Positions 1 to 64,000 of a stretch of 64,000 nucleotides of DNA are shown here, piece after piece; position 1 is the first letter of the stretch, and each line of letters begins with the position of its first letter. Source of the stretch: Lentzea tibetensis (lineage in GTDB: Bacteria > Actinomycetota > Actinomycetes > Mycobacteriales > Pseudonocardiaceae); assembly GCF_007845675.1 (NCBI RefSeq), contig NZ_VOBR01000002.1:124001-188000 (forward strand). Direction: 5' to 3'. A program made the translations under genes and the position numbers. The notes beneath the pieces were generated by a model. The model was not told the origin of the DNA. It made no database searches and saw only the letters and a list, made by a program, of their open reading frames with translations.

Positions 1-793
1 TGCCGGGAGCGGCGGTGCAGGCCACGACGCGCAGATCGCTGCCCGGCGCGATGAGCACGTCACAGTCGAGGGTGAGCGTTCCCACGTCCGGGTGGCCGAT
101 GGTCTTGGTGTCGGTCTCGTGCACACCCACGATTCCGGTGTCCCACAGGCGTTCGAAGGCGGTGCTGGCGTCGCGCAGGTCCTTGATCAGGGAGCGCAAG
201 GCGGTGTCGGCGGGGTAGCGGGCGGTGGCCGCTCGGAGGTCGGCGACGACGGCCGCCTCGAAGCGAGCAAGCTGCGCGGGGGTGTGGCTGACTCTGCCGG
301 GCAGTCCGGTGAAGTGGCGCCACACGACGTTGCGCTCCCGTCCCCGCTGCGCGGACGGGTCGCCGAACAGCGCGGACCACAAGGGGTTCCAGAGGATCAG
401 GTTCCAGGCGGCGTCGTGCACGCTCAGCGGTGTGCCGTCCAGCTGGTCGAGCAGCCGGTGGACGCCTGGGGGGATGTGGGCGGACAGCCGTCCGGGGCCG
501 GGCGGCCGGTGCCCGGCGAGCAGGAACAGGTGCTCGCGCTCGGCCGCGGACAGTCGCAGGGCGCGGGCCATCGCGGACAGGACCTGCGGGGACGGCGACG
601 TGGCCCGGCCCTGTTCCAGGCGGACGACGTAGTCCACCGACAGTCCGGCGAGCTGCGCCAGCTCCTCGCGCCGCAGCCCGGCGGCTCGGCGGACGCCGCC
701 GACGGGCAACCCGACGGCCTCAGGCAGTGTTCGGTCACGCCAGCCGCGCAGCGCCCTGCCCAGGTCCTTGCCCGCGTTCTCCGATGCGTTCAC
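1..793 (-). CDS. MmyB-type XRE family transcriptional regulator (3' end cut by window)
   Basis: A minus-strand reading frame opens at a GTG at 793 and stays open to the window edge (264 codons seen). The first ~75 residues form a Cro/C1 helix-turn-helix: RREELAQLAGLSVDYVVRLEQG is typical of this class, here given by its core LAGLSVDYVVRLEQG. The rest matches the MmyB-like ligand-binding domain, with the recognisable stretch DAAWNLILWNPLWSALFGDP. Such proteins are known as cytoplasmic repressors that bind fatty-acid-like or other small ligands and often control a divergent oxidoreductase. That is the arrangement here, with an SDR at 924. No ATG is available near the N-terminus, so the GTG is preferred. 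The C-terminus is missing only because the window starts. Confidence 0.85.
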   Translation of the reverse strand, partial: MNASENAGKDLGRALRGWRDRTLPEAVGLPVGGVRRAAGLRREELAQLAGLSVDYVVRLEQGRATSPSPQVLSAMARALRLSAAEREHLFLLAGHRPPGPGRLSAHIPPGVHRLLDQLDGTPLSVHDAAWNLILWNPLWSALFGDPSAQRGRERNVVWRHFTGLPGRVSHTPAQLARFEAAVVADLRAATARYPADTALRSLIKDLRDASTAFERLWDTGIVGVHETDTKTIGHPDVGTLTLDCDVLIAPGSDLRVVACTAAPG

Positions 794-828
794 CTCTGCA
801 GTATCCGGCTGTCGTGCCGGAACAGCCT

Positions 829-866
829 GGTACTGGCAGTCCACAGGCAAAGGACGGTACTGCCTG
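829..866. promoter_or_regulatory. Repeated operator-like elements between MmyB regulator and SDR
   Basis: Two copies of GGTACTGSCWG start at 829 and 856, 27 bp apart. The second is also the right arm of an inverted repeat CAGGCA-N11-TGCCTG (844-866). They lie between the divergent starts at 793 and 924, where a regulator of this family is expected to bind. Binding is inferred. Confidence 0.4.
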
Positions 867-923
867 TTCGTTCCGGGTGCGGCCACGGTGGAGACCACAA
901 CACCGACTCCCCGGAGGCAAGAC

Positions 924-1619
924 ATGACCACCACACTGATCACCGGAGCGAACAAGGGCTTGGGCTTCGAGACCGCCCGTCGCCTCATCGCCTTGGGGCA
1001 CACCGTCTACATCGGGGCGCGCGATCCTGAGCGCGGCCAGGAGGCAGCCTCGAGGCTGGGCGCCCGCTTCGTTCAGATCGACGTGACCGACGAGGACTCC
1101 GTCAAGGCCGCCGCCGAGGTCGTCCGTCGGGACGCTGGCAGCCTCGACGTCCTGATCAACAACGCCGGGATCGCGGGCGCGGGAAAGCCGGTCGGCGAGG
1201 TCACCGCGCAGGACATGCAGACCGCCTACGACACCAACGTCTTCGGCGTCGTGCGCGTCACGCACGCTTTCCTGCCACTGCTCGAGACCGGCGCCACGGC
1301 GGTCGTCGTCAACGTCAGCAGCGGCCTGGGATCACTGGCGGCGACGACCGACCCCGACCGCGTCGAGTACCACGTGGCGTTGCTGGACTACAACTCCTCC
1401 AAGACCGCCCTCGTCATGATCACCTCGCAGTACGCCAAGGCATTTCCGGCCATCCGGTTCAACGCCGTGGATCCCGGCTACACCGCCACCGATCTCAACG
1501 GCCACCAGGGCACCAGCACCGTCGAGGAGAGCGCGGACATCATCGTCCGCATGGCCACCATCGGTGCCGACGGCCCGACCGGCGGCTTCTTCGACAAGGA
1601 CGGCCCGGTCGTCTGGTAG
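924..1619 (+). CDS. SDR family NAD(P)-dependent oxidoreductase
   Basis: A 231-residue classical short-chain dehydrogenase/reductase. The Rossmann glycine motif TGANKGLG is at residues 7-14, NNAG at 79-82, the catalytic Ser near 132 and YNSSK (Tyr156, Lys160) follow in order. The TGANKGLG form and overall length resemble carbonyl-reductase-like SDRs. The ATG at 924 is chosen because a GGAGG-like ribosome site (911-917) precedes it and the fold starts at once; an upstream in-frame extension to 768 would run through the promoter. It is transcribed divergently from the MmyB-type regulator and is its probable target. Substrate unknown. Confidence 0.88.
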   Translation: MTTTLITGANKGLGFETARRLIALGHTVYIGARDPERGQEAASRLGARFVQIDVTDEDSVKAAAEVVRRDAGSLDVLINNAGIAGAGKPVGEVTAQDMQTAYDTNVFGVVRVTHAFLPLLETGATAVVVNVSSGLGSLAATTDPDRVEYHVALLDYNSSKTALVMITSQYAKAFPAIRFNAVDPGYTATDLNGHQGTSTVEESADIIVRMATIGADGPTGGFFDKDGPVVW

Positions 1620-1957
1620 CTCGTTCCGCGGCGCCGTCCAGCTGTCGCTGGGCTTCTGATCGCGGCATGTTGCCTGATCAGAGGGGCTTTCTCGTGTCTC
1701 TAGTTCGATCATGATCCCGATCTTGCTGGGGACCATTTGGAGGCCTGAGTGACCAACTTAGTGACAACGGTTCTAGCTGGCCGCAGGGAAGACGCCGTCG
1801 CTGGACTGTCTACTGTGGCTTGATCAGGTCGTCCTACAGGCCGTCAGAGAAAAAATCGCAACGGGACGCAACGCGACGTGACGGGCCTGGCCTGCGGAAA
1901 TCGGCGTGCGAAGGCCGGTCGCGGAAGCAGCTCCGCGACCGGCCTGAATCGCCCGAC
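1620..1957. other. Intergenic region downstream of SDR and kamA
   Basis: About 340 bp between convergent genes. It holds the kamA terminator hairpin at 1912-1945. The rest (roughly 1640-1860) is less GC-rich than its surroundings and shows no credible reading frame, RNA gene or repeat that I recognise. Confidence 0.6.
1912..1945 (-). terminator. Hairpin terminator of kamA
   Basis: A perfect 14-bp stem (AGGCCGGTCGCGGA at 1912-1925 pairs with 1932-1945) with a 6-nt loop lies 12 bp past the kamA stop. The U-tract is weak, as is common in high-GC actinomycetes. Confidence 0.75.
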
Positions 1958-3337
1958 TTACTGGTTGGCCCACCAGTTCTGGCCGGTCTCGCCGAGCGTG
2001 GAGATCGGGTCGTAGTAGGGGTACTGGCGGTCCAGGGCCTCGGGGTCTTCGAGCTCGATCCCGGTGCGGTAGTTCTTGGTCCAGTAGGAAATGCCCAGCT
2101 CGCGGTCGTAGGAGGCGAGTTGGTGCACCCACCGCTTCCCGACGTAGGGCACGTCGCACACGATGCGCGGTGTCGCGTACCCGGGCAGGTAGCCCATGAT
2201 CGCGTGCTGGAGCTCCTGTGCCTCCCAGACGGCGACGCGCCAGTGTTCGGCGTTGGGGATCATGTCGCACATGTAGAAGTAGTACGGCAGGATGTTCGCT
2301 TCCCCTTGCAGGGCGAAGCAGAGGTCCAGCAGGTCGTCGGAGGTGGCGTTGACGCCCTTCATCAGCACGCCCTGGTTGCGCACGTCGCGCACGCCGACTT
2401 CGAGTGCGGTGCGCGCGGCCTCGGCAACGAGGGGCGTGACGGACTGGGCGTGGTTGACGTGGGTGTGGATCGCGAGGTTCACGCCGCGGCGTGAGGCGGT
2501 GCGGGCGACGCGCTCCAGGCCCTCGACGACGCGGGGCTGGAGCCAGTGCTGTGGCAGGCCGGCGAGTGCCTTGGTGGCGAGGCGGATGTCGCGGACGGTG
2601 TCGATGTCCAGCAGGCGCATGAGGAACGACTCGAGTTGTGGCCACGGCACGTTGGCGACGTCGCCGCCGGAGACGACGACGTCGCGGACGCCGGGTGTGC
2701 GCTTCAGGTAGTCGATCATCTGGTCCTGGCGGTCGACCGGCTTGAGCGACAGCTTGTGCTTGTCGATCAGCGGCGTGGAGTTGCCGACGAGGTCCATGCG
2801 GGTGCAGTGCCCGCAGTACTGCGGGCACGTCGACACCATCTCGGCCAGCACCTTGGTCGGGTAGCGGTGGGTCAACCCCTCGACGACCCACATCTCGGCC
2901 TCGTGCAGCGAGTCGCGCTGCGAGTGCGGGTGGCTCGGCCACTGCGGGTCGCGGTCCGACGCGACCGGGATCATGTAGCGGCGGATCGGGTCCGCGTAGA
3001 ACGCCTCGGTGAACTCGTCGGCTGACGCCGTCGGCGCGCACGTGTTGAGCATCTGCGGCGGCATCAGCATCGACATGGTCGCCATGGCCGTCTGGTCGGC
3101 CTCGAGGTCGGCGTAGAACGCCTCGGAGAGCAGGTCGCCCATGACCTTGCGCAGCTGGCGGATGTTCTTCACGCAGTTCACGCGCTGCCACTGGGCGTCG
3201 CGCCACTGCGCCTCCGTCACGTCCTTCCAGCCGGGGAAGCGCCGCCAGTCGGGCTCCACCAGCTCCTTGCGGACGTACGTGTACGGCTGGCGGTCCAGCC
3301 GCTCCAGCGCGGGTGCGACGTCATGCAGCGCAGTCAT
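1958..3337 (-). CDS. kamA: Lysine 2,3-aminomutase (KamA family radical SAM enzyme)
   Basis: A 459-residue PLP- and [4Fe-4S]/SAM-dependent enzyme that moves the alpha-amino group of L-lysine to C3, giving beta-lysine. The radical-SAM cluster motif CPQYCGHC (CxxxCxxC, Cys171/175/178) is intact. VVSGGD (about 221-226) fits the SAM-binding GGE/GGD motif, and a C-terminal DVPYVGK (about 394-400) is in the position of the PLP lysine segment of the family. The length is slightly above the clostridial enzyme (about 416). It is encoded opposite to and 2.8 kb from kdd-kamD-kamE-kal, which supports a role in lysine breakdown rather than antibiotic side-chain supply. A terminator follows the gene, and the promoter region carries palindromes also seen near kdd. 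Confidence 0.87.
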   Translation of the reverse strand: MTALHDVAPALERLDRQPYTYVRKELVEPDWRRFPGWKDVTEAQWRDAQWQRVNCVKNIRQLRKVMGDLLSEAFYADLEADQTAMATMSMLMPPQMLNTCAPTASADEFTEAFYADPIRRYMIPVASDRDPQWPSHPHSQRDSLHEAEMWVVEGLTHRYPTKVLAEMVSTCPQYCGHCTRMDLVGNSTPLIDKHKLSLKPVDRQDQMIDYLKRTPGVRDVVVSGGDVANVPWPQLESFLMRLLDIDTVRDIRLATKALAGLPQHWLQPRVVEGLERVARTASRRGVNLAIHTHVNHAQSVTPLVAEAARTALEVGVRDVRNQGVLMKGVNATSDDLLDLCFALQGEANILPYYFYMCDMIPNAEHWRVAVWEAQELQHAIMGYLPGYATPRIVCDVPYVGKRWVHQLASYDRELGISYWTKNYRTGIELEDPEALDRQYPYYDPISTLGETGQNWWANQ

Positions 3338-3362
3338 CCGTACTCCCTGGCGTCGAGGTTGC

Positions 3363-3404
3363 GTGAAGATATCTTGTCATATGACCTCTTGGCCGTAAAT
3401 ATTT
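3363..3404. promoter_or_regulatory. Palindromic AT-rich control region of kamA
   Basis: Two perfect 10-bp palindromes abut here: AAGATATCTT (3366-3375) and GTCATATGAC (3376-3385). AAATATTT follows at 3397-3404. They sit 25-70 bp upstream of the kamA start, between kamA and the divergent fxsA. The segment GTGAAGATATCTTGTCAT (3363-3380) is nearly repeated upstream of kdd (6118-6136), suggesting a common regulator (inference). Confidence 0.5.
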
Positions 3405-3445
3405 CGTCACGGGAGCAATCCACGGGCACAGAGCGTTAAGGGGAT

Positions 3446-3919
3446 ATGCCAGTCTTCGTGCTCCTGCTCGCCGGCGTCGTCGCCGAGATCGCCGTGCTCA
3501 TCGCCGTCGGTCAGGCCATCGGCGTGCTCTGGACGCTGCTGCTCCTGATCCTCGGCACCGTCGTCGGCGTGCAGCTCATGCGGCGCGAGGGCTCGCGGAC
3601 GATGGTCGCGTTCACCGAGGCGCTGCGGACGCGCCGCGTGCCGCACCAGGAGATGGCGGACGGCGTCCTCATCGCCGCCGCGGGCGTGCTGATCATGGTG
3701 CCGGGGTTCGTCAGCGACGTGGCCGCGTTGTTCCTGCTGTTCCCGCCGACGCGGCGGCTGATCAGCCACCGGATGGCCATCAGGGCCGAGGCGCAGGCGC
3801 TGCGGTTCGAGCACGAGCGCCGCTTCGGTGCCACGCCCGGTGTCGTGGACGGTGAGGTCGTCTCCGAGGAACCCGTCGTGATCGTCGAACAGCGCCGCGA
3901 GCTGCCACCTACGATCTGA
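3446..3919 (+). CDS. fxsA: FxsA family membrane protein
   Basis: A 157-residue inner-membrane protein. Hydrophobic helices are at about residues 3-20, 25-45 and 73-95, and the middle has the family pattern of a GxxxG-type turn followed by MVPGFVSD. FxsA-type proteins are small membrane proteins, first known from E. coli, where overexpression suppresses phage T7 exclusion; their molecular role is unclear. An AAGGGGA ribosome site precedes the ATG. It is divergent from kamA, and 3 bp separate its stop from the GNAT gene, so the two are likely cotranscribed. The C-terminal ~40 residues are charged and probably cytosolic. Confidence 0.8.
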   Translation: MPVFVLLLAGVVAEIAVLIAVGQAIGVLWTLLLLILGTVVGVQLMRREGSRTMVAFTEALRTRRVPHQEMADGVLIAAAGVLIMVPGFVSDVAALFLLFPPTRRLISHRMAIRAEAQALRFEHERRFGATPGVVDGEVVSEEPVVIVEQRRELPPTI

Positions 3920-3922
3920 CCT

Positions 3923-4495
3923 GTGGAGATTCGCGCCTACGAACCCGCTGACCTCGGCGAGGTGTACGAGATCTGCCTGTTCACCGGCAACGGCGGGCGC
4001 GGCGCCCAGCACGAGTTCGACGACCCGATGCTGCTCGGCCACGCGTTCGCCGCTCCCTACGCGGCACTGCACCCCGAGCTGGCGTTCGTCAGCGTCGACG
4101 GCGAAGGCGTGAGCGGCTACGTGCTCGGCGCGCTGGACACCGAGGAGTTCGAGGAACGCCTGGAGCGCGAGTGGTGGCCCCCGGCCCGGCAGCAGTACCC
4201 GGAGACGGACAACCGGGTGGTCCAGCACATCCACCACCCGCCGCGCACCGACCTCGACCTGGTCCAGCGCTACCCGTCGCACCTGCACGTCAACCTGCTC
4301 GCCAGAACCCGCGGACAGGGCGTGGGCGCCGCGCTCGTCGACACCCTGCTCGACGCGCTGGCGCAGCGGGGATCACGCGGCGTGCACCTGCACGTGCGGC
4401 ACCACAACACCCACGCCATCGGCTTCTACCGGCACCTGGGCTTCACCGAGGTCGAGAGCACCCCGGAGAAGCTCGTCTTCGGCAAGCTCTTCTAA
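3923..4495 (+). CDS. GNAT family N-acetyltransferase
   Basis: A 190-residue acetyl-CoA-dependent acyltransferase. Acetyl-CoA motif A is clear near the C-terminus (RGQGVGAALVDTLL, about 132-145), followed by the HNTHAIGFYRHLGF motif B. The mid region with a conserved YPSHLHVNLL stretch resembles the acetyltransferase-like family related to bacterial/eukaryotic O-GlcNAcase C-terminal domains, so the acceptor cannot be named. It starts with GTG three bases after fxsA. Its stop overlaps the convergent QueA-like stop by 4 bp. Proximity to kamA could hint at acetylation of beta-lysine, but nothing in the sequence shows this. Confidence 0.8.
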   Translation: MEIRAYEPADLGEVYEICLFTGNGGRGAQHEFDDPMLLGHAFAAPYAALHPELAFVSVDGEGVSGYVLGALDTEEFEERLEREWWPPARQQYPETDNRVVQHIHHPPRTDLDLVQRYPSHLHVNLLARTRGQGVGAALVDTLLDALAQRGSRGVHLHVRHHNTHAIGFYRHLGFTEVESTPEKLVFGKLF

Positions 4496-5442
4496 GGCAG
4501 GAACAGCATCGAGTCGCCGAACTCGTGCCACAGGTACCGCTCCCGCACCGCCTCGTCGTACGCCGCCGCGACCAGCGACGTTCCCGCCACCGCCTCCAGC
4601 AGCCCCAAGTGCGACGCCTCCGGCGCGTGCAGGCCGGTGATCAACCCGGTCACCAGCTGCGCGGGCCGGTCCGGCCCCAGCACGAGGTTCGTCCACCCGG
4701 ACAGTCCGTACTCGAGGGTGGACTCCAGCGCCCGCACGACGGTCGTCCCCACCGCCACCACGCGACCGCCGGCCAGCCTGGTCGCCTCGAGCAGCCGCGT
4801 CGTCGGCAGCGGCACCGAGTACCGCTCCGGCATCGGCGGCTCGTGCGACTCCGGTGACGACACCCCGGTGTGGAGCACCAGCGGCGCGACCGTCACACCG
4901 CGCGTCATCAGCCGCACCAGCAGTCGCGACGTGAACGGCCTGCCCGCCGACGGCATCTCCGCGCTGCCCGGCGCGTCGGCGTAGACGGTCTGGTACTCGG
5001 ACAACGGGTACGAACCCGCCAGGTACGAGTAGCGGATCGGACGGCCGTGCGCGCGCAGGAAGGCGACGGGTGCGACGGACGGCGTCACGACCGCCCGCCA
5101 CAGCCGCGGCGACCCCAGGTGCGGCTCGACGAGCCGCAGGAAGTGCCCGTCCGGCAACGAGATCACCTGGCCGGGAGAACACGACAGGTCAGGGCCGTCC
5201 GGCAGTCGCACCTCGACCACCCACGACCCGTCGTCGAGCCAGGTCGACACGTGCACCCGTCCGAGCGCGGCGGGCAGCGTGGCGGAGGTGTTCACGACGA
5301 GCAGGTCGCCCGGTGCCAGCGGCAGGTCGCGGAACCGGTGGTGCGACAGCCCGGACGGCCGCGCCACCAGCAGCCGCACCGAGTCGCGCGGCGACGTGGG
5401 CGCGATGGCCGAGCTGCCCGGCGGCAGCGCGAACGTGATCAC
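4492..5442 (-). CDS. S-adenosylmethionine:tRNA ribosyltransferase-isomerase (QueA)-like protein
   Basis: A 316-residue QueA-family protein. Family motifs are present in order: LLVVNTSATLPA near residue 47, GRPIRYSYL, EMPSAGRPFT (about 163-172), LHTGVSSPESHEPPMPE and VVAVGTTVVRALES, ending with HEFGDSMLFL. In queuosine-making bacteria QueA transfers the ribosyl of SAM to preQ1-tRNA. Queuosine synthesis is generally absent from actinomycetes, no tgt/queC/D/E/F lies nearby, and this copy is shorter than the typical ~345 residues, so the true substrate is open. A GTG start overlaps the TGA of the upstream SDR by 4 bp (GTGA), indicating translational coupling. Confidence 0.8.
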   Translation of the reverse strand: MITFALPPGSSAIAPTSPRDSVRLLVARPSGLSHHRFRDLPLAPGDLLVVNTSATLPAALGRVHVSTWLDDGSWVVEVRLPDGPDLSCSPGQVISLPDGHFLRLVEPHLGSPRLWRAVVTPSVAPVAFLRAHGRPIRYSYLAGSYPLSEYQTVYADAPGSAEMPSAGRPFTSRLLVRLMTRGVTVAPLVLHTGVSSPESHEPPMPERYSVPLPTTRLLEATRLAGGRVVAVGTTVVRALESTLEYGLSGWTNLVLGPDRPAQLVTGLITGLHAPEASHLGLLEAVAGTSLVAAAYDEAVRERYLWHEFGDSMLFLP

Positions 5443-6038
5443 GAGTACCTGCCGCTCGGCCGGTCCGACTCGATCAGGTCGATCAGCCGCGGCACCACCG
5501 TCTCCGGTGACGGCCGGTCGGAGATGTCCTCGCCGGGGAAGGCCTCCTGGTGCATGGCGGTGTTCATGTCGCCCGGATCGAACGAGTAGATCCGCAGGTC
5601 GGGGTGCTCGACAGCGAGGACGGCTGTGAGCTGGTCCAACGCCGCCTTCGACGAGCCGTAACCGCCCCAGCCCTCGTAGGCCTCGACGGCCGCGTCGGAC
5701 GAGATGTTCACGACCGTCGCCGGCCGGACCAACTGGATCAGCGCCAGCGGTGCGAGCGCGTTCACCGCGTACACGTGCGCCAGCTCGTCGAGCGGGTAGT
5801 CGAGCAGCCCGGACAGGCCGGGCCCGAGCACGGACGCGTTGTTGACGAGCAGGTCGAACGGTCCGGCGGCGGCCAGCGCCGCGCGGTGGGCGGGGTCGGC
5901 GACGTCGCCGACGATGATCTCCGGTACGTCGGACGGATGGCGGGCGTCCACGACCACGCGCCAGTCGCGGCGCCGCAGTTCCGCGGCCAGCGCGCGGCCC
6001 AAACCGCGCGAGCCGCCGGTGACCAGTGCAGACTTCAT
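5439..6038 (-). CDS. SDR family oxidoreductase
   Basis: A 199-residue short-chain dehydrogenase with TGGSRGLG at residues 7-14, NNAS in place of NNAG, and YGSSK as the catalytic Tyr-Lys motif. It is shorter than the usual ~250 residues, trimmed after the helix that follows the active site. The internal ATG at 6038 is preferred to 6062 because the nucleotide-binding strand begins directly after it. It is the first gene of a two-gene unit with the QueA-like gene (GTGA overlap) and is divergent from kdd. Substrate unknown; a link to queuine-like chemistry or lysine breakdown is only positional. Confidence 0.8.
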   Translation of the reverse strand: MKSALVTGGSRGLGRALAAELRRRDWRVVVDARHPSDVPEIIVGDVADPAHRAALAAAGPFDLLVNNASVLGPGLSGLLDYPLDELAHVYAVNALAPLALIQLVRPATVVNISSDAAVEAYEGWGGYGSSKAALDQLTAVLAVEHPDLRIYSFDPGDMNTAMHQEAFPGEDISDRPSPETVVPRLIDLIESDRPSGRYS

Positions 6039-6117
6039 GCCACCATCGTCAAACCTCGACATGACTAGAGGTCAAGCGGTATTCGGTGGTGAGGCTTGCG
6101 GGATCTCAGGGCTCCAC

Positions 6118-6136
6118 GTGAAGATATTGCTGTCAT
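6118..6136 (+). promoter_or_regulatory. Candidate operator upstream of kdd, matching kamA region
   Basis: GTGAAGATATTGCTGTCAT lies 26 nt before the kdd start. It differs from the kamA element at 3363-3380 only in the two or three central bases, and lies at nearly the same distance from the start codon (25 nt there). Shared regulation is inferred. Confidence 0.45.
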
Positions 6137-6162
6137 CCCGACTTCGACCGAAGGATTTACAC

Positions 6163-7173
6163 GTGAGCGCGTACGGCCTGCATCGCGTCATCGAACCGTC
6201 CGGCGTCCTGCCCCAGCAGGCGTGGCGGCTCGACGCGGACCCCGCGCCGCACGCTGACGAGGTCGTCGTCGCCGTCGAGCGGCTGAACCTGGACGCCGCG
6301 TCGTTCCGCCAGCTGCGCGAGGAGCACGGCAGCGGCGACCGGGTCCGCGAGGCCGTCCTGGAGATCATCCGGGAACGCGGCAAGATGCAGAACCCGGTCA
6401 CCGGCTCCGGCGGCATGCTGCTCGGCACCGTCCTCGAGGTCGGGCCGGACTCGCCGCTCGGGCTGAAGGCGGGCGACCGGGTCGCCACGCTGGTCAGCCT
6501 GACCCTCACCCCGCTGCGCGTCACCGACGGCCTGCAGGACTGGAGCGGTGAGGACGAACAGGTCCCGTGCCGCGGCACGGCCGTCCTCTTCGGACGGTCG
6601 ATCGCCGCGAAGCTGCCCGACGACATGCCGCACGAGCTGGCGCTGTCCGTGCTCGACGTGTGCGGCGCTCCCGCGCTCACCGACCGCGTCGTGCGGCGCC
6701 GCGCGAACCCGTCGGTGCTGGTCCTCGGCGGTGGCGGCAAGTCGGGCTCGCTGTCCTTGGCCGCCGCGCGGCAAGCAGGCGCGTCCCGGCTGGTCGCGCT
6801 CGTGCCGACCGAGCGCGAAGCCGCCCAGGTCCGCGCGGCCGGGCTCGCCGACGAGGTCGTGATCGCCGACGCGCGCAACCCGGTCGCCGTCGCGGACGCG
6901 GTCGGCAAACCGGTCGACGTCACCGTCGTCTGCGTGGACGTGTCCGGCTGCGAGCACGGTGCGATCCTCGCCACGGCCGACGGCGGCACCGTGATCTTCT
7001 TCTCCATGGCGACGTCCTTCAGCGCCGCCGCGCTCGGTGCCGAAGGCCTGGCCGCGGACGTGGAGATGCTGGTCGGCAACGGGTACGTGCCCGGACACGC
7101 CGAGTTCGCGCTCGACCTGCTGCGCACGCAGCCGGGTGTGCGGGCACTGTTCGAGCAACGGCAGACTGCGTGA
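6163..7173 (+). CDS. kdd: L-erythro-3,5-diaminohexanoate dehydrogenase
   Basis: A 336-residue MDR-like NAD-dependent enzyme that oxidises 3,5-diaminohexanoate to 5-amino-3-oxohexanoate, step three of beta-lysine breakdown. A central Rossmann motif (VLVLGGGGKSG, about residue 186) follows an N-terminal GroES-like portion with DEVVVAVERLNLDAASFRQL. The KMQNPVTGSGGMLLGTV stretch is characteristic of Kdd proteins. The GTG at 6163 has an AAGGA site at the right distance; the longer open frame upstream would run through the promoter. It is the first gene of a five-gene operon; the next gene starts 1 bp after its stop. Identity rests on motifs plus the kamDE-kal context. Confidence 0.85.
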   Translation: MSAYGLHRVIEPSGVLPQQAWRLDADPAPHADEVVVAVERLNLDAASFRQLREEHGSGDRVREAVLEIIRERGKMQNPVTGSGGMLLGTVLEVGPDSPLGLKAGDRVATLVSLTLTPLRVTDGLQDWSGEDEQVPCRGTAVLFGRSIAAKLPDDMPHELALSVLDVCGAPALTDRVVRRRANPSVLVLGGGGKSGSLSLAAARQAGASRLVALVPTEREAAQVRAAGLADEVVIADARNPVAVADAVGKPVDVTVVCVDVSGCEHGAILATADGGTVIFFSMATSFSAAALGAEGLAADVEMLVGNGYVPGHAEFALDLLRTQPGVRALFEQRQTA

Positions 7174-7174
7174 C

Positions 7175-8713
7175 GTGACTACTCTTCTCCTCGGCGGCCG
7201 CATCTACGCACCGGACGCGACGGCGATGGCCGTCGCGGACGGGATCATCGTCTGGATCGGCCAGGACTCGGTCGGGCGCGCGCTGCACCCGGACGCCGAG
7301 GTCGTCGAGCTGAACGGCGCGTTCGTCGCGCCCGCGTTCGTGGACGCGCACGTGCACGCCACGTCGGCAGGCCTGCTGCTCACCGGACTGGACCTGACGA
7401 AGACCGCGTCACTCGGCGAGCTGCTGACGAAGATCGCGGAGGCGGACGGCCCGCTCGTGTGGGGACACGGCTGGGACGAGACGCGCTGGCCGGAGAACCG
7501 CCCGCCGACGCGCGCCGAGATCGACGCCGCGGCGGGGGACAAGATCGTCTACCTGTCCCGCATCGACGTGCACTCCGCGCTGGTCAGCAGCTCGTTGATC
7601 ACCGACGAGACCCGCGAGGCGGACGGCTGGTCGCAGGACGGTCCGCTCGCGCGCGCCGCGCACCACCACGTGCGCGGAGCGGCTCAGGCGGCGATCACGC
7701 CCGAGCAGCGTCTAGCCGCCCAACGCGCGTTCCTCTCCTACGCCGCCAGCAAGGGCATCGCGTCCGTGCACGAGTGCGCCGGCCCGGACATCTCCGGCGT
7801 CGACGACCTCGCCGGGCTGCTCACGCTCACCGACGGCCCCGAGGTCGTCGCGTACTGGGGTGCGCACGAGAACATCGGCCTGCCGATCCGCGGCCTCGCC
7901 GGTGACCACTTCGTCGACGGTGCCATCGGCTCCCGCACGGCCGCGCTGACCGAGCCGTACACCGACCTGCCCGAGACGTCCGGTGCGCTGTACCTGGAGC
8001 CGCAGCAGATCGCTGATCACCTGGTGCGGTGCACCGAGGCCGGGCTGCAGGCCGGGTTCCACGTCATCGGTGACGCCGCGATGGCCGCGGTGGTCGAGGG
8101 CTTCGAACGCGCCGAGAAGGTCGTCGGCACGCCCGCGCTCGCCAGTGCAAGGCACCGGCTGGAGCACGTCGAGATGGTCTCCGCGGAGCAGGCGGCGAAA
8201 CTGGCCGGGTGGGGCGTGGTGGCCTCCGTGCAGCCCTTGTTCGACGCCGAGTGGGGCGGACCGTCCGGAATGTACGCACAACGCCTGGGCGCCGAGCGCG
8301 GAGTGGGGCTCAATCCCTTTTCTCGCCTGGCCGCCGCCGGGGTGCTGCTGGCGTTCGGCTCGGACACGCCGGTGACCGCGATCGACCCGTGGGCCGCGGT
8401 GCGCGCCGCCGTCCACCACCGCACCGACGGCTTCGGCATCTCGCCGCGTGCGGCGTTCACCGCGCACACGCGTGGCGGCTGGCGCGCGGCCGGTGTCGAC
8501 GACGGCGTGACCGGCACGCTGCAGCCCGGCGCGCCCGCGACCTACGCGGTGTGGGAGACCGGTGACCTGGTCGTCGCCGGGTCCGACGCGCGGGTGCAAC
8601 GCTGGTCGACCGACCCGCGCTCCGGCGTGCCCGGACTGCCGGACCTCAGCGGGCCTCTGCCGAACTGCTTGCGCACTGTTCTCAATGGACGGACGATCTA
8701 CCAAAGGGAGTGA
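7175..8713 (+). CDS. Amidohydrolase family protein (YtcJ-like)
   Basis: A 512-residue metal-dependent hydrolase of the YtcJ/AepA group. The N-terminal metal motif VDAHVHATSAG is near residue 53, and a TIM-barrel core follows with DGAIGSRTAALTEPY, FHVIGDAAM, ARHRLEHVEMV and a final FGSDTPVTAIDPW carrying the catalytic Asp. The family hydrolyses amides or related C-N bonds; the substrate is unknown. It sits inside the lysine operon between kdd and kamD, with a GTG start 1 bp after the kdd stop and a stop just before kamD, so it is surely cotranscribed. It has no counterpart in the clostridial lysine fermentation pathway, which makes its position notable. Confidence 0.85.
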   Translation: MTTLLLGGRIYAPDATAMAVADGIIVWIGQDSVGRALHPDAEVVELNGAFVAPAFVDAHVHATSAGLLLTGLDLTKTASLGELLTKIAEADGPLVWGHGWDETRWPENRPPTRAEIDAAAGDKIVYLSRIDVHSALVSSSLITDETREADGWSQDGPLARAAHHHVRGAAQAAITPEQRLAAQRAFLSYAASKGIASVHECAGPDISGVDDLAGLLTLTDGPEVVAYWGAHENIGLPIRGLAGDHFVDGAIGSRTAALTEPYTDLPETSGALYLEPQQIADHLVRCTEAGLQAGFHVIGDAAMAAVVEGFERAEKVVGTPALASARHRLEHVEMVSAEQAAKLAGWGVVASVQPLFDAEWGGPSGMYAQRLGAERGVGLNPFSRLAAAGVLLAFGSDTPVTAIDPWAAVRAAVHHRTDGFGISPRAAFTAHTRGGWRAAGVDDGVTGTLQPGAPATYAVWETGDLVVAGSDARVQRWSTDPRSGVPGLPDLSGPLPNCLRTVLNGRTIYQRE

Positions 8714-8715
8714 CA

Positions 8716-10284
8716 ATGGCGTTGCTCGACCTCGATCCCACGGTGGTCGCCACCGCGCGGAAACTCGCCGCGCGGGCGGCCGAACCCGTGGTGTCGATCG
8801 CCAAGGCGCACACCACGGTCGCGGTCGAGCGCGCCACGCTGCGGCTGGCCGGGATCACCGGCGCGGACTCCACGCACCGCGCGGGTGACGTGCCGTGGGT
8901 GAACCGCGTGATCGACACCGTTCGAGAGCAGTGCGGGCTGGAGCACGGCGTCGTGCTGCCGGCGTTCCACGCGTTGCGGGAGAACAACATCGCGACGCTG
9001 ACCGAACTGGCCGAAGCGACCGCGGCCGGGCAGGTCCGGTTCACCGTGCCCGCCGGTCGTGACCGCGACCGCGCGGCCAAGGCCGGCGGCACCGCGGTCG
9101 CCAAGGGCATCAAGACCGTCGACCGCAACCGGGCGCAGCGCGACAAGCTCGTCACGAAGCTGGGCGACCCGCCGCAGCGGCCGTGGATCTACCTCATCGT
9201 GGCGACCGGTGACATCGACGAGGACGTCGTCCAGGCGCAGAACGCGGCCCGCGCGGGCGCGGACGTCATCGCGGTGATCCGGTCCACCGGACAGTCCCTT
9301 CTGGACTACGTGCCGGAAGGCGCCACGCACCACGGGTTCGCGGGCACGTACGCCACGCAGGAGAACTTCCGCATCATGCGGGCGGCGCTGGACGACGTGT
9401 CGAAGGAGGTCGGCCGGTACGTCCGGCTGACGAACTACGCGTCCGGCCTGTGCATGCCGGAGATCGCCGTGCTGGCCGGGTTGCAGCGACTCGACATGAT
9501 GCTGAACGACTCGATGTACGGGATCCTGTTCCGCGACATCAACCCGATCCGCACGTTCGTCGACCAGCGGTTCTCCCGTCAGGTCCACGCGCGCGCCGGG
9601 ATCATCATCAACACCGGTGAGGACAACTACCTCACGACCGCCGACGCGGTCGACGCCGCGCACACCGTCACCGTGTCGCAGCTGCTCAACGAGCACTTCG
9701 CGCACGAGGCCGGGCTGCCGGACCACCTGCTGGGCCTCGGCCACGCGTTCGAGATCAACCCGAAGGTGCCGGACTCGTTCCGGCTGGAGCTGGCGCACGC
9801 GCTGCTGGCGCGCGAGCTGTTCCCGGACGCGCCGCTGAAGTGGATGCCGCCGACCAAGCACATGACCGGCGACGTCTTCAACGGCTACCTGCTCGACGGG
9901 TTCTTCAACCTCGCCGGAGTCCTCACCGGACAGTCGATCCTGCTGGTGGGCATGATGACCGAGGCGGTCGTGACGCCGTTCCTGTCCGACCGCGACCTCG
10001 CGCTCGCGAACGTCCGCTACGTGCTCAACGCGGCGGGCAACCTGGCGGAGGACTTCCGGCCGTCGCCGGACGGCCTGATCGTGAAGCGCGCGCACCAGGT
10101 GCTCGGCGAGGCCGTCGACCTGCTCGAGCGGATCGTCGACGACGGCCTGCTCAACGCGATCGCGGACGGCACGTTCGGCCTGATGAAGCGCCCGGCTGAT
10201 CAGGGCAAGGGCGCGGACGGCGTCGTCGAGAAGGCGGACGAGTACTTCAACCCGGCGTCGGAGCTGCTGGAGGCGGGCGAATGA
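8716..10284 (+). CDS. kamD: Beta-lysine 5,6-aminomutase alpha subunit
   Basis: A 522-residue subunit of the adenosylcobalamin- and PLP-dependent mutase that shifts the terminal amino group of L-beta-lysine from C6 to C5. It matches the KamD TIM-barrel family along its length, including the [20 protein letters not shown] stretch, [15 protein letters not shown]-like [15 protein letters not shown], and [15 protein letters not shown]. The ATG at 8716 is preferred to a GTG at 8710 because AAAGGGAG ends just before 8711. It overlaps kamE by 4 bp (ATGA), as expected for subunits made in equal amounts. Confidence 0.92.
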
Positions 10285-11024
10285 GCAGGTACGTGCGGCC
10301 GTACGGGGACACCACGGGCGACGGCATGATCCAGACGTCGTTCACGCTGCCGGTGCCGTTCGGCCCCAAGGCGGACGGCGCGGCGTTGCAGCTGGCGAAC
10401 AAGATGGGCATGGACCCGGCGATGGTCGTGCACTCGCACGCCATCGGCGCGGACTTCACGTTCTTCGTCGTCTACGGCTCGGTGAAGCACCTCGTCGACC
10501 TCGACGAGGTGCGCGTGGTCGAGCGCGAGTACCCGCTGCTCTCGCCGTCCGAGGTGAACACGACGCTGAAGAAGTTGTTGCGCCGCAAGTTCGTCGTGGT
10601 CGGCGGCTGCATCGGCACCGACGCGCACACCGTCGGCATCGACGCGATCCTCAACATCAAGGGGTTCGCGGGGGAGAAGGGCCTCGAGTACTACCGCGAG
10701 CTGAAGGTCGTGAACCTCGGCGCGCAGGTGTCGGTGCCCGAGCTCGTGCGGCGCGCCAGGACCGAGAAGGCCGACGCGGTGCTCATCTCGCAGGTCGTCA
10801 CGCAGCGGGACGCGCACATCCTGAACACCCAGGAGATGGCCGCGGCGTTCCGGGAGGCGATGGGCGACCGGCGTCCGCTGCTCGTGGCGGGCGGCCCGCG
10901 GTTCGACCCGCTGATGGCGGGGGAGCTCGGCGTGGACAGGGTTTTCAGTCGCGGCACCACACCGGGCGAGGTCGCCTCGTACCTGGTGCACGCGGTCCAG
11001 GAGAAGAAGGGCGTCGCGGCGTGA
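10281..11024 (+). CDS. kamE: Beta-lysine 5,6-aminomutase beta (cobalamin-binding) subunit
   Basis: A 247-residue B12-binding partner of KamD. The base-off cobalamin motif DAHTVG (Asp114, His116, Gly119) is intact and is followed by the Rossmann-like cobalamin domain. Lys142 in LKVVNLGAQ corresponds to the lysine that holds PLP in the clostridial enzyme (Lys144 of the beta subunit). These residues argue for an active mutase that needs adenosylcobalamin. Start and stop overlap the neighbours by 4 bp on each side, so translation of kamD, kamE and kal is coupled. Confidence 0.92.
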
Positions 11025-11413
11025 ACCTGTACGAGGGCTTTTCGGTCACCCACCGGCGTTACGTGCCGCATTCGCACGCGCACTACGGCGGCAACCTCGT
11101 CGACGGCGCGTACGGCCTCGGCATGTTCGGCGACGTCGCGACCGAGCTGCTGATCCAGACCGACGCCGACGAGGGCCTGTTCGCCGGGTACGACAAGGTC
11201 GAGTTCCTCGCCCCGATCCAGGCCGGTGACGTGATCGAGGCGACCGCGACGCTCACCCGGATCGGCAACCGGTCCCGCACGCTCGACTTCGAGGCCCGCG
11301 TCGTGTGCCGCTCGGCCCCGGTGCGCGGGCCGTCGGCGGCCGACGTGCTCGACCCGCCCGTCGTGGTCACGCGGGCGCGTGGTGTCTGCGTGGTGCCCAA
11401 GCCCGCGGAGTGA
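11021..11413 (+). CDS. kal: 3-aminobutyryl-CoA ammonia lyase (hotdog fold)
   Basis: A 130-residue hotdog-fold protein. In the beta-lysine pathway Kal removes ammonia from 3-aminobutyryl-CoA to give crotonyl-CoA. [23 protein letters not shown] near residues 27-49 matches the Kal helix region (shown here by its core [16 protein letters not shown]), and a second half with [18 protein letters not shown] is typical hotdog sequence. GTG start within the kamE stop. It closes the operon; the preceding pathway enzyme Kce is not encoded anywhere in this window. Confidence 0.85.
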
Positions 11414-11544
11414 AGTCGCCAGTGGCCTCACGTTTTGGCCACGAACGAATGGATTGCCGCGGCACGCTGTGCTGATCGACAGTTGCTCCAGGCGACGGTG
11501 CGGGGACACCGACGTCAAGGGGAAAGCTCGATCAACGGAGTGCT

Positions 11545-12105
11545 ATGAGCACCTTGAAGAAGCTTGTGAGAGGCATTGCTGTCACGGCCGCGGCGTTGGC
11601 GTTGGCACTGACCTCCACGGTCTCGTCCAACGCCGAACCGGACACGCGTGCCGTCATGGACGTGCAGAAGGTGGACGGGGCGAGCGCACAGGCGTACGGC
11701 CACATCATCAACAACAACAGCGGGATGTGCCTCGCGGTCCCTGGTGGCAGCACCCAGGAGGGCCTCGGCCTGATCCAGTGGGGCTGCGGTGGCTGGGAGG
11801 ACCACTACTGGCAGCTCGAGCCGTGGGACGTCAACGGTGTGCGCCACTACCAGATTCGCAACGCGAGGTCGCAGCAGTGCCTCGCGGTGCCCGGCAACAG
11901 CCAGGAACGAGGCGTGCAGGTCATTCAATGGGGTTGCGGCCAGTTCCCCGACCACTTCTGGCGGGTCATCCCGGCCGGTGGCAAGTCGCAGCTGAAGAAC
12001 TTCGGGACCGGCCAGTGCCTCGCGATTCCAGGCGCCAGCAAGGTCCAGGGCGAGCGGGTCATCCAGTGGCCGTGCGGGACCTTCCCCGACCACTACTGGA
12101 GGTAG
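11545..12105 (+). CDS. Secreted ricin-type beta-trefoil lectin domain protein
   Basis: A 186-residue exported protein. The signal peptide has KK near the start, a hydrophobic AAALALALTSTVSS core and a likely cut near residue 30. The mature part is a single beta-trefoil with three repeats, each carrying CLAVPG/CLAIPG and IQWGCG or IQWPCG followed by DHYWR/DHFWR (the QxW-type core of ricin B domains). Such domains bind galactose- or xylose-containing glycans outside the cell. No catalytic domain is attached, so it is a free lectin. It has its own ribosome site and a terminator immediately downstream, hence is monocistronic. Confidence 0.85.
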   Translation: MSTLKKLVRGIAVTAAALALALTSTVSSNAEPDTRAVMDVQKVDGASAQAYGHIINNNSGMCLAVPGGSTQEGLGLIQWGCGGWEDHYWQLEPWDVNGVRHYQIRNARSQQCLAVPGNSQERGVQVIQWGCGQFPDHFWRVIPAGGKSQLKNFGTGQCLAIPGASKVQGERVIQWPCGTFPDHYWR

Positions 12106-12127
12106 GGGCCAGTACGACTGAGCCGGG

Positions 12128-12152
12128 CCGGAGGCGTGTCACACGCCTCCGG
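12128..12152 (+). terminator. Terminator of lectin gene
   Basis: A perfect 11-bp stem CCGGAGGCGTG / CACGCCTCCGG with a 3-nt loop lies 22 bp after the lectin stop. Confidence 0.75.
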
Positions 12153-12263
12153 TCCGGTGTTCGTCGTGGGTCGGGCTCCGGTTCGACCCATTCGAAAAAC
12201 CTTTGAACCGCAAGGCTTCCTGCTTCCGAACCCTCGCCGTGAGCTGGTGAAGGGAGCAGGTTC

Positions 12264-13676
12264 ATGCCCACTAGGAGACAACGATTAGGGCGCACCGTCG
12301 GTGTGCTCGCGGCCGTCGCGGTGGCGGCCGCCGTACCGGGGATATCCGGTGCGTCGAGCCACCGCGAGGCGCCGCTCATCGCGGCGGACCCGTACGTCGA
12401 CAACACCGACGTGTACGCGTTCGTCAGCCCGGACAACCAGGACACCGTCACGCTGGTGGCGAACTGGTTCGGGTTGCAGGAACCCAATGGTGGCCCCAAC
12501 TTCTACCCCTGGGCCACGGACGCCAGGTACGACATCAACATCGACGCCGACGGTGACGCGGTGCCCGACCAGACCTTCCGGGTCACGTTCACCACCGACG
12601 ACCGGCGCGGCAAGGACACGTTCCTGTACAACAAGGGGCCGGTCAAGTCGATCAACGACCCGAACCTGTTGTTCAGGCAGAACTACAAGCTGGAGGTCGT
12701 CGACTCAGCGGGGAAGAGCAAGACCCTCGTGCAGAGCGGGAGGGCCGCGCCGTCCAACACGGGCTGGGCGTCGTTCCCGAACTTCCAGACGATCCGCGAC
12801 CAGGCGATCAGCAAGCTGCCCGGTGGCGGACAGGTCTACGTGGGTCCGGCCGACGACTCGTTCTTCCTCGACCTGCGGGTGTTCGACCTGCTGTACGGCG
12901 GGAACCTGCAGGAGGTCAACCAGGACACGCTGATGGGCTACAACGTCAACACCATCGCGATCCAGGTGCCGAAGTCGATGCTGGCGCTCAAGGGTGACGC
13001 GAAGCGCAACCCGGTGATCGGCGTGTGGAGCGACACCGAGAAGCGCACGCTCAAGCTCGACCCCGGCAAGGCGACCCCGCAGGGGCCGTTCGTGCAGGTG
13101 TCGCGGCTGGGCAACCCGCTGGTGAACGAGGTCGTGTCGTCCGCGGCGATCAAGGACGCGTTCAACGGGCTCGAGCCGGTGAACGACGGCAAGGTGCAGG
13201 CGCTGCTCGACCGCGTCACGAACCCGGAGCTCGCCAGGCTCATCGAGGCGATCTACGGCATCAAGGCACCGATGACACCCCGCAACGACCTGGTCGAGAT
13301 CTTCCTGACCGGGATCACGACCAAGGCGGGCGGACCGATCAAGGTCGATCTGAACTCGCAGCTGATGAACGCCGACGTGAACCCCAAGAAGTTCAGCCCG
13401 TCGGAGATGCTGCGGCTCAACATGTCCACGCCGGTGACGGAGAAACCCAACCGGCTCGGTGTGCTCGGCGGTGACCTGCAGGGGTTCCCGAACGGCCGCA
13501 GGCTCACCGACGACGTCGTGGACATCTCGATCCAGGCGGTCGAAGGAGCGGCGTTGACCGGCAAGCTCGTGCCGGCGCTCGCCAAGGGTGACCGGGTGAA
13601 CGCCAACGACGTTCGCTTCGGTGACAAGTTCCCGTACCTGGCCCTGCCGAGCACCAAGGCGGTCAACTCCCGCTAG
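12264..13676 (+). CDS. Secreted DUF4331 domain protein
   Basis: A 470-residue exported protein: an Arg-rich start, a hydrophobic stretch VGVLAAVAVAAAVPGISG, then the DUF4331 hallmark SSHREAPLIAADPYVDNTDVYAF (core HREAPLIAADP) right after the signal peptide. Further family blocks include NFYPWATDARYDINIDADGD and DDSFFLDLRVFDLLYGG. The function of DUF4331 is unknown; acidic Asp-rich loops suggest a metal-binding, extracytoplasmic role (inference). A good GGGAGCAGG ribosome site precedes the ATG. It leads an operon with a TPR lipoprotein (11 bp away), a His-rich transporter and a small lipoprotein. Confidence 0.85.
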   Translation: MPTRRQRLGRTVGVLAAVAVAAAVPGISGASSHREAPLIAADPYVDNTDVYAFVSPDNQDTVTLVANWFGLQEPNGGPNFYPWATDARYDINIDADGDAVPDQTFRVTFTTDDRRGKDTFLYNKGPVKSINDPNLLFRQNYKLEVVDSAGKSKTLVQSGRAAPSNTGWASFPNFQTIRDQAISKLPGGGQVYVGPADDSFFLDLRVFDLLYGGNLQEVNQDTLMGYNVNTIAIQVPKSMLALKGDAKRNPVIGVWSDTEKRTLKLDPGKATPQGPFVQVSRLGNPLVNEVVSSAAIKDAFNGLEPVNDGKVQALLDRVTNPELARLIEAIYGIKAPMTPRNDLVEIFLTGITTKAGGPIKVDLNSQLMNADVNPKKFSPSEMLRLNMSTPVTEKPNRLGVLGGDLQGFPNGRRLTDDVVDISIQAVEGAALTGKLVPALAKGDRVNANDVRFGDKFPYLALPSTKAVNSR

Positions 13677-13687
13677 GAGTTCTTGCG

Positions 13688-14806
13688 ATGAGGAAGCTCC
13701 TCGTAGTTCTGGCCTGCCTTCTCACGGTCGGCGCCTGTGCCCGGACCCCGGAACCACCGGTGCAGCAGAAGTCGATGCTGGAACGCACCGTGTCGGGGTT
13801 GCAGGACAAGCTCCGCCGGTCGCCGGAGAACGCCGAGGCGTGGGCGGTGCTCGGTTCCGCGTACGTCGAGATGGCCCGCGCCACCTCCGATCCCGCGTTC
13901 CACCAGCGGGCTCGGGGTGCGCTGGACGAGTCGGTGAAGATCCAGCCGGACGGCAACGGCTCGGCCATGATCGGGCTGGGTGCGCTGGCCAACGCGCGGC
14001 ACGACTTCACCGCCGCGCGTGACTGGGCGGTGAAGGCGGTCGCGGTGCGGCCGGACTCGGCCGAGGCGCAGGGCGTGCTCGTCGACGCGCTGACCCAGCT
14101 CGGCGACGACACCGGTGCATCGGTTGCGCTGCAACGGATGCTGGACCTGCGACCGGGCGTGGCGTCGTTCACGCGCGCCTCGTACCACTTCGAGCTGCAC
14201 GGCAGGGTGGACGAGGCGCGGGACGCGCTGCGCACGGCGCTGGACTCCGCGTCGTCACCGGAGGAAGAGGCGTTCTGCCACTTCCACCTCGGCGAGCTGG
14301 CGTTCAACGCCGGTGCGCTGGACGAGGCGGCCGGGCACTACGAGCGAGCGAACTCGGAACAGGGGAAGGGAAGGGTCGCTGCGGCGCGGGGGCGCACCGA
14401 CGAGGCGCTCGGGCACTACCGGGCACTCGTCGCACGGGTTCCCGCGCCGCAGGACCTGGTCTCGTACGGCGAGGCGCTGGACGCGGCCGGTCGCCGGGAG
14501 GAGGCCGCCGCGCAGTACTCGCTGGCGTTGGAGCAGCTGCGGGCGTTCGGCGGTGACGACCTGACGGCCGCGCTGATCGCGGCCGACCACGGTTCGCCCG
14601 AGGAAGCGCTGCGCTTCGCGTCGGCGGAGTGGGGCAAGCGGCAGAGCGTGTTCACCGCGGACGCCATGGCGTGGGCCCTGCACGTGAACAAGCGCGATGC
14701 GGAAGCTCTGCCGTACGCGGACAAGGCGATTGCTTCGGGGTGGCGTGACCGGACCGTCGTCCGGCACCGGGACGCCATCGTGGCGGCGTTGGGGAGTGCG
14801 CGATGA
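13688..14806 (+). CDS. TPR-repeat lipoprotein
   Basis: A 372-residue protein with a lipoprotein signal peptide; the lipobox LTVGAC puts the acylated Cys at 17. The rest is tetratricopeptide-like helical repeats (for example AEAWAVLGSAYVEMARAT, AALDEAAGHYERANSEQG as TPR units), so a protein-protein scaffold on the outer face of the membrane is likely. It starts 11 bp after the DUF4331 gene and overlaps the transporter gene by 4 bp (ATGA), so these products probably act together. No enzymatic motif is seen. Confidence 0.82.
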   Translation: MRKLLVVLACLLTVGACARTPEPPVQQKSMLERTVSGLQDKLRRSPENAEAWAVLGSAYVEMARATSDPAFHQRARGALDESVKIQPDGNGSAMIGLGALANARHDFTAARDWAVKAVAVRPDSAEAQGVLVDALTQLGDDTGASVALQRMLDLRPGVASFTRASYHFELHGRVDEARDALRTALDSASSPEEEAFCHFHLGELAFNAGALDEAAGHYERANSEQGKGRVAAARGRTDEALGHYRALVARVPAPQDLVSYGEALDAAGRREEAAAQYSLALEQLRAFGGDDLTAALIAADHGSPEEALRFASAEWGKRQSVFTADAMAWALHVNKRDAEALPYADKAIASGWRDRTVVRHRDAIVAALGSAR

Positions 14807-16134
14807 GGGCGTTGCTGATCGTGCTGTTCGGTCTGGCGGGCGTGGTGCTCTTCGGGGGTGTCGCTTCGGCGCACCCGTTGAGCAACCTGAGCATCAACCA
14901 CTACGACGGGCTGCGGGTGCACGCCGACCGGATCGAGGTGCAGTCCGTTGTGGACAGTGCTGAGATTCCGACGCTGCAGGACAAGTCGGGGCGCGACGCC
15001 CGGTCGCGGTGCGGCGACGTGATGTCGTCGTTCGACGGCATGGTCGGGTCGCAGCGCCTGACCTGGCGGGTGGACGACGCGTCCGTCGAGCGGCCGCCCG
15101 GCGAGGCCGGGCTGCCGACCACCCGGCTGACGTGCCGGTTCAGCGCTCCGATCGTGGTGCGCGACGAGGTCGAGGTGGCGTTCAGCGACTCCTACCTCGA
15201 CGACCGGCCCGGCTGGCGGGAGATCACCGCCGTCGGCGTGGACGTGTCCGTGACGGGTGCGCCCGCGTCGACCGTCAGCGACGAGCTGCGCCGCTACCCG
15301 GACGACCTGCTCTCCTCCCCGCTGGACGTGCGCGCCGTGCGGTTCGTCGCGCAACCCGGTGCGGGGACGGTGGTTCCCGGTGTCGTGGGGAAGGCGACCT
15401 CGGCGGTCACCGGGCTGGTCGGCGACCTGACGCCGGTCGTCGGCGTGGGTGCCGTGCTGCTGGCGCTCCTGCTCGGGGCGGGGCACGCGGCGCTGCCCGG
15501 TCACGGGAAGACCGTGATGGCGGCGTACCTGGCGGGTTCGAGGGGTACTCGCAGGGACGCGTTCCTGGTCGGCGCCACGGTCACGTTCACCCACACGGCC
15601 GGGGTGCTGGTGCTCGGGTTGCTGCTCAGCGTGTCCAGCGTGATCGCGGGGGAGTCCGTGCTGCGCTGGCTCGGCGTCGCCAGTGGACTGCTCGTCGCCG
15701 TGATCGGCGGGTTCCTGCTCCGCTCGGCCATTCGTGCCCGGCGCCGCGGCGAACCGGCACTCGTCGGCCACGGACATGGGCACGGTCACGGCCATGGGCA
15801 CGGCCATGGGCACGGTCATGGTCACGGGATCAGCCGGGCCGGGTTGCTGGGCATGGGTGTAGCCGGAGGACTCGTGCCCAGTCCCTCCGCGCTGGTGGTG
15901 CTCCTGGGCGCGATCGCACTGGGCCGCACCTGGTTCGGCGTGGTCCTGGTGTTCGCCTACGGCCTCGGCATGGCGGCGACCCTCACCGCGGCAGGGCTGC
16001 TGCTGGTGTCGCTGCGCGACCGCCTGGAGCGGTTCGGAAAATTCCGCAAGATCACGAACTTCGCACCGGTCGGCACGGCCGCGCTGGTGTTCGTCGTTGG
16101 ACTCGGTCTGGCCACGCGTTCGCTGGCCTTCTAG
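14803..16134 (+). CDS. Nickel/cobalt transporter-like membrane protein with His-Gly repeat
   Basis: A 443-residue polytopic protein. A signal-like N-terminus and a ~180-residue extracytoplasmic domain (starting AHPLSNLSINHYDGL) precede six or so transmembrane helices. GAGHAALPGHGKTVMAAYLAGSRG-type sequence (core HAALPGHGKTVMAAYL) is the metal-binding signature of NicO/RcnA-like transporters. A cytosolic or periplasmic loop at 323-342 is ten consecutive His-Gly pairs, a likely metal buffer. GLVPSPSALVVLLGAIALG is the second conserved helix. The family moves Ni2+ or Co2+, either in or out; direction is unknown. Its partners are secreted lipoproteins, not B12 genes, although a B12-dependent mutase lies 4 kb upstream. 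Confidence 0.8.
   Translation: MRALLIVLFGLAGVVLFGGVASAHPLSNLSINHYDGLRVHADRIEVQSVVDSAEIPTLQDKSGRDARSRCGDVMSSFDGMVGSQRLTWRVDDASVERPPGEAGLPTTRLTCRFSAPIVVRDEVEVAFSDSYLDDRPGWREITAVGVDVSVTGAPASTVSDELRRYPDDLLSSPLDVRAVRFVAQPGAGTVVPGVVGKATSAVTGLVGDLTPVVGVGAVLLALLLGAGHAALPGHGKTVMAAYLAGSRGTRRDAFLVGATVTFTHTAGVLVLGLLLSVSSVIAGESVLRWLGVASGLLVAVIGGFLLRSAIRARRRGEPALVGHGHGHGHGHGHGHGHGHGHGISRAGLLGMGVAGGLVPSPSALVVLLGAIALGRTWFGVVLVFAYGLGMAATLTAAGLLLVSLRDRLERFGKFRKITNFAPVGTAALVFVVGLGLATRSLAF
15769..15828 (+). repeat. Tandem repeat encoding (His-Gly)10
   Basis: Ten in-frame His-Gly codon pairs, made largely of repeated CAYGGSCAY units, within the transporter gene. Such a repeat can gain or lose 6-bp units by slippage without breaking the frame. 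Confidence 0.9.
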
Positions 16135-16146
16135 GGGAGTGAAGTC

Positions 16147-16455
16147 ATGAGGTACACGCTCGTTCTCGCCGCACTGCTGCTCGTCGGGTGCTCCGCCTCC
16201 GCCGATCCGGGTCCCCGGTTCGACGACGAGGGGCAGGCGGAGCTCACCTGCATGAAGCACCAGCCGAACGCGCCGGGTGACCAGTACCTGAAGGAGGAGA
16301 ACTGGGACACCGACATGACGTTGCCGCTGCTGCGTTACTACACGACGAACGGCAAGAAGCCGTACTGCGACGGCCAGACCGCCTCTGAGGTGGACAAGCA
16401 GTGGCTGGACATCTACGTCAAGCTGGGCGCCGATGCTGGAAACATTCGTATATGA
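16147..16455 (+). CDS. Small lipoprotein, function unknown
   Basis: A 102-residue protein with a lipoprotein signal (LLLVGC, acylated Cys15). The mature part has two further Cys (ELTCMKH and PYCDG) that could form a disulfide. It starts 12 bp after the transporter stop with GGGGAGTGAAG as ribosome site, so it is the last gene of the DUF4331 operon. I recognise no named family. The same order of neighbours would be the best clue to function. Confidence 0.7.
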   Translation: MRYTLVLAALLLVGCSASADPGPRFDDEGQAELTCMKHQPNAPGDQYLKEENWDTDMTLPLLRYYTTNGKKPYCDGQTASEVDKQWLDIYVKLGADAGNIRI

Positions 16456-16599
16456 GAACTTTTCATGACGGATGTGGACACCGGCGCAGCCCGTGCCCTA
16501 CTGTGGCCGCTGACTGACAACCTACCGGGCAGTAGCCCGCCAACAACAAAGCGCTGAATTCCTTTCTCTCCAACCCTGCATGGTTGAGGAAGTGAGCCA

Positions 16600-19500
16600 G
16601 TGAAGATGCTGTCCGACCGCGAGCTCGTGCTCGGTGTTGGTCCATTCGGCGCGCCGAACGCGGCCCTGGTGGTCGCGGTCGAGCGCGCCGGTGGACTGGG
16701 TGTGCTGGATCTCGGCCTCGACCCCGGCCGGGCGCGGGCCGGGGTCGACCACGTCGTCCGGCGGCTGGAACGCGCGTTCGGCGTGCGCATGGCGGCACCG
16801 TGTCCGGTGTCGCTCCCGGCCGCCGTCGACACCGTGCTGCTCGACCTCGAGCAGTACCGCCCGCAACGCTCTGAGCTGGGCGATCGACGCATCCTGGTCG
16901 AGGTGACCTCGATCGACGAGGCCGTCGACGCCCTCGCGTACGGCGCGCACGGGTTGATCGCCAAGGGCGCCGAGTCGGGTGGCCGGGTCGGGACGTCGTC
17001 GGCCTTCGTGTTGCTCCAGCAGCTGCTCGACGTGGTCGAGCTGCCCGTGTGGGTGGCCGGTGGCATCGGGCCCGACACCGCCGCCGCGGCGGTCGCGGGC
17101 GGTGCGGCGGGTGTGGTGCTCGACAGCCAGCTGGCGCTCGTGCGCGAGGCGCGAAAACATATTTCCCGTGAAATTGTCAACACTGTCACCGGGATGGACG
17201 GCGGTGAGACCGTCGTTGTCGGCGGTAAGCGGGTGCTTAGGCGAGACAATGCGGTGGCGATCGGACAAGAGGCTGCTTTCGCCGATTCACTGAAACGTTC
17301 GTTTGGGACCGCGGGCGGTGTTGTCCAGGCCATTCACGCCGCCATTCGGGGGAATCTGAAGATCGCCCGAACGCATCATTCCCTTCGTGTTGACGGCCCG
17401 TTGTGCCAGCGCGTCCCCGGCCTGCGGTACCCGATCGCACAGGGCCCGATGACCAGGGTCAGCGACCAGCCCGCGTTCGCCGCGGCGGTCGCGGAGGGTG
17501 GCGGGCTGCCGTTCCTCGCACTGGCCCTGATGGACGGTCAGCAGACGGCGAAGCTGCTCGACGACACCGCCCGGCTCCTCGGCGACCGGCCGTGGGGTGT
17601 GGGACTGCTCGGATTCGCGGACCCGGACGTGCAGGCCGCGCAGCTCGCCGCCGTGCACCGCACCAGGCCGCCGTACGCGATCGTCGCAGGTGGCACGCCA
17701 GCGCAGGCGAAAGCACTGGAGGACGCGGGAACCCAGGCGTTCCTGCACGTTCCGTCGCCCGCCCTGCTCGCGAGGTTCCTCGACGAGGGCGCGCGCAACT
17801 TCGTCTTCGAGGGCTCGGAGTGCGGCGGGCACATCGGTCCCCGGTCGAGCTTCACGTTGTGGCAGCAGCAGATCGACGTGCTGCGCGGCCGCGCGAAGGA
17901 CGTGGGCGTCCTGTTCGCCGGCGGCATCCACGACGAGCGCTCGGCGGCGATGGTGTCCGCGCTCAGCGCGCCGCTGGCCGCCGAGGGCGCCGCGATCGGC
18001 GTGCTCATGGGCACCGCGTACCTGTTCACCGAGGAGGCGGTGCGGCTCGGTGCGATCCAGCCGGTGTTCCAGGAGGTCGCGCTGGAGTGCGCGGACACCG
18101 CGCTGCTGGAGACCTCGCCCGGTCACAGCGTCCGGTGCGCCCGAACGTCCTATGTGGACACGTTCGAGACCGCACGCGCGGAGCTCGCGGACCTGCCGCG
18201 CCAGGAGAGCTGGGAACGGCTGGAGAAGCTGAACCTGGGCAGGCTGCGCATCGCCAGCCGCGGTCTGGTCCGCACCGGGGACGGTCTGGAGGCGGTCTCC
18301 GAGGAGACCCAGCGCGCGGACGGCATGTTCATGATCGGGCAGGTCGCGACGATGCGGTCGACACTCACCGACATCGCGACGCTGCACCGCGAGGTGACCA
18401 GCGGCGAGCTGCTGGAAGCCCGCTGCGCGCTGTTCGACGAGGACGTGCCCGCCGCAGAGCCGCTGGACGTCGCGATCATCGGGATGGCCGCGGTCATGCC
18501 CGGTGCGCGGGACGTCGCCGAGTACTGGTCGGGCGTGCTCAACGGCACCGACGCGGTCACCGAGGTGCCGCCGGACCGGTGGGACCCGGACCGCTACGGC
18601 AGCCCGTTCCGCTGGGGCGGTTTCCTGCCGCGCATCCCGTTCGACCCGCTGGCGTACGGCATCCCGCCCGCCTCGCTGACCTCGATCGAGCCGGCCCAGC
18701 TGCTGGCGCTGGAGGTGTCCGCGCAGGCACTCGCGGACGCCGGCTACCGGACGCGGGTGTTCGATCGGGCGCGCACCTCGGTGATCTTCGGCGCGGAGGC
18801 GGGCGCGGACCTGGCGAACGCCTACACGGTCCGCACCGCGCTGCCCGCGCTGTACGCGACACCACCCGAGGCGCTGAAGGAGTTCCTGCCCGCGCTCACC
18901 GAGGACTCGTTCCCCGGCGTGCTGGGCAACGTGATCGCCGGCCGCATCGCGAACCGGCTCGACCTCGGCGGCGCCAACTACACCGTTGACGCGGCGTGCG
19001 CGTCGTCGCTCGCCGCGCTGGACGTCGCGTGCAAGGAGCTGGTCGGCGGCACCAGCGACATGGTGCTGTGCGGCGCGGTCGACCTGCACAACAGCGCGCA
19101 CGACTACGAGATGTTCGCGTCCGTGCACGCGCTCTCGCCGTCCGGCCGGTGCGCCACCTTCGACTCGGCCGCCGACGGCATCACGCTCGGCGAGGGCGTC
19201 GCGTGCGTCGTGCTGAAGCGGCTGGCCGACGCCGAACGCGACGGCGACCGGATCTACGCGGTGATCAAGGGCATCGGCGCGTCCAGCGACGGCAAGTCGC
19301 TCGGACTGACGGCGCCGCGCGCGGACGGTCAGCGTCGCGCGCTCGACCGCGCCTACTCCTCGGCCGGACTGCTGATCACCGCCGTCGGCCTGGTCGAGGC
19401 GCACGGCACCGGCACGGTCGTGGGTGACCGAACCGAGCTGGCCGCGCTCACCGACGTGTTCACCGAGGCCGGTGCTGGCGCGGGCAGCTGCACGATCGGC

Positions 19501-22500
19501 TCGGTGAAGTCGCAGATCGGGCACACGAAGTGCGCGGCGGGCATGGCCGGACTGATCAAGGCCGCACTGTCGGTCCACAGTGGAGTGAAACCGGGCACGC
19601 TGCACGTCGAGGAGCCCAACGCGTTCTGGGACGCGGAGACCAGCCCGTTCACGTTCGGCGCGCGCACCTGGTCCGCGCCCGCGGGCGAACGGGTCGCCGG
19701 GGTGAGCGCGTTCGGCTTCGGCGGCACCAACTTCCACACCGTCCTGACCGGGTACGACGGCGCGGACGAGCCCGCTCACGGCCTCGCCGAGTGGCCCGCC
19801 GAGCTGTTCCTCTTCCGGGGCGACGATCGCGCGGCGGCACAACGCGCCGCCGCGGAGATCGCCCGCCTGGCCGCCGACGTGCGCACGCCCCTGCGCGCGT
19901 TGGCGGCCGCCTCGAGTGAGATCCCCTCAGCCGAATTCAGCGGGCCCGGCCGGCCTCGGGCGGATGCCGAACCGGGCCCGCTGGGTTCACCACCCGTGCG
20001 CGCGACGGCTGTCGTCGCGTCACGCGAAGAGCTGCTGAAGGCACTGGAGGACATCGCCGCCTGGCGGCCGTCGGACAAGGTCCGGCTGCGCGACGAGGCC
20101 GGCGAGGCGCCGCAGGTCGCGTTCCTCTACCCCGGCCAGGGCAGTCAGCGACCGGGCATGCTCTTCGACCTGTTCACCGCGTTCCCCCGGATGCAGGCCG
20201 CGCTGCGGCTGGCGGACGGCCGGTACGAGCACGTCATGTTCCCGCCCGCCGCGCTCACCCCGGCCGACGCCGAGCGCCAGCGCGCCGCGATCACCGACAC
20301 GCGGATGGCGCAGCCGACGCTCGGCATCGCCGGACTCGCCTGCACCCGGCTGCTGGCCGGCCTCGGCGTGCGGCCGGACATGGCCGGCGGCCACAGCTAC
20401 GGCGAACTGGTCGCGCTCGCGGCGGCCGGAGTGCTGGCACCGCAACAACTGCTCGAGCTCAGCGCCGCGCGCGCCGAGGCGATCGTCGGTGCCGTCGGCG
20501 ACGAGCCCGGCACGATGGCGGCGGTGTCGGCGACCCTGGATGAGGTCGAGCCGCTGCTGACCGGTGATGTCGTGGTGGCCAACCACAACTCGCCGAAGCA
20601 GGTCGTGATCTCCGGGCCGAGCGCCGCGGTCGAGGCCGCGATGGCCGAGCTGGTCGCCGCGGGCCTGTCCGTGCGGCGGATCCCCGTCGCGGCCGCGTTC
20701 CACAGCCCGCTCATGGCCGGTGCGCGCGAGCGGTTCGCGGACGTGCTCGCCACCCACGAGCTCGGCGAACCGAGCATCCCCGTCTGGTCCAATGTGGACG
20801 CGAAGCCGCACGCGGACGTCCGGCACGGGCTGGCCGAACAGCTGGCCGGGCGGGTGCGGTTCGTCGAGCAGGTCGAGTCGATGTACGCCGCTGGTGCGCG
20901 GGTGTTCGTCGAGGCCGGGCCCGGTGGCGTGCTGACGTCGTTCGTGCGCGCGACGCTGGGCGACCGGCCGCACACGGCCGTGCGGATCGACGACCGCGGC
21001 GTCGCCACGTTCCTCGACGCGCTGGCCCAGCTGGCGATCGCCGGTGTGCCGGTGGACGAGACCCCGCTCTTCGACGGACGCGCCGAGCCTGCGGTCGGCG
21101 TCCGGCCGAGCCCGAACTGGTACGTGGATGGAGGACTCGTGCGCGATGCCAACGGCGACGCACTGCCGGGCGGGCTGCGGCCGGCCACCGAGGCGCCCAC
21201 GCTGACCACCGGTGGCAACGCCAGCCGGGACTCCGTGGTGGAGAAGTTCCTCGACGGCATGCGGGACGCGGTCAGCGCGCAGCGCGACGTCCTGCTCAGC
21301 TATCTCGGCGGCGCCGTAACGGCGACGGCGCCGCCCGCCCCACCGTCACCTCGGCCAGCCGCGGCCGAGGTGACGGCGCCCGTGCCCGAGCCGGTCACCG
21401 AGGACATCGGCGCGATCGTGCTGCGGACCATCAGCGCCCGCACCGGTTACCCGCCCGAGATGCTCGAACCCGGACTCGACCTGGAAGCCGACCTGTCCGT
21501 CGACTCGATCAAGCGCACCGAGATCATCGGTGAGCTGGCCGCGGTGCTCGGCGTGAGCGGCGCGTCGGTCGACGAGCTGGCTCGCATCAAGACCATCGAG
21601 GGCATCGTCGGCTGGTTCGGCGCCACGCCGGCACCTGCCGGCCGGTTGGTCCGGCTCGTGCCCGAGGTCGTGGCGTGCGAGCCGGTCGAGCCCGCCGAGC
21701 TGGGCGACCGGACCGTGCTGATCATCGACGACAACGGCATCGGGCTCGAGCTCGCCGACCTCGTCGAGCGGCACGGCGGCACACCTCGCACCGAGCCGGC
21801 GTTCCCCGCTGATCTGTCCGGTGTGGACACCGTGGTGTGCCTCGGTGCCCGGCTGCCGCAGAGCTTCGACGACCTGAGGGCGTGCCTGCTCGGCGGAGTC
21901 AACGTGGTCGTCGTGACGACCGGCGGCGGCACGTTCGGCTTCGGTGAGACGCCGGACGAGCTGCCCGCCGACATCGGGCTGCACGGGTTCGTGCGCACCG
22001 CCGCACTCGAGTACCCGGACCTCGTGGTCCGCGCGGTCGACGTGAACCCCAAGGAGAGCCACCGGGTCATCGCGACCGCGTTGCTCGCCGAGTTGTGCAC
22101 GACCGACGGCCCGGTGGTCGTCGGGCACGCGGGCGGCAGGCGGCACACCATCTCGCTGCGTCCCGCCGACCTGGCGGACGCCAGGCTCGAGCTCGACGCG
22201 GACGCCGTCGTGCTGCTGACCGGCGGCGCCAAGGGCATCACGGCGCTGGCCGCGATCGCACTGGCCGAGTCGTCCGGCTGTCACATCGAGCTGATCGGCC
22301 GCACCGCCACGCCCACCGGACTCGAAGACCCGCGCACGGCGGCGGCTTCGGACGAGGCCGGCGTGCGGCGAGCGTTGATCGAGATGGGCGCGAAGGACCG
22401 GGACGCCGTGGCAGCCGACGCGCGGCGAATCCTCGCCGAGCGCGAGGTGCGGCAGAACCTGGACCGGCTCAGGGCATCCGCGTCCTCGGTGCGCTACCAC

Positions 22501-23007
22501 GAATGCGACGTCACGGACGCCGACGCCGTCGCCGCCGTGATCGCCGACATCACCGCGCGGTTCGGCAGGCTCGACGGTGTCGTCCACGGCGCCGGGGTGC
22601 TCGACGACCGGTTCATCGCGGACAAGACCGCCGAGTCGTTCGCCCGCGTCTACGACACGAAGGTCCTGGGTGCTCGCGCGCTGGCCGGAGCGTTGCCGTC
22701 GTTGAGCTTCCTGGTGCTGTTCGGCAGCGTCAGCGGGGTCGACGGCAACCGCGGCCAGGCCGACTACTCGGCCGCCAACGACGCGCTCGACCGGATGGCG
22801 CGGTTCTGGGCCACGCAGACAGATGCGCGGGTGGTGAGCGTCGACTGGGGTCCGTGGGCCGGTGCGGGCATGGTGTCGCCCGAGCTGGCGGCGGAGTACG
22901 CGCGGCGCGGTGTGCCGCTGATCGACCCGGAGGCCGGTGTCGCAGCGCTGCTGAAGGAGATCGCGGCAGGTCAGGACGTTCAGGTGATCTGCCGATGGGA
23001 GGAGTAG
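16600..23007 (+). CDS. PUFA-synthase-like type I PKS: NPD-NPD-KS-AT-ACP-KR
   Basis: A 2135-residue iterative-type polyketide/fatty acid synthase. Two nitronate-monooxygenase-like TIM-barrel modules come first (about 5-230 and 270-530; GSECGGHIGP at ~404), the flavin enoyl-reductase type of PUFA synthases. KS begins at ~623 with DAACASS (Cys800), EAHGTGT (His935) and a later GHTKCAAG. AT spans about 1170-1480 with PGQGSQ and GHSYGE (Ser1266). One ACP follows at about 1600-1680 with SVDSIKR (Ser1636), then a KR from ~1870 with TGGAKGI and YSAANDALDR. It needs the next gene for dehydration. GTG start with GAGGA upstream. Unlike classic PUFA synthases it has one ACP rather than a tandem array. 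It probably makes a long reduced acyl or polyene chain. Confidence 0.9.
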   Translation: MKMLSDRELVLGVGPFGAPNAALVVAVERAGGLGVLDLGLDPGRARAGVDHVVRRLERAFGVRMAAPCPVSLPAAVDTVLLDLEQYRPQRSELGDRRILVEVTSIDEAVDALAYGAHGLIAKGAESGGRVGTSSAFVLLQQLLDVVELPVWVAGGIGPDTAAAAVAGGAAGVVLDSQLALVREARKHISREIVNTVTGMDGGETVVVGGKRVLRRDNAVAIGQEAAFADSLKRSFGTAGGVVQAIHAAIRGNLKIARTHHSLRVDGPLCQRVPGLRYPIAQGPMTRVSDQPAFAAAVAEGGGLPFLALALMDGQQTAKLLDDTARLLGDRPWGVGLLGFADPDVQAAQLAAVHRTRPPYAIVAGGTPAQAKALEDAGTQAFLHVPSPALLARFLDEGARNFVFEGSECGGHIGPRSSFTLWQQQIDVLRGRAKDVGVLFAGGIHDERSAAMVSALSAPLAAEGAAIGVLMGTAYLFTEEAVRLGAIQPVFQEVALECADTALLETSPGHSVRCARTSYVDTFETARAELADLPRQESWERLEKLNLGRLRIASRGLVRTGDGLEAVSEETQRADGMFMIGQVATMRSTLTDIATLHREVTSGELLEARCALFDEDVPAAEPLDVAIIGMAAVMPGARDVAEYWSGVLNGTDAVTEVPPDRWDPDRYGSPFRWGGFLPRIPFDPLAYGIPPASLTSIEPAQLLALEVSAQALADAGYRTRVFDRARTSVIFGAEAGADLANAYTVRTALPALYATPPEALKEFLPALTEDSFPGVLGNVIAGRIANRLDLGGANYTVDAACASSLAALDVACKELVGGTSDMVLCGAVDLHNSAHDYEMFASVHALSPSGRCATFDSAADGITLGEGVACVVLKRLADAERDGDRIYAVIKGIGASSDGKSLGLTAPRADGQRRALDRAYSSAGLLITAVGLVEAHGTGTVVGDRTELAALTDVFTEAGAGAGSCTIGSVKSQIGHTKCAAGMAGLIKAALSVHSGVKPGTLHVEEPNAFWDAETSPFTFGARTWSAPAGERVAGVSAFGFGGTNFHTVLTGYDGADEPAHGLAEWPAELFLFRGDDRAAAQRAAAEIARLAADVRTPLRALAAASSEIPSAEFSGPGRPRADAEPGPLGSPPVRATAVVASREELLKALEDIAAWRPSDKVRLRDEAGEAPQVAFLYPGQGSQRPGMLFDLFTAFPRMQAALRLADGRYEHVMFPPAALTPADAERQRAAITDTRMAQPTLGIAGLACTRLLAGLGVRPDMAGGHSYGELVALAAAGVLAPQQLLELSAARAEAIVGAVGDEPGTMAAVSATLDEVEPLLTGDVVVANHNSPKQVVISGPSAAVEAAMAELVAAGLSVRRIPVAAAFHSPLMAGARERFADVLATHELGEPSIPVWSNVDAKPHADVRHGLAEQLAGRVRFVEQVESMYAAGARVFVEAGPGGVLTSFVRATLGDRPHTAVRIDDRGVATFLDALAQLAIAGVPVDETPLFDGRAEPAVGVRPSPNWYVDGGLVRDANGDALPGGLRPATEAPTLTTGGNASRDSVVEKFLDGMRDAVSAQRDVLLSYLGGAVTATAPPAPPSPRPAAAEVTAPVPEPVTEDIGAIVLRTISARTGYPPEMLEPGLDLEADLSVDSIKRTEIIGELAAVLGVSGASVDELARIKTIEGIVGWFGATPAPAGRLVRLVPEVVACEPVEPAELGDRTVLIIDDNGIGLELADLVERHGGTPRTEPAFPADLSGVDTVVCLGARLPQSFDDLRACLLGGVNVVVVTTGGGTFGFGETPDELPADIGLHGFVRTAALEYPDLVVRAVDVNPKESHRVIATALLAELCTTDGPVVVGHAGGRRHTISLRPADLADARLELDADAVVLLTGGAKGITALAAIALAESSGCHIELIGRTATPTGLEDPRTAAASDEAGVRRALIEMGAKDRDAVAADARRILAEREVRQNLDRLRASASSVRYHECDVTDADAVAAVIADITARFGRLDGVVHGAGVLDDRFIADKTAESFARVYDTKVLGARALAGALPSLSFLVLFGSVSGVDGNRGQADYSAANDALDRMARFWATQTDARVVSVDWGPWAGAGMVSPELAAEYARRGVPLIDPEAGVAALLKEIAAGQDVQVICRWEE

Positions 23008-26000
23008 ACGTCGCGATCGTCGGGATCGGCGCGGTCTTCCCCGGCGCTCCCGACGCGCCCGCGTTCTGGCGCAACATCGCGGGCGGTGTCGACGCGGTGA
23101 CGGCCGTGCCGGACGGCCGGTGGGGCACCACCTCCGGTGACCGCTTCTACTGCCGGCGCGGTGGTTTCGTCGACGAGCTGGCGACGTTCGACCCGATGGC
23201 GTTCGGCGTCATGCCGTCCACCGTGGACGTCGCGGAGCCGGACCAGCTGCTGGCGCTGAGCACCGCGGCCGAGGCGATCGCCGACGCCGGGGGAGAGGCC
23301 GCGCTGCCGGACCGCTCGCGCATCGGCGTGGTCGTCGGCCGCGGCGGCTACCTGACGCCCGGCTGCGCGCGGCTCGACCAACGCGTGGCGCTGGCCGACC
23401 AGGTCGTGACCGTGCTGCGCGACCTGTTCCCCGGCATGGCCGACCTCGACGCGGTGCGCGAGGCCGTGCAGGACAAGCTCGGGCCGGACCAGCCGGAGGC
23501 GTCGATCGGGCTGGTGCCCAACCTCGCCGCGTCCCGCATCGCCAACCGCTTCGACCTGCGCGGCACCGCCTACACCGTCGACGCGGCGTGTGCGTCGGGG
23601 CTCGTCGCGGTCGAGCACGCGGTGCGCGAGCTGGCGTCCGGCCGGGCCGACGCGATGCTCGCCGGTGCCGTCCACCTGTGCCACCACCCGACGTTGTGGA
23701 GCGTGTTCACGCAGCTCCGCGCATTGAGCCCGACCGAGCGGATCCGGCCGTTCGACCGCGACGCCGACGGCACGCTGCTGTCCGAGGGCGTCGGGATGGT
23801 GCTGCTGAAACGCCTGTCGGACACCGCCGACGACCGCGTGTACGCGGTGATCCGCGGGGTCGGGACGGCGAGCGACGGCCGTGCCACCAGCATGATGACG
23901 CCCAACCCGGACGGCCAGCTGCTCGCCGTGCACCGGGCGTGGCGCGAGGCCGGACTCGACCCGCTGGTCGACTCACCGGGCCTGGTCGAGGCGCACGGCA
24001 CCGCGACCCCCGCCGGTGACGCGGCCGAGCTCGGCACGATGATCAACGCGTTCGGCCGCTCGGGCGCGCCGATCGGCATCGGCACGGTCAAGTCCATGAT
24101 CGGCCACGCGATGCCGGCCGCCGGGATGGCCGGGCTGATCAAGGCCGCTTTGGCGTTGCACCACGGCATCTTGCCGCCCACCCTGCACATCGACGAACCG
24201 CACGAGGCCATCGCGGGCACCCGCTTCGAACCGGTGTGGGAGGCGCGCGAGTGGGACGGGCCGCGACGCGCGGTCGTCAACGCGTTCGGCTTCGGCGGCA
24301 TCAACGCGCACGTCGTGCTCGAAGCACCCCGGCACGCGGCCGCGATCTCCGTGCGCACACCGGTCATCACCTACTCCGCCGACTCGCTCGAGCAGCTCGC
24401 CGCGGACCTGCGCGCCGACCGGCAGTCGCAGGCGGACCGCGACTTCCGGCTCGTCATCGGCAACCCGGACGCCCGCAAGCGGGATCTCGCCGCACGAGTG
24501 GTCGCCCGCGGACGGCAGTGGACCGGGCGGCACGACATCTGGTTCGCGCCCGCGCCGATGATCACGACACCGGACCAGGTCGCGTTCCTGTTCCCCGGCT
24601 TCGAGCACCGCGGCACCGGTGAGCTCGCGGAGTCCGGTGACGTGCTCGACCACGCGTTGTCGTTGCTGCGCAACGGGAGGCAGGGCGCGCGCGAGCTGAC
24701 CGCGCTCGGCGTCACGCCGGGTGCGCTGGCGGGGCACAGCATGGGGGAGTGGACGGCGATGGTCGTCGCCGGGATCTACCCGACGATCGACGAGTTCGTG
24801 CGCGCCGTCGACCCGGCTTCGCTCGCGCTGGCGGACATCTCGTACGCCGCGCTCGGCTGCTCCGCGCTGGTCGCCCAGTCCGCGATGGACGGGGTGGCCG
24901 GTGTGTCGGTGAGCCACGACAACTGCCCGCACCAGTCGGTGATCTGCGGTCCCGCCGATCAGCTGGCGGTGGTGATCGACCGGTTGCACACGCGGGGTGT
25001 GCTCGCGCAGCTGATGCCGTTCCGCACCGGGTTCCACACGCCAGCGCTCGCGCCGCACCTGGACGGGGTGCGGGCGACGATGGACGCGCTGCCCGTGCAC
25101 GCGCCGCGCATCCCGGTCTGGTCGGCGACCTCGCTCGAACCGATGCCCGACGATCCGGGCGAGATCCGCTCGCTCGTGCTGCGGCACCTCGTGGAGCCGG
25201 TGCGGTTCCGGCCGTTGACCCAACGGTTGCACGAAGCGGGTTTCCGGGCGTTCGTGCAGGTCGGATCGGGCAGTCTGACCGGGTTCGTCGCGGACACCCT
25301 CGGCGAGCGTCCGCACCTGGCGGTGTCCGGGAGCGCGGACGTGATCGCGGCCGCGTTGTGGGCGTTCGGGCTGAAGCGCGGGACGCGGCGGAGGCTCTCG
25401 CTGGGCGTGCCCTCGGTGCGGCTCGACCCCATCGGTACCGCGCCCGTCGCCTCCGAGCTGCCGGACTCGCCGGTGAGCGCGCAGGTGAACGCGCTGCTGA
25501 GCCACACGAACGCGGTGGCGCGGGAGATCGCGTCGGCGCTCGTGCCGCCCGCGCCGCAGGAGATGGGGTTCACCCGCGAGTTCTCGTTGCACACCATGCC
25601 GGAGCTCGTCGACCACTCGGTGTTCCCGCAGCCGGGCGGCTGGCCGGACCTCGCGGACGGGTTCCCGATCGTGCCCGCGACCGGGCTGCTGGAGGTCTTC
25701 GCCGACGCGGCGATGCGGCTGACCGGCTCGGCGGTGCACGGGTTCGCGGACGTGCGCGCGAAGCGGTGGCTCGCGGTGCTGCCCGGCGTGGACGTGCGGA
25801 TCGCCGCGCGGGTCGACGGGCCCGGCCGGGTGCACGTGCGGGTCGGCGACTACGCCGAAGGCATCGTGCTGACCGCGCCGGTGTCGCGGGACGTGGTGCG
25901 CGAACCGTTGCGCGGTGTCCGGCCCGCGCCGGTGAACGCCACCGAGCTGTACGTGGACAACTGGATGTTCCACGGCCCCGCGTTCGCCGGAGTCACCAAG

Positions 26001-26678
26001 ATCTCCTCGTTGGCGGACAACGGGATCGCCGGTGTGCTCCAGCCGTTGCCCGCGCCCGGTGCGTTGCTGGACAGCGCCGGTCAGCTGATCGGGCACTGGA
26101 TGCAGGTGTCGCACACCGTCGACCAGACCGTGCTGCCGACCGGGATCGAGGAGATCTCGCTGCACGGCCCCGTTCCGACCGCTCCTGTGGCGTGCACCGC
26201 GTGGATCCGCACGGTGACGCCCACGGCGATGACGGCCGACGCCGACCTGACCGTGGACGGCGTGCTGTGGTGCCGCATCACCGGCTGGACCACGCGCCGG
26301 TTCACCACCGACGACCGGATCTGGGCGGTGAAGCTGCGTCCCGGCACCGAGATGCTGTCCGTCGCTTCGGCGGACGGGGTGCTGGTGCGCGAGAACTGGG
26401 TGGACAGCGCTACCCGCGACCTGATCATGCGCCGCTACCTCAACTCCGCTGAGCGTGCCCTGTACGAGGGCATGGACGTGCCCGCTCAGCGGAGCTGGCT
26501 GCTGCGCGCGATCGCCGCGAAGGACGCGGTGCGTTCGCACCTGTGGAGCCGGGGTGCGGGACCGATCTACCCCGCGGAGCTCACCGTCGCGGACGGCCGC
26601 GTGCGCGGCGCGTTCGCGATCCCGCCCGTGACCGTCACCGACGGGCCGGGACACGCACACGCACGAGTCGAAGGGTGA
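22995..26678 (+). CDS. Second PKS subunit: KS-AT-DH with PPTase-like C-terminus
   Basis: A 1227-residue protein. KS covers about 5-435 with DAACASG (Cys199), EAHGTAT and GHAMPAAG, so it looks catalytically competent. The AT-like region (about 530-800) has GHSMGEW and FHTP, but PGFEHRG replaces PGQGxQ, so transfer activity is doubtful. A double-hotdog DH region runs from about 860 to 1130, with His873 in DHSVFP, MFHGPAF and LLDSAGQ. The last ~80 residues (LNSAERALYEGM ... WLLRAIAAKDAVRSHLW) resemble the C-terminal part of Sfp-type phosphopantetheinyl transferases, as at the end of enediyne PKSs, but the upstream Asp motif is not seen. The ATG overlaps the first PKS gene by 13 bp, so the two are coupled. 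Confidence 0.88.
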   Translation: MGGVDVAIVGIGAVFPGAPDAPAFWRNIAGGVDAVTAVPDGRWGTTSGDRFYCRRGGFVDELATFDPMAFGVMPSTVDVAEPDQLLALSTAAEAIADAGGEAALPDRSRIGVVVGRGGYLTPGCARLDQRVALADQVVTVLRDLFPGMADLDAVREAVQDKLGPDQPEASIGLVPNLAASRIANRFDLRGTAYTVDAACASGLVAVEHAVRELASGRADAMLAGAVHLCHHPTLWSVFTQLRALSPTERIRPFDRDADGTLLSEGVGMVLLKRLSDTADDRVYAVIRGVGTASDGRATSMMTPNPDGQLLAVHRAWREAGLDPLVDSPGLVEAHGTATPAGDAAELGTMINAFGRSGAPIGIGTVKSMIGHAMPAAGMAGLIKAALALHHGILPPTLHIDEPHEAIAGTRFEPVWEAREWDGPRRAVVNAFGFGGINAHVVLEAPRHAAAISVRTPVITYSADSLEQLAADLRADRQSQADRDFRLVIGNPDARKRDLAARVVARGRQWTGRHDIWFAPAPMITTPDQVAFLFPGFEHRGTGELAESGDVLDHALSLLRNGRQGARELTALGVTPGALAGHSMGEWTAMVVAGIYPTIDEFVRAVDPASLALADISYAALGCSALVAQSAMDGVAGVSVSHDNCPHQSVICGPADQLAVVIDRLHTRGVLAQLMPFRTGFHTPALAPHLDGVRATMDALPVHAPRIPVWSATSLEPMPDDPGEIRSLVLRHLVEPVRFRPLTQRLHEAGFRAFVQVGSGSLTGFVADTLGERPHLAVSGSADVIAAALWAFGLKRGTRRRLSLGVPSVRLDPIGTAPVASELPDSPVSAQVNALLSHTNAVAREIASALVPPAPQEMGFTREFSLHTMPELVDHSVFPQPGGWPDLADGFPIVPATGLLEVFADAAMRLTGSAVHGFADVRAKRWLAVLPGVDVRIAARVDGPGRVHVRVGDYAEGIVLTAPVSRDVVREPLRGVRPAPVNATELYVDNWMFHGPAFAGVTKISSLADNGIAGVLQPLPAPGALLDSAGQLIGHWMQVSHTVDQTVLPTGIEEISLHGPVPTAPVACTAWIRTVTPTAMTADADLTVDGVLWCRITGWTTRRFTTDDRIWAVKLRPGTEMLSVASADGVLVRENWVDSATRDLIMRRYLNSAERALYEGMDVPAQRSWLLRAIAAKDAVRSHLWSRGAGPIYPAELTVADGRVRGAFAIPPVTVTDGPGHAHARVEG

Positions 26679-26685
26679 AACACCG

Positions 26686-26955
26686 ATGAGCGACGTCCTG
26701 ACGCGGCTCGCGCAGATCATCTCCGAGGTGGTCGGGCCGGACTTCCTGCTGGACGTGGAGATCACCAGGGAGACGACGTTCAGCGACGACCTCGGCCTGG
26801 AGAGCATCGAGTTCGTCGCACTGGCCGACAAGCTCCGCGCGCACTACGACGTCGACCTCGTCGGGTTCCTCGCGGACATGGACATCGACGAGATCATGGC
26901 GATGTCGGTCGGCCGGTTGGCCGACCACATCGAGATGGCAGCCGCCCGTGGCTGA
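26686..26955 (+). CDS. Stand-alone acyl carrier protein
   Basis: An 89-residue carrier protein. The phosphopantetheine site is Ser40 in DLGLESIEF, within a four-helix ACP pattern and an acidic composition. It lies 7 bp after the second PKS gene and overlaps the hydrolase gene by 8 bp. It supplements the single ACP embedded in the first PKS subunit and may carry the starter, the finished chain or an intermediate for hydrolysis or transfer (inference). Confidence 0.9.
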   Translation: MSDVLTRLAQIISEVVGPDFLLDVEITRETTFSDDLGLESIEFVALADKLRAHYDVDLVGFLADMDIDEIMAMSVGRLADHIEMAAARG

Positions 26956-27718
26956 GGTCGAAGCCCGCGGCCTGCGGTTCCACGTGCAGACGCTCGGTCC
27001 AGACGACGGGCCGACGCTCGTTTTCGTGCACGGTCTCGTGATGGACAACCTGTCCAGCTTCTACTACACGCTCGCCGCCCCGCTCGCGGCGAAGGGCGTG
27101 CGCACCATCCTGTTCGACCTGCGCGGCCACGGGCTGTCGGCGCGTCCGTCGTCCGGCTACACGCCGCACGACAGCGCGCTGGACCTGTTGGCGATCCTGG
27201 ACGCGCTCGGCATCCGCACGCCGGTCTACCTGCTGGGCAACAGCTACGGCGGTGTCGTCGCGATGCGCACCGCGCTGGCCGACCCGTACCGGGTGGCCGG
27301 TGTGGTGGTCGTGGAGGCGGCGTGCGGCGGCATCGTCGGTGACCTGTGGTTCGAGGACATGGTCAACACCCTGACCGTCGCGGCGCTGGGGCTGGAGTTC
27401 GACCGCACCCAGGACCAGCTGAAGGCGCTGGGCCAGCGCAAGATCGCCCGGCTGGCCGGCAACGCGTCGGAGTTGCTCAACGGCACCACGTTGATCGACG
27501 ACCTCGGCTCCGGTCCGCACCTGGCCGATCTGGCCGCCGTGACGTGCCCGGTGCTCGGGGTGTTCGGGGCGGAGTCGACGTTGATCGGTGCCGCCGCCGA
27601 GCTGGCGGAGCGGATTCCCGACTGCCGGCTGCACGTGGTGTCCGGCCTGGGGCACACGGTGTTGCGCGAGGCCACGGGCGAGCTGCTGGACACGGTGCTC
27701 GATTGGCTCCGCGTATGA
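26948..27718 (+). CDS. Alpha/beta hydrolase
   Basis: A 256-residue alpha/beta-hydrolase. The oxyanion HG is at 28-29, the nucleophile elbow GNSYGG places Ser99, and a C-terminal GLGHTVLRE supplies the His. Asp is expected in the strand near VFGAESTL, where the acid may be Glu. Its place between the ACP and the glycosyltransferase suggests a thioesterase-like role, releasing or transferring the PKS product. A GTG start overlaps the ACP stop by 8 bp; the stop overlaps the next ATG (ATGA). Confidence 0.85.
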   Translation: MAEVEARGLRFHVQTLGPDDGPTLVFVHGLVMDNLSSFYYTLAAPLAAKGVRTILFDLRGHGLSARPSSGYTPHDSALDLLAILDALGIRTPVYLLGNSYGGVVAMRTALADPYRVAGVVVVEAACGGIVGDLWFEDMVNTLTVAALGLEFDRTQDQLKALGQRKIARLAGNASELLNGTTLIDDLGSGPHLADLAAVTCPVLGVFGAESTLIGAAAELAERIPDCRLHVVSGLGHTVLREATGELLDTVLDWLRV

Positions 27719-28845
27719 GCCGGTACCTGTTCGTCGTGCCGCCGCTGACCGGGCACATCAACCCGACGGTGTCCGTCGGTGCCGAGCTCATGTCGCGCGG
27801 GCACGCGGTGGCGTGGGTCGGGCATCCGGGGACGTTGGCTCCGTTGCTTCCCGCTGGTGCCCTGGTCTTCCCGGCGTTGGACGACGAGGTCGAGCGGCGG
27901 ATCCAGGACGCTCGGGTGCAGTGGCTCGGGCTGCGCGGGATGGCGGTGCTGAAGTTCTTCTGGGAGGAGTTCCTGATTCCTCTCGGGCACGCGATGGTGC
28001 CGGGTGTCACCGAGGCTGTTTCGGCGTTCTCGCCGGACGTGGTCGTCGCCGACCAGCAGGCGCTGGCCGGTCCGCTGGTGGCGTCGCGGCTCGGGATTCC
28101 CTGGGTGACTTCGGCGAGCACGCCCGCGGAGCTGGTGCGGCCGCTGCAGACTCTGCCGAAGGTGGAGTCGTGGGTGGTCGAGCTGTTGTCCTCCTTCGCG
28201 GGCTCGGACATCCGCTTCTCGCCGTTGCTCGTGCTGGTCTTCACGTCGCCTTCGCTGGTGCCGGGGGCTTTTCCGCCGCACTACGTGTTCACCGGCCCGG
28301 CGCTGGCCGGCCGTCCAGGTGGGTCTTTCCCGTGGGAGTGGCTGACTTCCGGCCGGCGCCGGGTGCTGGTGTCGTTGGGGACGTTGAACGGCGCCGCCGG
28401 GGAGCGGTTCTTCGGCGAGGTCGTCTCGGCGGTGGCTTCGCTGGACGTTCAGGTGGTGATGGTGGCGCCGCCGGGTGCCGTTTCCGCGCCGCCCAACGTG
28501 CTGGTCGCTTCCTCGGTGCCGCAGCTGGACCTGATGCCGCACCTCGACGCGGTGGTGTCGCACGGCGGCCACAACACCGTGTGCGAGGCACTGGCGCACG
28601 GGTTGCCGCTCGTGGTGGCGCCGATCCGCGACGACCAGCCGATCATCGCGGACCAGGTGGTGGCCGCGGGCGCGGGCATCCGGCTCCGGTACGCGCGGGT
28701 GCGTGCCGACGAGATCCGTACCGCGTTGCTCGACGTGCTCGACAGTCCTTCCTACGCCGCGGCGGCACGCCGGGTGCGGGACTCCTTCCAGGCCGCGGGC
28801 GGTGCTGTGACGGCGGCCGATCACCTCGAGGCGGTGGTGGCGTGA
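27715..28845 (+). CDS. GT1 family (UGT/MGT-like) glycosyltransferase
   Basis: A 376-residue GT-B glycosyltransferase. The N-terminal FVVPPLTGHINPTVSVG and C-terminal donor-site signature (VPQLDLMPHLDAVVSHGGHN ... LPLVVAPIRDDQP) are those of macrolide/UGT-type enzymes that move a sugar from an NDP-sugar to a small hydrophobic acceptor. It likely glycosylates the lipid or polyketide made by the upstream PKS (inference from position). ATG overlaps the hydrolase stop, and its own stop overlaps the GTG of the methyltransferase by 4 bp. Confidence 0.88.
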   Translation: MSRYLFVVPPLTGHINPTVSVGAELMSRGHAVAWVGHPGTLAPLLPAGALVFPALDDEVERRIQDARVQWLGLRGMAVLKFFWEEFLIPLGHAMVPGVTEAVSAFSPDVVVADQQALAGPLVASRLGIPWVTSASTPAELVRPLQTLPKVESWVVELLSSFAGSDIRFSPLLVLVFTSPSLVPGAFPPHYVFTGPALAGRPGGSFPWEWLTSGRRRVLVSLGTLNGAAGERFFGEVVSAVASLDVQVVMVAPPGAVSAPPNVLVASSVPQLDLMPHLDAVVSHGGHNTVCEALAHGLPLVVAPIRDDQPIIADQVVAAGAGIRLRYARVRADEIRTALLDVLDSPSYAAAARRVRDSFQAAGGAVTAADHLEAVVA

Positions 28846-30713
28846 TCCTCGGTGCGCTGGTCCTACTTTTCGTCGTGCTGGACGCTCTCCGGCTCCGCTC
28901 CCGCGCCGCGGCGCTGCGCGTGCTCCCCACGGGCGTGCTTCCGCAGGCGTCCCCGCCAGGGGGTCCCCCTGTTTCTATTCTCCCAGGCAGCAGCCGCACT
29001 TCCGGGGCCTCAACGCAATCTGTGGACAACTCCGGCGCTGTGGACAACCCGGTCCTGCTGATCGCCACGGGCGTCGAAGCCAACAGCTCCTGGGACTCCG
29101 GTGACACCGACGTACTCGACCTCATCCCGCCCGGCCTGCCCACCACGGCGGCGCTCGACCTGCTGAACGCCTTCGACCCCAAGAAGTACGCGACCGACAA
29201 CTGGGCGAGAGGCGTGAGCGCGGGCCAGGCGATCCTGTGCCGCCCGGACCTGGCGACAACCCCGCCGGATCCCGCGGACCCGACCGAGTTCACCGTGTTC
29301 GTCCGCGCCGCCAAGGAGCACGTCCACCTCAAGGTCGACATCGCCGTGGCCCCCGGTCTCCAGGCGGCACAACCGAACCCGGCGCACCGCGCGGCGAAGC
29401 TCCGTCAGCACGGCAAGCGTCCGACGTTGTGGGTGGCGGGCTCGGTGATCGGCTACCTGGTCGTCACCACGGCCGTGGTGACCGCGTGGCCGTGGGGCCT
29501 GCTGGCCGTGGCCGCGTACTGCGCCCACCCGGCACTGGCACTGGCCGGAACCCCGTTGCGCCCCAAGGACCTCCTGGCCGCAACTCTGTTGCGCCCCCTG
29601 CGCGCACCACAACTGTGGTACCAGACCCTGAAGTCGAAGTGGCGTTCCACGCAGGAGCACAACCAGACGGCCCGGCTGGAAGCCGCAACTCCCTGGTACG
29701 AGGCGCAGATCGAGCAGGGCATCAGCAGGTTCTTCGAGAAGAGCCGCGACTCCTGTCCGGCCTGCGGCTCCGCGGACCTGCGCCTCCAGGTGCGCAGCGT
29801 GGACCTGATCCAGCGCAAGCCGGGCGAGTTCACGATGGACCGCTGCGTCCGCTGCGCCCACGTCTGGCAGAACCCGAGGCTCAGCGAGGAAGGCCTCGGC
29901 TTCTACTACCGCGACTTCTACGACGGCCTCGGCGAAGGCGCGGCCGACGCGGTGTTCTCCATCAAGAACGACCCGTACTACGGCCGCGCGAGAATGGTGC
30001 AGCCGTTCACGACGCCGCAGAACTGGCTGGACGTCGGCTCCGGCCACGCCCACTTCTGCTTGGGAGCCAAGGAGGTTCTCCCGACCACCACGTTCGACGG
30101 CCTCGATCAAGGCGCCGCCATCGAAGAGGCGGCGACCAAGGGCCGGATCGAGAAGGCGTACCGGGGCACGTTCAAGGACTTCGCGCCCGAGCTGCGCGGC
30201 CGGTACGACGTCATCAGCATGCACCACTACCTGGAACACGTGCGCGACCCGTGGGAAGAGCTCGACATCGCCGCGGACGTGCTGCCCGAAGGCGGCTACC
30301 TGCTCATCGAGCTGCCCGACCCGGAGTGGCGGCTGGGCTGGAAGTTCGGCCGGTACTGGATGCCCTGGTTCCAGCCGCAGCACCAGCACATGATGCCGAT
30401 CGAGAACCTCAAGCACGAGCTCGCCGACCGGCATCTCACGACCGTCGCCGAGGAACGCTCGAAAGCCCACATGCAGAACGACTTCATGCTCGCCGCGCTG
30501 CTGTTCCTCGGCGCCAAGGCACCGCGCACGCCCGCGCCGTGGCGGCCGGAGAAGCCGAAGTACAAGACACTGCGCAGCGCGGCGGTGTGGACGCTCGGCA
30601 TCCCGCTCTTCCTCGTCGCGGCCGCGCTCGACCAGACGCTCAACCGGGCGCTCGCGCACCGCAACGACCGGGGCAACGCCTACCGCGTGCTCGCGCGCAA
30701 GGAGGCCGAGTGA
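28842..30713 (+). CDS. Membrane-attached zinc-ribbon SAM methyltransferase
   Basis: A 623-residue fusion-like protein. An N-terminal helix (LGALVLLFVVLDALRL), a ~170-residue soluble part and two hydrophobic helices (about 198-240) precede a CPACGS ... CVRCAH zinc ribbon (about 305-345). A class I methyltransferase domain follows (motif I WLDVGSGHAHFC near 395; LLIELPDP near 487), and a last hydrophobic helix lies near residue 590. The ribbon plus Rossmann fold matches Methyltransf_23-type enzymes that act on sugars or lipids. The N-terminal half is unfamiliar. Coupled by GTGA overlaps on both sides, it probably modifies the glycosylated PKS product at the membrane. Confidence 0.78.
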   Translation: MILGALVLLFVVLDALRLRSRAAALRVLPTGVLPQASPPGGPPVSILPGSSRTSGASTQSVDNSGAVDNPVLLIATGVEANSSWDSGDTDVLDLIPPGLPTTAALDLLNAFDPKKYATDNWARGVSAGQAILCRPDLATTPPDPADPTEFTVFVRAAKEHVHLKVDIAVAPGLQAAQPNPAHRAAKLRQHGKRPTLWVAGSVIGYLVVTTAVVTAWPWGLLAVAAYCAHPALALAGTPLRPKDLLAATLLRPLRAPQLWYQTLKSKWRSTQEHNQTARLEAATPWYEAQIEQGISRFFEKSRDSCPACGSADLRLQVRSVDLIQRKPGEFTMDRCVRCAHVWQNPRLSEEGLGFYYRDFYDGLGEGAADAVFSIKNDPYYGRARMVQPFTTPQNWLDVGSGHAHFCLGAKEVLPTTTFDGLDQGAAIEEAATKGRIEKAYRGTFKDFAPELRGRYDVISMHHYLEHVRDPWEELDIAADVLPEGGYLLIELPDPEWRLGWKFGRYWMPWFQPQHQHMMPIENLKHELADRHLTTVAEERSKAHMQNDFMLAALLFLGAKAPRTPAPWRPEKPKYKTLRSAAVWTLGIPLFLVAAALDQTLNRALAHRNDRGNAYRVLARKEAE

Positions 30714-31534
30714 TCGACATCGCCGACCGGCCCGACGTCGCACCCGAGCTGCGGCTCGTGCCGCACGCGTTCCGGCGCGTGTTCGGCCAGCCCGCGCAAG
30801 GGGTCTGGTACGCGCCCGGCGTGCTGAGCCTCATGGGTGGCGCGCTCACGGTGTGCGCGAAGTGGGGCGCGATCGTCGCCGGCATCAAGCGCGACGACGG
30901 TGTGCTGGAGCTGGCGTCGATCAACCGGCCCGCCGAGCGCGTCTCGTTGCCGACGGACGACGTGCCCGAGTGGGCCGCGCCGATCGCGCAGATCCCCGGC
31001 TGGTCCGGTGGTGCGACGTTGCTGTGCAGCGTGGACCTGCCGCGGGGCAGTGGGCTCAGGGCCGGTGACGCGCTGGCCTGCGCGGCCGCGATGGCGTTGA
31101 GCGACCTGCACGGCGCGGCGCTGTCGATCCACGGCGCGTACGCAGGAAAACCGGGCCACGCCGTGGACCGGGAGGGACGGGTGCGGCCGATCGACCTGGC
31201 CGGGCAACGACTTCTCGTCATCGACACGCGCATCCGCCGCGACCGGCCGCTGGAGCCGCGGCGGGCGTGTGTGGACGGTTCGCTCGGCGACGCCATGACG
31301 GCGTACCACTTCGGACAGCGGCCGGACCCCGAGCAGGACGCCGTCGTGTCCGCCGCGCTGGCCGCCGGCGCGCACGGCGCGAGCATGCTCGTCGACGAAC
31401 CCGGACGTCCGGTCGTGGCGCTGGTCGACACCGACCGGCTGGCCACGGTGCGCGCCACTATCAGCGCGGCCTACTCGCCGACTCCGCGCTATCTCACGGT
31501 GCTGCCGTCGGGCGGTGCCTACCGCGTGACGTGA
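30710..31534 (+). CDS. Degenerate galactokinase-family (GHMP) protein
   Basis: A 274-residue protein that aligns with galactokinase in order: FRRVFGQPAQGVWYAPGVLSLMGG (core GVWYAPGVLSLMGG) for the sugar-binding signature, VDLPRGSGLRAGDALACAAA for the ATP-binding loop, and GAHGASMLVDEPGRPVVALV for the third GHMP motif. Each is altered: the GEHTDY of real galactokinases reads GGALTV, the SSSAAL loop is RAGDAL, and the glycine-rich motif 3 is lost. It is ~100 residues shorter than the ~380 of active enzymes. A kinase role is therefore unlikely; a sugar-sensing or structural role for the adjoining glycosyltransferase is a guess. GTG start in the methyltransferase stop, AAGGAG site upstream. Confidence 0.72.
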   Translation: MIDIADRPDVAPELRLVPHAFRRVFGQPAQGVWYAPGVLSLMGGALTVCAKWGAIVAGIKRDDGVLELASINRPAERVSLPTDDVPEWAAPIAQIPGWSGGATLLCSVDLPRGSGLRAGDALACAAAMALSDLHGAALSIHGAYAGKPGHAVDREGRVRPIDLAGQRLLVIDTRIRRDRPLEPRRACVDGSLGDAMTAYHFGQRPDPEQDAVVSAALAAGAHGASMLVDEPGRPVVALVDTDRLATVRATISAAYSPTPRYLTVLPSGGAYRVT

Positions 31535-31546
31535 CAGGATCGGGCG

Positions 31547-31897
31547 ATGCGGATCGACCAGGACTCCGACGTTCCACCGTACGAGCAAGTGCGTCTGCAC
31601 TTCGCGCAGGCCATCGCGGCCCGTGAGCTGCCGGTCGGCGCGAAGCTCCCCACGGTGCGCGCACTGGCCGCTGACCTGGGCCTCGCCGTCAACACCGTCG
31701 CCCGTGCCTACCGCGAACTGGAGGAGGCGGGGCTCGTCGAGACGAGGGGCCGCGCCGGGACCGTCGTCAGCGCCGCCGGTGACCGCGGCCGCGAACGGGT
31801 CGTGCGCGCCGCCCGCGCTTATGCCGCCACCGCGACCGAGGTCGGGCTCACCGCGGACGAGGCGCTGGAGATCATCCGGGCCGCCCTGATGGTCTGA
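31547..31897 (+). CDS. GntR family regulator (YtrA-type)
   Basis: A 116-residue regulator: a winged helix-turn-helix (PPYEQVRLHFAQAIAARELPVGAKLPTVRALAADLGLA; core LPTVRALAADLGLAVNTVARAYRELE) and a short helical tail, the layout of the YtrA subfamily. These usually repress the operon that contains them. It lies 12 bp after the galactokinase-like gene, at the end of the PKS operon, and is its most likely local regulator (inference). Confidence 0.88.
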   Translation: MRIDQDSDVPPYEQVRLHFAQAIAARELPVGAKLPTVRALAADLGLAVNTVARAYRELEEAGLVETRGRAGTVVSAAGDRGRERVVRAARAYAATATEVGLTADEALEIIRAALMV

Positions 31898-31984
31898 TGC
31901 CGACCGTCTGACGTGGCCTGACACCGTCGAGGCCATCCGACGGACGAGTCTTGACAGGGCTACGCTTCGCCGTAGATCGTGGAA

Positions 31985-32002
31985 TAACTGATTCGTCAGT
32001 CA
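31985..32002 (+). promoter_or_regulatory. 18-bp dyad operator upstream of acyl-CoA dehydrogenase operon
   Basis: TAACTGA-TTCG-TCAGTCA, an imperfect inverted repeat (arms differ at one base). It ends 16 nt before the ATG at 32019. The same 18-mer with one spacer change (GTCG) lies 17 nt before the amino-acid permease start at 43649. Size and symmetry fit a TetR- or GntR-type operator; the binding protein is unknown. Confidence 0.6.
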
Positions 32003-32018
32003 ACTTTGGGAGCGCCAG

Positions 32019-33185
32019 ATGGGTCGGTTCGTCCGCGACGCGTTGCGGCTCAGCGACGAGCAGCAGCAGTTCGTCGAGCTCGCGAGGGACTTCGCCGCGC
32101 GCGAGATCCGGCCGCGCGGCCGCGCCGTCGACGAGGCGGACACCGAGTCGCCGCTGGACGTGTGGGCGAAGGCGAGCAAACTGGGCCTGACCAGCTTCAT
32201 GCTCCCCGAGTGGCTCGGCGGTGGCGGCGTCACCGACGTGCTCACCCAGGTCCTGGTCCAGGAGGAGCTGTGCCACGGCGACATCGGCATCGGCAACCTG
32301 GTCACGTCCAACGGCTTCTTCAGCGCGCCGCTGGAGCACCTCGGCACCCCTGAGCAGCAGGAACGCTGGCTCGCGCCGCTCGCGGGAGACAACCCGCCGC
32401 TGACGGCCGTCGCGGTCACCGAGCCCGGCAGCGGCAGCGACGCGGCGAGCATCCAGACCTCCGCGGTCCGCGAGGGCGACGAGTACGTCCTCAACGGCCA
32501 GAAGACGTGGATCTCCAACGCCCCCTACGCCGACTACTTCGTGATCTTCGCGACGGTCGACCCGAAGCTGCGCGCCAAGGGCGTCACGGCGTTCGTCGTC
32601 GAGAAGGACACCCCCGGACTGAAGGTCGGCCCGCCGTTCCAGAAGATGGGCCAGCGCGCGATCGTCAACGCCGAGGTCTTCCTCGACAACGTGCGCGTGC
32701 CCGTCGACCAGCGCCTCGGCGACGAGGGCAAGGGCTTCTCCGGTCTCATGCGGACGTTCGACGCGTCCCGCATCCTCATCGGCGCCGCGACCACCGGTCT
32801 CGCCCGCGCCGCGCTCGACTACGCGACCGACTACGCGAAGCAGCGCGAGCAGTTCGGCGTGCCGATCATCCAGCACCAGGCCGTGGCGTTCCGGCTCGCG
32901 GACATGGCGACCCGCGTCGACACCTCCCACCTGCTCACCATCCGCGCCGCACAGCTGTTCGACGCCGGGCTCGCGGTGGCGCAGGAGTCCGCGATGGCCA
33001 AGCTCGTGGGCTCCGAGAACGCCATGTGGTGCACGCACGCCGCGGTGCAGACGCTCGGCGGCTACGGCTACTCGCGCGAGTACCCGGTGGAGCGCTGGAT
33101 GCGCGACGCCAAGCTCGAGGAGATCGAGGAGGGCACCTCGGACATCCAGCGTGTGATCATCTCGCGTGGCTTGGACCGAGGATGA
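32019..33185 (+). CDS. Acyl-CoA dehydrogenase
   Basis: A 388-residue FAD-dependent acyl-CoA dehydrogenase. The flavin/substrate signatures VTEPGSGSDAASIQT (about residues 131-145) and the C-terminal QTLGGYGYSREYPVERWMRDAK are intact, with the EGTSDIQR motif in the usual place. The enzyme inserts the alpha-beta double bond of an acyl-CoA; the chain type is not readable. ATG with GGGAG upstream. It overlaps the next gene by 4 bp (ATGA), forming a three-gene operon. The upstream dyad links it to the permease/amino-acid dehydrogenase pair, so a branched-chain or other amino-acid-derived acyl-CoA is a reasonable guess. Confidence 0.9.
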   Translation: MGRFVRDALRLSDEQQQFVELARDFAAREIRPRGRAVDEADTESPLDVWAKASKLGLTSFMLPEWLGGGGVTDVLTQVLVQEELCHGDIGIGNLVTSNGFFSAPLEHLGTPEQQERWLAPLAGDNPPLTAVAVTEPGSGSDAASIQTSAVREGDEYVLNGQKTWISNAPYADYFVIFATVDPKLRAKGVTAFVVEKDTPGLKVGPPFQKMGQRAIVNAEVFLDNVRVPVDQRLGDEGKGFSGLMRTFDASRILIGAATTGLARAALDYATDYAKQREQFGVPIIQHQAVAFRLADMATRVDTSHLLTIRAAQLFDAGLAVAQESAMAKLVGSENAMWCTHAAVQTLGGYGYSREYPVERWMRDAKLEEIEEGTSDIQRVIISRGLDRG

Positions 33186-35203
33186 CCTTCTCCGATCCCG
33201 CGTCCGTCGCGGTCGTCGGCGCCAGCGACGACCCCGCCAAGTGGGGCCACTGGCTGGCCCGCGGTGCGCTGTCCGGTGTGGACAGAAGGCGCGTGCACCT
33301 GGTCAACCGCACGGGAAATCCGGTGTGCGACGTGCCCACGGTCCGGTCGCTCGCCGAGCTGCCCGAGACGCCTGAGCTGGTCGTGCTCGCGGTGCCCGCG
33401 GCGCACGTCCCGGCCGTTGTGGACGAAGCGCTCGCACTCGGTACGCGAGGGTTCGTCGGCATCACCGCCGGACTGGAGGACGAGGCCGGGCTGGTCGCGC
33501 GCATCCGCGCGGCGGGAGCCAGGCTGCTCGGCCCGAACTGCCTCGGCCTGTTCGACGCGGCGACGGACCTGCACCTCGCGTGGGGCCGGTTCGAACCGGG
33601 CGTGCTCGGCATCGTGTCGCAGAGCGGCCAGGTCGGGCTCGAGCTGGCCGGGCTCGCCGCGCAGGCGGGTCTCGGGGTGTCGCGGTTCGTGTCGGTCGGC
33701 AACCAGGCCGATCTCACCGCCGCCGAAGCGCTCGCCGACCTCGTCGGCCACGAGATGACCAAGGTCGTCGGCCTGTACCTGGAGAGCTTCGCGGACGGCA
33801 CGTCGTTGCTGGAGACGATCTCCGCGCTGCGCCAGGCGGGCAAGCCGACCGTGCTGCTGACGGTCGGTGAGAGCGGTGCCGCGCAGGAGGCGGCCCGCTC
33901 GCACACCGGCGCGCTCACGTCCTCGATGGACGTCGTCGACGCCGCGTGCAGGCACGTGGGCGCGATCCGCGTCGCCACGCCGACCGCGCTCGTCGATCTC
34001 GCGAGCTTCCTCGCCGTCACGGCGCCGCCCGCGGGCACGCGCGTCGGCATCGTCGCGGACAGCGGGGGACAGGGCGCGATCGCCGCGGACCTCGCGTCCG
34101 TGCACGGGTTGTCCGTGCCGGTGCTGTCCGCCGAGGTGACGGCCCAGTTGCCGCTGCAGGCGTCCACCCGCAACCCGGTCGACCTCGCCGGGGCGGGGGA
34201 GCAGGACCTCGCGAACTACGCCGGTTCGGTGGAAGCGTTGCTGCGCAGCGGAGAAGTCGACTCGGTCGTGCTCTCCGGCTACTTCGGCAGCTACGGCGCG
34301 GACACCCCGGCGCTGGAACCGGCCGAGGTCGCCGTGGCGCGGCGCATCGGCGCGGCCGCGCTGGAGACCGGTGTCCCGGTGGTCGTGCACAGCATGCGCG
34401 AGGACTCCGCGACCGTGCGCGCGCTCAAGGCGTCCGGCGTGCCGGTGCAGCAGACCATCGAACGCGCGGTCGCCGCGCTGGCTGCCGCGTCTCGCTACAC
34501 GTCCGGCCGCCCGCCGATCCCCGTCGCGCCCGCACCCGTCACCGCGCCCGCCTACGAGCCCGGCTACCTCAACGCACGCGAACTCATCGCGAACGTGCCG
34601 TTCCCCCAAGCGATCGCCGTGTCCACAGTGGACGAGCTGCGACAGGCGACGCGCGAGCTGCGCGCGCCGTACGCGCTGAAGGCGGACTGGCTGGAGCACA
34701 AGAGCGAGCACGCGGGCGTCGTGCTCGGGCTGACCGACCCGGTGCCCGCGTTCGAGGAGATGCGCACCCGGCTCGGTGACGGCGTGTACGTGCTGGAGGA
34801 GATGGACACCCGGCGCGACGTCGTCGAGGTGATCGTCGGCGCGCGGCGCGACCCCGGCTTCGGGCCGGTCGTGCTGGTCGGCGCGGGCGGCACGTTCGCC
34901 GAGCTGTACCGGGACACGGCCGTCGAGCTGGCGCCGGTGTCCGTGCCCGAGGCGGCCGACCTGCTGCGGCGCCTGAGGTGCGCGCCGCTGTTCGGCGGCT
35001 GGCGGGGCGCATCCCCGGTGGACCTCCAGTCGTTGGCAGAGGTGGTCGCGGCGGTGTCGTCGCTCCTCGCGCAACGTCCGGACCTGGCCGAGATAGAGCT
35101 CAACCCGGTGCGAGTGGGGGCGGACGGCGCACTGGCCGTCGACGCCCTGATCATCCCATCGGGGGAATCACCGAACGAGACGAGCGGGCGACGCGTGGCA
35201 TGA
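33182..35203 (+). CDS. NDP-forming acyl-CoA ligase / acetate-CoA ligase family
   Basis: A 673-residue protein of the succinyl-CoA synthetase superfamily. A CoA-binding Rossmann domain (SVAVVGASDDPAKWG) is followed by a ligase-CoA domain with the phosphohistidine motif RSHTGAL (His241), then an ATP-grasp domain in the C-terminal third (LKADWLEHKSEHAGVVLGL, EMDTRRDVVEVIVGARRDPGFGPVV), as in ADP-forming acyl-CoA synthetases. It would activate an acid to, or release it from, a CoA ester. Length matches the single-chain alpha-beta fusion. It overlaps both neighbours by 4 bp. Confidence 0.87.
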   Translation: MTFSDPASVAVVGASDDPAKWGHWLARGALSGVDRRRVHLVNRTGNPVCDVPTVRSLAELPETPELVVLAVPAAHVPAVVDEALALGTRGFVGITAGLEDEAGLVARIRAAGARLLGPNCLGLFDAATDLHLAWGRFEPGVLGIVSQSGQVGLELAGLAAQAGLGVSRFVSVGNQADLTAAEALADLVGHEMTKVVGLYLESFADGTSLLETISALRQAGKPTVLLTVGESGAAQEAARSHTGALTSSMDVVDAACRHVGAIRVATPTALVDLASFLAVTAPPAGTRVGIVADSGGQGAIAADLASVHGLSVPVLSAEVTAQLPLQASTRNPVDLAGAGEQDLANYAGSVEALLRSGEVDSVVLSGYFGSYGADTPALEPAEVAVARRIGAAALETGVPVVVHSMREDSATVRALKASGVPVQQTIERAVAALAAASRYTSGRPPIPVAPAPVTAPAYEPGYLNARELIANVPFPQAIAVSTVDELRQATRELRAPYALKADWLEHKSEHAGVVLGLTDPVPAFEEMRTRLGDGVYVLEEMDTRRDVVEVIVGARRDPGFGPVVLVGAGGTFAELYRDTAVELAPVSVPEAADLLRRLRCAPLFGGWRGASPVDLQSLAEVVAAVSSLLAQRPDLAEIELNPVRVGADGALAVDALIIPSGESPNETSGRRVA

Positions 35204-36807
35204 GTATGACGGTTCCTCGCATCAGCGGGGGTGACGCGCTGGTGCGCGCCCTCGCCAAGCACGGGGTGGACGTGGTGTTCGGCATTCCGGGCACCCACAA
35301 CCTCGGCATCTACCGGTATCTCGCCGAGCACGGGGTCCGGCACGTGACACCGAGGCACGAGCAGGGCGCCGGGTTCGCCGCGGACGGCTACGCGCGCGTC
35401 ACCGGACGCCCCGGCGTGTGCCTCACGACGAGCGGCCCGGCCGTGCTGAACGCGATGACCGCCGTGACCCAGGCGTACTCGGACTCCGTGCCGGTGCTGC
35501 TGATCTCGCCGGGCATGCCGCTCAAGCACCCCGGCCGCGGCAACGGCACGCTGCACGAGGTCCGCGACCAGCGCGGCGCGCTGGAAGCCGTGATCGGCTA
35601 CACCAACCGGGTGCACAGCGTGTCCGAGATCCCGCTCGCCGTGGCGCAGGCGTTCGCCGCCATGACCTCCGGCCGCCCGCGCCCCGCGCACCTGGAGATC
35701 CCGCTCGACCTGATCGACGCCATGGACAAGGTGTCGTGCGTCCAGCCGCTCGTCGTCGCGCACCCCGCCGCCGACGCGGTGACCATCGCCGCCGCTGCCG
35801 GACGCCTGCACACCTCCGCGCGGCCCGGTCTGATCGTCGGCGGCGGCGCCCGCGGTGCCGCCGAGGAGATCCTGGCGCTGGCCAAGCGCCTCGGCGCACC
35901 GGTCGTCGCGACGGCCAACGGCAAGGGCACGTTCCCCGAGAACCACGAGCTGTCCATCGGCGCAGGCCTGCACCACCGCGCGGTCGCGGACTTCGTCGCC
36001 GAGTGCGACGTCGTGCTGGCCATCGGCACGGAGCTGGCGTCGACCGACCTGTGGAACGGCCCGCTGAAGTTCAGCGGCGACCTGATCCGCATCGACGTCG
36101 ACCCGGCCCAGATGATCACCAACGCGGCACCGGACTACCGGCTCGTCGGCGACGCGCAGGCCACGGTCGAAGCGCTGAACCAGCGCCTCGGCTTCGGCAA
36201 GCCGTCCGAGGAGGCCGCTCGGCGCGCGGAACGGTGGCAGAAGCTCTTCCGCAAGCACGCCCGCGCACAGGGCGCGCCGTGGCTGCCGCTGACCGACGTG
36301 CTGAAGACCGAGCTGGCGCCCGGCGCGATCATCGCGGGTGACAGCGCGATGGTCTGCTACTACGGCGCTTTGTCCAACCTCCCGCTGGACGCGCCCGCGT
36401 CGTTCCTCTACCCGACCGGACTCGGCACGCTGGGCTACGGCCTGCCCGCGGCGATCGGCGCGAAGATCGGCGCACCCGACCGTCAGGTGGTCGCGCTGCA
36501 CGGCGACGGCGGCATCATGTTCACGCTTCCGGAACTCGCGACCGCCGCACAGTTGCGTTTGCCGCTCCCGGTCGTTGTTGCGGACAACGGCGGTTACGGC
36601 GAGATCCGGCGCGAGATGGTGGATCGCTCAGAGCCCGTGCACGCCGTCGACCTTCCGACGGTGGACTTCGCGAAGGTCGCCAAGGCCATGGACTGCCACG
36701 GCGTCACCGTCGACGACGAGACCAAGTTCGCCATCGCGCTGCGCAAGGCGTTGTCGGCGGACCGCCCGACCGTGATCCACGTGGTCGGGGACCTGGCTGG
36801 GGCATGA
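35200..36807 (+). CDS. Thiamine-diphosphate-dependent enzyme (acetolactate synthase-like)
   Basis: A 535-residue ThDP enzyme with the usual three domains: PYR with the catalytic Glu in RHEQGAGFAADGYAR (about residue 53), a central FAD/DHS-like domain, and a PP domain with GDGGIMFTLPEL and DNGGYGEI for Mg-ThDP binding (about 434-467). Members include acetolactate synthase, benzoylformate decarboxylase and relatives; the residues here do not decide among them, and no ilvN partner is nearby. Start at 35200 overlaps the ligase stop; 35206 is a second ATG. Last gene of the operon, followed by a strong terminator. Confidence 0.85.
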   Translation: MSMTVPRISGGDALVRALAKHGVDVVFGIPGTHNLGIYRYLAEHGVRHVTPRHEQGAGFAADGYARVTGRPGVCLTTSGPAVLNAMTAVTQAYSDSVPVLLISPGMPLKHPGRGNGTLHEVRDQRGALEAVIGYTNRVHSVSEIPLAVAQAFAAMTSGRPRPAHLEIPLDLIDAMDKVSCVQPLVVAHPAADAVTIAAAAGRLHTSARPGLIVGGGARGAAEEILALAKRLGAPVVATANGKGTFPENHELSIGAGLHHRAVADFVAECDVVLAIGTELASTDLWNGPLKFSGDLIRIDVDPAQMITNAAPDYRLVGDAQATVEALNQRLGFGKPSEEAARRAERWQKLFRKHARAQGAPWLPLTDVLKTELAPGAIIAGDSAMVCYYGALSNLPLDAPASFLYPTGLGTLGYGLPAAIGAKIGAPDRQVVALHGDGGIMFTLPELATAAQLRLPLPVVVADNGGYGEIRREMVDRSEPVHAVDLPTVDFAKVAKAMDCHGVTVDDETKFAIALRKALSADRPTVIHVVGDLAGA

Positions 36808-36808
36808 C

Positions 36809-36853
36809 GTGCCGGGGCTGGTGACGCGACGGGGGCGTCACCAACCCCGGCAC
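36809..36853. terminator. Strong bidirectional terminator
   Basis: A 19-bp stem with one mismatch (36809-36827 with 36835-36853, starting GTGCCGGGG) and a 7-nt loop lies between the convergent ThDP enzyme gene and the hypothetical gene at 36859. Confidence 0.85.
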
Positions 36854-36858
36854 TTCAT

Positions 36859-37821
36859 TCAATCGGCGGGCTGCCAGTGAACCCCGTAGCCGAAGCCTGG
36901 CCGCAGGTCGATGAACGCGGAGGTAGCTTCACAGGTGTCATCGAGGGACACCGGGGCACCACCGAGATCAGCGTCCTCGAAGTCGAGGTGGTGGACGGCG
37001 TCGAATCGGTGGATCGCGACAGGGGTGTCGCTGGGACCGAACCGAACCCTGAGTGTGAGGCGCTCACAACGCTGGTCCGGCCAGTACACGTACTCAGAGC
37101 GAATAGCTTGATCTTTCCTTGCATGGACGCGCAGCGCGAAGTTGTGCTGTTCGCCGAGCCTCAGCGGGTGCGGCAACCTGAGGTGTACGACCAATCTCCG
37201 CGGTAGTCGTTCGGTCGTATCGATCGCCGCGCCGTGCATGACCGTGACATCCAGATCGTTGAACCCGCAGCCCTGAGACCTCGGTAGGGCAACAGAAAGT
37301 TCTAACTGATCAACGTCGTCCCGATCGGACACGATCGTGCGGTGTTCGAACCATGTGGGTGTGGGACTGTCGAGTCGTATGAGCACGTCGAACTCAGCGA
37401 CGTGCCAAGTATCGCGAGGGTGTTTCCGCACGTTGCTGTTGGCAGGATGCTGCGCCGCCTGGACCAGCCGCCTTAACGCATCGTCCACCCGGCGCCGAGC
37501 TGTTCTGGGGTCACGGCTCCAGCGTTCAGCCAACCAGCCGATGCGGTCAGTCAGTCTCGGGTACCGGGCGTCAGTGTGGATCGCAAAGGGCACGGTGACT
37601 GCGAGTTGCACATCAGCCGGGAGTCCTGACACCGACCGTTCGAGCCAATCGATGACCATATGGCGTATGACGGTCTCGTCGACGGGATTGACGCCGATGC
37701 CGCAGACACTCCGCAACGTCGGTCCAACAAGCTCGTCTATCCCGGCCGAGTACACCCCCCTGCCCTTGCGCAGCTTGGTCAGCTCGGTCATCAAGAGTCG
37801 TTCGTCGAGGGCCATCAGCAT
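36859..37821 (-). CDS. Hypothetical protein
   Basis: A 320-residue protein I do not recognise. The first ~120 residues are helical and charged, with DERLLMTELTKLRKGRG then TDRIGWLAERWSRDPRTARRRVDDALRRLV, which looks like a helix-turn-helix or protein-interaction region. The second half is beta-rich (TWHVAEFDVLIRLDSPTPTWFEHRTIVSDRDDVDQL and so on), with no membrane segment or signal peptide. GC content is visibly lower than in the flanking genes. The ATG at 37821 is the first of several Met (also at residue 3). Its downstream stop adjoins a strong terminator. A small membrane-protein gene lies 59 bp upstream on the same strand. Confidence 0.65.
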   Translation of the reverse strand: MLMALDERLLMTELTKLRKGRGVYSAGIDELVGPTLRSVCGIGVNPVDETVIRHMVIDWLERSVSGLPADVQLAVTVPFAIHTDARYPRLTDRIGWLAERWSRDPRTARRRVDDALRRLVQAAQHPANSNVRKHPRDTWHVAEFDVLIRLDSPTPTWFEHRTIVSDRDDVDQLELSVALPRSQGCGFNDLDVTVMHGAAIDTTERLPRRLVVHLRLPHPLRLGEQHNFALRVHARKDQAIRSEYVYWPDQRCERLTLRVRFGPSDTPVAIHRFDAVHHLDFEDADLGGAPVSLDDTCEATSAFIDLRPGFGYGVHWQPAD

Positions 37822-37880
37822 CCACCTAGTCGAGCTTCTCCTCCCGGTCCCCCATGGTGGAACCGAGAGGAGAAGGTTCC

Positions 37881-38114
37881 TCAGGCTGCTGCCTCACCAG
37901 GCTGCTGGCCCAGCGCTCGGCGAGCGACCTCGCAGGCCATCAGACCGGCAGCGCCCGCGCTGAGAAGTGCTGTCTCGACGCTGTGGCCTAGGGCGAGAAG
38001 TGCGCCTGAAAACAACATTACGGCGAGGATGACCATCACGACCAAGCGGAGGTGCTCGTGATGGTCGGGCTTGCCGTTTTCGGGCATGCAGGGTCCTATC
38101 AAGGGCGGGGACAT
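37881..38114 (-). CDS. Small membrane protein, hypothetical
   Basis: A 77-residue protein with a charged start (MPENGKPDHHEHLR after an eleven-residue leader) and two hydrophobic helices (VVMVILAVMLFSGALLAL and AALLSAGAAGLMACEVA-like). The ATG at 38114 is preferred because AGGAA precedes it; an upstream extension to 38306 is rich in Pro/Arg and looks non-coding. It is on the same strand as the hypothetical gene 59 bp downstream and may form a unit with it. No family recognised. Confidence 0.55.
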   Translation of the reverse strand: MSPPLIGPCMPENGKPDHHEHLRLVVMVILAVMLFSGALLALGHSVETALLSAGAAGLMACEVARRALGQQPGEAAA

Positions 38115-38400
38115 CGGGTTCCTGCTTTCGTGTTGTGGTCCAGGACTTGCCTTGTACGCGCGTCCGTGACGGACTCCTCGGCTGCAGCGCCGAGGTGAAG
38201 CGGCCGCGCTGGCCGGATTGTTGCGCATATCGCTGACCGGCGGGAAGGGGCGACACGGGGTGGGTCGTGGGTCAGAGGAGATCAACATCAAGCCGGAATA
38301 GGACACCGCTCTCCAGCTGTCGACCGCAACTGCATAATTTCAGGAACTGGCAAACTGGAGAACTGGGTGTTGCCTTGAAGATTCAAATATCGGCTCGTAA

Positions 38401-38416
38401 TGAGAATTGATTCTCA
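38401..38416. promoter_or_regulatory. Fur/Zur-like dyad
   Basis: TGAGAATTGATTCTCA is a perfect 7-2-7 inverted repeat in an AT-rich setting (TAA before, ATATTT after). Fur-family boxes have the form TGAnAAT-N-ATTnTCA; the spacer here is one base longer. No metal-uptake gene is close, so the target is unclear. Confidence 0.4.
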
Positions 38417-38602
38417 ATATTTTCCTGACACAGAAAGGGTGGCATTGACGAGCAAGTTAAATTCCATACGAATCAGAATTGCTATTGAGGTTACGTAGGT
38501 TTGTGTGCAGTTTGCCAACGGCGGGGTGCGTGACCTGCGAGGCCAGGGGAGGTATGGCGAGTGTCCAGTGTTTGTCAACTTTTTGGACAGAAACTGGCCT
38601 AC

Positions 38603-38748
38603 TAGGCTGTAGCGTGGTCGTTGCCGATGGTCCTCGTGGCGATCGGGATGACTTGGAGGCTTCGGCCTTCAATCCGAAGCACTGTCTGTGGTCCAGGCGG
38701 GGCGCCGGAGTCGAGGGGTCGCCTGTGCAGCCAGGTGGCCCCTCTTTT
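38603..38748 (+). ncRNA. Candidate small RNA
   Basis: A TAGGCT -10-like box (38603-38608) is followed by a 7-bp hairpin GCTTCGG/CCGAAGC (38659-38680) and then by a rho-independent terminator, with no convincing reading frame. The -35 position is unclear. A transcript of roughly 130 nt is inferred. Confidence 0.35.
38713..38748 (+). terminator. Rho-independent terminator
   Basis: A 13-bp stem (GAGGGGTCGCCTG with CAGGTGGCCCCTC, two G-U pairs) and a 6-nt loop are followed directly by TTTT at 38745-38748. It ends a plus-strand transcript although no gene is found upstream. Confidence 0.65.
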
Positions 38749-38822
38749 GGCTTTCTGTGGGGTTGGTCGAGTGGCATCCACACAGCTACAAGTCGGGCAA
38801 GATCCGTTGCTTCCGCACACGA

Positions 38823-38920
38823 TCACGGGCACTTGGACTTGAGGTAGCGACGCTCAGGTTCGCTGAGGGCGCGGTGGGCGGTCAGAGGCGGCCGCCTCAT
38901 AGTCGCCGCTGCGCAAGACG
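38823..38920 (-). pseudogene. Relic of an ECF42-type sigma factor C-terminus
   Basis: Read on the minus strand, the end of this segment encodes LTAHRALSEPERRYLKSKCP and a stop. The intact sigma factor 1.2 kb away ends LAAERTLSTPERRYLRSK..., 12 of 18 residues identical. The DNA (38841-38885 against 40059-40103) is about 69% identical over 45 bp, with many differences in third positions. A further piece, RSGDYEAAA, matches MSGDREGARAA in another frame, so the relic carries a frameshift. Nothing upstream remains open. Confidence 0.6.
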
Positions 38921-38960
38921 TTCATCTGATCGGGCCCGCCGGAAGATCCTTTGACCTAGA

Positions 38961-40046
38961 GTGCCGCGCGTGCCGGACGAGATGCCTTCGTGGGAGCCAG
39001 AACTGCGGGCCCAGGTCGACAGGTGCCGTCAGGCAGCTCGAGCTGGTGCCGAGGAGGTACTCGTCGCTCTGCTGGACGCGTTGACCGCGCTCGGCGACGG
39101 CCGGATGACCGAAGAGCGAGGCAAGGCGGTCGGGCCGACCGGTGAGGCTGTCGAGGTGGCGCGCCGCCTGTTCGCGGCGGACCCGCGCCATCGAGTGCGC
39201 CTGGTCGAAGCACTCACCTCGCAGTACGTGGCGCTGACACTCGCAGGGCAGTTCGAGGACGCGATCGTGGCCGCGGAGGACCTGATCGCCCAGCTGCACC
39301 TGCTGGCGCCCGGTGACCTGCCCGACGTCGACGCCCGGCTGGCGGAGGCTGTCGGAGAACTGGGCGTGCTGCACGGGAACGTCGGCAGGTACGTGCCGGC
39401 CGCGGGATTCGCGGCCGAGTCCGCCCGGCGCTACGCCGATCTCGGCCCGGCGCGGGTGGTCTCCTTCGGCAGGACGCTACTGGAACTGTGCGCCGCGGTC
39501 GACGCCGGAGGTGAGGCCGCCGCGGCGGAGCTCGAAGCCGAGGTGGGGGAGACCCTCGCCCGGTTCCAGCCCGATGACCGTGTTTTCGAGATGATCCCCG
39601 AGGTGGGCGCGGCGCTGAACGGCCTCGCGGCGGCGCTGAACGCCGCGGGCCGGAGTTCGGACGCGCTGCCCGCCGTGACCACGTCGATCGAGATGCTCCG
39701 CAGGCTGAGCGCGGCAAACCAGTTGCACTACAAGGACTACGCCTCAGCCCTGTCGACCTTGGTGCATGTGCACGGTGGACTGCACGACGACGCGAGACAA
39801 CTGGAAGTCGCGCGGGAGAACGTCGAACTCCTCCGGCAGTGGACGACGGCGCACTGGGAGCTCTTCCCCGAGCGGCTGGCTCCCGCGCTCGACGACCTCG
39901 CCGCCGTGCTGACCAGGCTGGGGAGGACCGAGGAGGCGCGGTCGGTGATGAACGAGGCGGCCGACAGGTACGAGCACATGTCGCACCTGGGCCACTACTG
40001 GAAGCTGACGCAACTTCGCCGGGCCGGTTCGCTTCAGTCCGAGTGA
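38961..40046 (+). CDS. TPR-like helical repeat protein
   Basis: A 361-residue soluble protein made almost wholly of helices with tetratricopeptide spacing (for example ADLGPARVVSFGRTLLELCAAVD and AAVLTRLGRTEEARSVMNEAADRYE; core LGRTEEARSVMNEAADRYE). No enzyme motif, signal peptide or membrane segment is seen. Starts at GTG 38961, GTG 38970 or ATG 38982 are possible; the first follows a TAGAG -10-like box so closely that a leaderless mRNA is plausible. The 3' end overlaps the convergent sigma-factor gene by 13 bp, and a sigma-factor relic lies just upstream, so the gene seems to have been inserted beside or between copies of that gene. Confidence 0.75.
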   Translation: MPRVPDEMPSWEPELRAQVDRCRQAARAGAEEVLVALLDALTALGDGRMTEERGKAVGPTGEAVEVARRLFAADPRHRVRLVEALTSQYVALTLAGQFEDAIVAAEDLIAQLHLLAPGDLPDVDARLAEAVGELGVLHGNVGRYVPAAGFAAESARRYADLGPARVVSFGRTLLELCAAVDAGGEAAAAELEAEVGETLARFQPDDRVFEMIPEVGAALNGLAAALNAAGRSSDALPAVTTSIEMLRRLSAANQLHYKDYASALSTLVHVHGGLHDDARQLEVARENVELLRQWTTAHWELFPERLAPALDDLAAVLTRLGRTEEARSVMNEAADRYEHMSHLGHYWKLTQLRRAGSLQSE

Positions 40047-41200
40047 CCGCGGTCGGCCTTCGAGCGGAGGTAGCGGCGTTCGGGCGTGCTCAGCGTGCGT
40101 TCCGCCGCCAGCCGGTACGCCGCACGGGCGCCTTCGCGGTCACCGGACATCTCCAGCAGGTGGGCCCGGACGGCGTCCACGCGGAAGTGGTCGAGGTCCG
40201 CCGTGGCGAGCTGTGCCAGGCCTGCCCGCGGTCCTTCGACCATGGCCAGCGCCACGATCCTGTTCAGCGTCACCATCGGGCCGGGAGCCAGGCGCGCCAG
40301 CACGTCGTACAGCCCCAGTATCTGCGGCCAGTCCGTGTCGGCGGCGGACAACGCCTCGTCGTGCACGGCCGCGATCGCCGCCTGCAGCTGATAAGGCCCA
40401 GGCGGTTCGGTCGACAGCACGGACTCGATCAACGAGCTGCCTTCGGCGATCAACGCCGAGTCCCACCGCGAACGGTCCTGCGCCTCGAGGGGAATCAGCG
40501 CGCCGGAGGCGTTGGTGCGTGCCGGGCGGCGTGCGTCGGTGAGCAGCATCAGTGCCAGCAGGCCGGCGACCTCGCCCTCAGGTGCACGCGCGTGCACCTG
40601 GCGGGTCAGCCGGATCGCCTCGTCGGACAGCTCGACGCGGTTCAGCGAGGAGCCGGATGACGCCGTGTGGCCCTCGTTGAAGATCAGGTACAGCACGTCC
40701 AGCACCGCGGACACCGAACCCGGCTGGTTCAGCGGCACGTCCTTGATCTTCGCCTTCGCCCGGCTGATGCGTTGCGCGATGGTGGTCTCGGGCACCAGGT
40801 AGGCCCGAGCGATCTCCGCTGTCGTCAACCCGCCGACGGCCCGCAACGTCAACGCCACCTGTGAGGCGGGCGTCAAAGACGGGTGACAGCACAGCAGGAA
40901 AAGCTGCAGCGTGTCGTCCTCACCCGCAATCGGCGCGGGAGGTGGCTCCATCAGGAAGACGTTGGTTTCCCGGCGGCGCCGCGCGGACTCGGTGCGCAGC
41001 ACCTCGATGAACCGCCGGGACGCCACGGTGATCAGCCAGCCGCGCGGCGACGAGGGCACACCCTCGGACGGCCACTGCAGCGCGGCCGCGAGCAGCGCCT
41101 CCTGCACGGCGTCCTCGCACGCCGCGAAGTCGCTGTAGCGGCGCATCAACGCCCCGAGCACGTCCGGCGCGAGCGAACGCAGCAGCGACTCGACGTTCAC
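40034..41200 (-). CDS. ECF42-type RNA polymerase sigma factor (DUF6596)
   Basis: A 388-residue sigma factor. Region 2 (MRRYSDFAACEDAVQEALLAA) and region 4 (TTAEIARAYLVPETTIAQRISRAKAKI) are followed by a long C-terminal extension of about 200 residues, TPR-like, with the NEGHTASSG segment typical of the DUF6596/ECF42 group. These sigma factors are known to be encoded with YCII/DGPF proteins and not with classical anti-sigma factors; the C-terminal domain is thought to tune activity. The GTG at 41200 overlaps the stop of the YCII gene (GTGA), so the pair is coupled. The target promoters are unknown. Confidence 0.88.
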   Translation of the reverse strand: MNVESLLRSLAPDVLGALMRRYSDFAACEDAVQEALLAAALQWPSEGVPSSPRGWLITVASRRFIEVLRTESARRRRETNVFLMEPPPAPIAGEDDTLQLFLLCCHPSLTPASQVALTLRAVGGLTTAEIARAYLVPETTIAQRISRAKAKIKDVPLNQPGSVSAVLDVLYLIFNEGHTASSGSSLNRVELSDEAIRLTRQVHARAPEGEVAGLLALMLLTDARRPARTNASGALIPLEAQDRSRWDSALIAEGSSLIESVLSTEPPGPYQLQAAIAAVHDEALSAADTDWPQILGLYDVLARLAPGPMVTLNRIVALAMVEGPRAGLAQLATADLDHFRVDAVRAHLLEMSGDREGARAAYRLAAERTLSTPERRYLRSKADRGHSD

Positions 41201-41568
41201 AGGCCGTACGCGCTCAGATCGCGGATCGGCCGCACCTCGACCATGCCGAAGTCCGCCTCCGGCATCTGGGCCGCCCACTCCAGCGCGCGTTCCTCCGATG
41301 AGCACTCGATGAAGTAGAACCCGGCCAGGTGCTCCTTGACCTCCGCGAACGGACCGTCCGTCGTGGACGCGCGGCCGTCGACCAGCGCGACCCGCTTCGT
41401 CAGCGACTGGTCGTCCAGCGACGCGGACGCGATCAGCTCGCCCGCCTCCGTCAGCGCCCGCATCACCGACGCGTGGCCCTGCGCGCCTTCCGTGCGCTCC
41501 TCGTCCGACGCGGTCTCCCAGAAGGACCGCATGTGCGGGTTCGTGTAGACCATGATCAAGTACTTCAT
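41197..41568 (-). CDS. YCII/DGPF-family protein
   Basis: A 123-residue alpha-beta barrel protein. It begins MKYLIMVYTNP and contains the DGPF motif (TTDGPFAEVKEHLAGFYFIE; core TDGPFAEVKEHLAGF). Such proteins accompany ECF41/42-like sigma factors; biochemical role unknown. The ATG at 41568 has a GGGGAAAG site; an open extension to 41637 is not supported. It is the first gene of the pair with the sigma factor and divergent from the SnoaL-like gene. Confidence 0.88.
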   Translation of the reverse strand: MKYLIMVYTNPHMRSFWETASDEERTEGAQGHASVMRALTEAGELIASASLDDQSLTKRVALVDGRASTTDGPFAEVKEHLAGFYFIECSSEERALEWAAQMPEADFGMVEVRPIRDLSAYGL

Positions 41569-41624
41569 CGAAGAACTTTCCCCCTGGCATGTCGAGAACC
41601 GTCCACGGGCTTCTACGTACCAGC

Positions 41625-42056
41625 ATGACTGACACACAGATCCGCGACCTGATGGACGACTACACCGCCGCGATGAAGAAGGGCGACGCCGACTGGGTCG
41701 TCGCCCACCGCACGCCGGACATCGCGCTGTTCAGCCTCGCGCCGCCGCTGCGCCAGAGCATCGAGGACGCGCTCAGCGCCGACGGGCTGCGCGCGTGGTT
41801 CAGCACCTTCGACGGGCCGGTGGACTTCGAGATCCGCGACCTGGAGGTGACCGAGAGCGGAGACCTCGCGATCGCGCACGGGCTCACGCGCATGACCGCG
41901 ACGCCGCAGGGCAGTGACGAGAGCTTCACGCTGTGGTTCCGCACGACCTGGGCGTTCCGCAACACCAACGGCCAGTGGCTCATCAGCCACGAGCACGAGT
42001 CGACGCCGTTCTACATGGACGGATCCTTCGGCGCCGCAACGGATCTCGAGCCGTAG
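41625..42056 (+). CDS. SnoaL/NTF2-like (DUF4440-type) protein
   Basis: A 143-residue cone-shaped NTF2-like fold: N-terminal helix IRDLMDDYTAAMKKGDADWVVAHRTPD, then beta strands ending WAFRNTNGQWLISHEHESTPFYMDG (core NGQWLISHEHES). Members can be small isomerases, hydrolases or ligand-binding proteins. It is divergent from the ECF42/YCII pair, a common arrangement that makes it a plausible target of that sigma factor (inference). The ATG at 41625 is preferred to 41589. Confidence 0.82.
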   Translation: MTDTQIRDLMDDYTAAMKKGDADWVVAHRTPDIALFSLAPPLRQSIEDALSADGLRAWFSTFDGPVDFEIRDLEVTESGDLAIAHGLTRMTATPQGSDESFTLWFRTTWAFRNTNGQWLISHEHESTPFYMDGSFGAATDLEP

Positions 42057-42063
42057 GTGAGTC

Positions 42064-42103
42064 GGTGCGCCCGGCGGGGCCCTGCCACTCCGCCGGACGC
42101 ACC
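42064..42103. terminator. Bidirectional terminator
   Basis: A 14-bp stem with one mismatch (GGTGCGCCCGGCGG at 42064-42077 with 42090-42103) lies between the convergent SnoaL-like and permease genes. Confidence 0.8.
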
Positions 42104-42107
42104 ACGC

Positions 42108-43649
42108 TCACACCGTGACGCGTTCCTGGGGAACGTCGCTCGGTGTGAGGTCCTTGGCGCGCGTCGGCCGTCCGAGCGCGTAGAAGAGGAACCCGATCAG
42201 GATGACGATCAGCAGCGGGATCACCTGGCTCAGCGTGTACTGCAGGCGTTCACCCGCGAACGACGACGGCAGCGAGTCGTCCGGCGAGCCCTCCATGCCG
42301 AACCAGCCGACGCCGAGGCCCGGCCAGATCAGCACCGCCACGGTGTAGGCCACGAGTCCGGTCGTCAGCACCGTGCACACCCAGGCGAGCGGTGCGCGGA
42401 ACGGCCGGTCGGTGTCCGGCATCTTGCGGCGCAGCACCACCATCGACGGGAACGTCGCGATGTAGCTGATGAACGTCGTCGAGATGACCAGCGCCAGCCC
42501 GGCCGCGAAGTACTTCTCGCTGTTGCCACCGGTCAGGCTCAGCGCGGTGATCAGCACGATCGACGCGAGGACGCCGGACAGCACGTTCACGCGGATCGGC
42601 GTGCCGTGCTTGGGGGACAGGTGCCCCAGCCACGCGGGGCCGGAACCGTCGGCGCACGCCACGGCCTGCGCGCGGTGCGCGCCGATCGCCCACGACACAC
42701 CACTGGTGAGCACACCGATGATGAAGCCGGCCGCGCAGATCGTGCCGAACACGGCGCCCGCGCCGGTGAGCGTCACGGTGCCGTCCGGTGCGACCGAGCC
42801 GCCGTAGACGGTCAGCACGGTCTTCGCCGCGTCGATGAAGCCGCCGAGTCCCTTGATCTGGTCGCCCGGCACGACGAGCAGGATGCCGACGATCGGGCCG
42901 CCGTAGAGGAAGAACGCCGCGGCACCCGCGCGCAGGATCGCGAACGGGATGGTCTTCTGCGGGTCGGTCATCTCCTCGGTCGCCGTCGACGGCAGCTCGA
43001 AGCCCACGTAGTTGAAGATCAGCACGGGGACGAGCACCACGAAACCGGCGTAGGTCGGCACGAAGTCGGCACCCGCGAGCGGCTGCACGCCGTTCTTGAT
43101 GCCGTACACGACCACCGAGATCGTGAAGAAGCCGAGCAGCACGACGCGCGCGATCGCGCCCGCGATCGGCACCCACTTGCCGACGTGCAGCGACGCGGCG
43201 ACGGCCAGCACACCGACCCAGATGAAGACCAGGCCCGCGATGCCCTTGCCCACGACGCCGAGCGGCAGGAAGAACGCCTCGAACGTCGCCACCGCGACGA
43301 TCGCGAGCGTGCCGCCCATCCACAGCGGGTTGGAGATCCAGTAGAGGACCTGGTTCACGCCGGCGACCATGCGGCCGAACGCGAGCTTCGTCCACACGTA
43401 CGGTCCGCCCTCGATCGGGAACGCCGTGCCCAGCTCGGCCGTGAGGAGGCCGTAGGGCAGGAAGAACACGACCGCGAGGATGACCATCCACACGAGACCC
43501 TGCGGGCCGTTCGCGGCCACGCTGCCGATGGTGTCCAGGCCGACCAGCGTGCAGAGCAGGTAGAACGTCACGTCCACCCGGCGGAGTGACTTCCGCAGGT
43601 GTGTGCGCTCGTTGAGCCAGTTGCCGCTGAGAGGCTGTACCTCGCTCAC
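42108..43649 (-). CDS. APC superfamily amino-acid permease
   Basis: A 513-residue integral membrane protein with about 12 hydrophobic helices, of the amino acid-polyamine-organocation type. The first helix region has TFYLLCTLVGLDTIGSVAANG with the GxG-type unwound segment, then EGGPYVWTKLAFGRMVAG as in the glutamate:GABA/ethanolamine-permease branch. Substrate is not readable; the divergent Leu/Val/Glu-type dehydrogenase suggests an amino acid. The GTG at 43649 follows CTGGAGGG. Seventeen bases before the start lies the 18-bp dyad shared with the acyl-CoA dehydrogenase operon. Confidence 0.88.
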   Translation of the reverse strand: MSEVQPLSGNWLNERTHLRKSLRRVDVTFYLLCTLVGLDTIGSVAANGPQGLVWMVILAVVFFLPYGLLTAELGTAFPIEGGPYVWTKLAFGRMVAGVNQVLYWISNPLWMGGTLAIVAVATFEAFFLPLGVVGKGIAGLVFIWVGVLAVAASLHVGKWVPIAGAIARVVLLGFFTISVVVYGIKNGVQPLAGADFVPTYAGFVVLVPVLIFNYVGFELPSTATEEMTDPQKTIPFAILRAGAAAFFLYGGPIVGILLVVPGDQIKGLGGFIDAAKTVLTVYGGSVAPDGTVTLTGAGAVFGTICAAGFIIGVLTSGVSWAIGAHRAQAVACADGSGPAWLGHLSPKHGTPIRVNVLSGVLASIVLITALSLTGGNSEKYFAAGLALVISTTFISYIATFPSMVVLRRKMPDTDRPFRAPLAWVCTVLTTGLVAYTVAVLIWPGLGVGWFGMEGSPDDSLPSSFAGERLQYTLSQVIPLLIVILIGFLFYALGRPTRAKDLTPSDVPQERVTV

Positions 43650-43666
43650 GTGGCCCTCCAGGTGAT

Positions 43667-43684
43667 TAACTGAGTCGTCAGTCA
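43667..43684 (-). promoter_or_regulatory. 18-bp dyad operator between permease and amino-acid dehydrogenase
   Basis: TAACTGA-GTCG-TCAGTCA (plus-strand reading) matches the site at 31985-32002 at 17 of 18 positions. It is 17 nt upstream of the permease start and 54 nt upstream of the dehydrogenase start at 43739, so it could control both. Confidence 0.6.
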
Positions 43685-43738
43685 GTTTTGGTGGACCATG
43701 TGACCGTGGTCATACGCTGATGTCAAGGGGTATGCGCA

Positions 43739-44890
43739 ATGAGTTACCTGCAGGTCACCTGGACCGATCCGGTCACGGGTGCGAAGGGCTATCTCGTGAT
43801 CGACCGGCTCGTCCGCGGCGTCAGCAGCGGCGGCCTGCGGATGCGTGCCGGCTGCACGCTCGACGAGGTGCGCGGTCTCGCCGAGGGCATGACCGCGAAG
43901 GAGGCGCTCAACTACGACCCGAACGCGCGCTACGTGCCGCTCGGCGGCGCCAAGGGCGGCATCGACTTCGACCCGTACGACCCGGACGCGGTCGAGGTGC
44001 TGACCCGCTACCTGCGCGCCATGGGCCCGTACATCGAGCGGTTCTGGACCATGGGCGAGGACCTCGGCCTGCGGCAGTCGACGATCGACGTGGCCATCGA
44101 GAAGATCGGCCTCCAGTCGTCGATCCAGGCGGTCTACCCGCTGCTGGACGACGAGGCGCTGGCCCGTCAGCGGCTCGCGGACGCGTTCGCGGTGAACGTC
44201 GACGGCGTCTCGCTCGACGAGCTCGTCGGCGGCTACGGCGTCGCGCAGGCCGCGCTCGCGGGCATCGAGAAGCTCGGCCTCTCATCGCCAACGGCGTTCG
44301 TGCAGGGCTTCGGCTCGATGGGCGGCGCGACCGCGCGGTACCTCGCCGCGGCGGGCGTGCGCGTCGTCGGACTGTCCGATGTGCACGGTGTCGTGGCGAA
44401 CGAGGAGGGCCTGGACGTCGAGACCCTGCTGCTCACCCGCGACGAGCACGGCGGCATCGACCGCGGTCAGCTGCGTCCCGGTGATCTGCAGCTCGACCGC
44501 GACAAGTGGCTCGACGTCCAGGCGGACGTGCTCGTCCCGGCCGCCACGTCGTACGCGATCGACGAGCGCAACGCCGCGTCCGTGCGCGCGAAGCTGATCG
44601 TCGAGGCCGCGAACATGCCCGTCACGGCCGCGGCCGAGGCGGTGCTCGACCTCTTGATCATTCCGGACGTCGTCGCGAACTCGGCCACGAACTCGTGGTG
44701 GTGGTGGACGCTGTTCGGCGACATCGAGGCGACCGCCGACTCGGCGTTCGACAAGATCGGCACGAGCATGCGCCGCCTGGTCACCAGGATCCTCGACCGC
44801 GCCGCGGCGGACGGCATCTCCGCGCGCGCCGCGGCGGCGGCGATCGCCACCGAGGCCGTGGCGGAGATCGAGTCCCGGTTCGCCGGGTAG
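43739..44890 (+). CDS. Glu/Leu/Phe/Val dehydrogenase family enzyme
   Basis: A 383-residue NAD(P)-dependent amino-acid dehydrogenase that deaminates an L-amino acid to its 2-oxo acid. The catalytic lysine block PLGGAKGGIDFDP (Lys72) and the preceding GGLRMRAGCTLDEVRGLAEGM are family hallmarks. A Rossmann motif QGFGSMGGATARYL (about 189-202) binds the cofactor. The preceding Lys54 in MTAKEALN fits the second active-site lysine. Length fits Leu/Val/Phe dehydrogenases (360-380) rather than the longer glutamate enzymes. It is divergent from the permease and ends 3 bp from the convergent PLC-like gene. Confidence 0.88.
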   Translation: MSYLQVTWTDPVTGAKGYLVIDRLVRGVSSGGLRMRAGCTLDEVRGLAEGMTAKEALNYDPNARYVPLGGAKGGIDFDPYDPDAVEVLTRYLRAMGPYIERFWTMGEDLGLRQSTIDVAIEKIGLQSSIQAVYPLLDDEALARQRLADAFAVNVDGVSLDELVGGYGVAQAALAGIEKLGLSSPTAFVQGFGSMGGATARYLAAAGVRVVGLSDVHGVVANEEGLDVETLLLTRDEHGGIDRGQLRPGDLQLDRDKWLDVQADVLVPAATSYAIDERNAASVRAKLIVEAANMPVTAAAEAVLDLLIIPDVVANSATNSWWWWTLFGDIEATADSAFDKIGTSMRRLVTRILDRAAADGISARAAAAAIATEAVAEIESRFAG

Positions 44891-44893
44891 CTC

Positions 44894-46243
44894 TCACTTG
44901 AGGCGGGACGTGGTCACGTCGATCGCCAGCCTGGTCAGTGCTCCGTCGGCGAAGTCGTCGGACAGCACGAGCGTGCCGCTGGGGAACGCCGTGGCCGCGT
45001 CCTGCCGCACCCACGGGTAGAGCACGCTGCCGAAGTACGGCTTCATCTTGATCAGCTCGCCGGCGGCGGTGTTCTTGGCACCGGTCTTGACGCCGTCGTC
45101 CGTGCCCGAGGTCTGCAGCTCCATGACGGTGTGGTCCATGCCGTCCTGACCGGACGCCGTCATCTTCTTGAGCGCGTCGAGGACGATCTGCGGATCGGTG
45201 GTCCGGTAGGTGTTGTTCCACGAGCCGTAGCAGTGGTCGTTGCCGATCACGAGCAGCCGCTTGCGGGAGTGCAGCAGTTCCGAGGTGGTGCGGGTGAGGT
45301 CCGTCGCGTCGCCGCGGTCCACCACGGCCGTGCGGAACGCGTCCTGCACGCACCTCTCGACCGCGCCCTCGGCGGGCAGGGCGGCCGCGTCGACGCCGCT
45401 GTTCGACAGCTTCACCACGGCGATCTCGGTCGGGTGGTCGCGCAGCCACTGCAGCAGCGTCTGCAGGAACCGCAGAAGTCCTTGTCCCGGAACGACGTTG
45501 TGCACGTGCCGCAGCGTCGGGTTGCCCTGGAACACGCCCGGCCGGAAGTCGAAGAAGCGGATGCCCAGCGCGAGCATCGTCTCGAGGTCGTCCTTCTGCG
45601 TGAACGCGGAGTTGATCGTCGCGGTGGCGATCAGGTCGCGGGCCACGAAGTTCGGAATGATCTTAGGCAACGGCAGCACGTCGTTGTCCCGCAGCACGTT
45701 CACCTCGTGCACGGCCTGACCGCCCGGCTGCGTCATGCCCGCGTTGTGCGCGCCCGGCAGCACGATGTCCGAGAACGGCCGGTCGGCGAGCTCGGGGTGC
45801 GCGGCGACGAGCTGGCCCATCCAGCCGCTGTACTCCGGCGTCACGGTCACGTACACCACGCTGGAGACACCGTCGTGACCGGAGTTGTCGCCGAACCCGT
45901 ACGAGACGCCGATCCTCCCGCCGATCGTCTGGAAGATCCCGCTGGGCGTGGTGTAGGTGTTCGAGAACGGCCCGTCGTTGAGCTTCGGCCACCGCGTGTC
46001 GATCAGCTGGGTGTAACCGACGACCTCGCCTTCCGCCTCGACGGTGAGCCGGACCTCCTTGCTCGACTCGAAGATCGACAGGCCGCCGCTGTCGACCTCC
46101 AGGTGTCCTCGCTGGTGCGGATCCTGGTGGCTGGTGAAGGTGAGTTCCGAGCCATTCGAATGCACGACTCTCAGTCTTGTTCTCACCTGCAGGTCGGGCA
46201 GGCCGTGGATCGTGCTGAAGAAATCAATTCCCTTGCTGGACAT
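44894..46243 (-). CDS. PI-PLC X-domain phosphodiesterase-like protein
   Basis: A 449-residue protein. The N-terminal ~170 residues are a beta-rich domain (VRTRLRVVHSNGSELTFTSHQ). The C-terminal ~280 residues match the PLC-like phosphodiesterase TIM barrel: LPGAHNAGM holds the first catalytic His, RHVHNVVPG the second, with FFDFRPG between. Bacterial PI-PLCs cleave phosphatidylinositol without metal and are normally secreted; no signal peptide is visible here, so location and substrate are uncertain. The ATG at 46243 is chosen for its GAGGGG site; the open frame upstream to 46402 is judged non-coding. Divergent from the broken gene at 46362. Confidence 0.8.
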   Translation of the reverse strand: MSSKGIDFFSTIHGLPDLQVRTRLRVVHSNGSELTFTSHQDPHQRGHLEVDSGGLSIFESSKEVRLTVEAEGEVVGYTQLIDTRWPKLNDGPFSNTYTTPSGIFQTIGGRIGVSYGFGDNSGHDGVSSVVYVTVTPEYSGWMGQLVAAHPELADRPFSDIVLPGAHNAGMTQPGGQAVHEVNVLRDNDVLPLPKIIPNFVARDLIATATINSAFTQKDDLETMLALGIRFFDFRPGVFQGNPTLRHVHNVVPGQGLLRFLQTLLQWLRDHPTEIAVVKLSNSGVDAAALPAEGAVERCVQDAFRTAVVDRGDATDLTRTTSELLHSRKRLLVIGNDHCYGSWNNTYRTTDPQIVLDALKKMTASGQDGMDHTVMELQTSGTDDGVKTGAKNTAAGELIKMKPYFGSVLYPWVRQDAATAFPSGTLVLSDDFADGALTRLAIDVTTSRLK

Positions 46244-46361
46244 GATCGAATCCCCTCGGCTCAGCAGTCTTGACAGAGTGTTCCAAGTGGACTCGGAAAG
46301 ACCAGCAAGGTCACCCGCTTGGCGCAGTCGCGCTAAGGCGTTCGCCGGTACGCTCCGATTC

Positions 46362-47445
46362 ATGTCGTTTCCGGCACTCGTGCTGGCACATATGTCGAAC
46401 ACTCACAAATGGGGCAAGGCTTTGGTCAACGGTGCAGGTCAGCAGATCGCGCTGTGGACATTCGACCTCAAGGAGGGCTTGACGACCGACGACGTCCGCT
46501 CGGTTCCTGTGCGTCACGAAGTCGAATGCCGCAATTGTTGAACCACTCCTCGGTGAGCTGGATCCGGCGAGCGAAGGGATCAACTACGACGCCGACTCGT
46601 TCCACTCCGACGTCGGCCCTCTCGACGCACTGGCGTGGAAGGATCAGCGCGGGGTCGTGAATTTCCTCTACTCGGCCGGTATTACCGAAAACCTGAGCAA
46701 CAAAGGCGTGTGGAAAAGGCTGAACGAGGCCGTCGCACTACGCCACCGCCGACGCGAGCTCGGCGTGTACGCCTGGAACTTCGAGAACCTGGGCCGCGCG
46801 AGCGAGACGCTCGCGACCTATCGCCTCAACGGCGTCATGGGCAACATGAACACGTCGTTCGGCAACCTGCCCGCGAACCTCGGCGCGGACCAGCTCTCGC
46901 TCGTGCGCGCGGCCGTGCGGAGCGACGGGCGCTCGGTGTTCGCCGCGACGCCGATGCCCGTGCGCACCGCCACCGGCCCCGTGCAGACGGGTGCGCCGGT
47001 CGGGCTGTTCGACGTGTCGACGGGTCTCTACCTCGGCGGGATGCGGTGCCACTACAACGCGAACCAGGGCGCCGACGAGTACTACCCGACGCTGCAGGCC
47101 GTTCCGGTCAGCCTGCGGCTCGTTCGCGCTGTCGGGGCGGACGGGCCTGTGGTGAGTGGTGTGGAGGTCGAGATTCGCACCACCGAGCGTTCGGTGGGGG
47201 AGTACGACCGGCTCGGTGCTTGGAGCACTCCGACGCTCTACTACTACAAGAGCGGGTGGCCGCAGCAGCGCTGGTTCCTCGAGGGTGACCTGCGGTACGG
47301 CCAGGCGGTGGTGATCCGCAACAAGCAGAGCGCAACTGCGTGTGCGTCGGCGTCCAGGGCACAGCGCCTGCCGTCCACCTGCCGCTGGGGCGGCAGTGTG
47401 GACGGCGTTCCTGCGCCTCGTGCTCAGGGGCGGCGAACCTCAGTA
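46362..47445 (+). pseudogene. Frameshifted hypothetical protein gene
   Basis: Coding signal changes frame along this segment. An ATG at 46362 opens a frame (MSFPALVLAHMSNTHKWGKA...) that stops at 46541. From about 46500 the next frame carries clear coding sequence (EPLLGELDPASEGINYDADSF, written here by its core LGELDPASEGINYDAD) with no start codon available, and it runs on through about 47330. After that, high-GC third positions move to other frames, ending with LRLVLRGGEPQ and a stop at 47443-47445, just beside the PspC gene stop. The bulk (GVYAWNFENLGRASETLATY, SGWPQQRWFLEGD) belongs to no family I know. It is a decayed gene, or the sequence contains indel errors. Confidence 0.5.
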
Positions 47446-47628
47446 GCCGCGGTTCGGCATCATGACCCACAGGATGATGTAGATCACGAACTGCGGTCCG
47501 GGGAGAAGGCAGGAGAGCAGGAAGAGCAGGCGGACGGTGTTCGGCTTCCAGCCGAAGCGTTCGGCCAGCCCCGCGCACACCCCTGCGATCACTCGTTTGT
47601 GCTGTGGCCTGGTCAACGTGTTCGTCAT
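47440..47628 (-). CDS. PspC domain membrane protein
   Basis: A 62-residue protein: HKRVIAGVCAGLAERFGWKPNTVRLLFLLSCLLPGPQFVIYIILWVMMP is the complete PspC domain (core VIAGVCAGLAERFGW), with one or two membrane helices. Such proteins are linked to the phage-shock/envelope-stress response; single-domain copies are common in actinomycetes with unknown partners. The ATG at 47628 is preferred over an extension to 47715. Confidence 0.85.
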   Translation of the reverse strand: MTNTLTRPQHKRVIAGVCAGLAERFGWKPNTVRLLFLLSCLLPGPQFVIYIILWVMMPNRGY

Positions 47629-47663
47629 GCCACTAACACTCCGCTCATCAGCGGGTTGTCGCA

Positions 47664-48272
47664 TCAGGGACAGGCCTGATTTACCCCTGAGAGCTGGTCG
47701 ACGAACCTCAGGCACACCTCGCGCATGCGCTCCACGGTCATGTTCTTCGAGCCCGCCAGCACCTGCAGCGCGAGCCCGTCGAGCATGCTGACCAGCATGT
47801 TCGCCAGGTCTACGGGATCACCCGGAGCCAGGTCGCCGCGGGCCTGGCCGTTGCGGATGATGTGCGCCACGATGTCGCGCCACTCGCCGTAGAAGCGCTC
47901 GTTGAGTTCCTGCAGCTCAGGGCTGCGGATGGCCTCGACCCACAGCTCCGCCCACACCTTCCAGGCCTCGACGGTCTCCGCGCCCTCGGGCAGGTACGAC
48001 TCGACGACCAGGCGCAACCGCGACGCGGGTGGCTCGTCGGACTCGAGGATCCAGCGCCTGCGTTTGATCGACTCGTCGAAGCAGTGCTGGAAAGCGGCGT
48101 CGGTGAGGTCGCGCTTCGTCTCGAAGTAGTAGTGCACGGTGCCGCCGCTGACCCCGGCGTCTCTGGCCACGTCCGAGACGCGGAGGTGGCGGAAGCCCTC
48201 GGACGCGATCACCTTGCAGGTGGACGCGAGAATCTGCGCCCGGCGTTCGGCTTCCACACTGGGTCGGGGCAT
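47664..48272 (-). CDS. TetR family transcriptional regulator
   Basis: A 202-residue regulator: the N-terminal TetR DNA-binding domain (RRAQILASTCKVIASEGF, then VSDVARDAGVSGGTVHYYFETKRDL; core DVARDAGVSGGTVHYYF) and a C-terminal TetR_C-like ligand domain similar to BetI-type proteins. It lies 18 bp downstream of an acyl-CoA ligase gene on the same strand and may be cotranscribed with it. It is the only TetR protein in the window and so a candidate, without evidence, for the 18-bp dyads at 31985 and 43667. Confidence 0.9.
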   Translation of the reverse strand: MPRPSVEAERRAQILASTCKVIASEGFRHLRVSDVARDAGVSGGTVHYYFETKRDLTDAAFQHCFDESIKRRRWILESDEPPASRLRLVVESYLPEGAETVEAWKVWAELWVEAIRSPELQELNERFYGEWRDIVAHIIRNGQARGDLAPGDPVDLANMLVSMLDGLALQVLAGSKNMTVERMREVCLRFVDQLSGVNQACP

Positions 48273-48290
48273 CCGGTACCTCCTCGAGTA

Positions 48291-49667
48291 CTAAGCAAGA
48301 GTAGAGCGAAGGGCCTTCTTGTCGACCTTGCCCACCCTGGTAGAGGGCAGCCGGTCCAGAACCGTGACGCCTCGCGGCTCGTAGAGTTCGCCGAGTTCGG
48401 CGGCGACGGCGGCCCGCACGAGGTCCGTGTCGACCGGGAAACCGGGTTCTGGCACGACGAACACGTGCACGGCCTCGCCGTAGCGCTCGTCCGGTGCGCC
48501 GACGGCCGCCGCGGCGCGGATGCCGGGGAGCGTGACCAGGAAGTCGTCGATGAGGCGTGAGTACACGTTGCCCGCGGCGGGGCCGGTCACGATCACGTCC
48601 TTGCTGCGGTCGACGAGGTAGAGGAAGCCGTTGGAGTCCAGGTGACCCATGTCGCCGGTGTCGAGCATCCCGTCCAGCGGCGGCTGGCCCCAGTACCCGC
48701 GCATCACGGTCGGCCCGCCCAGCCACACGACGCCGTCGCGGATCTCCAGCTTGATGCCGGGGAACGGGCGGCCGCAGGTCAGCAGCGTCTCGGGCCGGTC
48801 GAAGTCGATGTCGGCGGGGTTCATCATGGCGACGCCCAGCGCCTCGCTGAGGCCGTAGCCCTGCCACACCACCGGGCCGAACCGCTCCAGCGCCTGACGC
48901 AGCCGGACCGGGGAGATGGGGGAGCCGCCGATGCCGATCCGGTGCAGCACGCCGGGGCCGGGGCAGTCCGGGTGGTCGAGCACGTCGAAGAGCATCGGGG
49001 TCACCAGGTTCGTCACGGTGATCTGCTCCGCGCGCACGGTCTCGATGAAGACACCCGCGTCGAACGGCTGCGGCAGCATCACGACCTTGCTGCCCGTCAC
49101 CATGCCCATGGTCGAGTGGATGTGTCCCGTCCCGTGCGTGACCAGCGTGCTGACCAGCACGTTCGCCGGTGGGAACGCGGCACGTGCGGCCAGCACCTCG
49201 TACATCAGGTCGCCGTGCACCGGGTGTTTGGGAACGCCGGTCGTGCCGCCGGTGGCGAGCACGGTGCTGAAGCCCGGCTCGCCCGCGCGTTCCACCGGCT
49301 CGCCCGGCAGCTCGGCGATGGGCCAGCCGTCCAAGCGGTCGTCGAACCGGTCGTCCACCACGACGCCCTTGACCTGGGCCTCCGCGACCAGGGTGCGCAG
49401 GCCGTCCTCGGTCCGCTCCGGCGTGACGAACACCAGCCGGCCGCCGAGCAGGTGCACGGACAGGTTGAGCAGCACGGACTCCGGGGTGTTGCCGACGAAC
49501 ACCGCGACACCGTCGCCGGGCCGGACACCCCGCTGATGCAGGCCGTCTGCGTAGCGCAGCAGCAGGTCACGGGCTTCCGCACGGGTGAGACGCCGATCGC
49601 CGCCGATGAGAACTTCCCGGTCGGGCTCGGTGGTGAGCACGCGCAGGACGCCGTCCACGTAGGTCAT
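48291..49667 (-). CDS. AMP-forming acyl-CoA ligase
   Basis: A 458-residue adenylate-forming enzyme. The P-loop-like STVLATGGTTGVPKHP (about residue 135), the WQGYGLSEA core, LDTGDMGHLDSNGFLYLVDRSKDVI and the C-terminal lysine in STRVGKVDKKALR follow in order. It is about 50 residues shorter than usual, mainly before the P-loop. It would activate a fatty or aromatic acid with ATP and CoA. Followed after 18 bp by the TetR gene and divergent from lnt. Confidence 0.88.
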   Translation of the reverse strand: MTYVDGVLRVLTTEPDREVLIGGDRRLTRAEARDLLLRYADGLHQRGVRPGDGVAVFVGNTPESVLLNLSVHLLGGRLVFVTPERTEDGLRTLVAEAQVKGVVVDDRFDDRLDGWPIAELPGEPVERAGEPGFSTVLATGGTTGVPKHPVHGDLMYEVLAARAAFPPANVLVSTLVTHGTGHIHSTMGMVTGSKVVMLPQPFDAGVFIETVRAEQITVTNLVTPMLFDVLDHPDCPGPGVLHRIGIGGSPISPVRLRQALERFGPVVWQGYGLSEALGVAMMNPADIDFDRPETLLTCGRPFPGIKLEIRDGVVWLGGPTVMRGYWGQPPLDGMLDTGDMGHLDSNGFLYLVDRSKDVIVTGPAAGNVYSRLIDDFLVTLPGIRAAAAVGAPDERYGEAVHVFVVPEPGFPVDTDLVRAAVAAELGELYEPRGVTVLDRLPSTRVGKVDKKALRSTLA

Positions 49668-49704
49668 GCGTTCTGTCTACCGGGTGCCCTCGTACGCTGA
49701 TCGA

Positions 49705-51264
49705 GTGGTTGCACCCCCCATCACGCCGGACGCGCCCGACGCGCCCGCGCGCAGACGCGTGCGTCTGCCGTTGCTCCGCATGGCGCTCGCAGTGGCCGGC
49801 GGCGGCCTGCTGTACCTGAGCTTCCCGCCGCGCCCGCTCTGGTGGTTCGCGCCGCTCGGGTTCGCGCTGCTGGGGTACGTGCTGAACGAGCGGCGCGCGC
49901 GGGCCGGGTTCGGCTACGGCGTGCTGTTCGGGCTCGGGTTCATGACGCCGCTGCTGCGCTGGACCGGCGAGTTCGTCGGGCTGGTCGCGTGGCTGCCGCT
50001 CGCGCTGGCGTGCGCGGTGCTGATCGGCATCTCGACCGCGGCGATGGCGGTGGTGTCGAAGACGCGCCTCGCGCCGCTGTGGATGGCGTGCCTGTGGGTG
50101 GCGGACGAGGCCCTGCGCGGGGTGTTCCCGTTCGGCGGCTTCCCCTGGGGCAAGATCGCGTTCGGCCAGCCGGAGGGGTGGTACCTGCCGCTCGCGTCGC
50201 TCGGCGGCGCCCCGCTGATCAGCTTCGCGGTCGCGCTGACCGGGTTCGGCCTCACGTGGGCCGTGCGGAACTGGAAGCTGGGCGTGCCGCTGGCGGTGCT
50301 GCCGCTGGTCGCCGGCCTCGCCGCGACGCCGCTCGTCGGCACGAACCCGAGCGCGGGGACCGCGACGGTGGCGGCGATCCAGGGCAACGTGCCGCGCGCC
50401 GGGCTCGACTTCAACTCCCAGCGCCGCGCGGTGCTGAACAACCACGTCAAGCGCACGCTGGAGCTCGCGCAGGACGTCGCGGCCGGCAAGGCGAAGCAGC
50501 CGGACCTGGTGATCTGGCCGGAGAACTCGTCGGACATCGACCCGTTCCGCAACGTCGACGCGGCCGACGAGATCGACAAGGCCGCGCGGGCGATCAAGGC
50601 GCCGATCGCGGTCGGCGCGGTCGTCATCGACCGCAACGACAACCTGCCGCGCAACACCGTGGTGCTCTGGGACCCGGAGAAGGGCCCGATCGACACCTAC
50701 ACCAAGCGGCAGCTCCAGCCGTTCGGCGAGACCATGCCGTTCCGCTCGTTCTTCCGGATCTTCAGCAAGACCGTGGACCGGGCGGGGGTGTTCCAGCCGG
50801 GCAGCGACCCCGAGGGCTTCGCGATGGGACCGGCGAAGGTGGCGATCGACACGTGTTACGAGGTCGCGTTCGACGGTGTGGTGCGCGACTCGGTGCTGGC
50901 GGGCTCGAACCTGATCGCGATCCCGACGAACAACGCCACGTTCGGCTACACGGAGATGACCTACCAGCAGTTGTCCATGTCCCGCGTCCGGGCCGTCGAG
51001 CACGGCCGCGCGGTCGTGGTTTCCGCCACTTCCGGCGTCTCCGCCATCGTTCAGCCCAACGGTTCTGTCACCCAGCGGACTGAGTTGTTCACGCCGGATG
51101 CGCTGGTCGCGACACTGCCGCTGCGCGGGGAGACTACGCTGGCCACTCGAATTGGCGCCTGGCCCGAGTGGGTGTTGACCGCTGCGGGCGTCTTGGCATT
51201 GGCGCTGAGCTTGTACGCACGACGACGGAAGGACACGGATGACGGACCAGCAGGCGCAGCCTGA
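49705..51264 (+). CDS. lnt: Apolipoprotein N-acyltransferase
   Basis: A 519-residue membrane enzyme that adds the third acyl chain to the N-terminal Cys of lipoproteins. Six or seven hydrophobic helices precede the nitrilase-like domain, whose triad is visible: Glu273 (IWPENSS), Lys334 ([11 protein letters not shown]) and Cys384 (IDTCYEVAF). A final helix ([16 protein letters not shown]) follows. The GTG at 49705 lies about 7 bp after a TACGCT -10-like box, so the mRNA may be leaderless (inference). It overlaps the ppm1 gene by 26 bp; in mycobacteria the two functions are fused in one protein. Confidence 0.92.
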
Positions 51265-52009
51265 CCAGGAGCTCGGGCCCGTGCTGGTGGTGATCCCGAC
51301 CTACAACGAGCGGGACAACATCGGGAAGATCGTGAAGCGACTGCACGCCGCGTTGCCGAAGACGCACGTGCTGGTCGTCGACGACGGCAGCCCCGATGGC
51401 ACCGGCCAGCTCGCGGACGAGATGGCGGCGGCGGACGAGCGCGTGCACGTGCTGCACCGCACGGAGAAGGCCGGCCTCGGCGCCGCCTACATCGCGGGCT
51501 TCAACTGGGGCCTCGAGCGCGACTACGGCGTCATCTGCGAGATGGACGCCGACGGCTCGCACGCACCCGAGCAGCTGCACCGCCTCCTCGACGCGCTGCC
51601 GAAGGCCGACCTGGTGCTGGGCTCCCGCTACGTCCCCGGCGGCTCCGTCGTGAACTGGCCGAAGCACCGCGAGTTCCTCTCGCGCGGCGGCAGCCTCTAC
51701 TCGCGCATCGCGCTCGGCACGAACCTGCGGGACATGACCGGTGGCTACCGGGCGTTCCGCGCGGACACGCTGCGCAAGCTCAAGCTGTCCACCGTGGCGT
51801 CGGCCGGGTACTGCTTCCAGATCGACCTGCTGTGGCGCACGCTCGAGCTGGGCTTCAAGGTGGTCGAGGTGCCGATCACGTTCCAGGAGCGCGAGTTCGG
51901 CGAGTCGAAGATGAGCGGCAACATCGTCCGCGAGGCACTGGTCCGCGTGACGAAGTGGGGCCTGCGCCGCCGCTACACCCAGGTGAAGGGCCTCTTCGGC
52001 GCCAAGTAG
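51239..52009 (+). CDS. ppm1: Polyprenol monophosphomannose synthase
   Basis: A 256-residue GT2 glycosyltransferase of the DPM1/Ppm1 type. [31 protein letters not shown] and [11 protein letters not shown] (the metal/nucleotide-binding Asp groups) and [12 protein letters not shown] near the C-terminus are all present. It makes polyprenyl-phosphomannose from GDP-mannose, the donor for protein O-mannosylation and lipoglycans outside the cell. No membrane domain; the partner Lnt is encoded just upstream with a 26-bp overlap. Confidence 0.92.
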
Positions 52010-52060
52010 GCGCGCCTGTGGTGCCCGTAACACCCGCCGCCGGGAGTGATACTTCCTGGC

Positions 52061-54667
52061 GTGGGTGTCGTGAACGACCGGATGGTCGGGCGGCGGCATG
52101 AGCTGGACGCACTGGCGGCGTGGCTGGACGGCGCGCGCGCCGGTGCGGGACGGCTGGTGCTGTGCTCGGGCGAGCCGGGCATCGGCAAGACGAGGCTGGC
52201 CCAGGAGCTGGCCGGTCTCGCGCTGGCCGGTGGCACCGCGGTGGCCTGGGGCCGGTGCGTCGAGACCGAGGGCGCGCCCGCGTTCTGGCCGTGGCGGCAG
52301 GTGCTGCGCTCGCTCGGCGCGGACCCGGACGCCGTGTTCGCGGGCAACGCCGAGCCGGAGGACCGGTTCCGGATCTTCGACGACGTGGCGCGCCTGCTCA
52401 CCGGCAGGGGAGAGCTGGTCGTCGTGCTCGACGACCTGCACTGGGCGGACGAGCCGTCGCAGCGGCTGCTGCGGCACCTCGCCGACCAGCTGACCGGCGC
52501 GAAGCTGCTGGTGTTCGCGGCGTACCGCGAGCGTGTGCTGCCAGACCTGTTGCGGTCACCGGACGTCGGCAGGCTCGACCTGCGCGGCTTCGGGCTGGCT
52601 GAGGTGCGTGAGCTCACCGACCCCGGCGACGCGGCCGCGATACTGGAGCTGACCGGCGGGAACCCGCTGTTCGTCCGCGAGGTCGCGCTGGCCATGGCCG
52701 ACGGCACGTGGCGCCCGGACCGGCCGCCGCGCACGGTGCTCGACGTGGTGACCGCGCGGCTGGACCTGGTGTCGGCGGACTGCCGCGCGCTGGTCCAGGC
52801 GGCCGCGATCGCAGGCCGCGACTTCGACCTCGGTGTGGTCGCCGCCGCGATCGGCAGGTCAGTGCAGGAGTGCCTGCCGCTCTTCGACGAAGCGGTCGCG
52901 ATGGGCCTTGCCGATGAGGGCCACCGGTTCGTGCACGCGCTGACCCGTGACGCGGTCGAGGCGTCGCTCAGCTCCGCCGACCGGATCCGGCTGCACCGCG
53001 CCGTCGCCGAGGCGACGCAGGCCAGGTTCGCAGGCGACCTCGCCGAGCACGTCACGGACATCGCCAGGCACTGGGCGGTGCTCGCACCCTGCGGCGAGGC
53101 CGCGACGGCCCGTGCGTGGACCGTGCGGGCCGCTGAGGAGGCCGTGCGGCGGCTCGCGTACGAGGAGGGTGTCCGGCTCTACCAGGCGGCGCTCGCGCTG
53201 GATCCCGGCGACACCGAACGCGCGCGCCTGCGCATCGCGCTCGGTCGCGCCGCCTACTTCGCCGGTGACCTGGCGACGTGCGTCGACGCGGCTCAGCGAG
53301 CGGCGGACGCGGCACGCGCCGTCGGGAAGCCGGAACTGCTGGGCGAGGCGGCGCTCGTGCTGGAGGCCGCGGCCGACGGCGGGCTCAACGCCGCCGCCAC
53401 GCCGTTGTGCGAGGAAGCGCTGGCCGTGAACCCGACCGGGGCGCTGCGGGCCCGCCTGCTCGCGCAACGCGCTCACCTCGCGTTCTACGCGGGCGAGCAG
53501 CATCGGCTCGACGCGCTCAGCACCGAGGCGCTGGAGCTGGCCCGCGCGTCCGGTGACGACCGCGCGCTCGTCGACGCGTTGCGGGCCAGGCAGGAGGCGT
53601 GCCCAGGCCCGCACGGCATCGCCGAGCGACTCGACCTGGCGGCGGAGATGCGGGCGCTGGCGGTGCGCACGAACAGCCCGCGCACCGCGATGTGGGGTGA
53701 GCTGTGGCGCATCCAGGCGCTGCTGGAGAGCGGGAGCCTGGCCGCCGCCGCTGAGCTGCTGCCGGCGTTGAGGCTCGCGGTGGCCAGGGTCGGTGGCCCG
53801 GTCAGCGCGTGGCACCTCGGCGTGGTCACCGCGTGCGTCGCGCAGGCGCAGGGCCGCTACGACGAAGCGCGAGACGTCGCCCGCGGCGCGTTCGAGCGGA
53901 TGCGGACGATCGAGCCCGCGCCCGCGCGGGGTGCGTACATGGCGCTGCGGTGCGCGCTGGCCCGGATGCAGGGCCCTGACGAGGAGAGCATCGCGCACGC
54001 GCGCGCCCCGTTCGAACCGCCGCCGCGGTTCCGGATGATGGCGCTGGTGTCGCGCTCGTTCCTGTTGCTGACCGGCGGTTTCCCGGACGAGGCAGCCGAG
54101 GTCTACCGGCGGCTGGGGCGGATCGAGGACTGGGAGCTGCCCGCGTTCTTCGAGGTCCCCGCGCACGTGATGGGCGTGCTCGTCACGGCGGGTCTCGGGC
54201 TGAAGGACGACCTCGCCAGCCTGCTCCAGCTGCTCGAACCGTTCCGCGGCGCGCACGCCATCGGGCTCGGCGTCGCCTACATGGGCCCGGTGGACCTGGC
54301 GCTCGGCATCGGCGCCGCCGCGCTGGGCGACCACGAGCGCGCGGCGGCGGACCTGACGGCGGGGCTCGCCATGGCCGAACGGGCGGGCGCACCGGGGTTC
54401 GCGGCGGAGGCGCGCAGGCACCTCGCGAAACAGCCGAGCGTGCTGAGCCCGCGCGAGACCGAGGTCGCCGCGCTCGTCGCGGACGGGCTGACCAACCGGC
54501 AGATCGCCGAGCGGCTCTACATCTCCGAGCGCACCGCGCAGAACCACGTGCAGCACGTGCTCACCAAGCTCGGCTTCGCCACCCGCAGCCAGATCGCGGC
54601 GTGGTCGGTCCGGATGAGTACCCCGGTGAGTGGTGTGGCGGATGGCGGGGCGGCGCGAACTTCCTAG
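52061..54667 (+). CDS. LAL-type LuxR family regulator with AAA ATPase
   Basis: An 868-residue large ATP-binding LuxR regulator. Walker A is SGEPGIGKTRLA near residue 35, Walker B VVVLDDLHWAD near 128. A long TPR-like helical middle follows, and the C-terminus is a LuxR HTH (LSPRETEVAALVADGLTNRQIAERLYISERTAQNHV; core LTNRQIAERLYISERT). LALs are activators, often of secondary metabolism or sugar use; the target is unknown. Starts at 52046, 52061 and 52070 (all GTG) and ATG 52082 are possible; 52061 is chosen since it lies 8-9 bp after a GATACT -10-like box. The next gene, 54707, may be cotranscribed. Confidence 0.87.
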   Translation: MGVVNDRMVGRRHELDALAAWLDGARAGAGRLVLCSGEPGIGKTRLAQELAGLALAGGTAVAWGRCVETEGAPAFWPWRQVLRSLGADPDAVFAGNAEPEDRFRIFDDVARLLTGRGELVVVLDDLHWADEPSQRLLRHLADQLTGAKLLVFAAYRERVLPDLLRSPDVGRLDLRGFGLAEVRELTDPGDAAAILELTGGNPLFVREVALAMADGTWRPDRPPRTVLDVVTARLDLVSADCRALVQAAAIAGRDFDLGVVAAAIGRSVQECLPLFDEAVAMGLADEGHRFVHALTRDAVEASLSSADRIRLHRAVAEATQARFAGDLAEHVTDIARHWAVLAPCGEAATARAWTVRAAEEAVRRLAYEEGVRLYQAALALDPGDTERARLRIALGRAAYFAGDLATCVDAAQRAADAARAVGKPELLGEAALVLEAAADGGLNAAATPLCEEALAVNPTGALRARLLAQRAHLAFYAGEQHRLDALSTEALELARASGDDRALVDALRARQEACPGPHGIAERLDLAAEMRALAVRTNSPRTAMWGELWRIQALLESGSLAAAAELLPALRLAVARVGGPVSAWHLGVVTACVAQAQGRYDEARDVARGAFERMRTIEPAPARGAYMALRCALARMQGPDEESIAHARAPFEPPPRFRMMALVSRSFLLLTGGFPDEAAEVYRRLGRIEDWELPAFFEVPAHVMGVLVTAGLGLKDDLASLLQLLEPFRGAHAIGLGVAYMGPVDLALGIGAAALGDHERAAADLTAGLAMAERAGAPGFAAEARRHLAKQPSVLSPRETEVAALVADGLTNRQIAERLYISERTAQNHVQHVLTKLGFATRSQIAAWSVRMSTPVSGVADGGAARTS

Positions 54668-54706
54668 CTTTGACCTGCGCAACAACGCGGATCTGAGGAG
54701 GAAGTC

Positions 54707-54985
54707 ATGGAGTGGATCACGATCGCGACGCCGCCGTTCGGTGAGCTGGAGAAGTTCGACAAGATGACCAGCGGTGTCGCCGCACCGGAGGGGCTCGTCG
54801 CCCGCTACGCGGGTACGACCGCCGACGGCGAGCTGCAGGTCATCGCGCTGTGGCAGAGCAAGCAGCACGCGGACGCGTTCTTCTCGAGGATCCTCGGCCC
54901 GGCGCTCGCCGCGGTGCTCGGACCCGAGCCGCAGGGCTCGCCGAAGGTCGTCGGGGTGGACGTGGCGCGCAGCTACGTCGCCTGA
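54707..54985 (+). CDS. Small hypothetical protein (antibiotic-monooxygenase-like size)
   Basis: A 92-residue protein with an alternating alpha-beta pattern (MEWITIATPPFGELEKFDKM ... GELQVIALWQSKQHADAFFSRIL), which is compatible with a small dimeric alpha-beta barrel of the ABM/EthD type. I see no defining residue. GAGGAGG upstream of the ATG gives strong translation. It follows the LAL gene by 39 bp and overlaps the convergent HxlR gene by 13 bp. Confidence 0.65.
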   Translation: MEWITIATPPFGELEKFDKMTSGVAAPEGLVARYAGTTADGELQVIALWQSKQHADAFFSRILGPALAAVLGPEPQGSPKVVGVDVARSYVA

Positions 54986-55641
54986 GCACGCGCGGCGCGA
55001 ACGTGGGGAGCGACCGGGCTGAGCCGCAGCCAGTTCGGCAGGCCGCGGACGATCCACCTCGGACCGGTCAGTCCGATCCTCCCCGCCCGCACCGCGTCGA
55101 TCAGCTCGATCTCGCCCTCCCACATGCGGAAGAGCGTCGGCAGATCGGACGTCAGCACGGCGTCGATGTCGAAACCGGGGTCGGTGTAGCAGACCGACGC
55201 GTCACCCGGTTCGAGCACGAGCCAGTACTTGCGGCGCCGGTCGGAGATCTCGACCTGGATGACCGCGCGCTTGTCGAGGCCGGTGGTGTCGATGCGGCCG
55301 TGCATCCACCACATCAGCACCTCGGGGTCCAGTTCCTCGGGCCGCGGGTCGCCGAACGCGTGCCGCGCGCCCCAGTCGGCCAGCCCGAACACCAGCGGGC
55401 GCAGGTCCTCACCGGCCTTGGTGAGCGCATAGCCGTCTTCGGTGCGCACGACCACACCGTCGTTGACGAGCTGCCGCAGCCTGCGGGACAGCAGGGCGCG
55501 CGACAGGCCAGGCAGACCGCGCGCAAGGTCGTTGAACCGGTGCGCGCCGACCAGCATGTCCCGCACGATCAGCAGCGTCCACCGGTCGCCGAGCAGCTCG
55601 ACGGCGCGGACGATCGGGCAGTACTGGGCGTAGGTCCTCAT
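54973..55641 (-). CDS. HxlR family transcriptional regulator with SCP2-like C-terminus
   Basis: A 222-residue regulator. The first ~100 residues are the HxlR/MarR-like winged helix (YCPIVRAVELLGDRWTLLIVRDML; core LLGDRWTLLIVRDML), with Cys8 at the usual redox-sensitive place. The rest (IQVEISDRRRKYWLVLEPGDASVCYTDPG) resembles a sterol-carrier-like ligand domain often attached to HxlR proteins. It is divergent from an acyl-CoA dehydrogenase gene (64 bp between), its likely target. Confidence 0.88.
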   Translation of the reverse strand: MRTYAQYCPIVRAVELLGDRWTLLIVRDMLVGAHRFNDLARGLPGLSRALLSRRLRQLVNDGVVVRTEDGYALTKAGEDLRPLVFGLADWGARHAFGDPRPEELDPEVLMWWMHGRIDTTGLDKRAVIQVEISDRRRKYWLVLEPGDASVCYTDPGFDIDAVLTSDLPTLFRMWEGEIELIDAVRAGRIGLTGPRWIVRGLPNWLRLSPVAPHVRAARAQAT

Positions 55642-55705
55642 CGCGCACCTCCCAGGTTCAGTTGTTGTACTACCTCACGGCGCGAGCTGTTCCTAGCGTC
55701 GTGGC

Positions 55706-56893
55706 ATGACACTGACGACTGAACCAATGCAGCGCGGGTCGGGGACCTACCCGACCTCCGTCCGTTCGGACGACACCCGCTTCGTCGGCCTCGCCGCGAA
55801 GATCGGCGCGATCGCCGCCGAGCACGCGGCGGAGCACGACCGCGACGCGACGTTCGTCCGCGAGGCTTACGACGCGATGCGCGCCGAGGGCTACCTGGCG
55901 CTCGCCGTACCCGAGGAGCTCGGCGGACTGGGCGCCACGATCCGCCAGGTCTGTTACGCGCAGGCCGAGCTGGCCCGCCACGACGGCGCGACCGGACTCG
56001 CCGTCGCCATGCACCAGTACCTGACGCTCGTGCAGCGCTTCCGCAGACGCAACGGAGCGGCGGACGCCGAGGCCGTGCTGCGGCGTGTCGCGTCCGACGG
56101 CATCGTGATCGCGACCAGCGGCGGGTCCGACTGGCTGTGGCCGACCACCACCGCCGTGGCCGACGGCGACGGGTACCGGATCAGCGGGCGCAAGGCGTTC
56201 TGCAGCCAGTCGCCCGGCGCGACCGTCGTGGCGACCTGCGCGACGTTCGGCGACGAGGTGCTGCACTTCAGCGTGCCGTTCGCGGCCGAAGGCGTGCGCA
56301 TCGAGGAAACCTGGGACACGCTCGGCATGCGCGGCACCGCGAGCCACGACGTCGTGATGGACGACGTGTACGTGCCCGCGGACAAGATCGCCGGACGCCG
56401 CCCGTACGGTGAGTTCGGCGGACCGCTGCTGGCCGCCGTCGTCCACTTCGCACCGGTCGTCGGCGCCACCTACTACGGCATCGCGGCCGGCGCGCGTGAC
56501 CTCGCTGTCGAGGCGGCCACCGGTGGCGCCAGGGGACCGCAGCCGCAGGCGCTGCTCGGCCGCGTGCAGCGTCAGGTCGGGCTCATGGACGCCCGGCTGC
56601 GCGTCGCGTGGTGGTCGCTGATGGGCGCCGTGGACGAGCTGGGCGACGACTACGCCGCGAGCCCGTCGACGCAGGCGACCGTGATGGTGGCCAAGCGCGA
56701 GGCGGTGCTGGCGGCGATCGAGGTCGTCGACCTCGCGATGGACGTGCTCGGCGGGCGGGCGTTCTTCAAGCGGTCACCGCTGGAGCGCGCTTTCCGCGAC
56801 GTGCGGGCGGGCAAGTTCCACCCGCTCACGCCGGAGTCCACGCTGTCCTACGTCGGCAAGCTGTCGCTCGGAGATCCCGGCGTGACCGAGTAA
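55706..56893 (+). CDS. Acyl-CoA dehydrogenase family protein
   Basis: A 395-residue flavoprotein of the acyl-CoA dehydrogenase fold. GYLALAVPEELGGLGAT near residue 60 and GGRAFFKRSPLERAFRDVRAGKFHPLTPE at the C-terminus (core RAFFKRSPLERAFRDVRAGKF) fit the family. The usual TEPGxGSD segment is instead TSGGSDWLWPTT, so it may be a monooxygenase- or NcnH-like hydroxylase relative rather than a true dehydrogenase. Divergent from the HxlR regulator and followed after 42 bp by an MFS exporter gene. Confidence 0.83.
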   Translation: MTLTTEPMQRGSGTYPTSVRSDDTRFVGLAAKIGAIAAEHAAEHDRDATFVREAYDAMRAEGYLALAVPEELGGLGATIRQVCYAQAELARHDGATGLAVAMHQYLTLVQRFRRRNGAADAEAVLRRVASDGIVIATSGGSDWLWPTTTAVADGDGYRISGRKAFCSQSPGATVVATCATFGDEVLHFSVPFAAEGVRIEETWDTLGMRGTASHDVVMDDVYVPADKIAGRRPYGEFGGPLLAAVVHFAPVVGATYYGIAAGARDLAVEAATGGARGPQPQALLGRVQRQVGLMDARLRVAWWSLMGAVDELGDDYAASPSTQATVMVAKREAVLAAIEVVDLAMDVLGGRAFFKRSPLERAFRDVRAGKFHPLTPESTLSYVGKLSLGDPGVTE

Positions 56894-56935
56894 TCGGCTT
56901 GCGCCGTCCAGCGGCCCCTCGCGACGCTGGCCGGC

Positions 56936-58159
56936 ATGAGTCGACGGGTGATCATGCTGCTGGCACTGGCCTGCGGCGTGGCCGTCGGCAACGTGTACTT
57001 CCCGCAGGCCATCAGCCCGCTGGTGGCTGACGGCCTGCGCATCCCGCCCGACTCGGCGGCACTGGTGGTGACCGCGGCGCAGCTCGGCTACGCCGCAGGC
57101 ATCCTCCTGCTGGTGCCGCTGGGCGATCGGGTCCCGCACCGGACGCTGATCGTCACCCTGTTCGGGCTCACCGGGCTCGGACTGCTCGCCGCGAGCAGCA
57201 CGTCCGCCCTGCCGCCTCTCTTCGGCGCGGGCGTGCTCGTCGGCGTGACGACGGTGATCGCGCCGATCATCGGTCCGATGGCCGCCGGTCTGGTCGCTCC
57301 CGACCGGCGCGGCGCGGTCAGCGGGATCATGCTCGCCGGGTCGATCGGCGGCATGCTGCTGTCGCGGACGTTCGGCGGTGTGCTCGGCGAATGGCTCGGC
57401 TGGCGGGCGCCGTACCTCGTGGCGGCGGTGCTCTCCCTGCTGATGGCGCTGGTGCTGGTGTTCGTGCTGCGCCGCAACGAGCCCGCGACGCGCCAGCCGT
57501 ACCCGCGGCTGGTGCTGGAACCGTTGCGGCTGCTGCGGACCGAGCCCGCACTGCGGCAGTCGTGCCTCTACCAGGCGTTGACCTTCGGCGGCTTCTCCGC
57601 GGTGTGGACGAGCGTGGCGCTGCTGATCACCGGCCCGGCGTTCGGGCTCGGCGCGCAGACGGTCGGGGCGCTGGCACTGGTCAACGCGGCGACCATGATC
57701 GCCGCGCCGTTCGCGGGACGGCTGGTGGACCGGCGCGGCTCGGACTTCGTCAACACCGTGACCATGGCCGGCGTGCTCTTGTCGGCGTTCGTGCTGGTGC
57801 CCGGAGCGCTCGGCGGCGTGACCGGGATGGTCGCGCTGGTGCTCGGCACGCTGCTGCTGGACGTGGCGATGCAGTCCGGGATGATCGCCAACCAGATCCG
57901 GATCTACGCGCTGCGCCCCGAGGTTCGCAGCCGGCTCAACACCGCGTACATGGTGTGCGCGTACCTGGGCGGCGCCGCGGGCTCGTGGCTGGGCGCGCGG
58001 TCGTACGGGCTGTTCGGCTGGCTCGGCGTGTGCGGGCTGCTCGCGTTGCTGGCACTGACGGCTCTGGGACGGCACCTGCTCACCGGATCTCACCGCGCAC
58101 CAGCGCCAGCCCCAGTGCCGTCCGCAGCGACACCACCTCACGTCCGTCACGGCGACTGA
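56936..58159 (+). CDS. MFS transporter (exporter-like)
   Basis: A 407-residue membrane protein with 12 predicted helices. The loop 2-3 motif GDRVPHRTLIVTLFG follows the MFS motif A pattern, and the start (ALACGVAVGNVYFPQAISPLV) resembles the YnfM/arabinose-efflux-like group. It probably exports a small molecule. Same direction as the preceding acyl-CoA dehydrogenase-like gene; its last 80 bp overlap the convergent ArsR-type gene. Confidence 0.87.
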   Translation: MSRRVIMLLALACGVAVGNVYFPQAISPLVADGLRIPPDSAALVVTAAQLGYAAGILLLVPLGDRVPHRTLIVTLFGLTGLGLLAASSTSALPPLFGAGVLVGVTTVIAPIIGPMAAGLVAPDRRGAVSGIMLAGSIGGMLLSRTFGGVLGEWLGWRAPYLVAAVLSLLMALVLVFVLRRNEPATRQPYPRLVLEPLRLLRTEPALRQSCLYQALTFGGFSAVWTSVALLITGPAFGLGAQTVGALALVNAATMIAAPFAGRLVDRRGSDFVNTVTMAGVLLSAFVLVPGALGGVTGMVALVLGTLLLDVAMQSGMIANQIRIYALRPEVRSRLNTAYMVCAYLGGAAGSWLGARSYGLFGWLGVCGLLALLALTALGRHLLTGSHRAPAPAPVPSAATPPHVRHGD

Positions 58160-58979
58160 CGACGAGCCCGGACGCCCGCAGCACGGCCAGGTGCTGCGAC
58201 ACCGCGCCGACCGTGACACCGACCCGCTGCGCCAGTTCGGACACCGTGCTGGGCCGCTCCAGCTCGTGCAGCAGCTTCGCGCGGGTCGCGCCGACCAGCT
58301 GCGCGAGCGAGGGCTCGACCTCGTGCCGTTCCCACAGCGAGCCGAAGCCGTGCGCGGGGTAGCAGAGCGCGAGCCGGACGGGGCTGTCGCGCAGGTAGCA
58401 GTGCGGCCAGATGAACGCCGACGGCACGAGCACCAGGTCGCGGTCGCCGATCAGGACGCGCTGCCCGCCGACCCGGATCTCCACCGGCCCCAGCGCCTCC
58501 ACGTCCGCGTGCACCTCGGACAGCACGGCCTGCCCGCCCGCCTCGACGAGCCTGCGGCCACGCCGCTCCAGGTCGCCCTGGAGCACGCCTTCCAGCCGGG
58601 ACCAGACCGGCGCGATGATCGCCTCGTGCGCGGCGCGCAGCTGTCGTTGCAGCGTCCTGATCGTGTTCGCGCGGTCGGTGAGCAGCAGGTGGCTGTACTC
58701 GTCGTTCGCCGCCCTGATCCGTTCCGGCGTCGCAACGCGGTTCAGTGCGGTGATCTCGGAGTCGATGGTGACCAGCCGCTTGTGCGGCGTCGGGATCAGG
58801 TACTCGGGGACGACGGGCTGCGCGACCATCCCGTGCAGCAACGCGACGTCCAGCGCGTCGAGCCTCGGCTCCGCCCACTCGACCCACCGGTGGTGCGCGG
58901 GCGACCGGTCCGGCGCGGCGAGCACGCGCAGCGCGGCGACGGTCTCCCACAGCGGCGAGACGGAGAAGCGCAGGGCCAT
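58080..58979 (-). CDS. ArsR-type winged-helix regulator (DUF5937)
   Basis: A 299-residue protein. The N-terminal ~200 residues match the DUF5937 domain (SVSPLWETVAALRVL ... HHRWVEWAEPR), and an ArsR-like winged helix ends the protein (RPSTVSELAQRVGVTVGAVSQHLAVLRASGLVVSRRDGR; core VGAVSQHLAVLRASGLV). The ATG at 58979 is chosen over 59033, since the family starts with MALRFSVSP-like sequence. Divergent from the MFS gene at 59037, its probable target, and with its 3' end overlapping the other MFS gene by 80 bp. Confidence 0.87.
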   Translation of the reverse strand: MALRFSVSPLWETVAALRVLAAPDRSPAHHRWVEWAEPRLDALDVALLHGMVAQPVVPEYLIPTPHKRLVTIDSEITALNRVATPERIRAANDEYSHLLLTDRANTIRTLQRQLRAAHEAIIAPVWSRLEGVLQGDLERRGRRLVEAGGQAVLSEVHADVEALGPVEIRVGGQRVLIGDRDLVLVPSAFIWPHCYLRDSPVRLALCYPAHGFGSLWERHEVEPSLAQLVGATRAKLLHELERPSTVSELAQRVGVTVGAVSQHLAVLRASGLVVSRRDGREVVSLRTALGLALVRGEIR

Positions 58980-59036
58980 CGTTTGAGCTGACCCTAAAAC
59001 GTTCGAGTCCGCCACCGGTTTCGGCACCCTCATGAC

Positions 59037-60224
59037 ATGAATGCCTGGGGGCGGCTGCAGGCCGTGGCGGTGTCGAGTTCGGTTGGTCAGGGGTTGCTGA
59101 TGACGGCGTTGCCGTTGCTCGCGGCGTCGCTCACGACGGATCCGCGGACGGTGTCGCTGGTGAAGGCGGTGGGGCAGTCGCCGTGGCTGCTGCTGTCGTT
59201 GTTCGTGGGGGTGTTGATCGACCGGGTGCGGCGCACGTATGTGCTCGCGTTCGCGTGGATTGTGCTCGCCGGTGCCGCGCTGGTGCTGGCGGTGTCGGGG
59301 TTGTCGATCTCGTTGTTGCTGGTGGTGGCGTTCCTGGTGTCGACGTCACAGGTGCTGGGGGAGTCGGCGACCGGCGCGCTCATCCCGTCGGTGGTGGAAC
59401 CGGCCCGGCTGCCGGGGGCGAACGCCCGGCTGCTCGTGATCGACCAGGGGCTCGTGCACTTCGTCGTGCCGCCGGCCACCGGGTTCGTGCTCGCGTTCGG
59501 TGCCGGTGCGCCCGCGTGGATCGCTCTTCTGGCCGCGGTCGCGGCCTTCCTGCTGACCCGTGGCGTCCCGTCGCCGCCCGCGGTGCCGTCCGACCGGCAT
59601 CCGCTGCGGGACATGACCGAGGGTCTGCGGTACCTGGTGCGCACCCGGCTGCTGCGGTCGATCACGTTCATGGTCGCCGTCGGGTCGTTCGCGACGAGCG
59701 CGACCACCGCGGTGCTGGTGCTCTACGCGAAGGAGATCCTGCACCTGGGGAACTTCGGGTACGGCGTGCTGCTGGCCTGCATGGCCGCCGGGTGGGTGGT
59801 GATGTCGTTCTTCGTCGACCGGATCGTCACGCGCTTCGGCTACGCGTGGTCCATGCGCGTCGCGCAGGCCAGCGGAATCCTGCACGCGTGGCTGCTCGCA
59901 GCCGTGCCGCCGTGGCCGTGGCTGGTCGGCCTGGTGCTCTTCTCGGTGACCAGCACCACGCTGGTGTGGAACGTCTGCTCGCAGTCGAGCAGGCAGCGGT
60001 TCACGCCCGCTCCGCTGCTCGGGCGGGTGCTGACCGGGCACAAGATGCTCGCCTGGGGGCCGATTCCGCTCGGTGCGCTGGCCGGTGGGTTCGTGGCCGC
60101 GGAGTTCGGGCTGCGGTCGGTGTGGGTGATGCAGGGCGTGCTGTTCGCAGTCGGGCTGGCGCTGGTGTGGCGGATCCTGTCGCCCGCCTCGTTCCGGGAG
60201 GCGGAGCTCGCCGCGGCTTCGTGA
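59037..60224 (+). CDS. MFS transporter
   Basis: A 395-residue 12-helix major facilitator protein. VGVLIDRVRRTYVLAFAW is the loop 2-3 motif, and the LGESATGALIPSVVEPARLPGANARL stretch (core GESATGALIPSVV) is typical of the enterobactin-exporter-like (EntS/MefA) branch. Likely a drug or metabolite exporter. Its expression is probably controlled by the divergent ArsR-type protein, 57 bp away. Confidence 0.88.
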   Translation: MNAWGRLQAVAVSSSVGQGLLMTALPLLAASLTTDPRTVSLVKAVGQSPWLLLSLFVGVLIDRVRRTYVLAFAWIVLAGAALVLAVSGLSISLLLVVAFLVSTSQVLGESATGALIPSVVEPARLPGANARLLVIDQGLVHFVVPPATGFVLAFGAGAPAWIALLAAVAAFLLTRGVPSPPAVPSDRHPLRDMTEGLRYLVRTRLLRSITFMVAVGSFATSATTAVLVLYAKEILHLGNFGYGVLLACMAAGWVVMSFFVDRIVTRFGYAWSMRVAQASGILHAWLLAAVPPWPWLVGLVLFSVTSTTLVWNVCSQSSRQRFTPAPLLGRVLTGHKMLAWGPIPLGALAGGFVAAEFGLRSVWVMQGVLFAVGLALVWRILSPASFREAELAAAS

Positions 60225-60236
60225 GGGCACACAAAA

Positions 60237-60265
60237 GGCCGCCCCGGCATCTCACCGGGGCGGCC
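60237..60265 (-). terminator. Terminator of rbpA
   Basis: A perfect 11-bp stem GGCCGCCCCGG/CCGGGGCGGCC with a 7-nt loop. On the minus strand it is followed by TTTTGT, 13 bp past the rbpA stop; it also ends the convergent MFS transcript. Confidence 0.88.
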
Positions 60266-60278
60266 CTCGTGTCTGTGG

Positions 60279-60623
60279 TTACGCCGTGCGGGTGCGGCGG
60301 CCGCGGAGCTCCTCCAGCCGCTCGTCCAAGAGCTCCTCCAGCTCAGGGATCGTGCGACGCTCCAGCAGCATGTCCCAGTGGGTGCGCGGCGGCTTGGTCT
60401 TCTTCACCTCGGGCTCGAGGCCGTCGATGATCTTGGACTCGGAGCCGTGCAGACGACACTCCCACATCGCGGGGACTTCGGCGTCGTCCGAGAACGGCAC
60501 CTCGAAGTCGTGCCCCTTGGGACAGGCGTACCGCGCTGCCCGGCGCGGAGCGAGATCGTGATTGCGGTCGGTCTCGTAGCTGACTGCTCCGAGCCGGCTA
60601 CCACGTAGAACGCGGTCGGCCAT
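60279..60623 (-). CDS. rbpA: RNA polymerase-binding protein RbpA
   Basis: A 114-residue actinobacterial RNA polymerase partner that stabilises the initiation complex with the principal sigma factor. MADRVLRGSRLGAVSYETDR, the central YACPKGHDFEVPFSDDAEVP with one Cys of the zinc site and MWECRLHGSE with another, and THWDMLLERRTIPELEELLDERL at the C-terminus (the sigma-interacting helix) are all conserved. AAAGGA precedes the ATG. A sigma-R-type promoter lies about 60 bp upstream and a strong terminator follows, so it is monocistronic. Confidence 0.95.
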   Translation of the reverse strand: MADRVLRGSRLGAVSYETDRNHDLAPRRAARYACPKGHDFEVPFSDDAEVPAMWECRLHGSESKIIDGLEPEVKKTKPPRTHWDMLLERRTIPELEELLDERLEELRGRRTRTA

Positions 60624-61071
60624 GGCGGTGTCCTTTCGCTCGGCTCAGGGCCGGGGCCCAGGCTTCGTGCTCACCGAGTGCAACGCCCGGATTGCTCCGT
60701 TCGTTCCCGGCTCGCTTCTCATGGTCGCCCACAGTGACGTCTTTCACTCGTCAACGAAGGCTTCCTACTAATGGATGCGATCGCCACAGGATCGTGACGC
60801 GTTATCAAGCTTGTGCGTTGATCCATCACTCTATCGGCCTAGTCCACCGACGATAAGCCGGTTGCCAGTTGTGCTTGCAAACACTTTCTGCGACGTCAGA
60901 GCCGTGTTAACTCCCACGGTGGTGACACGAGCAAAGCGTCTCATTACGTAAAGTAGTTGACGTGTCTTCGGGCACAGTGCGGACTCTCCGTGGTCAACTC
61001 GTGGTTCTGCGTGTCCGTGGGGATACCCAAGTCACGAGTAATTCACCCGTCCGGTTCGCCACCGGGCGGGC
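60624..61071. other. Intergenic region between rbpA and the PLP enzyme gene
   Basis: About 450 bp. The left part holds the rbpA leader and promoter (60682-60708). Beyond about 60750 it is relatively AT-rich and has no gene, RNA or repeat I recognise; TTGACG near 60957 on the plus strand could be a -35 box, but no gene follows it in that direction. Confidence 0.6.
60682..60708 (-). promoter_or_regulatory. Sigma-R-type promoter of rbpA
   Basis: On the minus strand, GGGAAC (60703-60708) is followed, with an 18-bp spacer ending in C, by GTT (60682-60684). This fits the known sigma-R/sigma-E consensus GGGAAY-N16-17-CGTT, and rbpA is a known sigma-R target in Streptomyces coelicolor. The start codon is about 60 bp downstream. 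Confidence 0.7.
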
Positions 61072-62055
61072 TCACGCCTCGGCGGACGTGATCGCGTCCG
61101 GCAGGTAGCCGTACAAACCGGGCAACCCGCCGGTGTGCAGGAACACGATCGGCAGCTCCTCGCCCGCCGCACGCCGGGCGAGCGCCGCCGCTGCCTTCCC
61201 CGAGTAGACCGGGTCCAGCAGCACGCCCTCGGTCCGCGCGAACAACCGCAGCGCGGCCCACATGTCGTCGGTCGGCACGCCGTAGCCGGGGCCGACGGTG
61301 TCGTCGCTGAACTCGACGTGGCCGAGATCCGGCATCGGCGTCTTCAGCAACTCGGCCGCGTCCCGAGCGAGGCCGTTGAGCTCGGCCACCGTATCGCTCA
61401 CCGGGTGCGACACGCTCGCCGCGTGCACCCTGCCCGGCCACCCGAGCAACGCGGTGCCGAGCGCGATGCCCGCGGCCGTCGCGCCACTGCCCTGCGCCAC
61501 GTACACCTTGGCCCGGTCGATGCCTCGTTCGCCGAGCTGGCCGACCAGCTCGACGGCGGCCGCCACGTACCCGAGCGCGCCCAGTCCGTTGGACCCGCCG
61601 ACCGGCAGCGTGACCGCCCTGTCGTGGTTGATCTTCCGGTAGACCTCGTCGGCTTCGTCGGCGGTGCGGCAGATGTGCACCTCGGCGCCGAAGAAGCGCT
61701 TGAGCACGATGTTGCCGGACTGCTCGTACGCGTCCCCCGTGCGCGGCACCTTGGCCGTCAGGATCAGCACGCACCGCAGGCCGAGCTTCGCGCACGCGGC
61801 CGCCGTCTGCCTGCCGTGGTTGGTCTGCAGCGCGCCGAACGTGATGACCGTGTCCGCGCCCTCCTCGATCGCCGCACCGAGCAGGAACTCGAGCTTGCGG
61901 AGCTTGTTGCCGCCCGCGCCGAGCCCGTTGACGTCGTCCCGCTTGATGAGCACCGGCGGGCCGCCGAGCGCCTCGGTCAGCCGCGGCGCCTCCTCCAGCG
62001 GGGTGGGCCAGTGGCCCAGTGCGACGCGGGGGAACGCTCTCAGGTCGACGGTCAT
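61072..62055 (-). CDS. D-cysteine desulfhydrase / ACC deaminase family PLP enzyme
   Basis: A 327-residue fold-type II PLP enzyme. GAGGNKLRKLEFLLG (about residues 46-60) has the PLP lysine, TFGALQTNHGRQTAAA is the next conserved block, and VAQGSGATAAGIALG the phosphate-binding glycine loop. The family includes D-cysteine desulfhydrase and 1-aminocyclopropane-1-carboxylate deaminase; the key residues that separate them cannot be settled here. The ATG at 62055 is used; the frame stays open far upstream, but that part is antisense to the MerR gene. Confidence 0.85.
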   Translation of the reverse strand: MTVDLRAFPRVALGHWPTPLEEAPRLTEALGGPPVLIKRDDVNGLGAGGNKLRKLEFLLGAAIEEGADTVITFGALQTNHGRQTAAACAKLGLRCVLILTAKVPRTGDAYEQSGNIVLKRFFGAEVHICRTADEADEVYRKINHDRAVTLPVGGSNGLGALGYVAAAVELVGQLGERGIDRAKVYVAQGSGATAAGIALGTALLGWPGRVHAASVSHPVSDTVAELNGLARDAAELLKTPMPDLGHVEFSDDTVGPGYGVPTDDMWAALRLFARTEGVLLDPVYSGKAAAALARRAAGEELPIVFLHTGGLPGLYGYLPDAITSAEA

Positions 62056-62181
62056 GGGCTCATCGTGGCGTACAGGTCGTCGAAGCGCTCCAACGCGGTC
62101 AGCCGTGTGATCGGCGACCTCTCGACCATGTGTCGCCGGACGTCGTTCCGCTTCGCGCTGGCCGGGGCTGTGATGCCGGTT

Positions 62182-62210
62182 GGACTCCGCCCCAGGGGGA
62201 GACTCCACAC
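62182..62210 (+). promoter_or_regulatory. MerR-type promoter/operator
   Basis: TTGGAC (from 62180) and a CACACT-like -10 (from 62206) are about 20 bp apart, unusually long, with a partial dyad centred at 62194 (CCCC-A-GGGG and outer matches). This is the layout of MerR-controlled promoters. It precedes the MerR gene at 62221, so autoregulation is likely. Confidence 0.35.
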
Positions 62211-62220
62211 TGGGCGCGTG

Positions 62221-63021
62221 ATGACCATCGGGGAGTTCGCGCAGCTGACCGGCCTCAGCGTGAAGGCGCTGCGGCTGTACGACGAGCAGGGGCTGCTGGT
62301 GCCGGCCGAGGTCGACCAGTGGTCGCGGTACCGCCGCTACGCGGGCGCACAACTGGCGGACGCGGTGCGGCTCAAGGCGATGCGCGCGGCGGGCGTGAGT
62401 CTGGTGGACGCGCAGAGGCTGCTCGCGGGGGAGGACGTGCTCGGCGAGCACCGGCGGCGGCTGGCCGAGGAGCGGGAGCGGCAGGACGCCGCACTGGTCG
62501 CGCTGGAGGCGTTGCTGGACGGCCGGACGGCGTGGCGCGCCGAGGAGCGAGAGGCGCCTGCGCAGCATTGGGCGGGCGTGGTGATGAAGATCGAAGAAGA
62601 CGACGATGACACCGAGCAGGCCAACGAGGCGTTCGCCGGGCTGTGGAAGGCGCTCGCGGCGCAGGGCAACGCGCCGGCCGGGGCGTTCTGGTCGTCGATG
62701 CGCGCCGCCGGGGAGACGGTCGAGCTGCTGTGCTGCTGGCCGGTCGCGCGACCTGTGGAGCAGGGCTGGGAGGTGCCCGGTCTCGTCGTGGAGTCGGGGA
62801 CGCTGCCTGCGGGTCCCGAGCTGGTGGTGCGGTGGCGGCACGACGACCCGGTGCCGCTCGTGGACGGGGCAGCGCACCCGGCGGTGCTCGCGCTGCTGGC
62901 CGACGCGGAGGAGCGCGGCGTCGACGCCGACCTCGCGCGGCTGCGGCAGATCGGGGTGATCGAGGACGGGGAGGCGGTCGGTGTCGAGGTCTCGATCCCG
63001 TTGCGGGAGAGCGGTGGATGA
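62221..63021 (+). CDS. MerR family transcriptional regulator
   Basis: A 266-residue regulator. The N-terminal MerR domain (MTIGEFAQLTGLSVKALRLYDEQGLLVPAEVD; core LTGLSVKALRLYDEQGLL) is followed by a coiled-coil helix (about 75-110) and a ~150-residue C-terminal domain of the BmrR/GyrI-like size, which may bind drugs. The ATG at 62221 is preferred over GTG 62218. It has a MerR-like operator just upstream and is divergent from the PLP enzyme gene (165 bp apart). Confidence 0.88.
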   Translation: MTIGEFAQLTGLSVKALRLYDEQGLLVPAEVDQWSRYRRYAGAQLADAVRLKAMRAAGVSLVDAQRLLAGEDVLGEHRRRLAEERERQDAALVALEALLDGRTAWRAEEREAPAQHWAGVVMKIEEDDDDTEQANEAFAGLWKALAAQGNAPAGAFWSSMRAAGETVELLCCWPVARPVEQGWEVPGLVVESGTLPAGPELVVRWRHDDPVPLVDGAAHPAVLALLADAEERGVDADLARLRQIGVIEDGEAVGVEVSIPLRESGG

Positions 63022-63160
63022 CAACGATGACTGCGAATGCCGCAGCTGACTACGGGGTTGGGGGTAAGCGTTCACCGCCAGGGAAAATTCTGTCCTAACG
63101 GACAAGAGACGCCTGCGAGTACGACCGAGACGGGGGGCAAACTCGGAGAGGCGGCGGCGG

Positions 63161-64000
63161 ATGCTCTCAACGAACTCCCTGTTGCGACGACTCGCGATCG
63201 CGGGACTCGTCGTGACACTCGGCGCGGTGGTTCCGGTGACCACCGCGGGCGCGGCACCGGTCGACAACCCGGCCGGGCTCGTCAACACGCTCATCGGCAC
63301 CTCCAACAACGGTGAGACCTGGCCCGGCGCGGACACCCCGTTCGGCATGGTGCAGTGGAGCCCGGAGAACACCAACGGGAACCAGACGCGGACCACCTCA
63401 CCGGGCGGCTACACCTACGACGCCACCAGGATCAGAGGCTTCGCGCTGACCCACCTGTCCGGCACCGGGTGCGCGGGCGCGTCCGGTGACGTGCCGTTCC
63501 TGCCGTTCGTCGGCGAGGTCAGCTCGTCGCCGACGGCGGACACCAGGGACGCGGTCTACGCGAGCAACTTCTCGCACACCAACGAATCCGGTAAGGCCGG
63601 CTACTACCGCGTGAAGCTGAACTCGGGCGTCGACGTCGAGCTGAGCGCCACGACGCGCACCGGCTCCGGCCGGTTCACCTACCCCGACGGCACCGCGAGC
63701 ATGTTGCTGCGCACGTCCAACTCGGAGGTCGGCAGCAGCGCGGCGGTCACGAACATCGACGCGGCGAACCGCACCATCAGCGGCTCGGTCACCAGCGGCA
63801 ACTTCTGCGGCTACATCAACCAGATCGGCAGGCGCAGCTACTACACGCTGCACTACACCGTCACCTTCGACAAACCGTTCTCCACCACGGGAACCTGGCA
63901 GAACTCGAGCCTGCGACCGGGCACGACCAGCGCGTCGGGCGGCACCACGTACGGCACGGACGGCTGGCCGGTGGCCGGTCAGGGTTCCGGTGGCTACGTG
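63161..64000 (+). CDS. Secreted GH92 family alpha-1,2-mannosidase (3' end cut by window)
   Basis: 280 codons are present. A signal peptide (RRLAIAGLVVTLGAVVPVTTAGAA, cut near residue 30; core LAIAGLVVTLGAVV) leads into the GH92 N-terminal domain: NTLIGTSNNGETWPGADTPFGMVQWSPEN is the family start (core PGADTPFGMVQWSP), followed by GGYTYDATRIRGFALTHLSGTGC. GH92 enzymes are calcium-dependent exo-alpha-mannosidases that trim mannans or N-glycans outside the cell. The catalytic domain lies beyond the window. GGAGAGG at 63145-63151 is the likely ribosome site. Confidence 0.88.
   Translation, partial: MLSTNSLLRRLAIAGLVVTLGAVVPVTTAGAAPVDNPAGLVNTLIGTSNNGETWPGADTPFGMVQWSPENTNGNQTRTTSPGGYTYDATRIRGFALTHLSGTGCAGASGDVPFLPFVGEVSSSPTADTRDAVYASNFSHTNESGKAGYYRVKLNSGVDVELSATTRTGSGRFTYPDGTASMLLRTSNSEVGSSAAVTNIDAANRTISGSVTSGNFCGYINQIGRRSYYTLHYTVTFDKPFSTTGTWQNSSLRPGTTSASGGTTYGTDGWPVAGQGSGGYV

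Follow-up and report, generated by a model that had tools for sequence, protein, structure and literature searches.

The window analyzed here, i.e., the whole stretch of 64,000 nucleotides of Lentzea tibetensis DNA, contains a conserved operon of seven genes (16600-31534) encoding two large proteins related to polyunsaturated fatty acid (PUFA) synthases, PKS1 and PKS2, together with an acyl carrier protein (ACP), an alpha/beta hydrolase, a glycosyltransferase (GT), a methyltransferase and a galactokinase relative devoid of kinase motifs. According to the best reading of this gene set, to which we assign a probability of roughly 60%, it specifies an iterative PUFA-synthase-like "secondary lipid" synthase along with a set of tailoring enzymes, and the product would most likely be a cell-associated glycolipid.

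Organization and distribution of the operon

The features of the operon and its downstream neighbor are as follows:

16600-23007, + strand: PKS1 (NMO1-NMO2-KS-AT-ACP-KR), 2135 amino acids, GTG start; Pfam domains, with the expected KS, AT, ACP and KR residues present
16600-17409 (bounds approximate), + strand: NMO1, FabK-like repeat with GGR replacing GGH; region profile against FabK, E 4.9e-22
17422-18348, + strand: NMO2, FabK/PfaD-type flavin enoyl reductase domain with GGH; Pfam NMO, amino acids 275-583
21418-21615, + strand: embedded ACP of PKS1, one copy in the window; Pfam PP-binding and motif counts
22995-26678, + strand: PKS2 (KS-AT-DH and phosphopantetheinyl transferase remnant), 1227 amino acids; Pfam and conserved residues
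26403-26675 (start approximate), + strand: truncated phosphopantetheinyl transferase (PPTase) domain at the end of PKS2; aligned with the start of the region ending in Pfam ACPS in L054 and L084
26686-26955, + strand: discrete ACP; Pfam PP-binding
26948-27718, + strand: alpha/beta hydrolase, candidate release enzyme; Pfam Abhydrolase_6, E 2.8e-21
27715-28845, + strand: GT1-type (EryCIII/macrolide-GT-like) glycosyltransferase; Pfam EryCIII-like_C, E 2e-20; NCBIfam MGT, 173.7 bits, below the cut-off of 260
28842-30713, + strand: membrane-domain and class I methyltransferase fusion, 623 amino acids; Pfam Methyltransf_23 (amino acids 383-535), hydrophobic segments, structural model and Foldseek
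30710-31534, + strand: galactokinase-derived protein without kinase motifs; profile against galactokinase 6tep, structural model and Foldseek
31547-31897, + strand: GntR-type regulator (Pfam GntR), a neighbor outside the conserved unit

The eight same-strand open reading frames which the sequence-only reading had grouped into one unit do overlap by 13, 8, 4, 4 and 4 bp or leave gaps of 7 and 12 bp, but the last of them, encoding the GntR-type regulator, falls outside: it was matched at one of the 80 loci compared (L031), that is, at one of the 22 Lentzea loci, and the unit therefore ends at 31534. The operon of seven genes is real and conserved. The start of the methyltransferase gene was placed at the alternative GTG codon at 28842, rather than at position 29022 chosen by the gene caller, because a hydrophobic N-terminal helix is common to the relatives.

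The loci compared, designated by L numbers, correspond to the best 80 of 249 PKS2 relatives and include 22 loci from Lentzea; the alignments comprise PKS1 from 60 of the 80 loci and from the window (61 rows, each of at least 1900 amino acids) and PKS2 from 75 of the 80 plus the window (76 rows). PKS2 was matched in all 25 Lentzea genomes searched (that of the window and 24 others) and in 31/61 genomes overall. On a strict count, the order PKS1-PKS2-ACP-hydrolase-GT on a single strand is present at 67/80 loci, and the 13 others consist of nine Actinomadura loci without the hydrolase, one locus with parts on both strands and three loci starting or ending inside the set. The tail genes are conserved with the PKS genes, in line with their earlier assignment to one unit: all seven genes occur in order at 22/22 Lentzea loci, an arrangement also seen in Kibdelosporangium, in Streptomyces and in some of the Actinomadura. 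In tblastn searches on the 80 loci, the GT was matched at 79, the ACP at 74, the hydrolase at 70, the methyltransferase at 57 and the galactokinase-like gene at 51, the last two figures having to be read with the fact that some of these loci end at contig ends. Compared with the GT gene, those for the methyltransferase and the galactokinase-like protein occur less consistently and are frequent add-ons to a five-gene core.

A profile of the NMO1-NMO2 region matched 103 of 249 genomes of the family at E 1e-120, in 19/46 genera, some of the matches spanning the second repeat only, and 10 of 396 genomes of the phylum at E 1e-150, including that of the window. PKS1, PKS2, the ACP and the hydrolase were found in all 16 regions taken from the family genomes, and the GT in 13 of them; in the 9 regions from the phylum search, one of which was poorly called, the GT was found in 6. 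Since the GT was not called in 3/16 and 3/9 of these further regions, glycosylation may not be universal.

The median dN/dS of Lentzea pairs ranged from 0.06 to 0.30 across the seven genes; these are rough values, obtained by treating pairs of equal length as aligned, with 13 pairs in the case of PKS1 and single pairs reaching 3.8. The window genes located at 11545-16455 and 32019-36807, which flank the operon, are common to locus L031 and were not found by tblastn at the other Lentzea operon loci, and the operon seems to sit at another genomic place in other Lentzea. The search for an empty operon site in the genome of the window, in which the genes flanking the operon in L032 served as the query, gave matches with at most 45% identity, located on other contigs, or none.

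Some loci show particular features. L123 (G024:C28) is an additional cassette copy that has diverged (PKS2 49% identical), while the first copy in the same genome is the nearest to the window by PKS2. The operons at L046, L040 and L061, the records of which are titled Rhodococcus rhodnii, Nocardia sp. and Actinosynnema sp., respectively, group with Kibdelosporangium or Lentzea: these records may be mistitled, or the operons may have moved. At L138 (2422-12090), the PKS1 frame continues for 3222 amino acids, there is no separate PKS2, and the galactokinase-like gene directly follows the GT gene; judging from its length, this frame is probably a PKS1-PKS2 fusion, as expected of partners.

Domains and conserved residues of the two synthase proteins

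The PUFA-synthase logic proposed earlier holds at the family level, PfaA (TIGR02813) being the best NCBIfam match of both PKS1 (841.2 bits) and PKS2 (423.5 bits), although neither protein reaches the cut-off of 1010.1. Pfam retrieved the domain order previously described in PKS1, with two NMO stretches ahead of KS, AT, ACP and KR, but the two reductase repeats are not equivalent. The His of the GGH motif, which is catalytic in FabK, is kept in NMO2 in 59/61 PKS1 rows, whereas in NMO1 it is replaced by Arg in 56/61 rows. On these residues, the pair is therefore probably a single enzyme accompanied by an altered copy, and because the Arg is conserved and not lost at random, it is suggested that NMO1 has been kept in an altered role. 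The KS1 Cys and the ACP Ser are kept in 55/61 and 59/61 rows, respectively. The single embedded ACP, which had been regarded as a feature of the system, is found in the window, L031 and L042, but two tandem ACPs, an arrangement typical of PUFA synthases, are present in 20 of the 22 Lentzea rows (as counted from a motif pattern, checked by eye in five rows).

Five Actinomadura loci (L070, L092, L093, L108 and L110) have open PKS1 frames in which Gly replaces the KS1 Cys and the KR has lost its Tyr (5/61 rows). The AT1 Ser is replaced by Gly in four of them, as is the AT2 Ser in four; the KS2 Cys and the DH residues are kept, and the hydrolase is absent in four. On these residue states, the operon at the five loci is a reduced form resting on a first synthase predicted to be dead.

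The KS, AT and DH (one region) attributed to PKS2 were all recovered with Pfam, the remnant of a PPTase domain at the end of the protein having been missed in the sequence-only reading. The KS2 Cys, both KS2 His residues, the DH His and the DH Asp are present in 76/76 rows. No chain length factor (CLF), i.e., a KS-like domain without the Cys, was detected with Pfam in the two PKS proteins of the window, which contain no further KS.

The window PKS2 stops within a C-terminal domain that runs longer in its relatives: the GIDVE and WxxKEAxxK blocks of the PPTase are missing, and Pfam ACPS is not scored there, while it was detected in both the relatives tested (L054, E 2.3e-17; L084, E 1.7e-15). 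Based on motif patterns, both blocks are present in 18/76 PKS2 rows, including 7/7 from Streptomyces and 4/25 from Actinomadura, and the PPTase is not complete in any of the 22 Lentzea rows. In a tree calculated from 32 of the 76 PKS2 rows, the window groups with Lentzea and then with Umezawaea, as part of a clade of ten rows from Pseudonocardiaceae and two records bearing the titles Nocardia and Rhodococcus; the state of the PPTase changes at least five times in this tree, two long branches of which are unsafe. The genome of the window has one PF01648 match, located elsewhere than in the operon, and the corresponding protein is a candidate activator of the operon ACPs.

The tailoring genes

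The GT resembles the macrolide and self-immunity GT families of NCBIfam, with scores below both cut-offs, and the macrolide glycosyltransferases are its nearest curated relatives. At the mapped loci, the GT relative adjoins the hydrolase or the ACP gene. An extra alpha/beta hydrolase gene is located between the ACP and hydrolase genes at L054, L055, L062, L085, L104, L105 and L107 (identified with Pfam in the case of L054).

The membrane character of the methyltransferase, which had been noticed from the sequence, was borne out by the presence of four hydrophobic windows, two of which overlap, in addition to the Methyltransf_23 domain; the segments lie near amino acids 1-19, 195-224 and 579-597. 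The N-terminal 300 residues match no Pfam family, and the four PDB sequence matches lie on the other half. The best Foldseek matches of the model (pLDDT 85.0) are methyltransferases, some of them sugar C-methyltransferases, and include MtmC, KijD1 and TcaB9, these being matches reported for the model as a whole and not by aligned residues. The two halves also occur separately, the first alone at L067 and L074 and the second alone at L069, L076 and L147. A galactokinase-like gene is located nearby at 42/49 loci carrying the first half versus 3/18 loci without it, a count on related loci from which 26 loci were left out and in which the gene caller missed L046, L048, L051 and L061 (seen by tblastn); this co-occurrence is a lead only.

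Galactokinases carry the motifs GRVNLIGEH, GLSSSA, an MDQ/LDQ stretch and GGGFGG. The galactokinase-like protein of the operon has no Pfam match, but its profile matched galactokinase 6tep (E 4.2e-32), and human galactokinase was the best Foldseek match (E 1.7e-19) of its model (pLDDT 88.7), which makes it a galactokinase relative by both homology and fold. The alignment with 6tep puts the EHTDY and LDQ stretches in gaps, GGGFGG is replaced, and neither GR nor EH of the first motif occurs in any of the 14 aligned rows, in agreement with the dead galactokinase recognized in the sequence-only reading. The median dN/dS over 205 Lentzea pairs was 0.25 (a rough value, with single pairs up to 3.0), and we read the protein as one that has lost its activity but is apparently kept under purifying selection. 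Gal3 is a non-catalytic galactokinase relative; compared with galactokinase and Gal3-type relatives, the operon protein shares the fold and the profile but is shorter, lacks the kinase motifs and is linked to a lipid/polyketide operon. The slot of this gene is filled by an LCM-type methyltransferase gene at L069 (17447-18328) and L105 (11585-12472).

A more speculative proposal, which we consider doubtful, is that the operon makes a genus-wide envelope glycolipid of Lentzea, and that glycosylation or methylation at the membrane would need the dead galactokinase, which would act as an activator by binding sugar, the membrane domain or the GT and would thus be a new kind of helper. The dead P450s helping macrolide glycosyltransferases follow a comparable logic.

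Predicted product and relationships with known systems

From the gene content, order and conservation, the residue states, the homologies and the predicted folds, we infer the following chemical steps, as well as a membrane location of the product and a helper role. The operon encodes a full-reduction set (KR, DH and one ER) and two KS and two AT domains with catalytic residues. PKS1 and PKS2 would work as one complex, to which PKS1 would bring KS1, AT1, ACP, KR and the NMO2 enoyl reductase, and PKS2 the DH and a second active KS. Together, these domains would assemble a long and largely reduced acyl chain on the ACP, while NMO1 would probably contribute to folding, dimerization or flavin binding rather than to hydride transfer. 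The chain would then move to the discrete ACP and be freed by the alpha/beta hydrolase, and the GT1 enzyme would glycosylate it after release. In the branch of the window, the membrane-anchored methyltransferase would probably modify the glycoside, and the catalytically dead galactokinase might aid the glycosyltransferase or the membrane protein.

A glycolipid product is suggested by the best match to PfaA, the catalytic residues kept, the tandem ACPs of the Lentzea relatives, the frequency of the GT and hydrolase genes (79/80 and 70/80 loci), the occurrence of PKS2 in 25/25 Lentzea genomes, the probable fusion at L138 and the core plus methyltransferase gene borne by a Streptomyces plasmid with its own annotation. 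Against it stand the further regions in which the GT was not called, the nine Actinomadura loci without the hydrolase, the nearness of the GT to macrolide glycosyltransferases among curated families, the scores below the PfaA cut-off, and the fact that a Pfam scan of the operon proteins revealed no export or sugar-nucleotide gene in the unit. The mycobacterial phenolic glycolipid pathway also combines a chain made by type I PKSs with a GT1-type glycosyltransferase and a methyltransferase, but with other PKS classes: PKS1 scores 373 bits with Pks2 and 341 bits with Pks13, versus 841 with PfaA.

Given the likeness of the GT to the macrolide and self-immunity families, under their cut-offs, the product might alternatively be a diffusible, antibiotic-like glycosylated polyketide (a lactone or polyene glycoside), with the hydrolase acting as a thioesterase for cyclization or release and the GT possibly providing self-protection as well. 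We hold this to be possible but unlikely. The patchy distribution in the phylum would suit it, and so would an MFS transporter gene lying downstream at the Streptomyces locus L084 and the occurrence of the core and the methyltransferase gene on a Streptomyces plasmid typed as mobilizable, the own annotation of which lists a PKS, a KS-domain protein, an ACP, a hydrolase, a GT and a methyltransferase (plasmid matches from S. cattleyicolor and Azospirillum without annotation were left out). However, the presence of PKS2 in every Lentzea genome searched is more in keeping with a cell component than with an optional antibiotic, and the Pfam scan detected no transporter or resistance gene inside the unit. 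According to the accessible part of one report, no new peak was obtained from a Streptomyces region that had been cloned and bore the label T1PKS,hglE-KS (PMC7896053); this region may belong to another family than the operon, and failed expression says little either way.

It is improbable that the synthase supplies phospholipids with a free fatty acid, whether polyunsaturated or saturated, the downstream genes forming a separate pathway. This would account for the PfaA-like synthase, the NMO-type reductase and the tandem ACPs in relatives, but hardly for a GT relative almost always present and adjoining the hydrolase or ACP gene where mapped, or for a PKS2 with only one DH region and an invariant KS2 Cys in place of a PfaC-type chain length factor. 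A silent or decaying operon in Lentzea, which the incomplete PPTase and the lost galactokinase motifs might indicate, is very improbable in view of the low median dN/dS values, the PPTase-family match elsewhere in the genome and the eleven other checked residues, which are kept in 20/22 Lentzea rows (L035 and L095 have one gap each, L095 reaching a contig end). PKS1 and the DH-PPTase end of PKS2 recall the order of enediyne PKSs; this assignment was set aside on profile scores and gene content, PfaA giving the highest score and the unit showing no recognizable enediyne cassette gene. The phenolic-lipid (type P) assignment was also rejected: at the type P locus of Beijerinckia, the PKS is accompanied by two KAS III-like genes, described as type III PKS genes in the available text of PMC3098273, and there are none in the window unit.

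In the glycolipid synthase proposed here, the domains typical of secondary lipid synthases are all present (KS, ACP and KR with MAT, DH and NMO-type ER; Pfam and residue check). In the accessible sections of their catalog, Shulse and Allen (2011; PMC3098273) distinguished 20 types (A-T) of Pfa-like clusters, 14 of them without a product, and also admitted single-ACP clusters as secondary lipid synthases; their type M includes Actinosynnema mirum, Frankia, Renibacterium and S. avermitilis, and the operon may belong to type M. It shares with the Pfa systems a PfaA-like KS-AT-ACP-KR protein, a second KS protein with DH, an NMO-type ER, tandem ACPs in relatives and a PPTase fused in relatives. Unlike in Pfa synthases, the ER is duplicated and fused to the PfaA-like protein, an active KS2 with AT takes the place of the CLF, and a discrete ACP, a hydrolase and a GT are added. 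The heterocyst glycolipid (Hgl) synthases (type F) are likewise PUFA-like synthases making the lipid part of a glycolipid, but type F is described in the same text as lacking the DH domains of pfaC (PMC3098273), whereas PKS2 has a DH, the comparison being with the published description.

As far as their accessible text goes, one Lentzea survey lists hglE-KS for 15/692 clusters, with PUFA-type KS domains (PMC9120177), and a Lentzea network includes an hglE-KS class (PMC9973853); the label may refer to this operon. Among the other surveys listing hglE-KS, excerpts of one give 11% similarity to the hexacosalactone A cluster in another organism (PMC13238742). Three core genes of cluster kal28 of Kutzneria albida, which belongs to the same family, Pseudonocardiaceae, are said in the part available to resemble omega-3 PUFA synthases (PMC4210621), a likeness by description, in a text naming no tailoring genes or product. 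PKS-NRPS-PUFA hybrids are covered in the accessible part of El Arnouki Belhaji (2026; PMC13291983). As the earlier reading had anticipated, no characterized cluster or product with this gene set was found in the open-licence literature as far as its accessible text goes, including the Amycolatopsis survey PMC5984834. On the whole, the observations made from the sequence were partly confirmed and their interpretation partly supported.

The cataloguing of PUFA-like synthases from bacteria other than marine ones goes back to 2011, and the operon is an orphan example present in 25/25 Lentzea genomes, with its reductase region in 103/249 genomes of the family. At 15 kb with linked tailoring genes, it is small enough for deletion or expression. 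The dead galactokinase, which is conserved, and the altered reductase repeat offer testable examples of proteins that selection has retained despite a loss of activity. The identity of the product would give a function to a large orphan family which genome surveys may label hglE-KS or type I PKS.
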